This document shows, piece after piece, positions 1-64,000 of a stretch of 64,000 nucleotides of DNA. The position numbers were made by a program, and so were the translations under genes. Numbering within the stretch: position 1 is the first letter of the stretch; each line of letters starts with the position of its first letter. Source of the DNA: Branchiostoma floridae (Eukaryota; Chordata; Leptocardii; Amphioxiformes; Branchiostomatidae); NCBI RefSeq assembly GCF_000003815.2, contig NC_049981.1:1268600-1332599 (forward strand). Reading direction: 5' to 3'. The notes beneath the pieces are model-generated. The model had not been told where the DNA came from. It ran no database searches and saw nothing but the letters and a program-made list of their open reading frames with translations.

Positions 1-126
1 TAAATCTTACTATTATACTAGTAAGCAGGCGAGTATACTAGTATAGCCACATGGCTAATGCCTGTAGAATGGCAACGTTTTTTAGTCGCAGATAGTCAAT
101 TTCTGTGCTCTTTTTTTCTTTCACAG

Positions 127-168
127 TTGGAATACAGAAAGACAAGAACGACACAACTAACCAAGCAG
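127..168 (+). CDS. Linker mini-exon 1 (14 codons)
   Basis: A 42-bp exon lies between a TTTCACAG acceptor and a GTAATA donor, phase 1 at both ends. It is charged and hydrophilic. Its counterpart at 10439-10480 has identical length and flanks and also precedes an FTP domain, which supports it being real. By analogy with that copy, a WSC domain probably lies just upstream of the window. Confidence 0.55.
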
Positions 169-3100
169 GTAATATTTCTTAAAATTTGTCTTCATAGTAA
201 TAAATAATCACAGTGTATGCAATGGCTCCATGAGCATGATCTAGCTTATGAAATAACCAAATGGTCCTCTTCGAATCAACACATCCTGGTTTACCCACTC
301 ACTCACTCATTCACTCACTCACTCACTCACTCACTCACTCACCAACTTACTTACTCACTCCCACACCTAATAGTTGTAGGTAAAGTCTTTTAATTCATCA
401 AGATATGTCATATACTGTGTTATTACTGGTCGTATGTGCAGCGAAACAGAAGCATTGCTTTATTTCATCTTTTCCCTTTTCCGAAACCTGTCTTGCCTTT
501 CTTTCTCATTTTACTTTTTTTCTCGACTCTATATGCCTCATAAATTAGGTTGCTACCTGAACGAATCAAAACTGACCTGAAAATTAAAAGGATGTTATGA
601 AGTAGCTAAATTCAGAGCACTTTTTTTCTAACATCAACCAGAAATATTTAGCTCCCGTATGTTTTTTCATAAACAGTTAATCTATTTGAGGTTGTATTAG
701 TAAACCATATTAGACGCGTCGGTCGAGTTTCCCACCACTATGAACCACTATTACATCTACAACTCTCAATTCTGACGTGGGGTCGTGTAGCATAACGACA
801 GAGTGTTCGGTCCAGAAACAAGTGGTCCCGAGTTTGAAGTAATGAGGAATGTCGTAGAAAGTGTCTGTGACATGACAGGATTCAAAGAATGGCACCTGTC
901 TTCGGTTGAGGAGGTAAAAGGTGTTGGAAGGAGCGGACTTCCAGGACCGTTCCTGTCCCGAGAAACGATGGACAACAGGCCACTACCCCTACAGCCTCCA
1001 AAGGCTACGCGGCTATATTTACCTCCTCTCTGTCCTTTCTTATGTGGTCCGCTTATAATGAGTTACTAACTTGAGTGTTAAGTGCAAGTCTCTTCGTCCG
1101 TCCCAACAACAACTTACAACAACAACAAAATTATCAATTCTAAAAGGAGTGGCACCAGCGGACAGGATAAAGGAAAGAAACGTTGCACTCAACAAGAAGG
1201 CCTCGCAGAGCAGTTTGTTGCGATCGGAATACCCTGCGGAGCGAGCTGTGGACGGAAACACAGGAACCATTCTGTACCCCCGACAAGAATGCACACATAC
1301 GGACCTGGAGTACGAGCCGTGGTGGAAGGTGGATCTTCGAGACACGTACATCATCAGTCACGTGAGAGTCATCAACCGTGGAGACTGCTGTGGTGAGTAA
1401 AAGTTTAGGGGGGAAGAGAAAGTCTCTTGTTCAGCCGGACATAGCCAAGCCTTACTTCGCAGATTGTTTATGTAAATGTTGCTCAAGTTATCAAACATAC
1501 ATAAAAGAACAACTATTGGAAAATGAGACAACAAATGTTATTACATCAAAACACGTTGTGTGCGATATGCTATTGTTGAACAAAGTGTCGTCGGTAAATT
1601 CATTTATTACTGTTGAATTTTTTTAACATTCGTCAAAATCTTGTTTTCCTTTATTACAGACGTTAAGGCAACTTTTTTTTAATGTAAACTAAACGCGTGC
1701 TATCACTTAGAGTTATTCCTAATGTATGCCATTCTGTTTAAGTTAAAAGTTAAGAATTATCTGCGACATGCGGTTTAGAAAACAACCCATTTCACATTCG
1801 TGGCGGAAAATTGCACTACCGGTAACAACTACATATCCTTTCGTTGCTATCTGCAGGTGAACGCTTGCAAAATTTTAGCGTGCGAGTAGGACCCCATCAA
1901 GACATCTCAAGGAATACACAATGTGGTGAAACGTATACAAAGACCCCAGCAGATGGGGAGACAATAGACATCTATTGTGGCGAGCCCATTGTTGGACACT
2001 GGGTGTCCGTCCAACTGGTTGGTCGTGAAGACTACCTAAGCCTGTGCGAAGTGGAAGTGTTCGAAGTTTCCAGTCCTGAATTTGAGAAGTATCGTTACGA
2101 CGTGCACATTGGGAGAAATGTTGCTGTCGGAACACTTCTTGTAGACTTAAATGCCACAAACATCGATGAAGGCATGCGCATTGGCGATGGACTGGCGTAC
2201 TCGTTTGGGAACAACACTTCGGATTCTGCCCTTGAACTTTTCTCCATCGATTCGGTGACAGGAAAGTTGGCAGTCAAATCATCGTGGATAGGGTGGNNNN
2301 NNNNNNNNNNNNNNNNNNNNNNNNNNNNNNNNNNNNNNNNNNNNNNNNNNNNNNNNNNNNNNNNNNNNNNNNNNNNNNNNNNNNNNNNNNNNNNNNGTCT
2401 CATGGATTGCGTTCACACTTAGACGCTACTCGTACACATTACCAATGCACCCACGGATAACCATTAACTTTCTTTCGTCAGTCGAAGGACCTGTTTTTCT
2501 TCCAGAAAACTCTCCCGGCAATACCATTATAGCACATTTAGCCGTCTCAACATCGGAAAGTAGGCAACATGGACGGATAATTGTGGCGTTGCAAGATACA
2601 GGTGGACATTTCGGATTAAATCTAATTTCTGAAGGCCAGTATACAATCGTTACATTGTCTCCTCTTGACAGAGAAGAGACTCCTTCTTATCTGATCACTG
2701 TTGTTGCTGAGGATGCTTTTGAACAGCGTATTTCATCCACTGAATCATTTACAGTCATTATAACTGACATCAATGACAACGCACCAGACTTCGGAACTGA
2801 TAAGTTTGTGTTTTCACTGATCGAAAACAGTCCGATTGGGACTATCGTAGGGACTGTGACAGCATCTGATTTAGATGAAGGTACAAATGCTGACATTAGT
2901 TATTTTGTGGACAACAATGGACTTATTGATGTAGACCCGGACAACGGGAACATCGTAGCCTTAGAGGTCATGGACAAAGAAGCAGTGTCTAGAATGGAAT
3001 TCATGGTAGGAGCACGCGACAAGGGTATCCCCTCGTTGCAAGCACGTGTACCGGTGTTGATAACCATAACTGACCAAAACGACAACCCTCCCCGATTCTC

Positions 3101-6100
3101 AGAAAATGAGTACGTCTTCAGGATCGCCGGGTTCGTTCCTATAGGTACGACTGTAGGAAGCGTTATGGCGTTTGATCCTGATGAGGGAACAAATGCCGAA
3201 GTGTCCTATAGGATTGGAAACGGAAACGTCGAAGACAAATTTGCAATCAACTCGGAAAACGGCACACTCTACACTGTCAAGGAATTGCCGACCAATGATA
3301 CAAAGGAGTATGAAGTCACTGTGACGGCAAGTGATGGTTTGTTCGAGGACAGCTGCATTGTCAAGGTGCTCGTCCAGGGAAAGCAACATTTTACAGAGGC
3401 AGAAACCATTGCAAGAATCCGACTTTCTGGTGAGGCAGGTGAGAGCGTAATAAAACTTTTGGATAATTAAATGACAAGCCATTGTCAAGAGTAAGAATTG
3501 ACATACTTCAGTGCAAATTATGAGAAGACCAATCTAATCTACCATTTGAGTATCTGTCATACCTACTTCATCGATACCTATACTGCGTTCAGCACTGTTG
3601 ATATTGTTTTTATCCATTCTTCCTCTTCTTTTCATTATTCTTTCTTTAATTCCTTCCTTTTATGCAAACGTTCAACACAGAAGATTTTATCTTTATGGTT
3701 GTTATGATACTGTCGCAAAACTTGTCATATAAGACAACAAAACAGAGTTACACGAGCCCATATAAACCACATAAAAACCTTAAATCTGACGTGTTTTGAA
3801 GGATACAATTGTTTATGCAATCGAAGTCCATAATTCTAATGATATTCTCTACCTGAATTAGAAAAGGTATGAATGTCTTATCTTAGCATGAAAGACTATA
3901 TTGCAATATTGTCATTAATCATACAAATAACATCCTGAGTTTCTTGAATAATGTTGTGTGACGTTCAGCTTTAGCAGACTTGTAAAGCTCGGAACCTTAG
4001 TCTATATACAAATACAAATAAAAAGTATGGTCATAAAATATGTAGACCCAATATTTCAACCCAGGTACACCGTTGAATCTGCATTATATCCTAAATGTTA
4101 GAACCCTTTTCTTTTAGAAATAAGTAATGCAATAACAATAATGTTCAAATACAACATATTCTGTTTTCGTTCTATCGACTTTGCAGAACAGAAAACGTGC
4201 GCCTCAAATGAGTTCGCCTGCATTTCCGGTGGCGGCTGTATTCCCGCCAGGTGGCGCTGTGACGGTGACCCAGACTGCAGTGACGAATCTGATGAAGTAG
4301 ACTGTGGTTAGAAGAAGTTATTTGTTTTAATGTAGAGGCATGTTTATACTGAAATGTTGAAATCTATTCTCTAGAATCTTCTTTGTGTATATAGGTAGAT
4401 ATCTGTCTGAGATAGTAAGGAATGTCAATAGATTACTATTACGCAAATGAAGACCAACATGATTGATTAGAAAAGGCTAAAATTTTGCTGGGTGGGGATT
4501 CCAGCTAAATAAAGTTTAAGTTTGAATGATGAATTGTGTAACTACTTCGGACACATTTCTTAGCACCAATATTGCTTTGTATTTCCTGGCAGGAAACTTT
4601 ACTTGTGAATCAGACCAGTTCAAATGCGGTACCCATCAACAATGTATCGACGTGAGATGGCGCTGTGACGGGGATGATGACTGTGCCGATCGATCCGATG
4701 AAAAGAATTGCGGTGTGCCATTTTCTAAAAAATATCAGTTGCGACATGCTCAGTCATGTTTCAAGCAACGAACAGCAAAGAGTCAAGTTCTCTGACACGT
4801 AATTTTGCTCCTGTCATACTGTAAATAGAGCATAACTGTGAAACATATTACAATTGATTGGAAATGTTAATTTGGGCTCTACATGGGGGATACCTGAAAA
4901 GGAATTACCTTGTTTTTGCATATTTTTTTTATTATTTTGCTCATTTAGATAGATTTGATGAAGATATTCTGGTGAAGATACGAGTATAAGGTTTGCATAT
5001 ATGACGTGTGAAGACTATGTAGACAATAGTATTTCGAGGGTAAATACAGAACAACAAAATGCTATCAATAACAATAAGGTCATATGTAGGTGATCTGGTT
5101 TCGCATTTGGATTAGGTACAAATAAATTGACCTTCGTAGGAAAATCGATACCAGCACATGGAAAATAACGTTCTGTGTACGTACCAGTAAGGGTTTTATT
5201 TGCTGATTGTACTGCAGGTGAAGTTACCTGCGGACAGGATCAGTTCCAGTGTAGTAGTGATGGGAAGTGCATCAACGCTGACTGGCGCTGTGACGAGGAT
5301 ACTGATTGCAACGATGGTTCAGACGAGCAAGGATGCGGTACGTACTTAAATTATACAGTTTGTATATAAAGCAAGATTTTGCTGTAGGAAATACCAGTCA
5401 AATTTTTAAGACCCCGTTTTGTTTTGAGTTTTAGTGGCCGTATGTAAGAGAATTTTCACGTAAAAATAATTTTGATACATAAAGTGGAATCTACGTCTGA
5501 AATTATACCATCACCAGGTCACCAAGTATAGACACAAAAATTACTAATATTTTTGGAAAGAGAATACCCTAAAGTGTAAGCATTTTTGATAGCGAATGGT
5601 TGAAAATTATCCGACCCGGGTGAGAGGCCTAGTAAAATGGTGAACCTAGGTCAATGGGGCGACTGACTTCCAATCAGATGAATGTACGAAATCACATCAC
5701 TTCTTCCGTAACGACTTTTTAACGATGTCAGCATTACATGCCATTTGGCAGCATTGGGGGACAAGAGACCCCTATCTTTTGAAATTTGAAGGTGCAGGTC
5801 GAAAACATTGCTGGCACAATTGGCGATTATGTCAAATGTATCCTTATATATTATGTAATATGATATATCATGCACTGTGTGCCAGTAAGGGAGATGTGTG
5901 TTTTATTTGCTGATTGTTTTGCAGGTGAAGTTACGTGCAGACAGGATCAGTTCCAATGCAGTAGTGATGGAAAGTGCATCAACGCTGACTGGCGATGTGA
6001 CGGGGATCAGGATTGCAACGATGGTTCAGACGAGCAAGAATGCGGTACGTACTTTGCAGTTTCTAACACACGAAATACTGGTCAAATTTTAAGACCTATG

Positions 6101-9100
6101 GTAGCTTTGTACCCTCAAGTCTAGTGGCCGTATGTTCTAAGAAATACTGAAACATGAGATGCATATACGGAATCAATTTTTACACGTCACATTAAGTAAA
6201 CTTAAGGCTTTTTACCCATGTCAGTATTACATGCCATTTTACGTGACAAGAGACCCCTATATTTTGAAATTTGATGTTGTCAATTGAAAACATTGCTGGA
6301 ACAATTGGCAATTATGTTAGATGTATCCTTATATATTATGTAACATGATATATCATGACTTGAAAGTTTATCTGTGTTGGTAGAAGTCATTCTCGAAATA
6401 GTTGAACTGTAATTTCCAACACCAAAATTGGACTCACCTAAATTTTCGACTGCACAGCATCAGTCTTTGCCAAGGAATGAACAATTTGGGTGAGTCCAAT
6501 TTTGGTGTTGGAAATTACAGTTCAACTATTTAAAGAATGATATATCATGGTTTCATATTGAGTATTGTTGATACACTTTGTAGGGAGCTGCTGTGGTGAA
6601 ATCCTTCGGGAGGCGACGACATGGGTTGACCAATCAAGCGGCTACGGTGTTCCTGACGGCTGGACCCTGTGTTACCTTGACGGGAGAGACACCGCTCACT
6701 TCGACACCCCGTGTCAGAACCTGCTACAGGGGATCCCTGGTTACCGAAATGCCCAACAACTCCTCGAAGCAGGAGGGAATTTCGGGTGCTGGCAGGGCAA
6801 CACTGGTGCATCCCCCGGACCGGCATTTGCAACAAATGATGTGATCAAGTTCAGCTGCCGGAATTACTCCCAACACTCGATAAAGCTGTCAGGTTGGCCT
6901 TGGAGTGCAAGTACAAACACAACACTTGGAGTTTGTATCAGGGGTATTACCTGTGGTAAGTACTTTGAAACTAGGAAGATCTCATTTGCAAGCAACATCA
7001 AGCACATTTCACTGATTCGGGATTGAATTTTTTAAAAAAAGAACAACGAAAATTGAATCTTCATGCCACCCCAGTGTGATAAACCCGTTGAAGAGACGTC
7101 AACACAAAAGGACTACAATATAATCGCCCAGTCTAAAATCAAAGTACCAAAAAATTCCGACGTGTGTGAATGGACTGTTCTGCTTACATCCACAAGTCGA
7201 TTTTATAATAATTTAGTCGAAAGTGAAGAAATTAGATTTTGACGACTTCATACTATCGAGACTGATGTATTATTTGGTCCTAATTTTAATAAATTATATC
7301 AGTTCAATATCTCCTCCACCCAATTAAAAGAAATAAGCAATCCTATCTTAAGAAAGCTGTTCATACTAACATTTATGCAAACATAATCCTCATTTGAATA
7401 ATTCATATTCAATGATGTTCACTTTTATGTAACTTCTAATTGTCACTATTGGTAAGTGATTCATTCGTTGCTGGTTTCGATATATATATATATATATATA
7501 TATACTAAGCTAAATTGTTTTTTTGTTTTTTTAAATTTCAAGAGCGTAGAGAAAACCCCGCCTGCAATGGGCGTGAGTTCCAGTGCAGTTCAGGAGCCTG
7601 CATACAGATGTCATGGCGCTGTGACGGTGATCAGGACTGCCCTGACGGGTCTGATGAACTGAACTGTGATGATGAAGGTATGTTATATGTCTTAGTATTT
7701 ATGTCGCTTCATGGCCGCAAAAAGGTTTAATATGGGTGTTCAGGACAGGGTGATAACCTGGATTATCTCATGTGATCTTTTGTTATATTCAGGGTCAGGA
7801 ATATATATCAGTCGGTACCATGCGCCGCTTTTGTGAAGGGACAGAGACGTGAAAAATACCCCGCTCAATATGTCAAAAGTTTGCAATATACAGTCAAACC
7901 TGCCCAAGTCGACCACCCGGGGGGACCGGAAAAAAACGGTCGATTTGGACAGGTGGTCGCTGAGAAGAGTATCAACTCAAAACATGCCCGATGCAAAGTA
8001 TAAATGGTTTCCGTTGTGTTTAATGGCAAATAGCAAGCACACTGCACGCACGCAAAGAAGCGAGGTCTTTAATGTCAAATACAACACGCACACTGTAAAT
8101 TGTAAATTTAACCCCAAGCTTTTATCGAGTTTTTATACGATACAGTGTTTTAAAGCTCAAGTATTTGTTGCTGTCAGTTAACTACCATACAAGCCTTTAT
8201 GCGTCGCTATGTTCTTGATCTGAAATAACTACGGTGCACCTTTCGAATTCGATGCTCGGTACGTCCCGATAGCGTACTTACCCACGGGTGAATGTACAGT
8301 ACAGTTGGACAAAAGCACTCACACGTACAGATCTTTCTTAAAAAGGTATGAGCTACACAGATCTTTCTTAAAAAAGTATGAGGCTATATACGTTTCAGCA
8401 TTCGTTCACTTTATTATGATATAGATTTTTTTTAAACTTCTATTACAACTAAATTCGGATTTTCTTACAACGATTTCGGCACAAAATCGCGCTAGTTATC
8501 ATCAAAAATCGATGAAAACCTTAATTTTGAAAATGATGCGGTCGTTATGGGTCCCAATTTGGGCCGGTCGCGGTCGCGTTGGCCAGGTGGTCGTTGAGAA
8601 AAGGTCGCTTATTGCTTAAGTCAATGGGAAAAAAATCGGGACCGAGAAAAAGCGCGGTCGAAATGGCCAGGTGGTCGCTGAGAAGAGGTGGTCGCTCGGG
8701 CAGGTTTGACTGTAGATAACGTGATGTTGTGTAAGAGGTGGGTTAATTTTAAGATTCGTATTTCACAGCGAGAGAAAGTTCCTTATATTTCAAGTCGCAG
8801 GATGAAGATCCTTCTTTACTAAATATAGATTAAGGTTTAAGTTTTTCTAGTGTTGTTAAAATCGAATGGTGCTTTGGATGTCAACTGTTTTTCAAGCAAC
8901 TAAGGCGATGTTTATTTCATTATATCGGTAACTCCGATGCACGCATCAAGTTTCATCCTTTCCCAAGAGGTTTTTGACCACACTGTGAATCACATAAAAC
9001 AGCTGCAACGAGAGCGCCCGGTCCCCAACGGCACTACCTTATGGGGCCCTGCTGTCCCAGGCCCTACCTACGGGTATTATGATTATCGCCACAAACAAGC

Positions 9101-12100
9101 TGTCAACCAATCAGAGAACAGGCCTTCCTTGGGCTTGTTGTTGTCGCAAGCTGTCTCGCAAAGGCCGCTGGGAAGCTATCAGCCAATCATGTTACGTATT
9201 ACCATGACTTTGTTTGCTCACCATGCCTACGCCCAATCCCCAACGGCTGACTGCCCATATAAGGGCAAGCTCATTAATATTCATAAGCAAGGCACCCCTA
9301 ATAACCGAATACTGTGGCTGATTTGTCAGGGTTGATATCATAGGCTTTGCCGTGATTGTCAACCCTGAGTGTGAGGGTGCAACGAGAGAAATAAATGTTG
9401 TAGACTCCAAAAATACTACAAAGTGTTTAGCAAAGTCAATCGGGATGTCAAGGAAAATGTAAAAGATGTAAAAACGATGCATTGCAAAATAAACCATGCT
9501 TCTTTTTTCAGCTTTTTGCACTATGAAACTAATATGGCCTAAACGATGTCCTATGCAAATTGATTTTACATATGATTCAAACGTAGGTGCAGTTTCTCCG
9601 ACCCCAAAGACGGATAGAGAATACATGGGTTGCTACAAGGACACTAAGAAACGTCGATTGCCGAAAGGACCAAAGATTTCACAAGAAATGACCCCCGACT
9701 TCTGCATAGAACACTGTATTGATGAAGGATATGCCTACGCAGGTATATAGTCATTCGTTACTCGTGTTTGAACCTTAAACCCTGTCCCCGTTTAAGGCTC
9801 AGTGTACTCTTTTTTACGTGTTTTTACATCAGTCTGACTTATTAAGAAATTCCTAGATATTTGAATGAGTTCGTTTTTCTCATTAAGTAATCTTCTATAC
9901 GTATACTGTGTTCCATTGCATTGTATTTTCTATAAAGATCGTCATCCATGATTGATTGCATGTATTTAAGCATTTTATTACAGAGTAAAGGAATGAAAAA
10001 AAGAAAGTGGTATAGCAGGCTTAGAAATTGAATACAACAAAATAGATTGATAAAGGATTTAACATATAACATATAACATTGCTTACTTTATTAACGGCTT
10101 TATTGTTTTGCTTGACACGGTAATTTTGACGTGAAGGCACGCAGTATTACGAGGAGTGCTGGTGTGGCAATGAACGCCACTTCTCCAGGATCGGGCGACA
10201 GCGGAACGACGAGCAGTGCAACACTCCGTGTCGGGGAAACGAAGAGGAAAACTGCGGTGGGCCTTGGAGATTATCAGTGTATAAAGGTAAAGATTTCATA
10301 TACTCCATTGTCAGATATGTTGTTCTGCGCTGGGCGATAATTATCAGTCAGTACATGGTATCGGTTACACTTCAATAACTCTGTTATTACCAACCACGAT
10401 TTTAAGGATATCTTTATATGTTTCTGTTCTCATTACAGTTGGGAAGAAGATAAAGACGAATGAAGAAAGTAGCAACGAAGGTAATTTGCATAATATATTA
10501 TGCAAACGTGGTTGAACTATCAGTGTTAGATAACATTTGGATACATGTATGTATGACTTTTCTTGCCATGTCAAGTTGCAAATGTTTGTTGCATGGTCAT
10601 GTCTCTGCAATCGATAAAAGCATGAACGATAAGTACCTTTGTGAAAAGGAGTTTTTACAGTCAATTGCCGTCAGTGTGTTTGTCCCCAATCTTTTCTGTT
10701 TCCACATTTGAATACTAACGGGAGGGGGGCATTAGTCGTTGTTTAATGTGGGAAAAAGGTACAAGAAAGGTGACAGAACGTAGAATTTACAGATTTTCAT
10801 TGGCGCATGTGTTTATCCACAAGTAATTAAGAAAGCTAGAATATTATTAAAATCAAGGACAGAACTTTTACAAGTAAAACTCGGGAAAGTATGGAATTCT
10901 GCAGTTATTTTCGTAGATGTAACAAATGTTGTATTTAATGCAGCGCTAAATGTTGCACTCAACAAAAACGCCTCGCAGAGCAGTTTGTTGAGATCGGAAT
11001 ACCCTGCGGAGCGAGCTGTGGACGGAAACACAGGAACCATTCTGTACCCCCGACAGGAATGCACACATACGGCCCTGGAGTACGAGCCGTGGTGGAAGGT
11101 TGATCTTGGAGACACATACGTCATCAGTCACGTGAGAGTGATCAACCGTGGAGACTGCTGTGGTAAGAAGCAGTACAGTAGTTTAATACTGTCAGAAATA
11201 TCATTTGTCCCTCAAGATGACACAATGTAGGATTTTATGAGATATATGCCGTCGAACAAAAGGCAAGAATTTAGGACGTTAAATGGAGGTCCCATTTTGG
11301 GGAGAACCACACCCCATGCACGTTAAAGAACCCACCAAGCTTACAGAAAAGAGTAGGGGTCCTTTCCGATGTGATTGGATCAAACCTAACCTAACCTGGC
11401 TGGTCTCCGAGTTGACATCTTGAAAAGGTGATAGTCGCCTGTTATGTCAATCCTTCTACAAACGGAGTGACAAACGTGGTAAATCTCAATAAAAACACGC
11501 CTACAATGTGGATTTGTGTTATCGTGCAAACTGTTCAAACTTTAAATTTACAGAAAAGCAACACTGTCGGGCTGTGGTAGCCTTTTGATAAAATGAGCAC
11601 TGCTGTTGAAATGTATAATTTGAGAAATTTGTGTTTTGCAGGAGAACGGCTGCGTAATTTCATGGTGCGAGTTGGCCCCTTTGAGGACTTCCGTGAAAAC
11701 ACTCCATGTGGTGACATTCACTCGGAAACTCCATCGGATGGTGAGACCATCACTGTGCGGTGCGCCGAGCCCATATCAGGGAGGTGGGTGTCTGTTCAAC
11801 TGATCGGTCGGGAGGACTACCTGTCCCTGTGTGAAGTACAGGTGTATACAGCGACAGGTAAGATGATTTCACTTTTACGCACGTGGTAGAGCTAAACGTC
11901 TAAGAGTATCATGAATGTAAACTTTCTAACACAACTTTTTTATTTGCTGCAAATAAAAAAAGCAATTAAAGCTATTCAATACGTTCAATAATGAGCTGTT
12001 GAAAAATCATGCCATAAATTATAGAAACTGTTAATGATTGATCAAAACTTAATTATACTATTATGTAAATTTATATACAACAAAAGTACGTTTGTATTGC

Positions 12101-15100
12101 AAATAACAATAAAAACCTTTGAATACGTTTGGTAATGAAATGATAAAAATACAAAATCATACCATTATAGATACTGTAAATGATCTATCGACAACCTAAT
12201 ATACTATTATGAAAATTTATATGCAACAGTTTCTATGTACGCATAATAATAATTTGATTGTTACTTTATCCGTGGCAAAATTCATTTTGTATTGTTTTTG
12301 TGTTCAGCAGTACGGCGAGTCTTACGCATCATTCACAGGCTCGACTGATGACAGACAGTTCTGGCTTTGCATGCTGAACAAACAAACCAATAGNNNNNNN
12401 NNNNNNNNNNNNNNNNNNNNNNNNNNNNNNNNNNNNNNNNNNNNNNNNNNNNNNNNNNNNNNNNNNNNNNNNNNNNNNNNNNNNNNNNNNNNNNNNNNNN
12501 NNNNNNNNNNNNNNNNNNNNNNNNNNNNNNNTGACGACAAACCAAAATGGCGGGATGACTGGCGCTGTCGGCCGGGGTTCTCTGCAGAGGGCGCTAATAC
12601 GGCAGAGTGTGACCCTACGTCATGTTTCCCATGCTGCTCTGCCGGTGGCTGGTGTGGAATCACTGAAGACCACTGTGAATGTCCAGGATGTACTAACTAC
12701 CAGGAGATATACGGTACAAACATTTCATCATAATATTTCAAATACATTTACCTTTCAATTTCATAAATCATAAATCATTTCTAAACAACTAAGTTACATA
12801 CAGGATCATATTTCAGAGGAGACATCGCGGAAACGAGTTAGTTGTAATGGCTGTTGACCAGTGTTTTTTTTAATATTCTTCAAAACAAATTGATAGACGT
12901 AGACTTACAACTTTAACTAATTATTCTGACAAGAACCTAACCGATTGCGACGAAAGGAATTGTAGCAAGACAAAACACACACACACACCAGTATTGGTGT
13001 ATCATGTATACCCAATCATTTCAAGCTATTTTACTAGCAGTACTATTTGATAATCTAAAGATATTGCTAACTTCACCGATACGCCGTATGATCTACGATG
13101 TCTCAAGACGTCTCTCTTTAAAGGGGTCCCAGCAGTTGTAAAGGAAGAAACTGTAGCAGCACCAGAGAGGAGATGGAGGGACGATTTCCGATGCGGATCT
13201 AACTTTCCTGCACCTGGAGCGGACCCAGGCGAATGTGACCCCCATTCTTGCTTCCCATGCTGCTCAGCGTCAGGTTACTGTGGCCACATTTTGTCAGAGC
13301 ACTGCGACTGTCCCGGATGTGTGGACTACAGATTTCACAATCGTTGGTATCTTTCTCAATGATGTAACGAATGAAGTTCTTTATTATATCTACATTATTT
13401 TTGAAATGTGAAATATTTCCTGCTATAGGTATGGTATCCATTATAAACATGTTAGCTTAAGCGGGTGTCTCACAGGGCCGTGTCTGTTGGTGACTATTGC
13501 CGAAACTTTGCGATTTTTTTTGCTATATTCCCTGACGGTCTCAAACGGATTTAAAATGTGACCACTACAAAAAAGATCTTGAAAAAAAATGATGTTGAAT
13601 CCTCAGTTTTAGCCCCAAGTTAGCTACAAGATAATTTCGTAGAAAATATTAGTGTTGCCACTTGATTAACAACCATTTAGATACCAAGTATCTTTAAGAA
13701 AATATCATTGTTGCTACTTGATTAACGACCAGTTTAGATACAAAGCGTCACTTGATTAAAAATCCATTAAAAGTTTTGGCATGAAGATTCATTAAAATGT
13801 TTGCAGTGGTCACGCCTGTTTGCAACTGGGTCTTGTCTAGATCGCGCGGAATCGCGACGTTTTGCCTATTGTGGATTGTTTTAAAAGATCTGCTGATTGC
13901 TACTGTTGGCGAATATCTTTCGTAACAGTCCCCAGTAGGTGAGATCGAGTAAGATGCCATCTTAAGAGGTCTGATACAATTTTTGTCGTCAGAGAACGGC
14001 AGTAGATGGCGTGATGACCTCCGCTGTGGTCCAGACTTCCCAGCCCCAGGAGCCGCCTCAGGAGAATGTGACCCCGTGTCCTTCACTCCCTGCTGCTCCA
14101 TCAGTAGCTTCTGTGGAAGCACAGAGGAACACTGCAAGTGTGAAGGTTGTGTGGACTTCAGAACGGGCAGTAGAGAAAGCAAGATTACTCATACCACAAC
14201 CACAGGTACATTCCTGGGGACGTTTCCCACTGGTGAATCAAGCAAAATGTATTCTTACCTGGTCTAAGAAGGTTGTATTCTCTGTACCGTTAACTTGCGT
14301 TATTATGTATGTGATGTGTGTTTAAGCACCATACCTCAAGTATCTATAGATGAATAGCCAGTCTTTAAACTTGAAAAAAGTAGAGGAAATGGTAAAAATA
14401 AATTAACCTTTGGTTGTTTGCCTTGGCACTCACTGTCACAATATGTCCGGTTTTGATATCTCGTGTCTGCTAAAGCTATGGTTATGTTTTCACGAGGAAG
14501 ACAAGTCGTGTGCTCGGAAATATCGTAGGTTCGAATTTTCTTATTTGGTGACTTCATTTGCATATTTTTTCTATATCTAAAACGCATCACAAGTCTTTTC
14601 TTTCCAAAGATGGCGACCCATTTGAATGTCTTTCAACCAGCGATGGTACCACATACCGCGGTAAAGTACGGACAACCAAATCAGGACATACCTGCCAACG
14701 CTGGGATAGTTCTTCTCCACACAGGCACCAGCACCTACAGAAGTACCCGTACCACGGGTTGGATGAGAACTTCTGTAGAAACCCAACCGGGCGTCCACTT
14801 GCTGAGGGACCGTGGTGCTACACAACAGATCCAGACGTGGAATGGGAGTACTGTGACATTCCTGAATGCGGTAAGTATTACTGTACCTTACATTTATACA
14901 TTAAAAATGGCAATAAAAAAGATGGATAAAAGCGAACGTGTAAAGTACATAGCAAAGAACACTGGCGCAATGATGTTTGATATGACAGTCAGATAGATAT
15001 ACTTCTAGTTGTGTTGATAAGGATTATGATAAATTATCATTGCTTAGTTTTTTGTATAGTTTAGATGTAATATATATTGCATTGAAGGCCGTACCTACGA

Positions 15101-18100
15101 GCGATTAACTTCTTTTCCTTGGTGACATTGTCACCAAACGGCAATTATACAGTGTCTAAACTTCATCACATTTGAGTATGTAAATTTCTCTCAGTCTTCT
15201 TCGGTCATCTGAACTGAGTGCTAAAGACACGTTGTTATCAATCCGTGTAACGTTACCACTGTGGCAAGGTCTGTCTGAAGTCGGCACCGCCCCCCTTACG
15301 GTTTTTTTTTTTTTTTTTTTTTTACCAGACATCAGCTCAAGAGAGTGTCTTGACGGCTCTACCTACGACGGGAAAATACAGGTTACAATATCAGGGCGTA
15401 CATGTCAGAGGTGGGACAGTGAGACACCACACGTCCGCGATATCCGCTCGCCATTTCCAGGACTTGATGAGAACTACTGCAGGAACCTACCAGAACTTGG
15501 GGAACGAAACTGGCCTTGGTGTTACACCATCGATCCAGACATCACATGGGAGTACTGCAGAATTGAAACGTGTGGTACGTACTAATTCATGGTGACACCT
15601 AGACGCAAATCGAAAAACTACTCTAAGAATATAAATACATATTCACAATAAAGAATCANNNNNNNNNNNNNNNNNNNNNNNNNNNNNNNNNNNNNNNNNN
15701 NNNNNNNNNNNNNNNNNNNNNNNNNNNNNNNNNNNNNNNNNNNNNNNNNNNNNNNNNNTGAGACAAAGAACTGGCATTCCAGACTGCAAAGTGGTTGTTA
15801 CAAACACCGTTTTGAATCAGAAAGGCACAACCGATGCATACATAAACTGAAGAAAGTATCAATCTTAGATAATGTACGTTATGTAGAAGACGAAGCACAT
15901 TTCATTGTACATCGCAGTTGTAGTTGATAGAAATATTAATTTCAATCATGTAAAAGGCACTAAAAATATTTTCTCAATGCTTCAACTGAACATTCTATAT
16001 CAAAAGAACCGACCTCATTTCTACTATTCAAGATATCTCAACACTTATCAAACCTAATTATTGGAATAGATTCAAAACTCATGATTTAGATTTAATAGTA
16101 TTGGAAGGCCTGTATCTACTTTGTTATTGAATCTGCTGAATGTGCACACCTAGCCAATTAGAGCATGGATGAAGAAATGCTATCATTCATTCATTCATCT
16201 ATTTACATTGTCCGTAACTTCACAGCTTTGTATTAACTGAATAAGGTTGGAGATGATCTAATTGTTCCACTTTTAGTGACAGACGTTCTAGCGGTGGTTG
16301 ACGGATACTCGCCTCGTCGTGGAGACTGCCCTGGGAACGACATCTGGACCCTTTACAAAGATTACGTCACGTTGGAGGAATGTGCTCAGAAGTGCACGGA
16401 TAATCCCGACTGTGTCAGCTTCCTGTTCTACGATAACCACCGATGTTACCCGAAGACAAAGTCGTGTGCAGAAACTATCAAGACCAACCCAATGAACGTT
16501 TTCTATGACAGAATCATTGGTAAGTTCTGAGCAAAAATAACTGAATCAGTCGAATCAAAAGCCATGTAATAAAAGCAAAAACGCTGTTACGACTTGTAAA
16601 GTAATAGATGATTAACCAACTATGTATTATTATTATTAATATCATATCAGTTCATCAGTTTTATGGCTATCATATCCATTTAGATCTCAATAATTTTCTA
16701 ATTACAACTTTGCTTTTTGTAGAAGAAGTTGCCAGCAGAAAATGGCGGGAGGACTATCATTGTGGTTACGGGTATCCTGCGGAGGGATCTGATCGAGCAG
16801 AGTGTGATCCGTACTCCTGTTTCCCATGCTGCTCTACGGCAGGCTGGTGCGGAAACACACCTGATCACTGTGACTGTCCCGGATGTGTAAACTTCCAAAA
16901 CGTATATGGTGAGTATGATCCGGCTGTTGATTAGATAGAGTTCACGACTCCATGGGGTTGATTAGATTTAATGAACTTTCATCAGTTTCACATCACATAT
17001 GATCTATTATCATGGTACAATATGACAGCAGTATCATAATAATATGCAATATCACTGCAATTGAACTGCCCCTTGCCCAAAGGCCTTAATATAAGTTTTT
17101 TAGAGATAACTATCGAAAGTAAATTGAGAGATAATCATGTCTTTTATCATGACCAGTTAACCAGCTATAAACTTTAAGATTAAAAGTAAGTTCACGTTAT
17201 CCCACAAGCGGAACATAATAATAGATAATCAAACCCAGTACCTTTCCAAAAGTTGACATTTGCTGGCAAATAAATGCCCAAAAAAAACCACATAACCTTC
17301 TCGGCGAACTGGAGACAAGGAAATGATGTACAATGTTGTAATACTTTCCAGCGCAACTTTCATAGTGTTTTGTTAAAATCAGACTCTACCAGACTCCAGA
17401 CTGGCCGAATAGTATTGATTTTAGGGGGCCTTGGACTGTGACCAAAGATGACCTCGGGTAGCATCCCTGGTCAATCAGAATTTCATGCTTGTCAAGACCG
17501 GCTGTCTTGACCTACTTTTTCTCTATTTTTAGACATCTAGGGGCTGATGCAAGTTCTTTCGGGTGACTCCGTCACAAGTGTATTTTTAACCTATATAGAA
17601 GTTTCCCTAAGTAATTATATCAAATAGATAGTGATTTATATAATTTGCATCTCATTATGTTCATTATCACCCAAAGTAACTACATACCAAAAACAAAGAC
17701 TATCCAACAATCTCCTCTGGAGTTATCCTTATTAAAAGTTACGAACTATAAGACCCACTGCAGTTCCAAACAAGCTGCTAGGGGGCCCAAAATTACACCA
17801 TTCACTCCTAGTCCCAACAGCTATCCACCACTAAAAAAATTATGAACCTGGCACTTCTGGAAAATTTAGGTGCAAACTTTGACGCTCACTTGCAGTACCA
17901 AAACAAGTCGCCAGGAGGCCCATTATCGAAGTTGACCTTCCTTTCTATGTCCCCTACCTATCAACAAAATATCATTAGCATTCATCAAAAGCATCTTGAG
18001 TTATCTTGCATACAGACAAACGCACTTACATACAGCTCCAGCACCATAGGTAAAAGCTAGCTAAACCATTCTCGCACATGACAATTCTTTACACAACCGC

Positions 18101-21100
18101 TACACCCCTACCATATATCGTAGAAATCGCCCAGCTGCATTTTGACTTATGCTTCCTGAAACAAACCTCGAAAAAATACAAAGCTAGCTGCTGTACCGTA
18201 GGAAAACGCCAGGTAAACCATTTTCAAACTAGGCATGCCTTTAGACAACCGCTACACACATACAAAAAATCAAAAAGTTCCATCCACAATTTCTCGACTT
18301 ATATGTTGTTGACCTACATACAGACCCAAGTCGGCAAAAACATACTCATCGCCATTGGCGAAGAGAATCATGTCTTTTATCATGACCAGTTAACCAGCTA
18401 TAAACTTTAAGATTAAAAGTAAGTTCACGTTATCCCACGAGCGGAACATAATAATAGATAATCAAACCCAGTACCTTTCCAAAAGTTGACATTTGCTGGC
18501 AAATAAAAGAGAAAGGTATAATTAGTTTTTCTCTTTGCAGGAGTAGCTCCAATCGCGTCAATTCATTCTGTACCAGAAGAAAAAAGAAGATGGCGAGATG
18601 ACTATCGGTGTGGGCCTGACTTCCCTGCAGCAGGGGCGGACCCAGGCGAATGTGACCCCCATTCCTGTTTCCCATGCTGCTCGGCGGCAGGTCACTGTGG
18701 CAACATCGGGGTCGAACATTGTGACTGTCCCGGATGTGTGGACTACAGATTTCACAAACGTAAACATGTGATATATGTAAATTACATATTAGTACAATGT
18801 AACATGTACACAATACATTATGTAGAATGCACAGTGGCGCATATTATAATTTGTCATAGTTGNNNNNNNNNNNNNNNNNNNNNNNNNNNNNNNNNNNNNN
18901 NNNNNNNNNNNNNNNNNNNNNNNNNNNNNNNNNNNNNNNNNNNNNNNNNNNNNNNNNNNNNNNNNNNNNNNNNNNNNATCTGCAATATTGTATATACTAT
19001 TGACGCCATTTCACAAGTTTAACATTATTATAATAACTTTTGCGTCCTTAGTGTGCAAAAGGTCTCTTTCACACGTCGCAGTATGTAGTTTTGGTGGCTA
19101 GGACAAAAATGCGCCAATTTTTTATTTTTTATTTTTGCTTCAAATAGCACGTAAGTAACACGTGTTTATATCTTTATTACAAATCAGAGAACGGCAGTAG
19201 ATGGCGTGATGACCTCCGCTGTGGTCCAGACTTCCCAGCCCCAGGAGCCGCCTCAGGAGAATGTGACCCAGTGTCCTTCACTCCCTGCTGCTCCATCAGT
19301 GGCTTCTGTGGGAGCACAGAGGAACACTGCAAGTGTGAAGGTTGTGTGGACTTCAGAACCGGCAGTGGAGTAACAGAAGAGTCTTCCACAACAACAGGTG
19401 TGAGGAAACTGAAATTTCTTCGTAAATAATCGCCTGGCGACGTTTCGTGATCGCATGTCACCTGCTTCAGATCAATACTGACTGGTTCTACTTCACACGA
19501 TTAAGTTGAAAGAATTCGGTCCTGGCTTTATCCAACGCTTTATCCATCTTCGCTGGACCTGAAGATCTGTTTATCAGAATATTTCAGTTTCCAATGGCTA
19601 TCAGGCATCTTCTTCAGAGATACACGCAGTGGAGTGCTATATGCGCATGTAGCCTGTATGGGTAGTGATTTTGCGTCAAGAAACAGAACTACAGTCAGAA
19701 GCTCTGAAGAAGATAGCTGATAGGCATCATCAAAACGTGATCAGGTAAGAATTTTGGAACTGGAATAAGAAAAACCCTCCAACCTGATGAAATTATTTTT
19801 GATGTTTTGTTTTCCTTGCTACAGTTAAACCGCTAGAATGCCTCACAGACTACGAAGGTACATCCTACCGCGGTACAAGACAGTTCACTCAATCAGGACT
19901 CACGTGCCAGCACTGGGATAGTACTTTTCCACACAACAACACGTACTTGGAAAAGTTTCCTAACAGCGGATTGGATAAAAACTTCTGTAGAAACCCAGAC
20001 GGGCGTCCAGATGCAGAGAGACCGTGGTGCTACACAACAAACCCAGATGTGAGATGGGAGTATTGTGACATCCCAGCTTGCGGTACGTGAAAAAGAGGAT
20101 ATCATAGAAATGATACTTTACTGTCAAATGAAAAGCATATGTAGATTTGGAACATTTAGGTTAAGAGTCTAATTAAAGTTCGATACATTTCAACCATTAA
20201 AAAAAACTCTTCTGCAGGGCAAAATGACAAACCAAAATGGAGGGATGACTGGCGCTGTGGCCCGGGGTTCTCAGCAGAGGGCGCTGATACCGCAGAGTGT
20301 GATCCTACGTCATGTTTCCCATGCTGCTCTGCGGGTGGCTGGTGTGGCATCACCGAAGACCACTGTGAATGTCCCGGATGTACGAACTACCAGGAGATAT
20401 ATGGTACAAGCATTTTATTTTATTCAAAGTTTATATTTCAATGCATTTACATTTTAATTTCTAAACAACAAGGTTGCAAGAGTGTACTTTATAGGAGAGT
20501 ATTAAAAAAGATTAGTGGCTGTTGATCAGTGTTTTTTTTTCATACTCTTTAAAAAAAATTATAGACGTAGAATTCCAAAGGAACTGTAGTAACACGAAAT
20601 ACACACCTGGATTAGTTTACAAAATAGACACCTGGATTGTTTTATCATACAGAATAGAGCTTTTTGATTCTTCAAAACCTTTATTGATAAGCCGTAAAAT
20701 TTCACTGATAAACCATAAGACACACAACGTATCTCTCTACAGGGATCCCAGCAATTGTAAAGGAAGAAACTGTGGCAGCACCAGAGATGAGATGGAGGGA
20801 CGATTTCCGATGCGGACCTAACTTTCCTGCACCTGGAGCGGACCCAGGCGAATGTGACCCCCATTCTTGCTTCCCATGTTGCTCAGCGTCAGGTTACTGC
20901 GGCCACATTTTGTCAGAGCACTGCGACTGTCCCGGATGTGTTGACTACAGGTTTCACAACCGTGGGTATCTTTTAATGATATAAGAATTCAATTTTTTAA
21001 TCAAATCTCAAAATCTTTCTACCATATGTAATAAAATTCCTCCTGTGTTGCCAAATCATTGAATAAAGATTTGTAATGATTGTTGACAACTAGGTCAATC

Positions 21101-24100
21101 TAGTTAGCGCCCAATATTTTAATCACAATTTTGACGACTACTTGATTACCATTACCGATGTCCAGGCGACATGTCCGCTTAAGTTAAGAGGTATTTTGTT
21201 TCTTATTAGAGAACGGCAGTAGATGGCGTGATGACCTCCGCTGTGGTCCAGACTTCCCAGCCCCAGGAGCCGCCTCAGGAGAATGTGACCCCGTGTCCTT
21301 CACTCCCTGCTGCTCCATCAGTGGCTTCTGTGGAAGCACAGAGGAACACTGCAAGTGTGACGGTTGTGTGGACTTCAGAACGGGCAGTAGAGAAAGCCAG
21401 ATTACAGGTACAGTACCGAGGACGTTCTCCGCTTATGTGATCTTGAATAAAGCAAAATGTACTTCAATTTTGCTAAGAAGGTCGTGTCTGTTGTTGCATG
21501 TAATATATGCATGTAATATATGGTTTAGCACCATACCTAAAGTATCTATATGTGAATATTAATGAAACTTGCTATATGGTTAGGATATGAAAAGTAGAGG
21601 TAAGATGATTTAAAGTTTGGTGGCTTGCCTTGGCACCGTCGCAGAACGTCCGGTTTCAACTAATATGTGCTTAAGCTATGGTCAGCCGCCACGCCACGTC
21701 GAGAGTTCTATGGAATTTTATTTTCCTTCCGCGAGAGAAAGTAGTCCGTTCTATGATTCCGAGCGTTAACACCCCCAACAAGAAAGCCTGTTGCTTGAAT
21801 ATTTTACCACGTATCTTTTTTACTTCAAGTTATTTACAATCTACCAGCTTTGTTTCGTACTCCTATAGTTTTTTGTACCGATGATTTATCGCTTTCCTGT
21901 CAATAATACGACCCGAAATTAGCTTATTTTCGTGTGATTTCACCTCTTGTTTTTAACGTGTTGTAGACTTCAAACCAACAGGAAATTAAGTGTGTAAGAA
22001 AGGGCAAAATCTCTATTTTTTGTTGGTATATGACTTATTACACATTTCAAGGGCGTAAAGCATTTGCCGCCAATCCGCGCGAGGCGATGTCATCAGGAGC
22101 GGTCATTTTTGATTCCAGAATAGAACGCGCGCGTCGCCTGGAGCGGAAGCAGACGTTCTGGTCCGTGGGCTGGTAGCGGCCGCGATTTAGTCGTCTCCCG
22201 ACCGAAATCTCTTCTTGTAGAATAATTACTAGAGTCCATTACTTTTGCATCTAATTTACTGGTCGATTCCAAGACGTCTTTTTATGTCTCGTTCCATTGA
22301 TACTAAAAAAAAATGGCAAGATCAAGGACCCATCAAGGAGGTTAAAAAAACCAGGTTAAAAAAACCTTGGTAAGATCTAGTAATTGTTTAAGCTTGCAGG
22401 TGGAAGGGTCACCGAGCCAAAGAGAAAGTTCTGCCCATTTAACCAAGATGGCAATCCCAATCTTACCAAAGCGCACCTACGAAACTACATTTTTGTAATA
22501 CCTCAGAGTCTGTTTTATTAAAGAAAACTATTACATGATGTATCAAATAATAAGAGAATCAGAGTTAAATGTCATGCCATTCACGTTCCCTATAACCAAT
22601 AAGGTTACATGGGCTCATATAGCCTCTTTGCTATAAACCTAACCAAGGTTTACAGTATGGTTACTGGTAACATTTCATTCATAATTGTCAACAGTTCATA
22701 TCATATATGTTTGACACATTTAATTACCATGTACCTAAATTATACCTAAGGTGCATGGAATGATGCATTGTCAGTTAACATTGAGCCCAATAAGAAACCA
22801 AAAGGTTCAACTTTTTCTTCTCTCATTGACCTAGATTCACCTAAAGTATATAACCCTTCCTATTGTACTGTAAAAAACAACACAATGAGCCATATATGTT
22901 AAATACCAGCCAAACTTTATTAAACAAACAAGTCATGCCTAAATATTGATGCCCAATTGGAAACAATACTTGGAATCAAACAATTTACTGCCAAACATCT
23001 GGCGATTCTTTGGGCCAGAATGATAATTCCAATAATGTGAAATGATATGATTGAATTCACGCCAAATGATATGAATAACCAACAAAGCTGTCACCCTCCT
23101 CAGATCCACAGCAGAACATCACCTGTATAAACATATTTCAAAGAATGTTAGGAAAAGTACATATTCTTTAAGAATTTACAATCATTATGATTAATAGTAG
23201 ATATATCATTCTGAATTTATACTTCACTTATTACATGTGTATCTGCAATGATACAATGTCAATCAAAGAAATTAAAGTTACAGACAGTTGAGCTGCAAGA
23301 GGCACATCCTCAGCTGATCTGGGGTAGAACTCCATCTAATGCAAAAACAAACAAAAAAGGTAAATATCCATTCGTCATACATCAGGTACTTACCGTACTT
23401 ACTTACTCATCAATTACAGATATCATACACTCAGTCAGGCACTCACACTCATTCACTTACTAGTACTCCTCTTAGTATCTTTATTTAGATATATGTTAAA
23501 TATATTATCAATTTTATCAAGAAATTTCTTAGACTAAGAATATATTAACGTTATATCTAAATTTTAAGATCATATGTTTAGCAATGACCCTAGACTACCA
23601 AACCCATAGGTGAGGGACAGCTGGAGTAAGGAAACAAAGTCAGAACCTCCAACCTGCACCCGTACCAAAGTGCGGGGTTACGCCTTTCCCGTCAACTCGG
23701 GGATCTGTGTGATGTACCCCATGTTGACGTCGTTAAGTACGACCTTTACAGGGGTCAGGCGCCTCTAACCTACCTACGGGGGCAGATGTCTAAACCTAGC
23801 AGGAAGGGGTTCTTTGGAAAAAGGAGAGAGGGAGAGAAAGTGGGTGAAGGAGTACAGAAAAGACCAGCTTCCCCTCACCTATACCTTAGGCTATACAAAA
23901 ATAGACAGTCCTATTTCACTCATTATTACCCTTACTCTACCTCAGAAAATTCTGAATCAGAAATATGATCTAATAAAGACAGACTACCACAATAAAAGTC
24001 ATCTATAAGATTTACATAGTCTTGATCATCACTACTGCTACTACTATCTGAATCTGTTTCAGCATTGTCCTGACTTACCTCATTTTGCTCAATACAAATA

Positions 24101-27100
24101 GAATTAGAACAATCTAAACACCTACATCCTGGACCACATGCTTGACCTTTCTTGAGACACTTACATCTTTTACTAGAGCACCCACTTTTACATTTACACC
24201 CCCTGGTTAAAAACTCCACAGTCTTCTGCACCTTTTCAATATTTTCTTTAGAATCCCAAGTAATCATTAAATTACCATGATTATCTATTTCCCAACCGTA
24301 CCTATCTAATAATACAGACGAAAAATCCTGCTCTAAAGCCTGAGCCCAAGTGAGGTAAACCCAACAAGAACGTAACCAATGGAACCAAAGGGACTGAAAG
24401 GAAGGTAAACTATTATCTTCAAACTCTATTCTTTCAAAGATGGCACCCCTAATAACTTGTAACCAGTTTTCATGAATCTTTGAAATATTATCCCCCCTCG
24501 TTTCTCTGAAAAGTTGGGCTGGAGATGAGTACTTAAGAAAAGCAGAACGGTGTTTTTGAAAGTAAACACTACCAACTAAACGAACAAAAGCCAAGAACCC
24601 TGTATCTTTATCTGCACAAGAAAGAGAACCACTAGTTTGGTCAGAGTTTCCACTAGAAATGAATTCTGAAAACTGAAAGAAAGTTTTCATAAATGATACC
24701 TTACCAAGGCCAACAAAAAAGGAAACATAATCACAACCTGTACATATAAACAGTGACTGAATTATATGGGGTAGTAGATATCTAGAAAGGGAGGAAAGAT
24801 CAGGGTCCTTGTCAAAACAAGATAGCAACTCGTTCACATCCAGACATTGCCAATTTCCTGGTTCAGCTTTTTGTAAAATGACAATTCTTTTATCTGTATG
24901 CCTCACAAAAGGAAGGCCCACATGATACGTGTCCGTATCAGGTGAATAAATCATTATGTTTTTGTAACTGCTTGAAGCAGCATGCAGCCAAACACGAGTG
25001 TCACTTTCCTCGTGATTGGACCTACAGTCTGGAAATGGAGAGATGCCATCTACTGAAGAAACAAAACACATATCTCTCTTATCATCAGTAAATGCCCCAG
25101 CTGTGAACACTTTCTGTTGCTGCCTCAAAAAAGGTGTACAAATTGTAAGTAAAGAAGTACATAAGTAAGAACATAACAAACGTTTGTTTGGGCGCAAGGA
25201 AATGAATTTTCTCCAGTCTTTTGGGGTGCATGTATCATCAGAAATTGAATCAAGTAGTGTTAAATTGTCATTTTCCAAAACAGAATCTCTTCTATTTCTT
25301 TCAACATCTTTAGGACTAGGGCCATTTCGGTGGGGGTCATCAAAAACAATATGGACTTCATAACAACCTGACTGAAGAAAAGGCAAAACCCATTTTAGAA
25401 ACAGAAAATGTGAATACTCAAGAAAAGTTCTATGCTGACCTAATGGAGATGTATTGATCAAAAACATTCCTTCTAAAACAGAGCACTGGGGAGAGAAATT
25501 GGTAGGGTACATTTTGGTGAAAGAACTAGGGTATCTAGACTGGAAAAAAGAAGTGGTTGCTGATTTAGCCCCCTTGTGAGGGACTCCATCAGCATTACAT
25601 AAAGCACGAGGCAGCTCCAGAAACTGACCTAGCTGGGGCAAATCTAACAGGTGGGCAATTTCAGATAGGGGCTTATTTTGATTTTGGGACCAGGAAACAA
25701 CTCTACGATAACATTCTAAAACTAACTTTTTGTCTTTTTCACTTTTGGAAACCCTAGACTTTGTCATTTTAATTTGAGAAAAAGTTCTTAAAGACTTTCG
25801 TCTTTGGGGTGCTTTATTACTTGGATTGTTAAGTATCCTGAACCTAATGAATGTGTCTAATGATGCCTTACCTATTTCCCTAAACTTAAGCAAGTCTTCT
25901 CTTTGAATATCTGAAATAGAAGCTCCTGTAAATGGTTGGGACAGACATCTATCATGTACAAGGGCAGAAAAAATGCCGGCATCTACAACTTTTTTTGCAT
26001 AATAAACAATATTCAGCCTTTCTTGTTCAATGATAGTCGGACTAAGATCAGTTTGAGTTCTACAATTTGTTTTGACAAGAATTTGTTTTTTAACTTGTTT
26101 AATCAATTTAGCTCGATATGGTAAAAACAGAACAAGATCTTCAATTACAAATTTGTTAGGCCCTGTAATAACTTCTTTTGTGTCCCTATTTATCAACATT
26201 TCATGACTCTCATCTAAAGCTACATTAGAATAATTAACAGAATTAATACTGGTAACAAATCCCCCCTCTTGGAAATATCTGAGAATATGGTCAGGACAAG
26301 ACAATATATCACAAAGATGCAAGGGAATGATTCTAGAATATATTACATGGTCAAAGGCATGGAAAAGGGGTGCCATCATTTTGTATGAATACAAACGCAA
26401 ATTCCAATTCCCTGATCTAATTGCTATGAAAAGAGAAATATATGCCATAAAGTCATCATGAACAAATCTGTGCCAAAACAAAAATACTTCATCCCGGGCA
26501 CATGCTGTGGAACAAAACTCCTTGAAGTCATCTTCTATACCTTCTAATTCCATTTTCAATAATTCCTGTCTTCTTACAAAGTTGTCTCTATCAAAACCTG
26601 GGTCACTAAAGTGCGGTACTGATTCTAAAAATACCCTTACCTTATCAACAATAGTCTGGGCTGAAAAAGAACAACTTGATGAACATTGATCAGTAGTGTC
26701 AGTACTATTCCTTCTATACTCTAGAAAAGCTTCAATTTCACATCTGTATAAGGCCTCCCATACTTGAAGCAAAAATTTATGAGTGCGCTTAAAATGTTTA
26801 CATAAACCAACTGAAAGTAAAGTCTGTCCTTTTATTCTACCTGAAGCGATCTGTTTCAACCCTCCTTCCCAATAAACTTTCATTAATGCATTCTGGTAAT
26901 TTTTCAATGTATGCCAATCACCCGGAAAAATAATCAACCAACTTAAAGCGGGGCCATACTCCTGTTTTAATTTGAGAAGGTGGTCATAAGTTTTTGCATC
27001 CCCAACAACAACTAAATATTCAATATCAACGCCAACATTAAATGAAGTGTGAAGGAAATTAAGGGCTTTTAACATTGTCTCCTTACAGTCAGCATTTTCA

Positions 27101-30100
27101 TTCATTATAGATAAATATGCAATATTAGACTTTTCTGTGACAGGGTCCCTTTCTAAAAATAGTTTACATTTCAAACTGGGTAATTTATGAGAAGAATCTG
27201 TCAAATCTGATATACATCTTTCAAATTGATAAAGTAATACTTCAGAATTAAATTTATGAGACTCTTTCATTTCTTCTTCAGATATTCCAAACTGTTCGAA
27301 GGTCAGGGATATTGGAGTGGAAGGGACTATAGACTGAACACAAGATGGGGGTGTAAGGGATAAAGTACTATGATCAATTTCCTTTGGTGACCTTTTTCTT
27401 TGCCTAAACTTTGAAACTAATTTGATTTTCTTTGATACTGGCTCATCAGTTTCAGTAACATTACCTATACCTACAGAGATATCTTCACTACTATGTACAG
27501 ATGAATTTGGCTTGGGAATAAGAAGGGATTTAGGTTTTGGTTGGACGGCTTGAATAGATGTACCGTTCCACCCTCTGGGACTACCTGTCACAGCTGCATG
27601 GGGACTACCACTATTGATGTTGTCTATAGAAGCTACTGTAAAAGAACCTTCTGTCAAATTATAATGATTATCTTCTAATCTCAATTGATCTAACATTCCA
27701 GAAATAAATCTTTTATGAGAATCATTGGAACAACATACACCAAGGCGATTTAACAATTGCATAAGATCAGTAGACTGGCTATAAGAATGAATTAATTCTG
27801 AATTAATCATATGAAAAGGATAACTACACTGACCGTCAGAGACAATAAATAAGATAAGGAAAGTAGCAAAAAGACGTCTCAAAAACTTGGAAGAACTATG
27901 GCTAGAATTATTCTTAAGAAATGTTAAATAATGTTTATTCATATCAAATGTTTCAAAATCAGACATAAGAATTTCAGACTTTTGCATAGTTAATACAACA
28001 ATAAAGTTCCAAACAATAGGGTTTATTTCTTTTGAAATTTGCAACATGTCAATTTCATGGAGGGAACTTGGACACTGAACAAACTTATCAATGAATTTGG
28101 AAGATTCTTGATGAACTAGACTATTCATGTACATCAAAGAAGATAAAAGAGAAGAATTGATTGTGTCTTGATTTACATCTGTGAACATAGAAGCGATGTT
28201 GGACTGAATAGACTTTAACTCAAGATCCCGCTTGTAAGTGTTTAACCGTGCAGAATATAAAGCTAAATGAAGGGATTCAATTAAATCAGCATCTTTATAG
28301 TATAACAAAAAACTTAGTTTGTTACTTTTGCTTGAACTTTTGTGGATTAAAAAAAAGTTTCCCAGATCACTCAATAACCCAACTAATAGCCATCTGGCTT
28401 GAAAATAGAAAGCATCAGCTTCGTCAATTTGTTCCTTCCTGTCAAATTCCTTAATAAGTGTCTGAATACTCTCTACATAACAATCATAAGCATCAACAAG
28501 TAATGAAGATTTATTCTCCAGAAACAATTCACCTACCTTACAAGAAACCTGGTGCAAAGCTAATTGTGGTATGTTTTCTAGGCTATGTTCTACTTCAAAA
28601 TTCCTCAACATTTCTAAGCGTTTTTCTAGACTTTCCTCACCCTTGACAAGATTCCCTGATCTATATAAACATTGATAACAATAGTTGCACAAAATAGACC
28701 CTTCTAACAAATTTGAGTCAACCAATTTTAAAGCTGATTGTGGAATATTCAATTTTGGACAGAACCGTTTCCTTTTATGTGACTTTATTACCTTGCAGCA
28801 ATGGGTACATTTATCTTGTTCATTAAATCTACAAAACTGATGATAATGAAATGTGCACATATGAATAGAATTTGGCAAGGAACTACATCCTGTAGCTGCT
28901 TCAGAAATGGAGAGAATGTAAGACATCATGTCATCAACTGAGAAATTTTTACGCTCATGGTTGGCCAATTCGTGGCATAAATGAAACTCAGACATGAAAC
29001 ATGGTTTTTGTGGCAATGTTGCATCAGGAGTGTCAGTGGAAGAATTTGATATTTCTGAAACTGAATCTTTGGCCAGCCGTCGAAAGTTACGCTCACATGA
29101 ACGACACACACAGTCTGTACTAGAAAGTCCTGTATTATCGATTACCCAAGTTCTAAGTGATTCATTCCATCCCTGTGGATGTGTATACTTATCAAATTGA
29201 AAAACAGGTGGCTTCTTACAATGGGCACATGCTGAGGAACATGGCCTGTCTGGATGAAAATTAATAGGTTTACCTCCCCCCACAACCAAAAAGTGTCACT
29301 ATCACAGTCTTATCATGTATTTCTACAAAATCATTTTCATCATAGAGAATACTGCCCCCCAAGCTAAGGTTTCTACATGAAATGTTGAATCCACATACAT
29401 TACTTACCATCTTTTGTAATTTACACACCTGAATACATTTGCTAGGTGTCCCAAGAGTAAATAACTTACCTTCAAAACTGACAAAGAAAGTTTTACAGGA
29501 ATCACTATCAGTACTAGACTCACAGACATCACTATTACTTACATATTCTACCCCATCCTTACCAGACTCACATACATCACTATCACTCACATCTTCTACC
29601 CCATCCTTACTAGACTCACAGACATCACTATCACTCACATCTTCTACCCCATCCTTACTAGACTCACAGACATCACTATCACTCACATCTTCTACCCCAT
29701 CCTTACTAGACTCACAGACATCACTATTACTTACATATTCTACCCCATCCTTACTAGACTCACATACATCACTATCACTCACATCTTCTACTCCATCCTT
29801 ACTAGACTCACAGACATCACTATCACTCACATCTTCTACCCCATCTTTACTAGACTTACTAGACTCACAGGCAACAATATTACACTCATTTCCCCCCTCC
29901 TCACTACTCTTACAGGTGACATTATCACTAACATCTCCTACCCCCTCCTCACTACTCTTACAGGTACTAGTACCTACCTGTTTAACCTTTTCCACCCACC
30001 CTGAGGGATTAAGGGGCCCACTATACAACATTCTAACCTCTAGCCTAGTTGGTACTGACAACTTCTCCCTCTTAGCTTTACCACTAACCCTCCTACACCT

Positions 30101-33100
30101 AGTCTTTCCCCTGCTAAACCCTCCTAATACACCTGTACTCTCCTTGCCCTTCCTAAGCTTACAACTACTCCACCCTGTAGGACATATTACATACTGCACA
30201 TCTTCCCCTTCACAACCAATACCACACACAACCTCACCTTTATCTTGTGCTTCTTTAAACTGACTAAGCCTTTTATTCATCATATTCTTCCACTCACTCT
30301 TACTCAATGTACGTGTGCTCCTTGGCCGGGAAGGACCCTTCCCCACACTACCCCCCTCTACCTTCCCTGGGGCCGGTCTAGCTACAGGTACCCCCCTTGG
30401 CCGGGAAGGTCCCTTCCCCACACTACCCCCCTCTACCTTCCCTGGGGCCGGTCTAGCTACAGGTACCCCCCTTGGCTGGGAAGGACCCTTCCCTGCACTA
30501 CCCCCCTCTACCTTCCCTGGGGCCGGTCTAGCTACAGGTACCCCCCTTGGCTGGGAAGGACCCTTCCCTGCACTACCCCTCTCTACCTTCCCTGGGGCCA
30601 GTCTAGCTACAGGTACCCCCCTTGGCTGGGAAGGACCCTTCCCCGCACTACCCCCCTCTACCTTCCCTGGGGCCGGTCTAGCTACAGGTACCCCCCTTGG
30701 CTGGGAAGGACCCTTCCCTGCACTACCCCTCTCTACCTTCCCTGGGGCCAGTCTAGCTACAGGTACCCCCCTTGGCTGGGAAGGACCCTTCCCTGCACTA
30801 CCCCTCTCTACCTTCCCTGGGGCCGGTCTAGCTACAGGTACCCCCCTTGGCTGGGAAGGACCCTTCCCTGCACTACCCCCCTCTACCTTCCCTGGGGCCA
30901 GTCTAGCTACAGGTACCCCCCTTGGCTGGGAAGGACCCTTCCCTGCACTACCCCTCTCTACCTTCCCTGGGGCCAGTCTAGCTACAGGTACCCCCCTTGG
31001 CTGGGAAGGTCCCTTCCCCACACTACCCCCCTCTACCTTCCCTGGGGCCGGTCTAGCTACAGGTACCCCCCTTGGCTGGGAAGGACCCTTCCCTGCACTA
31101 CCCCTCTCTACCTTCCCTGGGGCCAGTCTAGCTACAGGTACCCCCCTTGGCTGGGAAGGACCCTTCCCTGCACTACCCCCCTCTACCTTCCCTGGGGCCG
31201 GTCTAGCTACAGGTACCCCCCTTGGCTGGGAAGGACCCTTCCCTGCACTACCCCTCTCTACCTTCCCTGGGGCCAGTCTAGCTACAGGTACCCCCCTTGG
31301 CTGGGAAGGACCCTTCCCTGCACTACCCCCCTCTACCTTCCCTGGGGCCGGTCTAGCTACAGGTACCCCCCTTGGCTGGGAAGGACCCTTCCCTGCACTA
31401 CCCCCCTCTACCTTCCCTGGGGCCAGTCTAGCTACAGGTACCCCCCTTGGCTGGGAAGGACCCTTCCCTGCACTACCCCTCTCTACCTTCCCTGGGGCCA
31501 GTCTAGCTACAGGTACCCCCCTTGGCTGGGAAGGTCCCTTCCCCACACTACCCCCCTCTACCTTCCCTGGGGCCGGTCTAGCTACAGGTACCCCCCTTGG
31601 CTGGGAAGGACCCTTCCCTGCACTACCCCTCTCTACCTTCCCTGGGGCCAGTCTAGCTACAGGTACCCCCCTTGGCTGGGAAGGACCCTTCCCTGCACTA
31701 CCCCCCTCTACCTTCCCTGGGGCCGGTCTAGCTACAGGTACCCCCCTTGGCTGGGAAGGACCCTTCCCTGCACTACCCCTCTCTACCTTCCCTGGGGCCA
31801 GTCTAGCTACAGGTACCCCCCTTGGCTGGGAAGGACCCTTCCCTGCACTACCCCCCTCTACCTTCCCTGGGGCCGGTCTAGCTACAGGTACCCCCCTTGG
31901 CTGGGAAGGACCCTTCCCTGCACTACCCCCCTCTACCTTCCCTGGGGCCGGTCTAGCTACAGATACCCCCCTCGGCTGGGAAGGACCCTTCCCTGCACCC
32001 TTCCCCTCTACCTTCCCTGGGGCCGCCCTAGCTACAGGTCCCCCCTGTCGGACCACACTAGCCCACTCCACCTGTCTCTGGTACTCCCCTGACTTCGGCT
32101 CCTCTCCTGGATGCTCCTTGTCCTTCTTCCCACTTCCTCCATCCGTCCCCAACCCAGGCCACTCCTCATCCCTCAACGTAAAGCGATGCTGGCAGCTGCG
32201 ACGGTGCAGCTGCAGGTAGTGGCTCAAAGAAAAAGAAAGATACTTGGCATAGCTGATGTTCCCCGCTCTACTCAAATGTAAACCATCAACAGAAAACATG
32301 GCCCGGCGAGCCCGGCTACCATTGTCAAGGAAAAACACACCCTGGCGAGAACATAGGCGAAGCAAATGAAAGTTCAACTCAGAGCGCCTCCTGTCATAGA
32401 CCTCAGAGTCAAACCTAGGCAGGATGCTAGAGATGACAACAGAGGCTGACGGGAAGCGAGACTTGGTAACAGAAATAAGGTAACTGAAATCATCAAGAGT
32501 CCGGCTGAGTGGACGGTGCATGGGAAGACAGTTAGTCCCCGCATGCAAGAACACCAGGTCAGGCTCAACAAAAGGGTGACGAGAGATGTCAGAAGTCAAA
32601 TCATATACGGAAGCTCCAGGGTGCGCATTAAGGGAAAACAAAATGTCAGAAGAGAAGGTGGCATGGTTGGAGACATACTTACAGATAGAGTCAGTGAAGG
32701 CAAGGATGATCTGAAACAAGAGATAAAGTTTTGTTTACTTATTATTCTTTTTCTTAAATGAAATTAATTCTAGATAATGCCAATATCATATCCTAAGTGC
32801 CAATACTGATTGTGTCCACACATCCGCAGTTACACATCAAAAAGCCAACACCTTGGTACTGGAATCTAACGTTACAAGCAAATGGAATCATAGAAAATTA
32901 CTTTCAAAATCATTTCTGAAAAATGACAATCCTACTGGGGAGTGGCAATGGTATAATAATATACACATTGCATTATAATTTGTATATATCTTCTTCTTCC
33001 AGTGCAAGCCCACATTAATGTGGATGAATATTATGCAGTTGTTGTATATGATATGGCATTATAAGAATTGAGCAGCACCCATTTTTAATTCAGTCTAGAT

Positions 33101-36100
33101 CATTGCTAACGTTACATCTTAATTGTGACGTGAACCTGCGTTCATGTGGCAAATCTTCAATCACACTACGTACTACCCTTGGTGACGCACCAGCGTTACT
33201 ATGCATTGTTTGTTTGTCTTCAAAAATCTGCATGACAACATCAGACTTGCCACTATTTTGGCGGGAAATTTTCATCGTAACACATTGAAATCGAGGAAGA
33301 TATTCTCAAGAACTGCGCTATTAATTTTACAATATAGCCTATTTTCACTGATACATTTCTCCCAATGCAATCTGTTAAGCTCTCAATTAGGCAGATGGTG
33401 GTAAATCTATCACGTCCGACGACAAATATATCGTACAAAGGAGGATACAAGAAATAAAACACATCGGCCTCAGTGATTCAGTAAACAAACTATAGTACTC
33501 GGCATTACGAAAAGTACGGACCCTCACATTTCGGTAAAAAAACACACTGAAAAAGTGGCCCCAGCAGACATGAAAATTCAAACCTACCCAGATTTCAAAC
33601 CAACAAGATATTCCAGTGAGATATGAAGGAATGTTCAACAACTCTAACTCAGTATTCATTTCAGACATACGAAAGGGCGTAAAGTGTTTGCCCACAATCT
33701 GAAAATTGTCTAAAATTTGCTTTTCATGGGGCGGCCATTTTGCTGATTTCGCTGTGTCCTGAATTAAACCATGAAACTTTGCTAAAATCGCTGTAAACCC
33801 GACGGAAATGAGTTGTATAGAGAGCACATGAAAAACACATCCGGACTTACCGCCATTTTCGCCGAAGAGGCCGCACATGTTGATGCAATTCGCTGTCAAA
33901 CTCGGATGAAATTTCATCCCCCTGGCGCGGGAAAATGGTGTCCTTAGCAACGGCGTTGCTATGGACGGCGGATGGATATCCTTTGCAAATAAAGTCCGTT
34001 CCATTTCTGTTCGATTCACTACGTGGCTTGGCGGCTGATGGTTACGCTTTCACGAGAAAATAACGTTGTTTTGGTGCCTTTAACGGTTTTCTTCATTAAG
34101 AACTTCAGGGGACGTCTCAGTTTCAAACTTTGATTCATGTAAGGTTGAAAATGAAGAAATAATTTTTGACTCGTTGGTAACTCTGACGAACTTTTTGTTG
34201 TAAGGCAATACTGCAACAGTTGAGGGATACACTTCTCGCCATGGAGACTGCCCTGGGAACGACATCTGGGCCATTTACCGAGACCAAACCTCATTGGATG
34301 ACTGCGCCCGGCTGTGTACGAGCCATCCCGAATGTGTCAGCTTCATGTTCTACAATAACCATAGGTGTTACCCTAAAACAAAGTCTTGTGCAGACACCAC
34401 AATGACTAACCCAAGGAACGTGTTCTATGACAAAATTCTCGGTACGTTGTTTGTAATGAAAATGAAGATGTTAAGTGTTAACTAAATGTTCAGTACTTGA
34501 ATGCAATAGGTCAGATGTATAATTCATTAATTTATGGCATGGTTTTATGGCAGAATGTTCATATCTTAAGTTTTTAATGTCACAAACAAAGCAATTTCCT
34601 TATGTTATATTATATAAGTAAGGTATTGTCCCATCAATTATGTCAAAGGTGACTTCATTAGCATAATTTTTATCTAGTATGCACATTGCTGTCTTTCTCA
34701 GTTGTATTGTCACATGTTTGATAGTCCTATCATGGAATGCAGAAAATGTATAAAAGTTCATTCTTTCCATAGATGGCGACCCATTTGAATGTCTTTCAAC
34801 CAGCGATGGTACCACGTACCGCGGTAGAGTGCGGACAACCAAATCAGGAAATACCTGCCAACGCTGGGATAGCACCTATCCACACGAGCACAAGTACCTA
34901 CAGAAGTACCCGTACCACGGATTGGATGAGAATTTCTGTAGAAACCCAGACGGGCGTCCAGATGCTGACGTACCGTGGTGCTACACAACAGATCCAGCCA
35001 TAAGATGGGAGTACTGTGACATTCCTGAATGCGGTAAGAATTTTTGTACCTTAGATCTATTCATAAAAAAATGCCAACAAAAATGATAGATACATTGAAA
35101 ACATGAACGTATAAACTTGAAAGTTCATCTGTGTTGGTAGAAGTCATTCTTGAAATAGTTTAACTGTAAATTTCCAACACAAAAATTGGACTCACCCAAA
35201 TTTTCGACTGCACAGTATCAGTCTTTGTCAAGACGTGGACGTATAAAGTCCATAGCGAACAACACACTGGCGCAGCACAGTATGGTATGTAACGTAGATA
35301 GAAATACTTCTAGTTGTGTTGATAGGGAGTTTGACTATCATCAGTTTCTGCAGTTTGATATAGTATAACTTAATACATATTACCATATATATGTATGTAT
35401 ATATATGTGTGTGTGTGTCTATGTGTGTGTGTGTAGCGAAGTTATTATTTGATGCAGTGATGAACAATGAACAATTGCCAGACATTACAGTGGACGTGAC
35501 ACACATTGCTATTCATACTTATGCAGTATATATGCAGTCACGCTTGAGCACGCATCCTTGCCACTGCGTAACAATGCTCTTAGGACTATTAAAACGCATG
35601 AAACAATGAGACGATTAAACTTTACTCCAATCAAGAAATTTTACGCACCGAATCTCACGGTCTTCTACAGTCATCTGATTTGACTGCTGCAGACAAGGGA
35701 TTTTTTTTGTACGTGTGACGTTAGCACTGGGTCAAAGTTCATCGGAAGTCTGCACGAACCCCGTTTCGGATTAATGAAGTGCTGTGTTTTTTTTACCAGA
35801 CATCAGCTCAAGAGAGTGTCTTGACGGATCTACCTACGACGGGAAAATACAGGTTACAATATCAGGGCGTACATGTCAGAGGTGGGACAGTGAGACACCA
35901 CACGTCCGCGATATCCGCTCACCATTTCCAGGACTTGATGAGAACTACTGCAGGAACCTACCAGGACTTGGGGAACGAAACTGGCCTTGGTGTTACACCA
36001 TCGATCCAGACATCCCTTGGGAGTACTGCAGAATTGAAACATGTGGTACGTATTACTTCATAATAACACAAGAGGCAAATAAAGAAAAACTGCAGATCTT

Positions 36101-39100
36101 TGAATACCAAACGTAAGACAAAGAGGGGAAGAACCGAACGCATGGAAAAAGAGTGTATAAAATATAACTCGTAACATGTAAAAGACGAAACAAACTTTAT
36201 GGTAGATTGCACTTGCAATAGAGAAATAAAAGAAATCATGTTTCCAATCATATTATATTTCATATGATTCAAAAATCAATGATTGCACTGAATTTTTTTC
36301 TCAATGGTTATTTACCATTCTATATTAAAAGAAGTAATTTCAACTCTACTGTTGAACAAATTTTAGAGACGAGACTTGCCGAACTTTAGTTTTTAGATTA
36401 GATGTAGAATTCATGATTTTGGTTGAATTTCTATGCCAGTTGGTTCATGAATGTAGAAATGCTATTATCCGTTCATAACAGACCCATCCACATTGTTCGT
36501 AACTTCCCAGCCTTGTTCCACAGGATAAGGTTAGAGATGATCAAATTGTTCCATTTTTAGTGACAGACGTTCTAGCGGTAGTTGGCGGATACTCACCTCG
36601 TCGCGGCGACTGCCCTGGGAACGACATCTGGTCCCTTTACGAAGATTACGTCACGTTGGAAGAATGTGCTCAGAAGTGCACCGATAATCCCGACTGTGTC
36701 AGCTTCCTGTTCTACGATAACCACCGATGTTACCCGAAGACAAAGTCGTGTGCAGAAACTATCAAGACCAACCCGAGGAATGTTTTCTATGACAGAATCA
36801 TTGGTAAGTTCTCAGCAAAAAATGTACCAGTCGAATCAAAGCCATGTAATGAAAGCAAACACGTTAACGCTGTTACAACTTGTAATAGATGATTGACCAA
36901 CTATAAATCATGATATCATATCAGTTCATTAAAAAATGATGTAACAACAAGCTACATGTTGTATTTTCATTGTTAAGTCGTTTTTGTGGCTATCACACCT
37001 CTTTAAGTCGGAATAGTTTTCTAATTACAACTGTCTGTTTTTTGTAGAAGTAGTTACCAGCAGGAAATGGCGGGAGGACTATCATTGCGGTTCTGGGTAT
37101 TCCGCGTGGGGAGCTGAACAGGCAGAGTGTGATCCGCACTCCTGTTTCCCATGCTGCTCTGCGGCAGGCTGGTGCGGAAACACACCTGACCACTGTGACT
37201 GTCCCGGATGTACAAACTTCCAAAAAGAATATGGTATGGTCTGGTTGTGGATTAGATAGAGTTCACGGCTTAATGATCCGTCTATTCTCATGGTACATGA
37301 TGATAAAAAAACATCATCATAACATGCAATACTACTGCAATTGAACTGTTCTTTGCCCTGAGGCCTCTACTTGATTAAGAGATAATAATTGCTTTTTATC
37401 ATGATCAGTTTCTAAAATCTATAAGACACAAGACCAGCCAAACAATAAAACCTGTCCAGTACCTTTCCTAAGATTTACATTTGCCGGTAAATGGAAGAGA
37501 AAAGTATAATTTTTTTGTCCTTGCAGGAGTAGCTCCAATCACGTCAATTCATTCTGTACCAGAAGAGAAAAGAAGATGGCGTGATGACTATCGGTGTGGG
37601 CCTGACTTCCCTGCACCTGGGGCAGACCCAGGCGAATGTGACCCCCATTCCTGTTTCCCATGCTGCTCAGCGGCAGGTCACTGTGGCAACATCGGGGTTG
37701 AACATTGTGACTGTCCCGGATGTGTGGATTACAGATTTCATAAACGTAGATATACATATTAATTACATAGTAGTACATGTACACACTGCATTATATAGAA
37801 TGCACATTCGTCCATATTGATTGTGTAGTCATAGTGGTGTTACCTCGGAAAATATGCGATAACATAATAGGCGTTCCCTTTCCTAAGCTCAAAAATCTTT
37901 TTTTCGCATAAATCAAAAGGCTTCAGGGAGTTCAAGCTACGAAAAAAATATTAAATGTGCAACATTGTATATCATATTGGAGGCACTTCTTCCAAGGGGC
38001 AAGTGGCCAGTTTTAAAGTGTCGTAAAGTGTCATTATACGTCTTAAGCATACTGAGGGTTTCTTTCACAAAAACACTTGCTTGCGTTTCGATGCCGGTCA
38101 GACATCTTCCTTATACATGTCGCTACATGTAGCCAATATTGCGCCTAGAAAAAAAACTGTGTCCTTTTTGGATCTTCAAGTAGCACGTAAATAACCACGA
38201 TGGTAAAATTTGGCCCAAAAATTTCCATTCGAACGTGGAGTATCGGATTACCGGGGCTCCCGCGCGGTCCCCGCGGAGGGCTGACGGTGACTGAAACATC
38301 TTCTACAAGATCGTGATAGTTAGAAAAGCAACCTCTCACACGTATCTCGTCGAGATTAAATGAAAATTGGCAGTGTGTACACGTCAAATCTTACCATGTA
38401 CGTGTGCTGCACAGTTTCGTTTCAATGTTTTCTGAAATATGCCTAGTTGGTTGATTTAGAAAGTGTGTTTGGTGCACAAAAAAACAAATACCATATTTAG
38501 ATCGGTCCTAAATTTGACTGAAAATCCAAATCTTTTATATCATATGAGCATTGATTGTAAGATCAAACTTTCTGTCTTAGGGATTTTTGAACTTGTACTT
38601 AGAACTATTTTTACAGCCAAGATAAGGTCGAAAAATCATGTTTTTCACACTCAAAGACTCGTAATTCAAATTTGCCTCAATATTTCAAAAATCCCTAAGA
38701 CACAAACCTGGAGATATTAGTTGTCGACAATTTAAGTCCTCAAAGAGTTGATTTGTACGCGTTTTGTAAGCGATTTAAATACCATGTTTGGCCGTATGTC
38801 GAGTTACACTGATAGGGACATGGAGTAATTGATACCGCCGTAAACAAGTGTTGTGATATTCAAGGTCACCAATAATGACGCCAGCAGCTTTGTTACATGT
38901 CACATATTCCAAACTTGGCGGCAGCAAAACTAAGCTTGCCAGATAACGTTTTATATTTGCGAAAATGTTAGTTTTTCTTCTGACGCACGACACCTAGGCA
39001 AAAACAAGGGTGTTTTCTGCGTGTTTACTGTAACAACGTGCGGATGACCGCGGGTGACCTCTAATAGAACGCCCGTTCTGTTCGATCTCGTCAGCGTTCT

Positions 39101-42100
39101 GTTCGATTACGTCAGATGGAACATGATTCGTGTTCTAAATCCCCAAATAGAAGTCTGGAAATTTTGGGGCCAAATTTTACCATCGTGAACATATTTTTCT
39201 TCATCACACATCAGAGAACGGCAGTAGATGGCGTGATGACCTCCGCTGTGGTCCAGACTTCCCAGCCCCAGGAGCCGCCTCAGGAGAATGTGACCCCGTG
39301 TCCTTCACTCCCTGCTGCTCCATCAGTGGCTTCTGTGGAAGGACAGAGGAACACTGCAAGTGTGAAGGTTGTGTGGACTTCAGAACGGGCAGTGGAGTAA
39401 CAGAAGAGTCACCCAGCACAACAGGTGTGAGGAAACTGTCAGATTTTGTATAATTTGCAAAGTTGTCAAAACTATTAGCAGATGATATAAAAGTTTTCAT
39501 GGTGCATCGTTCTATTTGTGTACTTGGGAATGATTTGGAGAAAGTATTTTTTTTGTCTTCAATATCAAATAACTATTTACAAAATGATTCCATACTTATG
39601 ATAACAATGGGAGTTTAACTTATTATTTTTCATATAGTTGTGATGATTTGATGTTCTATCCAAACCACCAATGTCTTGATTTATTCCCCAATTATACTGG
39701 AGACCCTAAAATTATTCTTGCCAGAATATTTGAGTTTTCTATGCCTATCAGACATTTTCATCAGAAGAGAGAGAAGAGAAAATGGTTTATTAGATTAAAA
39801 AACTGTTGCAGCCCAAGGGCTGAATTGCAAATTTTTGTACATCGATTTCTTCACATTAACATAATTTCTTCACAATTTCTTAACAAATACATGGTACATC
39901 ATATTAAATTCATTAAAACTAACTTGTCTGTTTCTTAAAACACTACAAGTTTTCATTGAGGAGTCTAACGCAATAGGGGAGAGTACTGTTACTAAACCGG
40001 GACGTCCTACATTTGAAACTGGTGTAGCTGACATTATTTCTCAGAGTTCTGTTGTGGACATCCCCCCGCCGCGGTGGGAGCCATGGACTGTATCTGGTAG
40101 AGTTCGCAAGAGACTGCGCATATCTAAGACACAGGATGTCCCTTCTAGAGTCCAGACGACTGAGACCTGTTGTGCACAGGGCAGACTCATAGGTGGCGTA
40201 CTCTGGTCCCAGTATGATCCTCAGGACTCTCTTCTGGACGCGCTCAATCTTCCCTGATAGGTCACTGGACAGTCCCGGGTGCCAGACCACGCATGCGTAC
40301 TCCAGAAGTGGCCGTACGAAACCAATGTAAATTGGTATAAGATCACACATGTCCAGTCCGTGCTTCTTCAGGTTCCTTATCATGTATAGTCTTTTGCTCC
40401 CTTTGCTGACAATTGTGGTCACGTGTTCAGTCCACTTGAGATTGTACTGGAGGATAACTCCCAGGATGCGTGCTGCCTGGACTACCTGAAGCTGGGAGGG
40501 TCCAATTGTAATTGTCGGCGGTGGTGGAGGATTTCTCATGAAGCAAAACACCATCACCATGCACTTGGACGGGTTCAAGGACATAAAGTTGGTCTCAGTC
40601 CAACGAGTCAAGCCATTGATGTCGTCCTGAATCCTTGGTGTTGCAGACACATGTCGTGATTCGGAAACAGACATGTCATCAACGTACTTAAAACCATCTG
40701 AAGACGTCTCGTTACTTGGGAGGGCGTCATTAACCAAGGCTAGAAAAACAAGTGGACCTAACTTCGTTCCTTGAGGCACACCACACGTCAGAGTTTGCCA
40801 GTCCGACACTGTGCCCTGATACCTCACACGCTGGCGCCGCCCTGACAGGAAACTGTTCACCCAGGGTACGATGGACGGGCGGACACCAAGGTCAAGTAAC
40901 TTGCAAATGGCGGTCTGGTGGTGGACATAGTCAAAAGCTCGTGAAAAGTCAGTGAGAACAAGTGTTGTCACGTAGCCTGGTTTGTCTGATGCCTCAAGGA
41001 TGTTGTGTACGAGACGCGTCAGGTAATGTACTGTTGAGCAACCATGGAGAGAACCGAACTGTCGAGGGTCCAGGTTAGGAAGGATATCCTGCATGCACCA
41101 GTCACGGACGATTCCTTCACACACTTTGGCAAAGATAGGTGTTAGAGAGATAGGTCTTAACTTCTCCAGTCGCGGTGGCATCTCCTTTGGAATGGGCACA
41201 ACATCAGCGTCCTTGAACATGTCCGGTACCTCACCTTGACACAGAGAAGTATTCATAATGTCACATAACGGCTGGGACAGTTCAAAGGCAAATTCCCTAA
41301 TAATCCTTGGGGAGATGCCATCAGGGCCAGTAGCTTTGCCAATCTTAACATTCCTTAGTCTGTTCCACATGTCCCAGACTGAGACTACCGGGGGTGGAGC
41401 AGGTGACGGAAGATACGCTGGCAGGTCCTCAAGTCGAAGTGGCGCGTGCTTCTGTGACGCCGCAGCGAGATGAGTATTGATGGCGTTGGCCACGTCTACA
41501 GCTGATGACGGGGAGACACCTGGGATGTCAATCTTCAACTGTCCTTTGCCCATGTTGCACATGTCTTTAATAGCCTGATACCACTTCTTCGGATCGGCTT
41601 TCTTAAGACCTTTGATCTTTTGCTGGTAGAAGGCTGTTTTCTTCAGCTGGATGGTGTGGATGATCTTGTTGCGAAGACGTTTTAATTCTGGTAGATTCTG
41701 TTCTTTAAAGGCCTTCTGGCGTAGCAGGATCAGGGCTTTCAGTCCTGGTGTCATCCACGGCTTGTCTTTTTCATGTAGACGGACAACTTTCGGTGGAAAG
41801 TACTTCTCAATCGCACTACACAGCGTGGAGTAGAAGGCTGAGCACTTGTCCGTTGCACTGACCGCGCTATAAACTTCTCCCCAGTGGTGCTCAGTGATCC
41901 ACGATCCGAACGACCGTAAGTCCGACTGTCGTAAGGGCCTGACGATCTTCTTGACAATCTTGTTCTGCATAGAAGAACGTGACTTACTGGACCAAATCAC
42001 GACGTTGTGATCGCTGGCGCCTACCGGAGGGTCCACTGTTGGTAGTTGCACTGTGCAAGGGCATCGCTGGCAAGGACTTGGTCTAGGATGGCATTTTCTC

Positions 42101-45100
42101 GAGTAGGAACAGTTACTAAAGGCTTCAAGGAGTGTTCAGAGCAGATGGCACTTACATCCAGGCGATTAAAGTCGCCAAGGACAACAACACCAACGCCTGG
42201 GTACTGTCTGCGGACGTCGTCAATGGAATCCGACAGGAAATCCAGAAGAGCGTCGTCACGAGTGGAGTTTGGAGGGTGGTAAACGGCACAGAGGGCGATG
42301 GACGACACGGATCGAGGAAGCCAATGCGGCCGCAGTTGCATCCATAAACATTCCAAGCCCGCCGGAACAGGGTTGAGAGGCTTCGCCGTTATAGAGTTCT
42401 TGACATAAACGGCCACCCCTCCGCCCCTCTTGTTGGGACGGTCCCTGCGGAACACGCTGTATCCCTCAATAGACGTGGCTTCTGTCGGCAGATCTTCAGA
42501 AAACCACGTTTCAGTGACAACGGCAATCTGGGCTTTACTGGAGTTGAGGACCAAGCTGAACTCGTCCATTTTATTCACCAGCGAGCGAGTGTTTGTCAAC
42601 AAAATTCCTGGCATACTTCGAAGTTGTGAAGTCTTGACGTGATCACATGTAATGGAACGCAGGTGCTGTTTGCGAGCACTGATGTTGATGGCATTACGGT
42701 GGGATTGAATACCACTACATCGGGATTTGTATATGAAGTCAAGTGACGGGTTTACAGGCCTATTTCCAACAACAGTATTTATGGGTCTCTGAAGATTCCT
42801 ACCAGCTCTGTTTCCTCTGTACCTGCCTCGCGTCTTCAGGACCCCAAGGCAGCGAAGGTGTGACTTCAGCAGAGGTTCAACTGGCAGTGCCATCCGCCTC
42901 AAACTGCGCAGAAATCCAATGGAGTACAGTACCCCGGAGGACGCCATGGCACACACGGTCACGCAGAGCTACAGCCACTCAGTCCGAGCTGTTTTCTGCA
43001 CACAAACTTCACTTCACACAGTAGGTTGACCGTTCCGTAGACTCCTCAGACATTTACACAACTGTCAAAACATATATATTGCACAAAAACCTGATGAAGA
43101 CACCGGAGCGGCGCTCTGTAGGAGAGAGGTATAAACCGCGGCTGCTCGCTACAGAGCGCCACGTAATATAGCGAAATACTGATCATGATGAATGGAGTGC
43201 TTTATGACGATTTTGTGGCAAGAATAGCACTACAGTCAGAAGCTTGAAGACCTTTGCTGAGGCATCATCAAAACGTAAGCAGGTGGGAATTTACTGGTAC
43301 TTAAAAAAACAAACTCCAATCTGATATAATCATTTCGGATGCTTTGTTTTGTTCTTGTTACAGTTGAACCACTAGAATGTCTCACAGACTACGAAGGTAC
43401 ATCTTACCGTGGTACAAGACAGTTTACCGAATCAGGATTGACGTGCCAGCACTGGGATAGTACTTTTCCACACAACAACACGTACTTGGAAAAGTTTCCT
43501 AACAGCGGATTGGATGAGAACTTCTGTAGAAACCCAGACGGGCTACCAGATGCAAGGAAACCGTGGTGCTACACAACAAACCCAGATGTTAGATGGGAGT
43601 ATTGTGACATCCCAGCGTGCGGTACGTACCATGTTTTCTGACAATTTAGAATCTTCGGTCTTCGGAATAATAGAGTAAAACTCAAGAATGATGTTTCCTT
43701 TTTGCAATTTGGAATACAGTATATACTACATAATATCCTTAAATAACACTGTTTCGATGATAACATTCTGGGAAAATCTTTGAATATCTAGTCAAAAATT
43801 ATGGACATAAAGCAATGCGTTTCGCCCATTTATACAACAGCCATGCAACTACTTTATGGCATATGTGCTTTATGCCAATAACTGCTAGTTCATTTAGAAA
43901 ATTGCTTGACGTTTCAACTTGATTACATAGATCAAATTGGTAAAATACCTTAGTTCTTCAATATTTCCTACACAACATCTCAATGATATGTGTTTTAGCA
44001 AATATGCAGAATATGTTGTCAATGTAAATTAACCATGGCTGTAAGGTAGCTTATTTTCATCTATAGTCATTAAATCAATTACTTAATTTTCTTCAATTGA
44101 TAGAAGACGCTGATGATGCTACAACAACCTGCGACCTGAACCTTCAAGAGCAAGCAGAACGTTGCAAGGCAACCGAAGACGCTCCGATCTGCAGTGGTCA
44201 TGGTGTCTGTGATTGTGGGCAGTGTAGATGCCATCACAGCCTCCCCATACTGCCCTTTCAAAGGTTTACCGGACAGTTTTGCGAATGTGACAGCCTGTCA
44301 TGTGACCGATACAAGGGACAAATTTGTGGAGGTTTGATTTGAATTGATTTGGTTGATTTGCACATAAAACGAACGTACAGAAAGTAAAGTTAAAAAATAA
44401 CATACAACGTGCAGGAGAGAGGAAGAAGCCAAATAGGCTTATACATGCCCTCCTAACAAATACTAGTACTAACAAACTACGATGAAATAATTTAAATATG
44501 AAACAGATGATAACAAATAGATAAGTAACAATTAAATGATTAACGACAAAGAAATATAGTAATTATTATGACATAAATGGAGCTATCTAATAGGGTAATA
44601 ACAAATCAAATACAGTACGATATATCGATAACAAAATATAGGTGCATAGAAAATTATTGAAAAACAAAAAAGGTAGCAATTAAAGTCCTCTGACTGTATA
44701 TATGTTAACCATAGCAATAAGTTTCGTCGTTACCTTCCAGTCTAGTACGACTACTCAAGTAACTACCATCTGTTGTTTTCATGTATCTTGATCTATTTTA
44801 CACACTTATATTTTGACTTATTACGCCTCAGACTATTTCGTTATTTGTATCTGTATGTAACAGACACAATCGTCATTCGGCAGCTGCGCGGCAGCAGCTT
44901 GTTATACTATACTGAATAAACTGTCAGAAACTGATAGGCACTTGACAACATTGGTTCACTCTAAAATTGTTCTTGAAGTTTCTTCTTTAATGCATCCCCT
45001 TCCTCAATAAGCAATAGTAGGTCTCTTTATTTTAACACGTACAGATTTTTGTCATAGCTACTATGACATACTCTTTCCGCGATGTTATTCCAACAGGACA

Positions 45101-48100
45101 CGGTGTGTGTCAATGTGGAGACTGTGTCTGTGAAGAAGGCTGGGCCGGCGCGGCTTGTGAATGCACAACAAGTGTTGACAACTGTATATCGTCAAATGGG
45201 GTAAGAATTTACAGTTACCATAATAAAACATAAAGACTTTATAGTATCTTCTTCAACTTGCTGTTTGGATAAAAGGACGAAAATGTATAAATATTTAGCT
45301 TACCCTGATGTGTGGTGTAATGTAAATCATTAAATATATACATATCTAATACATGGATTATTGCGATTTTTTAAATGTAATGCAAATACCAAGTTAATGT
45401 AGTTGCTGTGCAATGTGGCATTTTTCAGCTTATTTGTAACAACGGTGGTGATTGTCAGTGTGGCGTCTGCAGATGTGATCCATTCAGTTACTACTTTGGG
45501 CCTCAGTGTGAAGATTGTGCGGTAAGTTTTCCATCTACAAAATATATTATAGCACTTGTTCACCTTTATCCACGAGCGAACGTATATCCGTTGTTTGCAT
45601 AAAACAGTGTACCAAGTAGAGGACATTCAAATTCAATATTCTAAGTACATTTGAACGTTTTATATATTAGGTAGGTAACTAAAGGATGGACCAAACATAT
45701 GCAGGTAATTGGTACTGGTTGTGTGCATGAACAGCATCAATTAAAAAAAAAAACTGTCAAAACCAAGACTTCCTTGTTCTTCTGCGTTACTTGGATATTT
45801 CGAATTCTATATCCAGTAGCTTACTGATGGGTATGCTCATTTTTTTAGACCTGCGTTGGAAAGTGCGGAGACCTCAGAGAATGTGGAGAATGCCTGACTG
45901 GTGGAATGGAAGATTGCACGGAAGTTTGCAGCGGGTTAAAAGTCGTCCAAGTCGAAGACATTAACACAGGTCTGATTTAATGTCACCACATCCCCTTCCA
46001 AAACAATACCAGGATAACATTCAATTTCATCATCCAAAGGAAGCAATGATATGTAAGGGGATATCATTGCTTCCCGTGAATGTTCTTCAGCTATCATTGG
46101 ATACCCGCCCCATGGCAACCCAATCCATTTCCAAAGAATACAGTTTTAAGTATGGTATTTTGTTGCAATGTATAGATAAATTATGAATACATTGAAAACA
46201 TTTTGTCGAAACTTGGCATAAAACTGATATAATAAAACCGCTCAAGACAATATCAGCATAATATAGACATTTGCTACTCTAGTTTTAATGATTGTTGTCT
46301 TTTAATTAAGACCATGACTTGCCTTTAGAGTAAATTGTAACTAAGAGTGGTTGTTTTCCCGTAGATTCTTCTAAGACCTGCAGTTACCGGTCTGCTACCG
46401 ACAGGGAGTTTGAGTTTGCGTACGAGTATGCTGCAGAGGGTGGTGTAGTCGTTAGGTACCACGGTAAGCGTCTTTCACTTTTTTAAACTTTAATGTTCCT
46501 TGACACTCAGAGAACTCAAATTCAATCAATAGTGGTTGGTTATAATTGTCGTTTGAAGCAACAACTTTCAAAATACTGAGTGTAACTATGAGTTTGATAC
46601 AGAAGACTTTACTAAATAAAAATGGCAGTATTTCTCCCTTCTATTGTATTGTTGCTTCACTCTCTATGCTGAAATGTTGATACCTATAGAACACATCACG
46701 GTGTACTCCGTATCTCACGATAGAGGTACCACCCCAACCACGATTTGCATCGACAGCCGGAAGAGGTTGATCCGACCCGCGGGAGGGCTGGGACTGAGGG
46801 TGATACGTAATACACTGTCATATTTCATTAATATCTACCTAATAGTATTCATCCATCTCTACCTGAAGGGCATGAAAGACTCTCTTGGTGCTGCATAGCT
46901 ATTGTATAACATGCTAGAAACACAAGCATGATAGAGGTCTAGCTTCTGTGTCAACGGAATCTTAGATCAATGTGTGATAACCAACATGTTTTCTTTCTTA
47001 TTTGCCAGTGGTACCTTCCATTGTACATCCTCCAGTGGAAACCACAGGTGTTGATGAAGGCGTTCTCAGTCTCTTCTGTGAGGCGAATGTGAAACTCCCG
47101 ATCGTGTGGACAAAGGGTGGCAGGACAATAACCAGTACCCAGAGGAGATATGACGTAGTGGAGTACAACGACGGACGCGCGTCACAGCTAAGGATAGACC
47201 CCCTGCGACGACATGATGACGACACATTCACGTGTAGATTGGAGAATCCCGAGGACGGGACTGTGGTAGAGGCTAGCGCGCCTGTTAACGTAATAGCAGG
47301 TGAGAAAAAGTATCATGTCGAACAAAAACGCAAAGAAGTTCGCCATGTCCTTCGTTATTTTTTTAAAAAGTACTTTCAAAAGTATTATTCCATAGCTGCA
47401 AATTTTGCGCCCAAACTGTAAGTATTCTGAATTTCGAATCTCCATTCAGTTGGACAGTTGTAAATTATTCCTGACATACTTGCCCCATTTCAAGCGTTAG
47501 TAAACAGCGCGAAAATATGCCGTGACCATGTCCCTTTATTGATGGTAGTTCTCACAACACAACAAATTAAAATCGCTTATTATATATATACATTGTACGT
47601 CGTAAATATTGACATCCTACACAATAGGGTGATTTCAACTTATAATGTAAAAACAACGACCATAAACAGTGACTTCGTTTTTATGAGTTAAACGATTGCC
47701 AGGATGCAAAACACATATCCATCAGTTAACAGAAGTTTTACTACTAACAGTGGCGTATTTTTAGAAATAAACACACGTACCTCCAAATTTTCGATTTGCA
47801 AATTTGTCGGTACGTGTGTTTACCTTTAAAAATACGTCAAATAAGCACGTATAAACTGTGCTCATACGTGCTTCATGAACCTCTTCAACGACATATACAT
47901 CAATTCTGGTGCCAATTCGATGTCAAATAAAAATTCCCCATTCTCCAATATATCACAGAGGACAACCTACCTGACGGATTCCCAACAATCACCCAACATC
48001 CTCAACTAAAAGTAGTAGAGAAGGGCCGCCCTTCGGTACTTGTGTGCAGTGCAAGAGGAGATCCTGATCCTGACATCACATGGCTGAAAGATATGGTCCC

Positions 48101-51100
48101 TGTAGACATGGCGGACTCTCGTATAAAGCTTTTGGGGTCAGGTATGTATGAAAGAGAAAGAGGATAACATTGTGTAGTAATATTTGCTGCACTAGATGTA
48201 TATGACGCATGTTGTCTTAGATAGGGTTATCTATCTAAGCTATAAATGGACGGATCAATTTGACTTTCAGTGGTAGCCAATACATGTGCCGGCAATGCTT
48301 TCATTTTTTGTTTCAATCACGAAACAATGTCATCTTTTAGCGTATTTTTTTTTTAATTTCTTTGGTAAAGTAGAGTGAAGTAGGCCATCTGAGGTCAAAC
48401 ACCTATCGCCATTCATTAAGTTAAATGAAGTCGTAATATGATGAGTGCATTTGTATAGTCTGTGGTAGCATTGCACATACATGTAGAAGATACCAAAGCA
48501 AAATGATATCACTGTCTCTGAGTTTTTATTCTGCAATATAACACCACCTAGGCTAAATACATTAGTCTTTACATACTGATGTCCCTTTATGTTGGAGTCT
48601 AGAAGGTGACGTTGATTGTGCATCGTACAAATGGTAGGACAATCATGTTGTGTCGTTTCTCAGGTTCCCTTCAAATCGACAGTGTAACTGAAGAAGACGA
48701 AGGCAGATACGAGTGTGTGGCTAAGAATGGTCTAGGCACTCGCTACTCCTACCCGGCCAACCTGTATATTCGGGGTAGGTTTGCACTTACCAATACAATG
48801 TGCAATCAGTACAGTACATCAAATACGTAGTGCAAAATAAACGGTCAAAACTGAAATACAGGGGCTTTAAGGTAGCAGAATACAGTTTTCGGCCTATGGG
48901 GCTTCCTATAGTTAAGGACCGCAAGGTGACTGACATCGACGCGGATAAAGTTATAGTAGGGTGCATTTGGGAAGCACGGCAGACGAGTATGTTAAAGTCG
49001 AGGGTACAAGGTACAAAATAACCGAAAACAAAAAATATTGTGGTTTTTTAACATTGTGACGCCCTCTTTGAAATAGGGTCATGCGGGGTTACCCGGAACT
49101 GCAGCCGACTCACTTAGACAGCCAGCTGTAAAGGTCACGCGTATTTATACAACGACAGGCCCAAACTGAAAAATCTCATTCGTGCCATCTGAGAGCCGAC
49201 ATATTATACTACCGCACAGTAAAGTTCATCCCTCGCTTACATGTACTTAAAGGTATTTACGAACGATTGAAGATTTCGACCGCACTATGTTTTTACCCCT
49301 ACGTCATTGACTCCGGGGGTCGCGTAGAAATACTGTACTCTGCCGCCTTAATCTATGGCTTTCCCCCAAAAAAATCCCTATAACTAGAGACAACGAATTA
49401 GATGCACTTGCCAAGAAACGCATGCATTATACAGTTCTAGCTTCTGCGTAATCTTTGATCAAGGTGTATTAACATGTTTTGTTTGTCTATTCATACAGTT
49501 CGTCGAGTTCCGCCTCGATTTTCAGTCATTCCAGAGGATATTGAAGTCAACCGCGGAGATAACATCAACCTTACCTGTGTTGCTGTTGGCTCTCCCATGC
49601 CCTCGGTACAATGGGTTAAGGGACTGCACGACCTATCAGATAAGCCCTTTCAGAGTGGACGGAGTTATCTTCGGCAGGAAAACGTGTTAGAAAGCGCAAA
49701 CTACACTTGTGTGGCTTCCAGTGAGCTTGGTATGGTGGAACACACGGTACAAGTTACGGTGAAAGGTACGTTTCTTTTGTAACCTATACAAACATGCACA
49801 CAACAGCCACTAAAGGCTGAACAATGTCAATGTTTAACACATGGAAGAGCTATTTACAGCAGTATAGATCAGTGGCCAATATATGTGGCTCACAGCTGAG
49901 AAGATGTCCTTTCAACGAAATTATATACTGCAACGATAAATGGTCCAATTTCTAACAGTTTTTATCATCTTTGATTTATATCTTACTGTTGTCTTTGATC
50001 AAGATCAAGATAAGCTAAAAAGCAGTTACTCAAGCAACTGGATATAAATCTTTGCTAACCAGTAAATGGCTAATGGGCAAATACTGTCACTGTATTTGGT
50101 TTTCATTTAGGCAGGTGTAAAATGAAAGTCCATGCATTTTACAATTTCAAATATTTTGCTAACACTACATGTACAATCAATTTATCATATAAATTTTCGC
50201 ACTTTCTTTTTCATGCAAGATGCCCTAGCTATGGTCGAAGGTTACGCCGCACGGCGTGGAGACTGCCCTGGGAACGACATCTGGGGAATCTACGCACGCT
50301 CCACCACGTTAGAAGACTGTGCCCGGCGGTGTACACGTCATCCCCGATGCGCTGCGTTCATGTTCTTTGATAACCAGGAATGCTACCCGAAGTCCCAGTC
50401 CTGTGAAGAGACGGCGCAAACAAACCCAAAGTCTGTTTTCTATGACAGAATTGTAGGTGGGTAGCATGTAGGACTAATAAAGCACCCAAAGCATCCAATA
50501 AAAAAAAAAGCACACTTCACATTGCTCATTTGCAAAGTCAAGGATTTTAACGTTAAAAACCTAATGTATCAATTGTTATTTGCCATGAGGTGTTTAGCTG
50601 TTACTACTTCGATCGTCACTAAGGGCCCATAACCTTTAACATTTCACACAATATCAGAGAATTTGACATACTTAAAGAGACTAATTGTATTATAAAATCA
50701 TGTAATAGATACGGCTAAGGTAAACCACAAGGGTTCAGGTCTATCCTATTACCTGGATGTCTAAACCTTCATCGACATAGCAAAAACGTATTTTTTCTAA
50801 CTGTAGGACCTACACCTCCTGGTCCGGACCCACAAGAACAGCCAGTGGTACTTTCCATTGTAAATCCTCCAGTGGACACCACGGGTGTTGATGAATCTGT
50901 CCTCAGTCTCTTTTGCGAGACGAATGTTAATCTAACAATCGTGTGGACAAAGGGTGGCAGAATAGTCACCAGTACCCGGGGCAGATATGACGTAGTGGAG
51001 TACAACGATGGACGAGCGTCAGTGCTGAGGATAGACCCCCTGCGACACTCACGTGATGACGACACATTCAAGTGCAAATTGGAGAGTGTCGATGACGGAA

Positions 51101-54100
51101 CTGTGGCAGAGGCTAGTGCGCTTGTCAACGTGATGACAGGTGAGAAAAAGTATGATGTTGAAAAACAAAAACAAAACAAAAAAGAATTACGCTATAGCTT
51201 CTTAATATATTTAGCAACTATTACGATAATATTGTATTATTTATTTCATAGTGAAAATTGCATCTTGCCATTTATTTACCCTTTAATATTTGGCAGAAAC
51301 ATGCCAAACATACCTCCTTTTGGTGCCCATGTGATGTCACATCACAACTCCCTATACTCCAATATTTTACAGAGGACAACCTACCTGACGGCTTCCCTAC
51401 AATCACCCAACATCCTCAGCTGAAGGCAGTAGAGAAGGGCCACACTGCGGTACTTGTGTGCAGTGCAAGAGGAGATCCTGATCCTGAAATCACATGGCTG
51501 AAAGATATGGTCCCTGTAGACATGGCGGACTCTCGTATAAAGCTTTTGGGCTCAGGTATGGATGAAGGAGAAAGAAAATAACATTGAGTAATACTTGCTG
51601 CTCTAGTTGTGTATGACATGTCGTTTTACATAGCCATAATCCCTCTAAGCTATAAAATTGCGCATCAATTATAGAAATAAATGGTTGATACATGTGCCGG
51701 CGATGCTTCTTTCTAGCAGATTTCTGTGGTAGACTAGAGTTGAGTGGAACATCTGAGACCAAAAATCTATCGCCATTTTTAAAGTTAAATAAAGTCTTAA
51801 TATATATAAGGAGCACGGTCATAGAATGACCACATTGCACATTATGTAGAAGGTATCAAAGCAAAAAAAAACTTCATTTTAGTTTTCATATGTTACTCTG
51901 CCACCACCTAGGCTAAAATACATTTAAATTTTAAAGTAGTTACATACTTATGTTCCTGTTGAGTCTAGAAAGTGAAATTGTAGCGCCCCACTTTTTGTAA
52001 GTTGGCTGCCATATTAGCGTTGCTGTGACGTAGATTGTTCATTGCATAAATGGTAATAAAATAAAGATATGTTGTCGTTTATTTCCCAGGTTCACTTCAA
52101 ATCAACAGTGTAACTGAAGAAGACGAAGGCAGATACGAGTGTGTTGCTACCAGTGGTCTAGGCACCCGCTACTCTTACCCGGCCAACCTGTATGTTCGGG
52201 GTAGGTTTGCACTTAACAATGTAAAAGGAAATACCTAGTGCAATATGGATGGTCAAAACAGAAATACAGATCTCTTAACCTGTGCACGGCGGTCGGTTGC
52301 TAGGGTATTCTTTCCCGTTGCTATGCGAGTTCGACAGACTATCGAGTTACAAGAGGCCTACTATTGGCTAAACTTAAAATATTTCAAAATAAACAGAATG
52401 CTATGACAAGGAAAATATATTCAAAATAAGATTAAATTCACAATTTTAGATAGTTTGAATCTTCCCGTTTGAATTGAGATAGCTGTTTTGTTTCGATTTT
52501 GCTTCCAAAGACGATTATTTTCTGTTTCAAGGAAGGCCTTCAATTTGACCAAACTCTTGAAAAGATGGGCCGCAAGTGCTATGGAAAATTCTCGATTTTT
52601 GTATTTTTCGTCATCTTAGAGGCAAATAAAACTTTTTGTTTCGGGGATTTTTAATTTTAAGCAAAGTTACAGTCAAAATTATGCGTAGAAATGGCATTTT
52701 TCGCACTTAATTACCAATAATTCAAAATCGAAGGCATTTTCTAAAAATCCCAAAACAAAAATCTCGGGAAAACCGTTGCTGTCATTTTGAGCCGTCAATG
52801 AGTTAAGTTGGACCCTTCTTGGTCGAGATCTTAAACGATGTTTGCACTCATGTCATGCCGCACGGATAGCGGAAGGGTGTAATTGATACCGGTGTAAACA
52901 ACACTTATAATATTCAAGGTCACCAACAAAAACGCCAGTAGCTTCGTTACATATTACAGGTCCGCAACAAAGTGAAAGCATAGATGTACTGTCCAGAAGA
53001 TTGTGTATATTGGTGAAAAAGTATATTTTTCGCTTGATTCAAGTTAGTTGGGGGGAAAAGGCCAGAAAGCACTGATTTGCCTGCAATGACCGCAGATGAC
53101 CTAAATAGAACAATAGGGTTCGGTTCGAATTACGTCAGATCGAACATCGTGGAACAAGGTATAGAGGCATGGAATTCGACACATTGCAAAGTAAACGTAA
53201 GCTGGTGTTAATACTACGTATATACAACATATGTGTAAATGGTTATATAATTTTCGGCTGAAGCAACAACTTTCAAACCTTTCAAATTACTGAGTGTAAC
53301 TACGATTTTGACACAGAAGACATCACTAGATACCACTAGCAGTAAGTGTATTTCTCTCTTGTATTGTATTATTGCTTCACTTCACATGTGTTGAAATCTT
53401 AGATAAATATGGAATGCAACGGTGAAGTCCGTATCAGCCGAGGTATCAGCCCCACCGCGGGTGGCATCGCCTGGTAGAAAGCCGAGGGTGATCCGACCCG
53501 CGGGAGAGCTGGGTGCGAGGATGCTGCGGAATACTGTAAATGACAACTTCACCGCGAAATTAAAACCAACGCGAACATTTTTCTATCATGGTATTAGACT
53601 GCAGTCTATGGCGTTACCGCGAAATTAAAACCACCGCGAAAAGTCATTTTTCCCGCTACCGCGAAATTAAATCCCCGCGAATTTAAATGCATTTACAGTG
53701 CACGCGTGCGGTGTTGTATTTCATGTATGTCGTCCCCTTCCAGTAAGTCACTTGTTTTAATAGAAATTTAAAAAAGCGCCGGACATTGAAAAAGGATATT
53801 GAAATCATCCGCGGAGAAAACATCAGCCTAACGTGGGGCAGTTGGCTGAATGAAGGACATTCATGACTGCCTTGGTGATGTGCATCTATTGTATATCACG
53901 ATAGAAACACAAGCATTATACAATTCTAGCTTCTGTGTCAACGGAATCTTCGATTAATTTGTGATAACATGTTTTATTTGTCTATGCTTCATACAGTTCG
54001 TCGAGTCCCGCCTCGATTTTCAGTCGTTCCAGACGACATTGAAATCAACCACGGTGATAATATCAGCCTTACCTGTGTTGCTGTTGGCTCTCCCACGCCT

Positions 54101-57100
54101 TCGGTACAATGGCTGGAGGGAGAGGACGACCTATCAGATAAGCCCTTTCAGAGTGGACGGAATGAGCTTCGTCTGGAAAATGTGTTAGAAAGCGCAAACT
54201 ACACTTGTGTGGCTACCAGTGAGTTGGGTGTCGTGGAACACACGGTACAAGTTACGGTTAAGGGTAGGTTTCTTTTATAACATGATATGGCCTACAACAG
54301 CCGCTGAAGGTTGAACAATACCAATGGCTAACACATGGAAGCGCTATATGCAGTATTAGTAACACTCTGAATCATTGGCCAATCTATGTCTCTCTTTAAT
54401 CGTAATTCCGTAAAACAACGTGAAATGGTCCCTTTGCATATATAAGACGTACGATTCCAAACAATTCTTCTTAATTTTGTTACTTATTTTCATTTTACTG
54501 GTGTCTATTGTTATAATTTTGCTGACCAGTAGAATACAAAATTAATAATTACTTTGTTCAGTAAAAATACAAATCCTTTTGACGGGCGTACAATAAAAGT
54601 CTAGTATTTTACAATCTTCATTACTTACGATAATTCAGCTTATCGATAGCTTCTTTTACACAAAATTTCGTTCTTTTTCATGCAAGATGCCCTAGCTATG
54701 GTGGAAGGTTACACCGTTCGGCGTGGAGACTGTCCTGGGAACGACATCTGGGGTATCTACGCACGCTACACCACGTTAGAAGACTGTGCCCGGCGGTGTA
54801 CACGTAATCCCCGCTGTGTGGCCTTCATGTTCTTTGATAACCAGGAGTGCTACCCGAAGTCCCAGTCTTGTGACGAAACAGCCCTTACAAACCCAAAGTC
54901 TGTTTTCTATGACAGAATTGTTGGTGAGTAGCAAGAAGGCCCCGATAAGTTAGTACACAGATGATATTGCGCATGTGAGAGGTAAAAGGATAAAATGCTA
55001 ATGTATCAATTATTCACTATCCAGACAGTCGTGTTTTGCTGTAACCAAGTCGATCGTCACTTAGGGCCCGTAAGCTTTGACATTACCCACAATCCCAGAT
55101 AATTTGACACACTTGCCAAGTAGGGCTTAACGTTAGTTGGGTTGATATTAATCTGAATCGACATTATCACCCGCTGGCAGCTAAATAGAGTTCGAAAATT
55201 AAACAAAGTATGTAAAAATTATAGACAGCTCTCCAACAACATACTTTTGTAGATACAACAAAATGCAGATACAACAAAAATGTAGATACAACGGCTACGA
55301 AATTGAGGTGTTGTTGTACAATCATGAAGAAGTTAGCTTCACCAAAATATATTCATCACTGAATATAAAGGAATGACAACACTGGTTTGCGGTGAGGAAT
55401 ACATTTTCAGGTTGCAAGCAGACAGTTTAAAACAATTTGACAGGGCCGACTTCTAAGTTAGAATTTTAGCACAAGGATGCTTTTTCCCGAAAAACTGACA
55501 GATGCAGACAGTACTGTCCTGATTATGTTGATTTACCCGGGCCATTCTACGTAGTTTGATAAAGTTTTCTTAAATTAACAACTAGTAGTCTGCCAACGCA
55601 TGTGATCCCGGCCCAAACAATTTTATTTGTATTTGTATTGAAAAGGAATTCACCCTGGTATCCGTTGAATTGCTGGAAACAGGTTAGAATAGTGTGCACT
55701 TACTCATGTCCTTACTCATCGTGCACCAGTCCACAGTGTAACAATACCCTTCTTACTGTTACAGAGGATGACGTTGACGGCTCAATAGACGGCGAGCCTT
55801 CAGCTGCACTGTACTCTGAACCAAAATGGCGATCTTTTTACCGGTCTGGTGGGGTATCTGCAAGGCTCCGCAGTCAGGAGACGGATGAGTCGAAAGAGGC
55901 TGAAGCTGAACCTGAGGGATCAGGCTTGGTGAGGAAGGTGTTCGGTCTGCCCATATACAGGAAACGACGTCACGTTCCACAAGATGAATCCTCATCAGAC
56001 AGCTTCCTTGCCATTGGTGGAAAGACATATCGTTTTCCGGTATGTAGAATTTGAATTCAAATTGATATTAGGAATACACTAATTTCTCAGTTGTAAGTTT
56101 TGACTTTAATGTATCTGTGTTCGTCAGATCTTATTTATCGTACACGTAATGAGTTTCCTGGTATCAAAATTACTTTGTTGCACTTTTCACAAAATCAAAT
56201 TTTAGAAAGAATACTTCAAAATTGGTAGAAATTGGAACAAGCTTCCACAGTATTTCTTCCCTGTGGGATACATTCTAAATCAAGTCAAGGAGAAACAAAC
56301 GTTTAGAATCCAGTACTGTAACCCAAAACGAATGAGTGGCACAACGAGCCCTTTTTTTGTAGATAAGAAATAATGCTTTTGAAATTTTGACGTACATCAA
56401 CGACTTCAAGAACGTGCTGCACCTTTTTCGATTTAACGTTAAACGACAAAATTTTTTGGAACGACGCAGTAGTTGAAAGATGATGAATAATCAGTCACAT
56501 TATTGTTGCTGTTTAATCTAAAATGCTGACTGTTTTATCACTTTTCATATCATGCGACGATTTTGAATTTACTTCCTTCTAGTCGCAGAGCCCGAACCAG
56601 TACGCCGTGGCAGAGGTTCGTTGAATTTTTGTTTTACATCTTCATTGGACTTTCCACTTCGCATATATGTAACGACAGAGTATCAAGCCTATTGTTGATA
56701 GTACCATTAAATAAGTCATACCATTAAATAGTACCATTAAATAAGTCATCAAAGGCACTGCCATGCAAGAACTGTAACCAGTAACTGACTGAGGCCCTGG
56801 CTGAAGCTATCGACCGTCTCGCGAGACGACAATCAGTCGATCCAAGATAATCTAAAACTCTTAATTTGATGTATTTAGACATTAATACCTTACTGAAGAC
56901 GTATTGAACTCGGCTGCCGACTCGGATACTTGAACCACAGCATTTTCTTTTCGAAAAGCAAACGACGAATATGTTGTAGTTTTTTGCAATTGTTTGCGCT
57001 CAACTTCAATCAGCACTGTTTCTCAAAAGTGGTCTCTAGATAGCGATCAGTAGTTCTAGGATCTGAATTGATTGGCGACAATAATCAAGAACTAAAACTA

Positions 57101-57412
57101 GATGTATAACCTTTGCTCGATTGATGTAGGGTGCATACATTATATATATATGAGAAGGGTGCATACATTATGTGGTACAAATGATAGCATTATCGTTATT
57201 GAAGATAGACAGAAAATGTTGTAGTATGATACACTGTATATGCCCCTATACGCAAATCAATAGAACTGATCAAGAGTTATTATTGTTTCCAGCTGGCAAA
57301 GCTGCCGCACCGGATCAACCGTTTCCTGGAAGTGCTGGTTCATCTCAAGAAGTGCGCCCTTGCGGAGGGACAGGAACAGCAGGACCTAGCGTCATCCACA
57401 AACGAGAAGTAA
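127..57412 (+). CDS. Giant multi-domain mosaic gene (5' end outside window), 53 exons placed
   Basis: This span covers one inferred transcript built from exon-shuffled extracellular modules: FTP/fucolectin, cadherin, LDLa, WSC, hevein-like Cys-rich modules, kringles, PAN/apple, integrin-beta stalk and LAR-type Ig domains. Each exon was placed by its acceptor AG, donor GT and open frame. Almost all are phase 1 at both ends, the exceptions being the phase 0 joins inside the integrin stalk and at the C-terminal exons, and all joins are frame-compatible. No initiator is visible, so the signal peptide must lie upstream. The frame closes at TAA 57410-57412. No hydrophobic membrane segment was seen, which suggests a secreted or matrix protein. 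It could be split into two or more genes at intron boundaries; only transcripts would settle this. Binding partners are unknown. Confidence 0.65.
169..1158. other. Intron with a short tandem repeat
   Basis: About 1 kb of intron between the mini-exon and the first FTP exon. It contains an ACTC-type tetranucleotide run at about 294-361. Short ORFs occur on both strands but show no domain signature or splice-compatible ends. Confidence 0.5.
294..361. repeat. (ACTC)n microsatellite
   Basis: Tandem ACTC/TCAC units with a few interruptions, inside the first intron. Confidence 0.9.
1159..1392 (+). CDS. Fucolectin (FTP/F5-8-like) domain 1, first half
   Basis: The exon starts after GGCACCAG and ends before GTGAGT, phase 1 both ends. 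It encodes the N-terminal half of a fucolectin-tachylectin-4-pentraxin-1 (FTP) lectin fold: [27 protein letters not shown] and RGDCCG. The fucose-binding signature His-X26-Arg-X-Asp-X4-Arg is complete when joined to the next exon: the His is in CTH and the RGDCCGER stretch spans the splice junction. Known FTP lectins bind terminal fucose with calcium. This exon is about 95% identical at the DNA level to 10944-11162, so it arose by a recent duplication. Confidence 0.85.
1857..3438 (+). CDS. FTP domain 1 second half continuing into cadherin repeats (N-gap inside)
   Basis: The exon follows CTGCAG and opens with GER, completing RGDCCGER, then the FTP C-terminal half ([11 protein letters not shown]). 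It reads directly into cadherin repeats. A first repeat runs from about 2070 and is cut by the gap at 2297-2396. Two well-formed repeats carry calcium motifs ([27 protein letters not shown]), and a last one degenerates without the terminal DXND motif. The open frame runs to a stop at 3468-3470. A consensus CAG/GTGAGAG donor after 3438 gives phase 1, matching the next LDLa exon, so I prefer splicing. Whether an intron hides in the gap is unknown. The stop could also serve a short isoform. Confidence 0.75.
2297..2396. other. Assembly gap (100 N)
   Basis: The gap interrupts the first cadherin repeat. Frames on either side differ, but a 100-N gap is nominal, so the frame cannot be judged. Confidence 0.99.
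4187..4306 (+). CDS. LDL-receptor class A repeat 1
   Basis: A 120-bp phase 1-1 exon with six cysteines and the calcium cage [12 protein letters not shown]. Acceptor TTTGCAG, donor GTTAGA (weaker than its siblings). LDLa repeats are calcium-stabilised ligand-binding modules. Confidence 0.85.
4593..4712 (+). CDS. LDL-receptor class A repeat 2
   Basis: A 120-bp phase 1-1 exon with six cysteines and [12 protein letters not shown]. Acceptor CTGGCAG, donor GTGTGC. Confidence 0.87.
5218..5337 (+). CDS. LDL-receptor class A repeat 3
   Basis: A 120-bp phase 1-1 exon. The calcium loop reads [12 protein letters not shown]. Close sister of the repeat at 5925-6044, including about 50 bp of the upstream intron, so the exon duplicated together with flanking intron. 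Confidence 0.9.
5716..6357. repeat. Duplicated intron segment around LDLa 4
   Basis: About 150 bp of intron at 5716-5872 reappears at 6208-6357 with scattered differences, including a shared stretch ending in the palindrome ATGATATATCATG. With the exon similarity this shows stepwise tandem duplication of exon plus intron. Confidence 0.75.
5925..6044 (+). CDS. LDL-receptor class A repeat 4
   Basis: A 120-bp phase 1-1 exon with calcium loop [12 protein letters not shown], acceptor TTTTGCAG, donor GTACGT. Nearly identical to repeat 3. Confidence 0.9.
6358..6536. mobile_element. Hairpin MITE with 13-bp flanking duplication
   Basis: The segment holds a near-perfect inverted repeat (about 45 bp arms, ATAGTTGAACTGTAATTTCC on the left arm) around a short loop. 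It is bounded on both sides by ATGATATATCATG (6345-6357 and 6537-6549), a likely target duplication. Relatives lie at 35116-35238 and about 59776-60135. Confidence 0.7.
6584..6955 (+). CDS. Unrecognised 8-cysteine extracellular exon
   Basis: A 372-bp phase 1-1 exon (124 residues) after TTTGTAG, ending before GTAAGT. It contains eight cysteines: a CC near the start, then GWTLCYL, TPCQ, FGCW, FSC, GVCI and a final TCG. It carries an N-x-T site. I do not recognise the family with confidence. The GWTLCY...C pattern recalls repeats in invertebrate secreted proteins, but that is a weak resemblance. It sits between LDLa modules and is frame-compatible with both. Confidence 0.7.
7479..7504. repeat. 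(TA)n microsatellite
   Basis: Perfect alternating TA run upstream of LDLa exon 5. Confidence 0.9.
7543..7677 (+). CDS. LDL-receptor class A repeat 5
   Basis: A 135-bp phase 1-1 exon with six cysteines, [18 protein letters not shown], plus a short acidic tail before the GTATGT donor. Confidence 0.88.
7891..8712. mobile_element. 822-bp TIR element (TA-flanked MITE)
   Basis: The ends are inverted copies of CAGTCAAACCTGCCC followed by a GACCACC-rich subterminal stretch repeated internally (GGTGGTCGCTGAGAAGAG). Each end is flanked by TA (7889-7890 and 8713-8714). There is no transposase ORF, so it is non-autonomous. A TA duplication fits Tc1/mariner-type integration but does not prove it. Confidence 0.8.
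8715..9586. other. Intron remainder before WSC exon
   Basis: No exon found. A GC-richer stretch at about 8990-9370 ends in a hairpin whose arms are TCAGGGTTGA and TCAACCCTGA (9327-9368); it may be a relic of a small insertion. Confidence 0.4.
9587..9742 (+). CDS. WSC domain, first half
   Basis: A 156-bp phase 1-1 exon. It encodes [16 protein letters not shown] and [15 protein letters not shown], the start of a WSC carbohydrate-binding domain (GCY...C...C...AG). Donor GTATAT. Confidence 0.82.
10137..10286 (+). CDS. WSC domain, second half
   Basis: A 150-bp phase 1-1 exon with [31 protein letters not shown]. This is the classical C-terminal WSC motif (ECWCG, C...C.G...CGG...L.VY). Joined to 9587-9742 it gives one complete WSC domain, thought to bind glycans. 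Confidence 0.88.
10439..10480 (+). CDS. Linker mini-exon 2 (14 codons)
   Basis: A 42-bp phase 1-1 exon after CATTACAG with GTAATT donor, lysine/glutamate-rich. Paralogue of 127-168, same position ahead of an FTP domain. Confidence 0.6.
10944..11162 (+). CDS. Fucolectin (FTP) domain 2, first half
   Basis: A 219-bp phase 1-1 exon after TTAATGCAG. Same motifs as copy 1 ([21 protein letters not shown]), donor GTAAGA. The fucose-binding signature His-X26-R-X-D-X4-R is intact when joined to the next exon. Confidence 0.9.
11642..11857 (+). CDS. Fucolectin (FTP) domain 2, second half
   Basis: A 216-bp phase 1-1 exon opening with GER and ending [15 protein letters not shown]. Unlike copy 1, this exon stops at the end of the lectin fold and has no cadherin extension. 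Confidence 0.9.
12394..12531. other. Assembly gap (138 N)
   Basis: The gap hides the acceptor and first codons of the first Cys-rich module. The intron upstream (11858-12393) is AT-rich with no supported exon. Confidence 0.99.
12532..12713 (+). CDS. Hevein-like Cys-rich module a (type A), 5' end in gap
   Basis: The module reads [31 protein letters not shown]. The CCS-x-x-x-W-C-G-x6-C core matches chitin-binding hevein (CCSxxGxCGxTxxxC), but the last disulfide spacing is shorter (CxCxxC). Family assignment is my inference. Ends phase 1 before GTACAA. Very close to 20218-20403. One Gly of the usual RCG is Arg here. Confidence 0.8.
13124..13342 (+). CDS. Hevein-like Cys-rich module b (type B)
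   Basis: A 219-bp phase 1-1 exon: a linker of about 20 residues, then [37 protein letters not shown]. The donor is C/GTTGGT, weaker than the GTAAAC or GTGGGT of its paralogues. Confidence 0.82.
13993..14205 (+). CDS. Hevein-like Cys-rich module c (type C)
   Basis: A 213-bp phase 1-1 exon: [45 protein letters not shown], then a Ser/Thr-rich tail. Type C lacks the cysteine that types A and B have before PCC (SF instead of SC). Confidence 0.85.
14610..14870 (+). CDS. Kringle domain 1
   Basis: A 261-bp phase 1-1 exon. It encodes a full kringle: [49 protein letters not shown]. The Asp-x-Asp anionic centre of lysine-binding kringles (DPD) is present. Unlike unit 2, no PAN exon precedes it. Confidence 0.95.
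15329..15574 (+). CDS. Kringle domain 2
   Basis: A 246-bp phase 1-1 exon after a long poly-T/ACCAG acceptor: [46 protein letters not shown] anionic centre retained. Near-identical to 35800-36045. Confidence 0.95.
15575..16276. other. Intron with assembly gap
   Basis: A gap of 100 N lies at 15659-15758. The rest is AT-rich intron and aligns loosely with the matching intron of unit 2 (36046-36560). No exon seen. Confidence 0.8.
16277..16519 (+). CDS. PAN/apple domain 1
   Basis: A 243-bp phase 1-1 exon: [45 protein letters not shown]. Typical PAN/apple cysteine layout. PAN domains mediate protein or carbohydrate contacts. Confidence 0.92.
16723..16908 (+). CDS. Hevein-like Cys-rich module d (type A)
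   Basis: A 186-bp phase 1-1 exon: [43 protein letters not shown]. Aligns with 37048-37233. Confidence 0.88.
17133..18507. repeat. 142-bp direct repeats flanking a 1.09-kb insert
   Basis: 17133-17274 and 18366-18507 are the same 142-bp sequence with about one difference. The left copy continues the ancestral upstream intron and the right copy the ancestral downstream intron, judged against unit 2 (37380-37500). So the insert 17275-18365 arrived with a duplication of the target. The insert is AT-rich, with internally similar stretches and no supported gene. Confidence 0.85.
18541..18759 (+). CDS. Hevein-like Cys-rich module e (type B)
   Basis: A 219-bp phase 1-1 exon after TTTGCAG: short linker, [44 protein letters not shown]. 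Donor C/GTAAAC. Confidence 0.9.
18863..18977. other. Assembly gap (115 N)
   Basis: Lies in the intron between modules e and f. Confidence 0.99.
19188..19397 (+). CDS. Hevein-like Cys-rich module f (type C)
   Basis: A 210-bp phase 1-1 exon: [43 protein letters not shown], then a Ser/Thr tail ([10 protein letters not shown]). Confidence 0.9.
19825..20082 (+). CDS. Kringle domain 3
   Basis: A 258-bp phase 1-1 exon: [46 protein letters not shown]. The anionic centre is NPD rather than DPD, and LDKN replaces LDEN, so lysine binding is doubtful. Confidence 0.94.
20218..20403 (+). CDS. Hevein-like Cys-rich module g (type A)
   Basis: A 186-bp phase 1-1 exon after [52 protein letters not shown]. 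First exon of duplicated unit 2. Confidence 0.9.
20743..20961 (+). CDS. Hevein-like Cys-rich module h (type B)
   Basis: A 219-bp phase 1-1 exon after [54 protein letters not shown]. Donor C/GTGGGT. Confidence 0.9.
21210..21407 (+). CDS. Hevein-like Cys-rich module i (type C)
   Basis: A 198-bp phase 1-1 exon: [42 protein letters not shown]. Its downstream intron received the 12.36-kb transposon. Confidence 0.9.
21683..21699 (+). repeat. Left terminal inverted repeat of the 12.36-kb transposon
   Basis: CAGCCGCCACGCCACGT, directly after the ATGGT duplication. Complement of the right end with one mismatch at position 10. Confidence 0.88.
21967..22230 (+). repeat. Left subterminal direct repeat of the transposon
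   Basis: Diverged copy of 33590-33810 in the same orientation. Shared blocks at near-equal spacing: TTCAAACCAACA, AGGGCGTAAAG...TTTGCC..CAAT and CCCGAC.GAAAT. Could hold binding sites for the element's own protein. The stretch from 22231 to 23931 is otherwise non-coding as far as I can see. Confidence 0.55.
23932..29289 (-). CDS. Transposon ORF2: nuclease/transposase-like protein with CXC domain
   Basis: An uninterrupted 1785-codon frame. In order: two Cys/His clusters (about residues 17-60 and 145-205, e.g. CAHC, CRSC, CTHCC, CNYC), likely zinc-binding. Next a transposase-like core with GDAKTYD (about 764), FPGDWH (about 790), GNWNLRL and a downstream E in DESHEML (about 1028). Then FEN/XPG-like nuclease motifs: VFDD (about 1316), HEESDTR (1426), SPDTDTY (1450), CTGCDYVS (1518). 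Then a tesmin/TSO1 CXC domain (CKCKSGC...[15 protein letters not shown], about 1696-1727) and an acidic Ser/Asp tail. Domain calls rest on motif reading. No ATG precedes the zinc cluster; the frame opens at a TTG inside the end of ORF1, so it is probably made as a fusion or by splicing. It is intact, so the element may be recent. Confidence 0.85.
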   Translation of the reverse strand: MVVGGGKPINFHPDRPCSSACAHCKKPPVFQFDKYTHPQGWNESLRTWVIDNTGLSSTDCVCRSCERNFRRLAKDSVSEISNSSTDTPDATLPQKPCFMSEFHLCHELANHERKNFSVDDMMSYILSISEAATGCSSLPNSIHMCTFHYHQFCRFNEQDKCTHCCKVIKSHKRKRFCPKLNIPQSALKLVDSNLLEGSILCNYCYQCLYRSGNLVKGEESLEKRLEMLRNFEVEHSLENIPQLALHQVSCKVGELFLENKSSLLVDAYDCYVESIQTLIKEFDRKEQIDEADAFYFQARWLLVGLLSDLGNFFLIHKSSSKSNKLSFLLYYKDADLIESLHLALYSARLNTYKRDLELKSIQSNIASMFTDVNQDTINSSLLSSLMYMNSLVHQESSKFIDKFVQCPSSLHEIDMLQISKEINPIVWNFIVVLTMQKSEILMSDFETFDMNKHYLTFLKNNSSHSSSKFLRRLFATFLILFIVSDGQCSYPFHMINSELIHSYSQSTDLMQLLNRLGVCCSNDSHKRFISGMLDQLRLEDNHYNLTEGSFTVASIDNINSGSPHAAVTGSPRGWNGTSIQAVQPKPKSLLIPKPNSSVHSSEDISVGIGNVTETDEPVSKKIKLVSKFRQRKRSPKEIDHSTLSLTPPSCVQSIVPSTPISLTFEQFGISEEEMKESHKFNSEVLLYQFERCISDLTDSSHKLPSLKCKLFLERDPVTEKSNIAYLSIMNENADCKETMLKALNFLHTSFNVGVDIEYLVVVGDAKTYDHLLKLKQEYGPALSWLIIFPGDWHTLKNYQNALMKVYWEGGLKQIASGRIKGQTLLSVGLCKHFKRTHKFLLQVWEALYRCEIEAFLEYRRNSTDTTDQCSSSCSFSAQTIVDKVRVFLESVPHFSDPGFDRDNFVRRQELLKMELEGIEDDFKEFCSTACARDEVFLFWHRFVHDDFMAYISLFIAIRSGNWNLRLYSYKMMAPLFHAFDHVIYSRIIPLHLCDILSCPDHILRYFQEGGFVTSINSVNYSNVALDESHEMLINRDTKEVITGPNKFVIEDLVLFLPYRAKLIKQVKKQILVKTNCRTQTDLSPTIIEQERLNIVYYAKKVVDAGIFSALVHDRCLSQPFTGASISDIQREDLLKFREIGKASLDTFIRFRILNNPSNKAPQRRKSLRTFSQIKMTKSRVSKSEKDKKLVLECYRRVVSWSQNQNKPLSEIAHLLDLPQLGQFLELPRALCNADGVPHKGAKSATTSFFQSRYPSSFTKMYPTNFSPQCSVLEGMFLINTSPLGQHRTFLEYSHFLFLKWVLPFLQSGCYEVHIVFDDPHRNGPSPKDVERNRRDSVLENDNLTLLDSISDDTCTPKDWRKFISLRPNKRLLCSYLCTSLLTICTPFLRQQQKVFTAGAFTDDKRDMCFVSSVDGISPFPDCRSNHEESDTRVWLHAASSSYKNIMIYSPDTDTYHVGLPFVRHTDKRIVILQKAEPGNWQCLDVNELLSCFDKDPDLSSLSRYLLPHIIQSLFICTGCDYVSFFVGLGKVSFMKTFFQFSEFISSGNSDQTSGSLSCADKDTGFLAFVRLVGSVYFQKHRSAFLKYSSPAQLFRETRGDNISKIHENWLQVIRGAIFERIEFEDNSLPSFQSLWFHWLRSCWVYLTWAQALEQDFSSVLLDRYGWEIDNHGNLMITWDSKENIEKVQKTVEFLTRGCKCKSGCSSKRCKCLKKGQACGPGCRCLDCSNSICIEQNEVSQDNAETDSDSSSSSDDQDYVNLIDDFYCGSLSLLDHISDSEFSEVE
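29270..32710 (-). CDS. Transposon ORF1: SGNH hydrolase, 75-bp repeats, ubiquitin-like C-terminus
   Basis: The frame begins after an acceptor (TTGTTTCAG) at 32711, so a 5' exon is missing from this entry. The SGNH/GDSL esterase fold has FTDS (nucleophile Ser), HAGTN and [10 protein letters not shown] (Asp/His), about residues 5-175. A basic Pro/Gly/Lys repeat region of 23 x 25 residues follows, then a Cys-containing basic stretch, then seven acidic 16-residue repeats ([16 protein letters not shown] type). A final stretch of about 70 residues looks ubiquitin-like and ends VTLFGCGG before Arg-stop. The stop overlaps the start of ORF2 by 20 bp in another frame. SGNH domains occur in ORF1 of CR1 LINEs and in Ngaro-type elements; in a TIR element I do not know a precedent. 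Confidence 0.82.
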   Translation of the reverse strand: MILAFTDSICKYVSNHATFSSDILFSLNAHPGASVYDLTSDISRHPFVEPDLVFLHAGTNCLPMHRPLSRTLDDFSYLISVTKSRFPSASVVISSILPRFDSEVYDRRRSELNFHLLRLCSRQGVFFLDNGSRARRAMFSVDGLHLSRAGNISYAKYLSFSLSHYLQLHRRSCQHRFTLRDEEWPGLGTDGGSGKKDKEHPGEEPKSGEYQRQVEWASVVRQGGPVARAAPGKVEGKGAGKGPSQPRGVSVARPAPGKVEGGSAGKGPSQPRGVPVARPAPGKVEGGSAGKGPSQPRGVPVARLAPGKVERGSAGKGPSQPRGVPVARPAPGKVEGGSAGKGPSQPRGVPVARLAPGKVERGSAGKGPSQPRGVPVARPAPGKVEGGSVGKGPSQPRGVPVARLAPGKVERGSAGKGPSQPRGVPVARLAPGKVEGGSAGKGPSQPRGVPVARPAPGKVEGGSAGKGPSQPRGVPVARLAPGKVERGSAGKGPSQPRGVPVARPAPGKVEGGSAGKGPSQPRGVPVARLAPGKVERGSAGKGPSQPRGVPVARPAPGKVEGGSVGKGPSQPRGVPVARLAPGKVERGSAGKGPSQPRGVPVARLAPGKVEGGSAGKGPSQPRGVPVARPAPGKVERGSAGKGPSQPRGVPVARLAPGKVERGSAGKGPSQPRGVPVARPAPGKVEGGSAGKGPSQPRGVPVARLAPGKVERGSAGKGPSQPRGVPVARPAPGKVEGGSAGKGPSQPRGVPVARPAPGKVEGGSVGKGPSRPRGVPVARPAPGKVEGGSVGKGPSRPRSTRTLSKSEWKNMMNKRLSQFKEAQDKGEVVCGIGCEGEDVQYVICPTGWSSCKLRKGKESTGVLGGFSRGKTRCRRVSGKAKREKLSVPTRLEVRMLYSGPLNPSGWVEKVKQVGTSTCKSSEEGVGDVSDNVTCKSSEEGGNECNIVACESSKSSKDGVEDVSDSDVCESSKDGVEDVSDSDVCESSKDGVEYVSNSDVCESSKDGVEDVSDSDVCESSKDGVEDVSDSDVCESSKDGVEDVSDSDVCESGKDGVEYVSNSDVCESSTDSDSCKTFFVSFEGKLFTLGTPSKCIQVCKLQKMVSNVCGFNISCRNLSLGGSILYDENDFVEIHDKTVIVTLFGCGGR
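29273..29494 (-). other. Ubiquitin-like domain ending in Gly-Gly
   Basis: About 70 residues aligning by eye to ubiquitin: [12 protein letters not shown] for the first hairpin, LSLGG near the LIFAGK position, [15 protein letters not shown] for KESTLHLVLRLRGG. Sequence identity is low; the fold call is inference from pattern and length. Confidence 0.6.
29517..29858 (-). repeat. Seven-copy 48-bp acidic coding repeat in ORF1
   Basis: 16-residue units of the form [16 protein letters not shown], with two units carrying EYVSNSD instead. Highly acidic, in contrast to the basic 75-bp repeat upstream. Confidence 0.92.
30321..32045 (-). repeat. 23-copy 75-bp coding tandem repeat
   Basis: Each unit encodes 25 residues ([15 protein letters not shown] followed by [10 protein letters not shown]). 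Variants (ARP/ARL, EGG/ERG, SA/SV, SQ/SR) show higher-order structure: units 3-9 repeat as units 10-16. Because 75 is divisible by 3, the antisense strand is also open in two frames; those are shadows. Confidence 0.95.
32200..32710 (-). other. SGNH hydrolase domain of ORF1
   Basis: Block [10 protein letters not shown], block [12 protein letters not shown] and block [12 protein letters not shown] are in the right order and spacing for an SGNH esterase/lipase fold. Ser and the Asp-x-x-His pair are all present, so it looks catalytically competent. Confidence 0.75.
33090..33275 (-). CDS. Candidate first coding exon of transposon
   Basis: An ATG-initiated frame ([21 protein letters not shown]...) between the promoter end and the SGNH exon. 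It is hydrophilic and protein-like. A donor in the right phase to join the phase-0 acceptor at 32711 is not clear (weak GTTAGC). A second ATG frame starts near 34004 and has a good donor GTAAGT at about 33851. Either could be the 5' exon. Confidence 0.3.
   Translation of the reverse strand: MKISRQNSGKSDVVMQIFEDKQTMHSNAGASPRVVRSVIEDLPHERRFTSQLRCNVSNDLD
33590..33810 (+). repeat. Right subterminal direct repeat of the transposon
   Basis: Partner of 21967-22230. TTCAAACCAACA and AGGGCGTAAAG are about 84 bp apart here and about 83 bp apart on the left. Direct rather than inverted orientation is unusual for a TIR element. Confidence 0.55.
34021..34037 (-). repeat. Right terminal inverted repeat of the 12.36-kb transposon
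   Basis: Read on the minus strand it is CAGCCGCCAAGCCACGT, followed outside by ATGGT on the plus strand. Confidence 0.88.
34205..34441 (+). CDS. PAN/apple domain 2
   Basis: A 237-bp phase 1-1 exon after [60 protein letters not shown]. It lies between the transposon and kringle 4; unit 1 has no counterpart. Confidence 0.88.
34773..35033 (+). CDS. Kringle domain 4
   Basis: A 261-bp phase 1-1 exon: [47 protein letters not shown]. The second Asp of the DxD lysine-binding centre is Ala, so lysine binding is probably weakened relative to kringle 1. Confidence 0.94.
35116..35238. mobile_element. Small MITE copy, 9-bp target duplication
   Basis: Related to 6358-6536 (shared CTTGAAAGTT, GTTGGTAGAAGTCATTC, CCAACACAAAAATTGGACTC). 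Flanked by ACGTATAAA on both sides (35107-35115, 35239-35247). The unit 1 intron near 14938 lacks it. Confidence 0.7.
35395..35436. repeat. TA/TG-rich microsatellite
   Basis: Alternating TATG and TGTG units in the intron between kringles 4 and 5. Confidence 0.85.
35800..36045 (+). CDS. Kringle domain 5
   Basis: A 246-bp phase 1-1 exon, near-identical to kringle 2: [40 protein letters not shown] retained. Confidence 0.95.
36561..36803 (+). CDS. PAN/apple domain 3
   Basis: A 243-bp phase 1-1 exon after [50 protein letters not shown]. Paralogue of PAN 1. Confidence 0.93.
37048..37233 (+). CDS. Hevein-like Cys-rich module j (type A)
   Basis: A 186-bp phase 1-1 exon: [43 protein letters not shown]. 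Confidence 0.9.
37527..37745 (+). CDS. Hevein-like Cys-rich module k (type B)
   Basis: A 219-bp phase 1-1 exon after [49 protein letters not shown]. Donor C/GTAGAT. Confidence 0.9.
38196..39187. mobile_element. 992-bp TIR element with AAC duplication
   Basis: Terminal inverted repeats of about 32 bp start CACGATGGTAAAATTTGG. Both ends are flanked by AAC (38193-38195, 39188-39190). The matching intron of unit 1 (around 19150-19170) is uninterrupted. No transposase ORF is seen. Internal segments also occur at about 52800-53160. Confidence 0.82.
39215..39424 (+). CDS. Hevein-like Cys-rich module l (type C)
   Basis: A 210-bp phase 1-1 exon: [38 protein letters not shown], Ser/Thr tail. Twelfth and last copy of the module. 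Confidence 0.9.
39943..42051 (-). pseudogene. LINE reverse transcriptase part (broken from endonuclease)
   Basis: Opens with the endonuclease SDH motif (GASDHNVV), then RT motifs: [42 protein letters not shown]. The C-terminal end matches CR1/L2-type elements ([12 protein letters not shown]). It is about 700 codons with no internal stop. It is in a different frame from the endonuclease, so the single ORF of an active element is interrupted once around 42021-42051. Confidence 0.85.
42021..42962 (-). pseudogene. LINE endonuclease part (broken frame)
   Basis: The AP-endonuclease fold begins at [14 protein letters not shown] and includes VTETWF and [11 protein letters not shown]. The frame ends before the SDH motif, which lies in the next ORF, so one indel separates them. 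Confidence 0.82.
43364..43621 (+). CDS. Kringle domain 6
   Basis: A 258-bp phase 1-1 exon after [58 protein letters not shown] in place of DPD, like kringle 3. Confidence 0.95.
44104..44331 (+). CDS. Integrin-beta stalk: I-EGF 2-like exon
   Basis: A 228-bp phase 1-1 exon. Motifs [14 protein letters not shown] and [19 protein letters not shown] are diagnostic of integrin beta I-EGF modules. The preceding part ([13 protein letters not shown]) is spacer. Confidence 0.88.
44332..45096. other. AT-rich intron
   Basis: I see no exon, RNA gene or clear repeat here. Confidence 0.5.
45097..45200 (+). CDS. Integrin-beta stalk: I-EGF 3-like exon
   Basis: A 104-bp exon, phase 1 in and phase 0 out: [22 protein letters not shown]. 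Donor GTAAGA. Confidence 0.88.
45429..45521 (+). CDS. Integrin-beta stalk: I-EGF 4-like exon
   Basis: A 93-bp phase 0-0 exon: [25 protein letters not shown]. The phase 0 joins keep the ancestral integrin intron pattern rather than the phase 1 pattern of the other modules. Confidence 0.88.
45849..45969 (+). CDS. Integrin-beta stalk: beta-tail start
   Basis: A 121-bp exon, phase 0 in and phase 1 out: [35 protein letters not shown]. Matches the post-I-EGF4 segment of integrin beta (CxxC.ECL....C...C). Confidence 0.83.
46365..46463 (+). CDS. Integrin-beta stalk: beta-tail domain
   Basis: A 99-bp phase 1-1 exon: [19 protein letters not shown], with GGVVVRY. Resembles the beta-tail domain core. 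No integrin transmembrane or cytoplasmic segment follows. Confidence 0.75.
46690..46806 (+). CDS. Possible extra exon after beta-tail
   Basis: A 117-bp open segment with acceptor ACCTATAG and donor C/GTAATA, phase 1-1. It reads [15 protein letters not shown]... and [13 protein letters not shown] diverged copy, also open over its homologous part, lies at about 53420-53530. It may be a real exon or a duplicated intron segment. No family recognised. Confidence 0.3.
47009..47299 (+). CDS. LAR-type Ig domain 1, cassette 1
   Basis: A 291-bp phase 1-1 exon: [48 protein letters not shown]. Matches Ig1 of LAR/PTP-delta/PTP-sigma receptor phosphatases (RFEVIEFDDGAGSVLRIQPL type). The basic loop that binds heparan sulfate in LAR is poorly kept. 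Confidence 0.85.
47959..48141 (+). CDS. LAR-type Ig domain 2 first part, cassette 1
   Basis: A 183-bp phase 1-1 exon: [49 protein letters not shown]. Close to LAR Ig2, and split at the same place as in the LAR sequence (before LQI). Confidence 0.88.
48664..48774 (+). CDS. LAR-type Ig domain 2 second part, cassette 1
   Basis: A 111-bp phase 1-1 exon: [33 protein letters not shown]. Conserved LAR Ig2 end. Confidence 0.9.
48871..49347. mobile_element. 477-bp MITE with TTAA flanks
   Basis: Imperfect TIRs (GGTAGCAGAATACAG left, complement GGCGGCAGAGTACAG right) sit directly inside TTAA at 48867-48870 and 49348-49351. TTAA duplication fits piggyBac or Kolobok families. No coding capacity. Confidence 0.7.
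49499..49765 (+). CDS. LAR-type Ig domain 3, cassette 1
   Basis: A 267-bp phase 1-1 exon: [53 protein letters not shown]. Unmistakable LAR Ig3 pattern ([28 protein letters not shown]). Confidence 0.92.
50220..50456 (+). CDS. PAN/apple domain 4
   Basis: A 237-bp phase 1-1 exon after [57 protein letters not shown]. Closes cassette 1. Confidence 0.92.
50807..51139 (+). CDS. LAR-type Ig domain 1, cassette 2
   Basis: A 333-bp phase 1-1 exon with a Pro-rich lead ([12 protein letters not shown]) then the same Ig1 pattern as 47009-47299 ([33 protein letters not shown]). Confidence 0.87.
51373..51555 (+). CDS. LAR-type Ig domain 2 first part, cassette 2
   Basis: A 183-bp phase 1-1 exon, near-identical to 47959-48141 ([19 protein letters not shown]). 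Confidence 0.9.
52090..52200 (+). CDS. LAR-type Ig domain 2 second part, cassette 2
   Basis: A 111-bp phase 1-1 exon: [33 protein letters not shown]. Confidence 0.9.
52201..53996. other. Long intron with repeat relics
   Basis: Contains a diverged relative of the 992-bp TIR element (about 52800-53160), a duplicated segment of the 46540-46810 intron (about 53240-53530), and a TA-flanked MITE (about 53534-53701). Confidence 0.55.
53534..53701. mobile_element. Short MITE, CTGTAAATG ends
   Basis: The ends CTGTAAATG and CATTTACAG are inverted, with GCGAAATTAAA-type repeats inside. The same family is at 61119-61336. Confidence 0.6.
53997..54263 (+). CDS. LAR-type Ig domain 3, cassette 2
   Basis: A 267-bp phase 1-1 exon: [53 protein letters not shown]. 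Confidence 0.92.
54687..54923 (+). CDS. PAN/apple domain 5
   Basis: A 237-bp phase 1-1 exon: [48 protein letters not shown]. Closes cassette 2. Confidence 0.93.
54924..55764. other. Intron, no exon seen
   Basis: AT-rich. A short repeated motif GTAGATACAACA occurs near 55251-55300. No supported coding exon. Confidence 0.45.
55765..56039 (+). CDS. C-terminal region, exon 1 of 3
   Basis: A 275-bp exon, phase 1 in and phase 0 out. Acidic start ([13 protein letters not shown]), a basic RKRRHVPQ stretch that could be a proprotein cleavage site, and Ser-rich DESSSDSF. No membrane segment and no known domain. Confidence 0.7.
56583..56615 (+). CDS. C-terminal region, exon 2 of 3
   Basis: A 33-bp phase 0-0 micro-exon ([11 protein letters not shown]) after CCTTCTAG with donor GTTCGT. 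Supported by frame compatibility on both sides. Confidence 0.5.
57293..57412 (+). CDS. C-terminal region, final exon with stop
   Basis: Begins phase 0 after [27 protein letters not shown] and a Gln/Glu-rich end, then TAA at 57410-57412. The segment could form an amphipathic helix. A polyadenylation hexamer follows at 57770-57775. Confidence 0.65.
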   Translation: MAKLPHRINRFLEVLVHLKKCALAEGQEQQDLASSTNEK

Positions 57413-57769
57413 ACATCATCATCGGTCAAACACGCAGCGAAATCTCTATTGAGTGAAAACCAAGGGACTTGGAAAATGGCCGTAAGCATAGGGAAGTATA
57501 TAGATAGCGCTTAAGCAAATGTGATCATTACCACAATTTGACTGTGTCGAAAACTTGCTTGGAAAGTTATATCTTCTTGTGTTAGTATCGTTTGACGCCT
57601 TGACATAACGTGTTTTGTTGACGAATGAATTAATGTGATTTAGAGGAATTCAATGCATGTCTTATGGTATATACAGTCAAGCGTTTAATAGAGAGGTATT
57701 TACACTATGTCCATATGATCACATTTAGATCATTATTATAGCGTCTTATTCTAACTAATCGTATTTCGG

Positions 57770-57775
57770 AATAAA
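57770..57775 (+). promoter_or_regulatory. Candidate polyadenylation signal of mosaic gene
   Basis: AATAAA about 360 bp after the stop codon, the first full hexamer noted in this strand downstream of the last exon. Confidence 0.4.
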
Positions 57776-58837
57776 ATATCCTTTCTTTCAATTTCACTGG
57801 TGAGAGATCTCTTACAGTAACTGCAGCATAAGACATCCTCCAAGACTGCACACTTTAAATATCCAGTTCTTTAGATTACTGAGAAGGTTTTAAAAGTTTC
57901 ATTAAATGCTTTGGAGTATTTGTATCCAGTAGAATAATGTAATATATGTCTACGTATCACTGACAGAAGCAACGGTGGTGTCTAAAACAATTTAACAAAC
58001 GTACTACGTTAAAAGACAAAAAAACGGTTTCCGTCACGTTGTGTAAATGTTTATTGTATCAGGATAAACGTAAATAGAGACAACAAGAAAACGCAAACTA
58101 AGTTACTTTTTGGAAGCACCCTAAATACTATTTACTTCTAATCGACTAAAAAGTGTTGAATAAACAGTCATTGTCTGCAACCCGAAGCCAAAACAGTACA
58201 TTTGACTTCAGCGTATACCATTCCCTGTCCTGAATTTAGAGGTACCAAGGATTTTCAGACAAAATCAGACAATGAAAACGTTTAACGTTTTTACATGGGA
58301 ACATCTTTGACATTTCCCCTCAAAAGCTCATGTGCCGTCTAAAAAAAGTTTTCAACCTTGCTGTAAATCGTACAAAGCAGTTGCGAAATGGACACATATT
58401 TGCCGTAGATTTAAACAAAAGTATACATGTAACATTTTTGCTTTTTGCAATTGTTTACAAACTGTTTTAAGTGAAAGTATTCATAAAGTTCCAACATTTC
58501 ATACCTCTGACCCAATAATTAACGACTCATTTGAAGAATGACTTCCTCTTGAAGCAATTTCTAATTACAGCATTGCATATATCTACCATCTAGTTGCTTG
58601 CAATACATTTTAGTAGGCCTTGCTATGTATATAACTCGTTACATATAACAATATTGAAAATGATTGAATAACACCAGTTACATTTAGTATTTTCTATTTG
58701 CTTGATCATATTGAAGATTTTTTTAAATATTCTCCTCACACCCATAAGGTTTCCTACCTGGTATACAAATTTTGCACCCTATATATCCAATATCTTATAA
58801 TTGTCCTGCCTTTATTTCACCAACATTTCTGTTAAAG
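57776..58837. other. Intergenic region between convergent genes
   Basis: AT-rich, no coding signature. On the minus strand AATAAA (complement of 58811-58816) lies about 25 bp beyond the P450 stop and could be its poly(A) signal. Confidence 0.5.
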
Positions 58838-61800
58838 TTATCCACGTGCAACTGCACACAATTCAAATGGGAAAGGCACATTGACAACACTGCCCAACTT
58901 TCCCAACATGGACGGCACAGGTGCGCCCTCTGGCAGATTGAATGTGAAACGCTGCATGAGGGAGACGAACAGCATGAAGAGCTCCATCTTGGCCAGCTGT
59001 TCACCAAGACATATCCGGTGGCCTAAAAAAGGTTAAAAGTATGGTAAACAGCATTGTAACGTCTCCATTAAATTATGTCACGAGACCCTTCAAAGGATAA
59101 CAGGAGAATCTTCAGCGCAACCTGTCCCTTTGCCTTCCTAGCAGGCCTCAGACATAAACTCATTTGGGGCTTATCATGATCACATGCTATCTGCTAGTGA
59201 TTTAATCTGGCTATCAGAAAACCGGTGCTAATCAGAAAACAGAACAGGCAACTTCAAGCCTTAAACCAGTAATATAGAGGCTACCTGATTCTCAACTCTT
59301 TTGGTTACTTTATTTGTATAATCAGGCGGTGATAAATGTGCGCGTGGGTGGGATCAGTGAAACAACAAGGGACAGAAAGAAACAACATGTCAACAGGGCC
59401 GGCAGATCACAAATCCAGCAGCGTAACCAAGTGCTACGCCAGAAAAAGCTGATCAGCCATTATCGTGGCTGATTTGCGCTACTTAAACACCCCATTTTTG
59501 CATCAGCATTATGGTAGATAGATAGATACAAGGTTCCCACACTGACTCACCCATAGAAAACGGGATGAGCGCCTCGTGTTTGACGAAGTTTCCGTCCTGA
59601 TCCAGGAAACGTTCGGGTTGGAAGGTGTTCGGCTCCGGGAACAGCTGAGGGTCCATGTGCACGGACCACAGGTTGATCTGGAACACATCATGGAAGGCAT
59701 ACATGGAATGATTGACTATATAGATAAACAGGTTGAATGAAAGGCTGAAGGACAACACAGACAGATATATTATAGAACTAGTTTAACTGTAATATGCAAC
59801 ACAAAAATTGGACTTACCCAAATTTTCGACTTAACAGAACCAGTCTTTGCCAAGGAATGATCAATCCACTGCAGTCGTGACGTCACGCTATACAGATAGA
59901 ACACGTGACTCAGTAAGCAGTGGATCATAGGTTGCAGGAAGACTAAGGCGCCCACCGTCTCTGTTCAGGGGTGGTTGTAAAGCATTGACTTCCTGCAACC
60001 TATGATCTACTGCTTACTGAGTCACGTAAAGCCTATTCTATCTGCATAACGTGACGAATCGAAGATTTGGGTGAGTCCAATTTTTGTGTTGGATATTATA
60101 ATGACTTCTAACAACACATATGAGCTTTCAAGTACAGACAGATATAGAGAAGGATCTGTCATCTCATCTACCCTTTCAGTGAAGGTGTACCTGTAGATGT
60201 AGATAGATGAATCGAGAATTAGAAAATCTATGGATAGAGGAGAGAATTAAAACTATAACTTTTCATACCAAAAGCCTTCCTTCCTGAGGGACGTTGTAGC
60301 CATTAAAGGTGGTGTCCCTGGATGCTGCATGACCAACGAGGGGCACGATGGATTTAATCCGCTGGACTTCCGCTAGGGTCGCTGTTGTGTAGGGCAGCAG
60401 GTTCCGTTGTGCATAGGACGGCGCGCTCTGCCCTAACACCGAGTCTATCTCCTGATGAACCTGTGGGCACATGCTTGATGTTATTGGGTGTCACGTGAAT
60501 ATAACGTCATCCGGCTGTCATGTGCACGTGACGCCAAACACCCAATAACAGCAAACATTGGATTGCTGATGTTGGTTGTTTGAAGTCACATGAGTAGGAC
60601 GACACTTTAGCACTCGCAATGTTGATTGGTGAAAGTGTACGGCAAGGAACGTTTTAAATTCGATGTTGTCTGTACTTTTCCTTAGGAGCATCAATAGTTC
60701 CTTTCTTAGAAACACCAAATGCATATTCCTTTCTTGCACCACCTGCTACTGTCCTTACATTTGAAACTTTGAGTTCGACAACTGTATTGAAGCCGAAAAA
60801 AAGCGTTATCTACGGTTACTAAAAGTTGCCGGAACTTGCCTTTTCCTGGATGTTTGGGTTGAGCATCATGTACAGCAGGGCCCAGCGGGTGGTGGTGGCG
60901 GTGGTCTCAGTACCGGCCACGAATAGATCCATCAGCACCTGGGGGTGTAAGATTTTATTCAGTTCTTCTGAAGATGCTGCTTTCAATATGGCAAATGAAT
61001 CATGAATATTTCACATTCATTGAGTAATTCATTCGTCTGTTCATTTCTCCATTCATTCATTCTATTCAACCATTGACTCAATGATTCACCCATCCCTTCT
61101 GTCGCCTATTACTGAATACTGTAGATACAGAAATTTTCGCGGTGGTTTTATGTTCACGGTTTTCGCGTTGCCTATTCACCGCGAACTTCAAAAACCGCGA
61201 ACATTTTTTCATGGCAGTAAGAGACTACAGTGGCAGTGCATGGTGCTACCCCGAACTTAAAGTCACTGCGAACAGTCATTATCCCGCTATCGCGAAATTG
61301 ATTTAAACCCCGCGAACTTAAATGCATTTACAGTAATTCATGTATACGTACGTACCCATTCATTCATTCATTCACCTGTTAATGCACTCATTCCTTCATT
61401 AATTCATTCATCTGAACGCACCTCTTGCAGCTGCTTGTCGGTGAAGTGCTCACGAGCTTTTTCCTCCGGAGCCCGCTGCTGCTCCAGGAGAAAGGCGTCG
61501 GTAAAGTCCCGGATGTCGTTGGGGTCAAGGGTCAGCCTGTGCTTCTCTATCTGTTCACGGCAAAACTCTTGGACAGTCTGAAGCATTCTCGTCGCTTTAT
61601 CCCTGCCTGATTTTCCGAAGAGGCGGAGGAACCGAAACACGGGGTGTATGTTTTCAAGCCTGTCTATGACAGAGGGCTTTGCTTCAATTACCGTGTTCAA
61701 CAGGCTAATCAGTCGTAGGAAATCAGGGTCGCCGTATTCAAATCTGTCCCCAAACACTATGGAACAAATGATATTACTGACAGCGTTTTGCATCATGATT

Positions 61801-63734
61801 TTTAGGTCGAATGGTTGTCCGTTATGCGACAGAATTTCCTGAACAAGCGCGTCGGCTTCTTCACTAATCTTGACCTCCAAACTCCGCTTGCCGAAGCCGA
61901 AGTCCCGGAGAGTCATCAGGGCGAATTTGCGCTGCTGTTTCCAGTGTGGTCCGTAGGGAGCTTGCAGGACACCTGGAAATAAACAGTGCTTATTTGGTAT
62001 CATTATAAACTTGAAACTTTGAAACTTTATTTCTGAATCAATTTTGCAGTCCCCGTTGGGGCTGAATTGCATTGATTTTACAACACAAAAAAACATTCCA
62101 ATCCTCATCATTTATGTCATCATGGACAACAATTTGAGATCGTTTGTATATCGTTTCCAAGACAAAAAAAGTCCAGGCACTATCTTTAAGGATCTTCAGT
62201 GTCACTAACGCAAGATAGTGTATGCTATCAGAAACGTCTGTTTCCTAAATCATATCAGTTGCTTGAGTAACTCATTTTTGGTGTATCTTATCACCTGGAT
62301 GTCTAACTCCCATTCTTCAAGACAACTGTCCCGTACAGCAGACACGCGACGTGTCATCCGGAAAAGTGCTTTGATTCTATAAATGAATAAGTTTCAACAT
62401 GGCTAGTCTCAAGATGAGAACGTCCATATTGCATAATTCTATAATTTCGACGTATTTCTTTATAATCTACAGATCTTTTTTTGGTTTTGATTATTTGTAG
62501 CGTTATGATTTTCTTGGTGTAGTTTCAATTTCATTTGCTTTATTAACTAGCCTTGATTTATGTATATAATCTTTCATTATTATTTAGATCACGTTTCATT
62601 AATACCTAGTTTGTGAGGGAGAGCCATGAAAAGCTGCATAGGCTTCTGTTCTCCCTGCATGTTTTCTTTTCAAACCTTCTATAATTTCGTTTTAGTTGTT
62701 ATATGTGGTGAATAAATTTAACAAAAAAAATAAAATCAAAATATCCATAAACTGTGTACAATATGAACGTTAACGTACCTTTATCTCTACCCGCCATTGC
62801 CTGCGCTGGTGGTGCTTTGCGACTGGAGAAGTCTTCAGCTCTCTTGACCAGGGCGTTCCGGATAGTCTCGTGCCCAGTAAGGACGATGGCGGGAAAACGA
62901 CCCATCCAGATGGTCATGACGTCACCGTACTGTTTTGACAGCTCCATGAGAGTGGCGGGAAGAAAGGCGGACTGGAAAAAATAAAAACAAGAAATCATTT
63001 GCACAACTTCTTCATGCCGATGATCTGTGTATTACATGTCCCAAGTCTCGTCAGAGATTAGTAGGAATATGTGAAGAAGTTAGTCCTGAAAACGACATAA
63101 TGTTTAATATTGATTTTATACCTGACATAAAGAAGAAAAAAATAAACATCTGTTAAGTTTATACACAGAATGATTCTTTGGCTGATCCAGCAATTTGTAA
63201 CCCAAGTTCCATGAATGTTTTTAACTCGATCATCATATTGCACTATCGACTAAACCCCTTAGGCGTTGCCAAAATGTGTTTATTCAGTAGTGCTCTGCTG
63301 TACTAAGTCCAACATGACCTAAGGGTCTTTGAACCACTGTGATCTGCGTCAGTATCCCCGTCGTTAGGAAGCTGATAACCGTGCGGTCACCTGTGCAATT
63401 ATGTATGTCGTATATCATACTTCAGTCTTCCTGTTCATCAACGTACAGGAAGACTGTTTCTGTATTTACCTTACTACACTTGGCTATTACCGTTCCATAT
63501 GCTAGTGGCTTCTGATAGTGATAGAGAAAAGTTTGCCCAACTTACATTGGCTAACATGGGGAGGTTTCCGACAATCGGCCACCCCTTGGGCCCGGGTGGC
63601 AGGTTCCTGGGCCGCCGGAGATACAGATACGCGAGCAGGCACACACACGTAGCCGCCAGTAACGTCGGGAGGTCGGCTAAATGTCGAGAAGCCGTCATGA
63701 CTTCCAGCAAAATACTCATCTTTGTACTCTGCAC
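58838..63734 (-). CDS. Cytochrome P450, CYP2-like, seven exons
   Basis: Exons (minus strand): 63546-63734, 62779-62971, 61422-61972, 60840-60938, 60269-60460, 59551-59677, 58838-59022. They sum to 1536 bp, i.e. 511 residues plus stop, a normal microsomal P450 length, with all phases compatible. Features in order: N-terminal membrane anchor (LPTLLAATCVCLLAYLYL), the Pro-rich hinge PPGPKGWPIVGN, WKQQRKFALMTLRDFG in helix C, the oxygen-binding AGTETT in helix I, the EVQR form of ExxR, FQPERF, and the haem-binding loop FSMGHRICLG, whose Cys is the axial ligand. The pattern is that of family-2 monooxygenases acting at the ER on lipophilic substrates; the substrate is unknown. The first ATG is at 63734; a second in-frame ATG lies 5 codons in. 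Exon 4 ends with a GC donor. Confidence 0.93.
59776..60135. mobile_element. MITE of the 6358 family with nested hairpin
   Basis: The ends carry the family motif (CAACACAAAAATTGGACT and its inverted copy). The interior holds a long inverted repeat (CAGATAGAACACGTGACTCA arm against its complement near 60010-60035). It lies in a P450 intron. Confidence 0.65.
60479..60552. repeat. Short inverted repeat in P450 intron
   Basis: Arms TGTTATTGGGTGTCACGTGA and CACGTGACGCCAAACACCCA face each other; probably a small hairpin element. Confidence 0.6.
61119..61336. mobile_element. Short MITE, CTGTARATG ends
   Basis: Flanked by TA, with internal CCGCGAACTT repeats and a GCATTTACAG right end. Same family as 53534-53701; located in a P450 intron. 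Confidence 0.6.
62010..62095 (-). mobile_element. LINE 3'-end fragment
   Basis: Read on the minus strand it has the same CAATTCAGCCC...GGGACTGC hairpin region as the 3' UTR of the LINE at 39780-43190 and ends in a short AGTTTCAA tandem tail, typical of 5'-truncated CR1-type insertions. Confidence 0.6.
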
Positions 63735-64000
63735 TGCGTATCGTCACACAAAACACTGCAGAAACGTTACAGTTCACAAAACAGTGGGTCTCTACCCTCT
63801 GCTGGCTGGGATACAACAATAAATACAATTGGGATGTACCAATTGAAAGTACCTTGACAGCGGGGATTGCATTTTTTAATTAGATATTCATCACTCACCA
63901 CAAAGTCATAGATTTCATCCATCTAAATACTTTAAACTCTTTTAATGTGGTTTATGCACGTAACAAGTAATACGATTGACGTAATTATGAAATTGCCAGT
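63735..64000. other. Upstream flank of P450
   Basis: Promoter region by position. I could not identify a convincing core promoter element. Confidence 0.4.

Follow-up and report, generated by a model that had tools for sequence, protein, structure and literature searches.

The 64,000-nucleotide stretch of Branchiostoma floridae DNA analysed here (the window) contains a complete DNA transposon of 12.4 kb at positions 21683-34037. It is best explained as an XPG-type transposon with a single polyprotein gene, in which the transposase is probably freed at the Gly-Gly of a ubiquitin-like domain, a reading that we favour with some reserve. In DNA transposons the transposase is normally encoded as a protein by itself. 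Release from a polyprotein behind an esterase and a ubiquitin-like domain would, if true, be unusual for a DNA transposon, and a transposase that needs excision would make transposition depend on a host protease of the ubiquitin family, thereby adding a new control point.

The element is bounded by two terminal inverted repeats (TIRs) of 17 bp each, CAGCCGCCACGCCACGT on the plus strand (21683-21699) at the 3' side of the gene and CAGCCGCCAAGCCACGT on the minus strand (34021-34037) at its 5' side, which are identical at 16 of 17 positions. They are flanked by the target-site duplication (TSD) ATGGT at 21678-21682 and 34038-34042. These borders and repeats had been proposed in a sequence-only reading of the window, and both were confirmed, the repeats by reading the two ends and the borders by the genome search for copies with the same ends that this reading had called for. 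Among at least 46 genomic matches of the left 1,018 bp, five are short internal pieces, and at least 39 of the 41 others begin exactly at base 1; among at least 45 matches of the right 1,001 bp, five are short pieces, and at least 37 of the 40 others stop exactly at base 1001 (all lower bounds including the window copy, with 40 of 132 left and 40 of 90 right candidates scored). The left terminal ~446 bp (21683-22128, plus strand) persists in diverged copies at 75-80% identity. In addition, the empty site claimed within the window (14474-14495) proved to be real: the joined flanks align throughout 14234-14499 (plus strand; 68% over 275 columns) with a single ATGGT, and AAGCTATGGTTA runs uninterrupted across the insertion point. 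What carries the unfilled site is not an allele but a paralogous gene copy that has diverged.

The length of the TSD varies from copy to copy. Of 31 copies examined, five without one end were left out; the remaining 26 comprise 14 with a TSD of 4 bp, six with 5 bp (the window copy included), three with 6 bp and three with none. C10, C12 and C14, for which no right end could be located, do not enter the counts, and neither does a second left end at C9:21157. Mispaired flanks, used as a control, gave a 4-bp match in 3 of 650 trials and a longer match in none. ATGGT is therefore a genuine 5-bp TSD in the window copy, as had been claimed, but 5 bp is not fixed across copies, and a constant length of 5 bp was rejected because 14 of the 23 TSD-bearing copies have 4 bp and three have 6 bp. 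The sequence-only reading had named TSDs of another length as evidence against its borders; such TSDs do occur (4 and 6 bp), and the borders stand nonetheless because the terminal bases themselves recur. The 23 TSDs all differ in sequence. Kolobok elements duplicate TTAA and KDZ/Zisupton elements 8 bp, and both assignments were rejected on the TSD alone, since TTAA is absent among the 23 and the lancelet copies have 4-6 bp. AcademH (helicase, 9-10-bp TSD) was rejected on the same range of 4-6 bp and on a Pfam scan of the two window proteins (P0001 and P0002), which detected no helicase.

Comparison with the other copies indicates that the two long open reading frames of the window are one polyprotein gene, split by a frameshift at their junction. 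The window copy has a run of six Gs at the junction, versus five in each of the seven further copies that share this run (C6, C13, C11, L049, L050, L052 and L053). The C6 copy, which contains an N gap, keeps a single open frame of 2,762 codons across the junction; judged by the length of the window copy, the polyprotein would have about 2,930 codons. In L051, other codons replace the G-run, yet the frame is also continuous. The large intact frames of 1147 and 1785 codons previously noted are indeed long, but they are not two separate ORFs: two independent ORFs were rejected because other copies read through in one frame, with five Gs at the junction. It is very improbable that the six-G junction is itself functional, yielding a minority transposase product by programmed +1 frameshifting as in retroelement gag-pol; both window frames are long, open and overlapping at the G-run, as this would demand, but none of the seven five-G copies has a break there. 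With its six Gs, the window copy loses the frame at the junction and can probably be mobilised only in trans, barring an assembly error that added the sixth G.

The gene lies on the minus strand and is predicted to have a tiny exon 1 near the right terminus, followed by one ~8.8-kb exon from 32710. The predicted start ATG GCG (Met-Ala; 33851-33856) directly precedes the donor GTAAGT at 33850 of a predicted intron (32711-33850) with the acceptor TTTCAG, through which exon 1 would be spliced to exon 2. Six of eight right ends read ATGGCG followed by GT[AG]AGT, and the remaining two carry ATGACG. The encoded domains are, in order, an SGNH esterase, basic repeats, a 114-aa segment, acidic repeats, the ubiquitin-like domain, a zinc finger, DUF6589 with the candidate DDE residues, an XPG nuclease and a CXC domain, all on the minus strand.

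The SGNH hydrolase domain (32180-32710), located at the very start of exon 2, is of the LINE ORF1 type. It matches Pfam PF13472 (1.4e-8, 35.8 bits, cut-off 32.9) and the PDB entry 4c1b 'ORF1-encoded protein' (E=3.8e-9), which we take to be zebrafish ZfL2-1 ORF1p, and the catalytic S, N and D-x-x-H motifs were recognised by eye in P0002. The same genome also encodes a 30%-identical SGNH ORF with an endonuclease frame behind it (PF03372, 5.5e-12), a LINE-like arrangement. The lancelet domain is thus of the same SGNH type as the ORF1 esterases of L2/CR1-type LINEs, whereas it is fused into a DNA transposon polyprotein with no reverse transcriptase after it. If a DNA transposon has indeed captured a LINE-type ORF1 esterase, the debated function of such esterases could be tested outside retrotransposition. 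Downstream are 23 basic repeats of 25 aa (75-bp units; 30320-32044) with a net charge of +81, the 114-aa segment (29978-30319), which could also be made out by eye in the C9 copy (L113), and an acidic region (29498-29977) with a net charge of -38 in which a 48-bp (16-aa) unit is repeated 7.4 times (29512-29868).

Between the acidic region and the transposase lies a domain of 75 aa (29273-29497), which ends with FGCGG at the junction and which moderate evidence suggests to resemble ubiquitin. The junction peptide G(C/R)GGG(K/R) is present in all six other copies with a whole open domain (C6, L049, L050, L051, L052 and L053), including L051, which keeps GGGR in frame although its G-run is gone. 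The decayed L054 lacks the GG end, the decayed L116 has CGGD, and the further copies of the domain that were found are decayed or contain N. In an end-to-end alignment to ubiquitin, the global score was reached by none of 1000 joint column permutations (three rows); a joint local-alignment test was not significant (217 of 1000 permutations). A profile search against the PDB gave four matches, namely two dehydrogenases (E 0.1) ranked above the UBL domain of DSK2 (in register, E=0.52), and an intein-like domain; the DSK2 match speaks for the resemblance, with only 563 of 177,635 PDB sequences matching ubiquitin at the same limit. A Pfam scan matched none of three peptides of the domain, phmmer against the PDB gave no match, and in hhalign against typed ubiquitin and NEDD8, 18 of 100 shuffles scored equal or better. 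Single-sequence AlphaFold2 prediction (no alignment) had a low pLDDT of 42, although it starts with a strand-strand-helix order. Ubiquitin-ribosomal protein fusions and polyubiquitin are known ubiquitin-fusion polyproteins. The lancelet domain is similar to them in size and in having Gly-Gly directly before the next protein, but it differs in its weak sequence similarity, in the three glycines at the junction and in that cleavage is proposed from sequence. An open-literature search in one library, which does not show the family to be undescribed, found no ubiquitin-like transposase polyprotein in a transposon.

The transposase part (P0001, 1787 aa from stop to stop; 23932-29295) has its first Met at residue 101, and the cysteines of an N-terminal zinc-finger-like region identified by eye (29086-29247), which are shared with L089, fall within residues 1-100, ahead of that Met. 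Codon comparison shows purifying selection on the transposase (dN/dS of 0.18 versus the 77% copy L089, over 1,640 codons) and on the ubiquitin-like part (0.15-0.41). The central region matches Pfam DUF6589 (26167-27261, 1.9e-10). D558, D766 and E1032 (codons 27624-27622, 27000-26998 and 26202-26200), the first of which is N-terminal of the DUF6589 match, are invariant in four of four aligned proteins and may constitute the DDE triad. Two canonical relatives gave no DUF6589 match, and nothing on DUF6589 was found in the same library. The XPG/Rad2-like nuclease (24661-25488) displays the motifs VFDD, HEESD, SPDTD and GCDY; a search with its profile (A5) retrieves Exonuclease 1 (E=1.8e-4), in which the VFD..K..R..RR and GCD motifs are in register. 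With single sequences, phmmer searches of the transposase and of the XPG part against the PDB gave no match of the XPG kind, and hhalign of the XPG part against typed FEN1, as well as an NCBIfam search, returned nothing useful. The Cys-rich CXC (tesmin/TSO1-like) domain (24100-24204) scores 5.5e-4 and 20.6 bits, below the Pfam cut-off of 23.5.

Altogether, we propose that the polyprotein is made from the Met-Ala exon spliced to the ~8.8-kb exon, and that a host deubiquitinase or Ubl-protease would cut after Gly-Gly, separating an accessory protein encoded upstream from the transposase, whose N-terminus would lie near GKPINFHP. The freed transposase would make its cuts at the TIRs, perhaps with help from the XPG part in processing the ends or the target. 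A fuller version is put forward more tentatively, namely a ubiquitin-like fusion polyprotein in which host Gly-Gly proteases free the transposase from a retrotransposon-derived esterase, and the transposase/XPG enzyme leaves a flexible stagger of 4-6 bp. It is rather unlikely that the transposase is instead a separate product, owed to a promoter of its own or to alternative splicing, and that the preceding domain is a differently folded linker without a role in cleavage. The failed Pfam and hhalign tests of ubiquitin similarity are in its favour, as are a donor-like GAG|GTAAAC at the junction, retained as GAGGTAAA in most copies read, and the relatives L111 and L112, whose transposase ORFs lack the upstream domains, with no frame >115 aa in the ~1 kb upstream of either. 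Against it, other copies pass the junction without a break in frame, residues 1-100 with their conserved zinc-finger-like cysteines come before the first Met, and the diverged L051 kept the GGGR peptide in frame.

The domain content supports well the assignment of the element, as judged from sequence, to the cut-and-paste DNA transposons of the XPG-nuclease (AcademX-like) kind, a provisional name given by domain content. Homology of the transposase ORF (ORF2) with another lancelet zinc-finger/XPG/CXC protein (E=3e-39), together with the Exonuclease 1 match, supports the initial guess of an XPG branch of Academ. AcademX denotes the XPG-encoding Academ DNA transposons (Kojima 2020, cited in PMC10045372), for which a passage in PMC10045372 gives a TSD of 3-4 bp. 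The lancelet element shares with them a candidate DDE-type transposase and an XPG/Rad2 nuclease in one protein, TIRs, and a 4-bp TSD in most copies (14 of 23 with a TSD). By contrast, 9 of the 23 TSDs exceed the 3-4 bp given in that passage (range 4-6), and the lancelet transposase is without its own start, behind the SGNH, repeat and ubiquitin-like regions. The variable TSD and the unusual architecture would also fit a superfamily peculiar to lancelets and without relation to Academ, with SGNH-Ubl polyproteins and 4-6-bp TSDs as its defining features, but homology of the transposase-XPG-CXC part to ordinary XPG-type proteins of the same genome makes this improbable.

Among the relatives of the AcademX-like element, the ends of L112 were not found, as the similarity of its two copies exceeds the stretch examined; the L055 row of alignment A1 was shortened at its frame break, and a search of viral and prokaryotic contigs gave no useful relatives. 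The recent activity suggested by the sequence-only reading is supported for the family: the C13 copy is 99% identical to the window copy over the right 1.8 kb, and dS between the window and C6 copies is 0.03.

The TIR transposon at window 21683-34037 carries two long minus-strand ORFs overlapping at 29270-29295, which the sequence-only reading regarded as intact. Comparison among copies revealed instead a single gene, encoding an SGNH esterase, basic repeats, a 114-aa segment, acidic repeats, a putative ubiquitin-like (Ubl) domain and the transposase. The G-run preceding AGGTAAACC has six Gs in the window copy, compared to five in all seven comparable genomic copies (C6, C13, C11, L049, L050, L052 and L053); L051 has different codons at this position, and the decayed copies L115-L117 likewise possess five Gs. 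All of L049-L053 maintain a single frame from the Ubl domain into the transposase, and C6 has one open frame of 2,762 residues over both parts, N gap included, whereas the frame is disrupted otherwise in the decayed copies L054, L055 and L114-L117. The five Gs in seven of seven copies, together with the continuous C6 frame, therefore indicate that the window copy is frameshifted at the junction, which may be a mutation or an assembly error. In addition, the first Met of the transposase part is residue 101, downstream of cysteines conserved in the 77%-identical copy L089; thus an independent start would lose them.

The transposase has a dN/dS of 0.18 against L089 over 1,640 codons. It is homologous to a further pair of lancelet proteins, 1,516 and 1,583 aa long, the first matched by BLASTP (E = 3e-39) and the second seen in the alignment. 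Neither of their ORFs contains the SGNH or the ubiquitin-like part, with ~1 kb of upstream sequence covered in each case. Asp558, Asp766 and Glu1032, a candidate DDE triad, are invariant in all four aligned proteins, and so are the XPG residues Asp1319, Glu1429, Glu1430, Asp1432, Asp1453, Asp1455 and Asp1522; the XPG profile matches Exonuclease 1 (1.8e-4). The window protein also matches Pfam DUF6589 (1.9e-10), a profile with no match in either of the two relatives. This Pfam family has 55 matches in the genome, including copies of this transposon, and none in 14 control genomes. Another DUF6589 ORF at L110 (C1:28781000-28785600), of 1,210 aa and open at the locus start, has a different architecture: inspected by eye, its DUF6589 domain contains an ankyrin-like stretch, and an XPG part is not apparent. 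Judged from its sequence, the transposase moiety belongs to a known class, the XPG type, and resembles AcademX as that group is described; the polyprotein surrounding it is, to our knowledge, what is new.

The upstream part matches Pfam GDSL_2 (1.4e-8), and its best solved relative is 4c1b, an "ORF1-encoded protein" (3.8e-9), the esterase of a zebrafish L2 LINE. At L123 in the same genome, an ORF with a 30%-identical SGNH domain (PF13472, 4e-9) precedes a frame for an endonuclease (PF03372, 5.5e-12), the arrangement of LINEs. A stand-alone 228-aa SGNH ORF at L122 (C3:4515900-4518400) is 44% identical to the transposon domain, slightly under the Pfam cut-off. The SGNH domain is followed by 23 basic 25-aa repeats (net charge +81), the 114-aa segment, the region of acidic repeats (net charge -38) and then a domain of 75 aa. 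At the gene start, ATGGCG lies immediately 5' of a donor GT[AG]AGT in the right-terminal block in six of eight aligned copies, with ATGACG in the other two, and the frame upstream is disrupted by 1-base indels among these copies. The predicted splice from this exon to the acceptor before 32710 would yield a 14-residue peptide consistent with the initial strand of an SGNH domain; its counterpart in L122 is VVVFSDSICKYF.

The 75-aa domain is kept in copies as low as 52-53% identity, with a dN/dS of 0.15-0.41, and G(C/R)GGG(K/R) closes it at the junction in all six other copies whose domain is complete and open (C6 and L049-L053). It aligns to ubiquitin from the first strand through the final GG, and when three rows were tested jointly by global alignment, none of 1,000 column permutations attained the observed score. 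The joint local-alignment test and hhalign against ubiquitin plus NEDD8 were not significant, Pfam and phmmer (the latter against the PDB) gave no match, and the single-sequence structure model was poor. A PDB profile search gave four matches, led by two dehydrogenases (E 0.1), with the DSK2 UBL domain in register (E = 0.52) and an intein-like domain last (0.98); as background, 563 of 177,635 PDB sequences match ubiquitin itself. By our approximate judgement, the domain is probably ubiquitin-like, and the chances of Gly-Gly processing at the junction are about even. In the likeliest reading, the host would cleave there and so free the transposase and an accessory protein. A genome search with the domain, run to an E-value of 10, gave 20 locations, 19 of them inside or adjoining copies or pieces of this transposon family and the remaining one, C12:14345849, adjoining an SGNH-domain piece. 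L113 and C9:926763-926885 belong to one copy with a partial tandem duplication of the domain, running out of frame.

The element is bounded by 17-bp TIRs (16 positions matching), with ATGGT at either flank. Searching the genome (513 Mb, 431 contigs) revealed many copies and bore out the proposed borders. Among the matches listed for the left 1,018 bp (46, five short internal pieces set aside), at least 39 of 41 start at base 1, and for the right 1,001 bp (45, five short pieces set aside) at least 37 of 40 stop at base 1001, both lower bounds from the best candidates scored. Ten copies were compared in full with the element: C6 and C13 correspond to it nearly end to end (long blocks 97-99%, parts of C6 92%), C12 is similar only in the left 3.7 kb, and the other seven, all diverged, match mainly at the ends. 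Paired end coordinates also define a group of ~1,755-bp copies that looks non-autonomous.

Of 31 copies examined for TSDs, five without one end were excluded. Among the remaining 26, the TSD is 4 bp in 14, 5 bp in six (including the window copy), 6 bp in three and absent in three, of which one adjoins an N gap, another lies alongside a second right end and the third has a right flank common to another copy. Mispaired flanks (n = 650) gave a 4-bp match in three cases and none longer, so the length variation inside one family is real; ATGGT holds as a 5-bp TSD at the window and not as the family-wide length. The right ends C5c and C3:11925 have the same flank, and therefore some insertions lie within duplicated DNA. 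The range here, 4-6 bp, differs from the 3-4 bp reported for AcademX (PMC10045372). Assignment to the XPG branch of Academ is favoured by the nuclease and the relatives; of the 23 TSDs, 14 fall within the AcademX range and nine exceed it.

The flanks joined with a single ATGGT align to window 14234-14499 (68% over 275 columns), spanning the insertion junction with AAGCTATGGTTA unbroken, as the empty-site claim had held. This unfilled site, a diverged paralogue within an array of repeated genes, is hence a control for the insertion point rather than an allele. Repeated host segments (repeat families D9-D14) lie on both sides of the insertion at 12500-39500, as in a duplicated gene array. The window also contains a minus-strand LINE at 39943-42968 with frames for an endonuclease (PF03372) and a reverse transcriptase (PF00078), and host-gene coding frames for cadherin repeats (2292-3470, plus strand) and a cytochrome P450 (61404-62111, minus strand).
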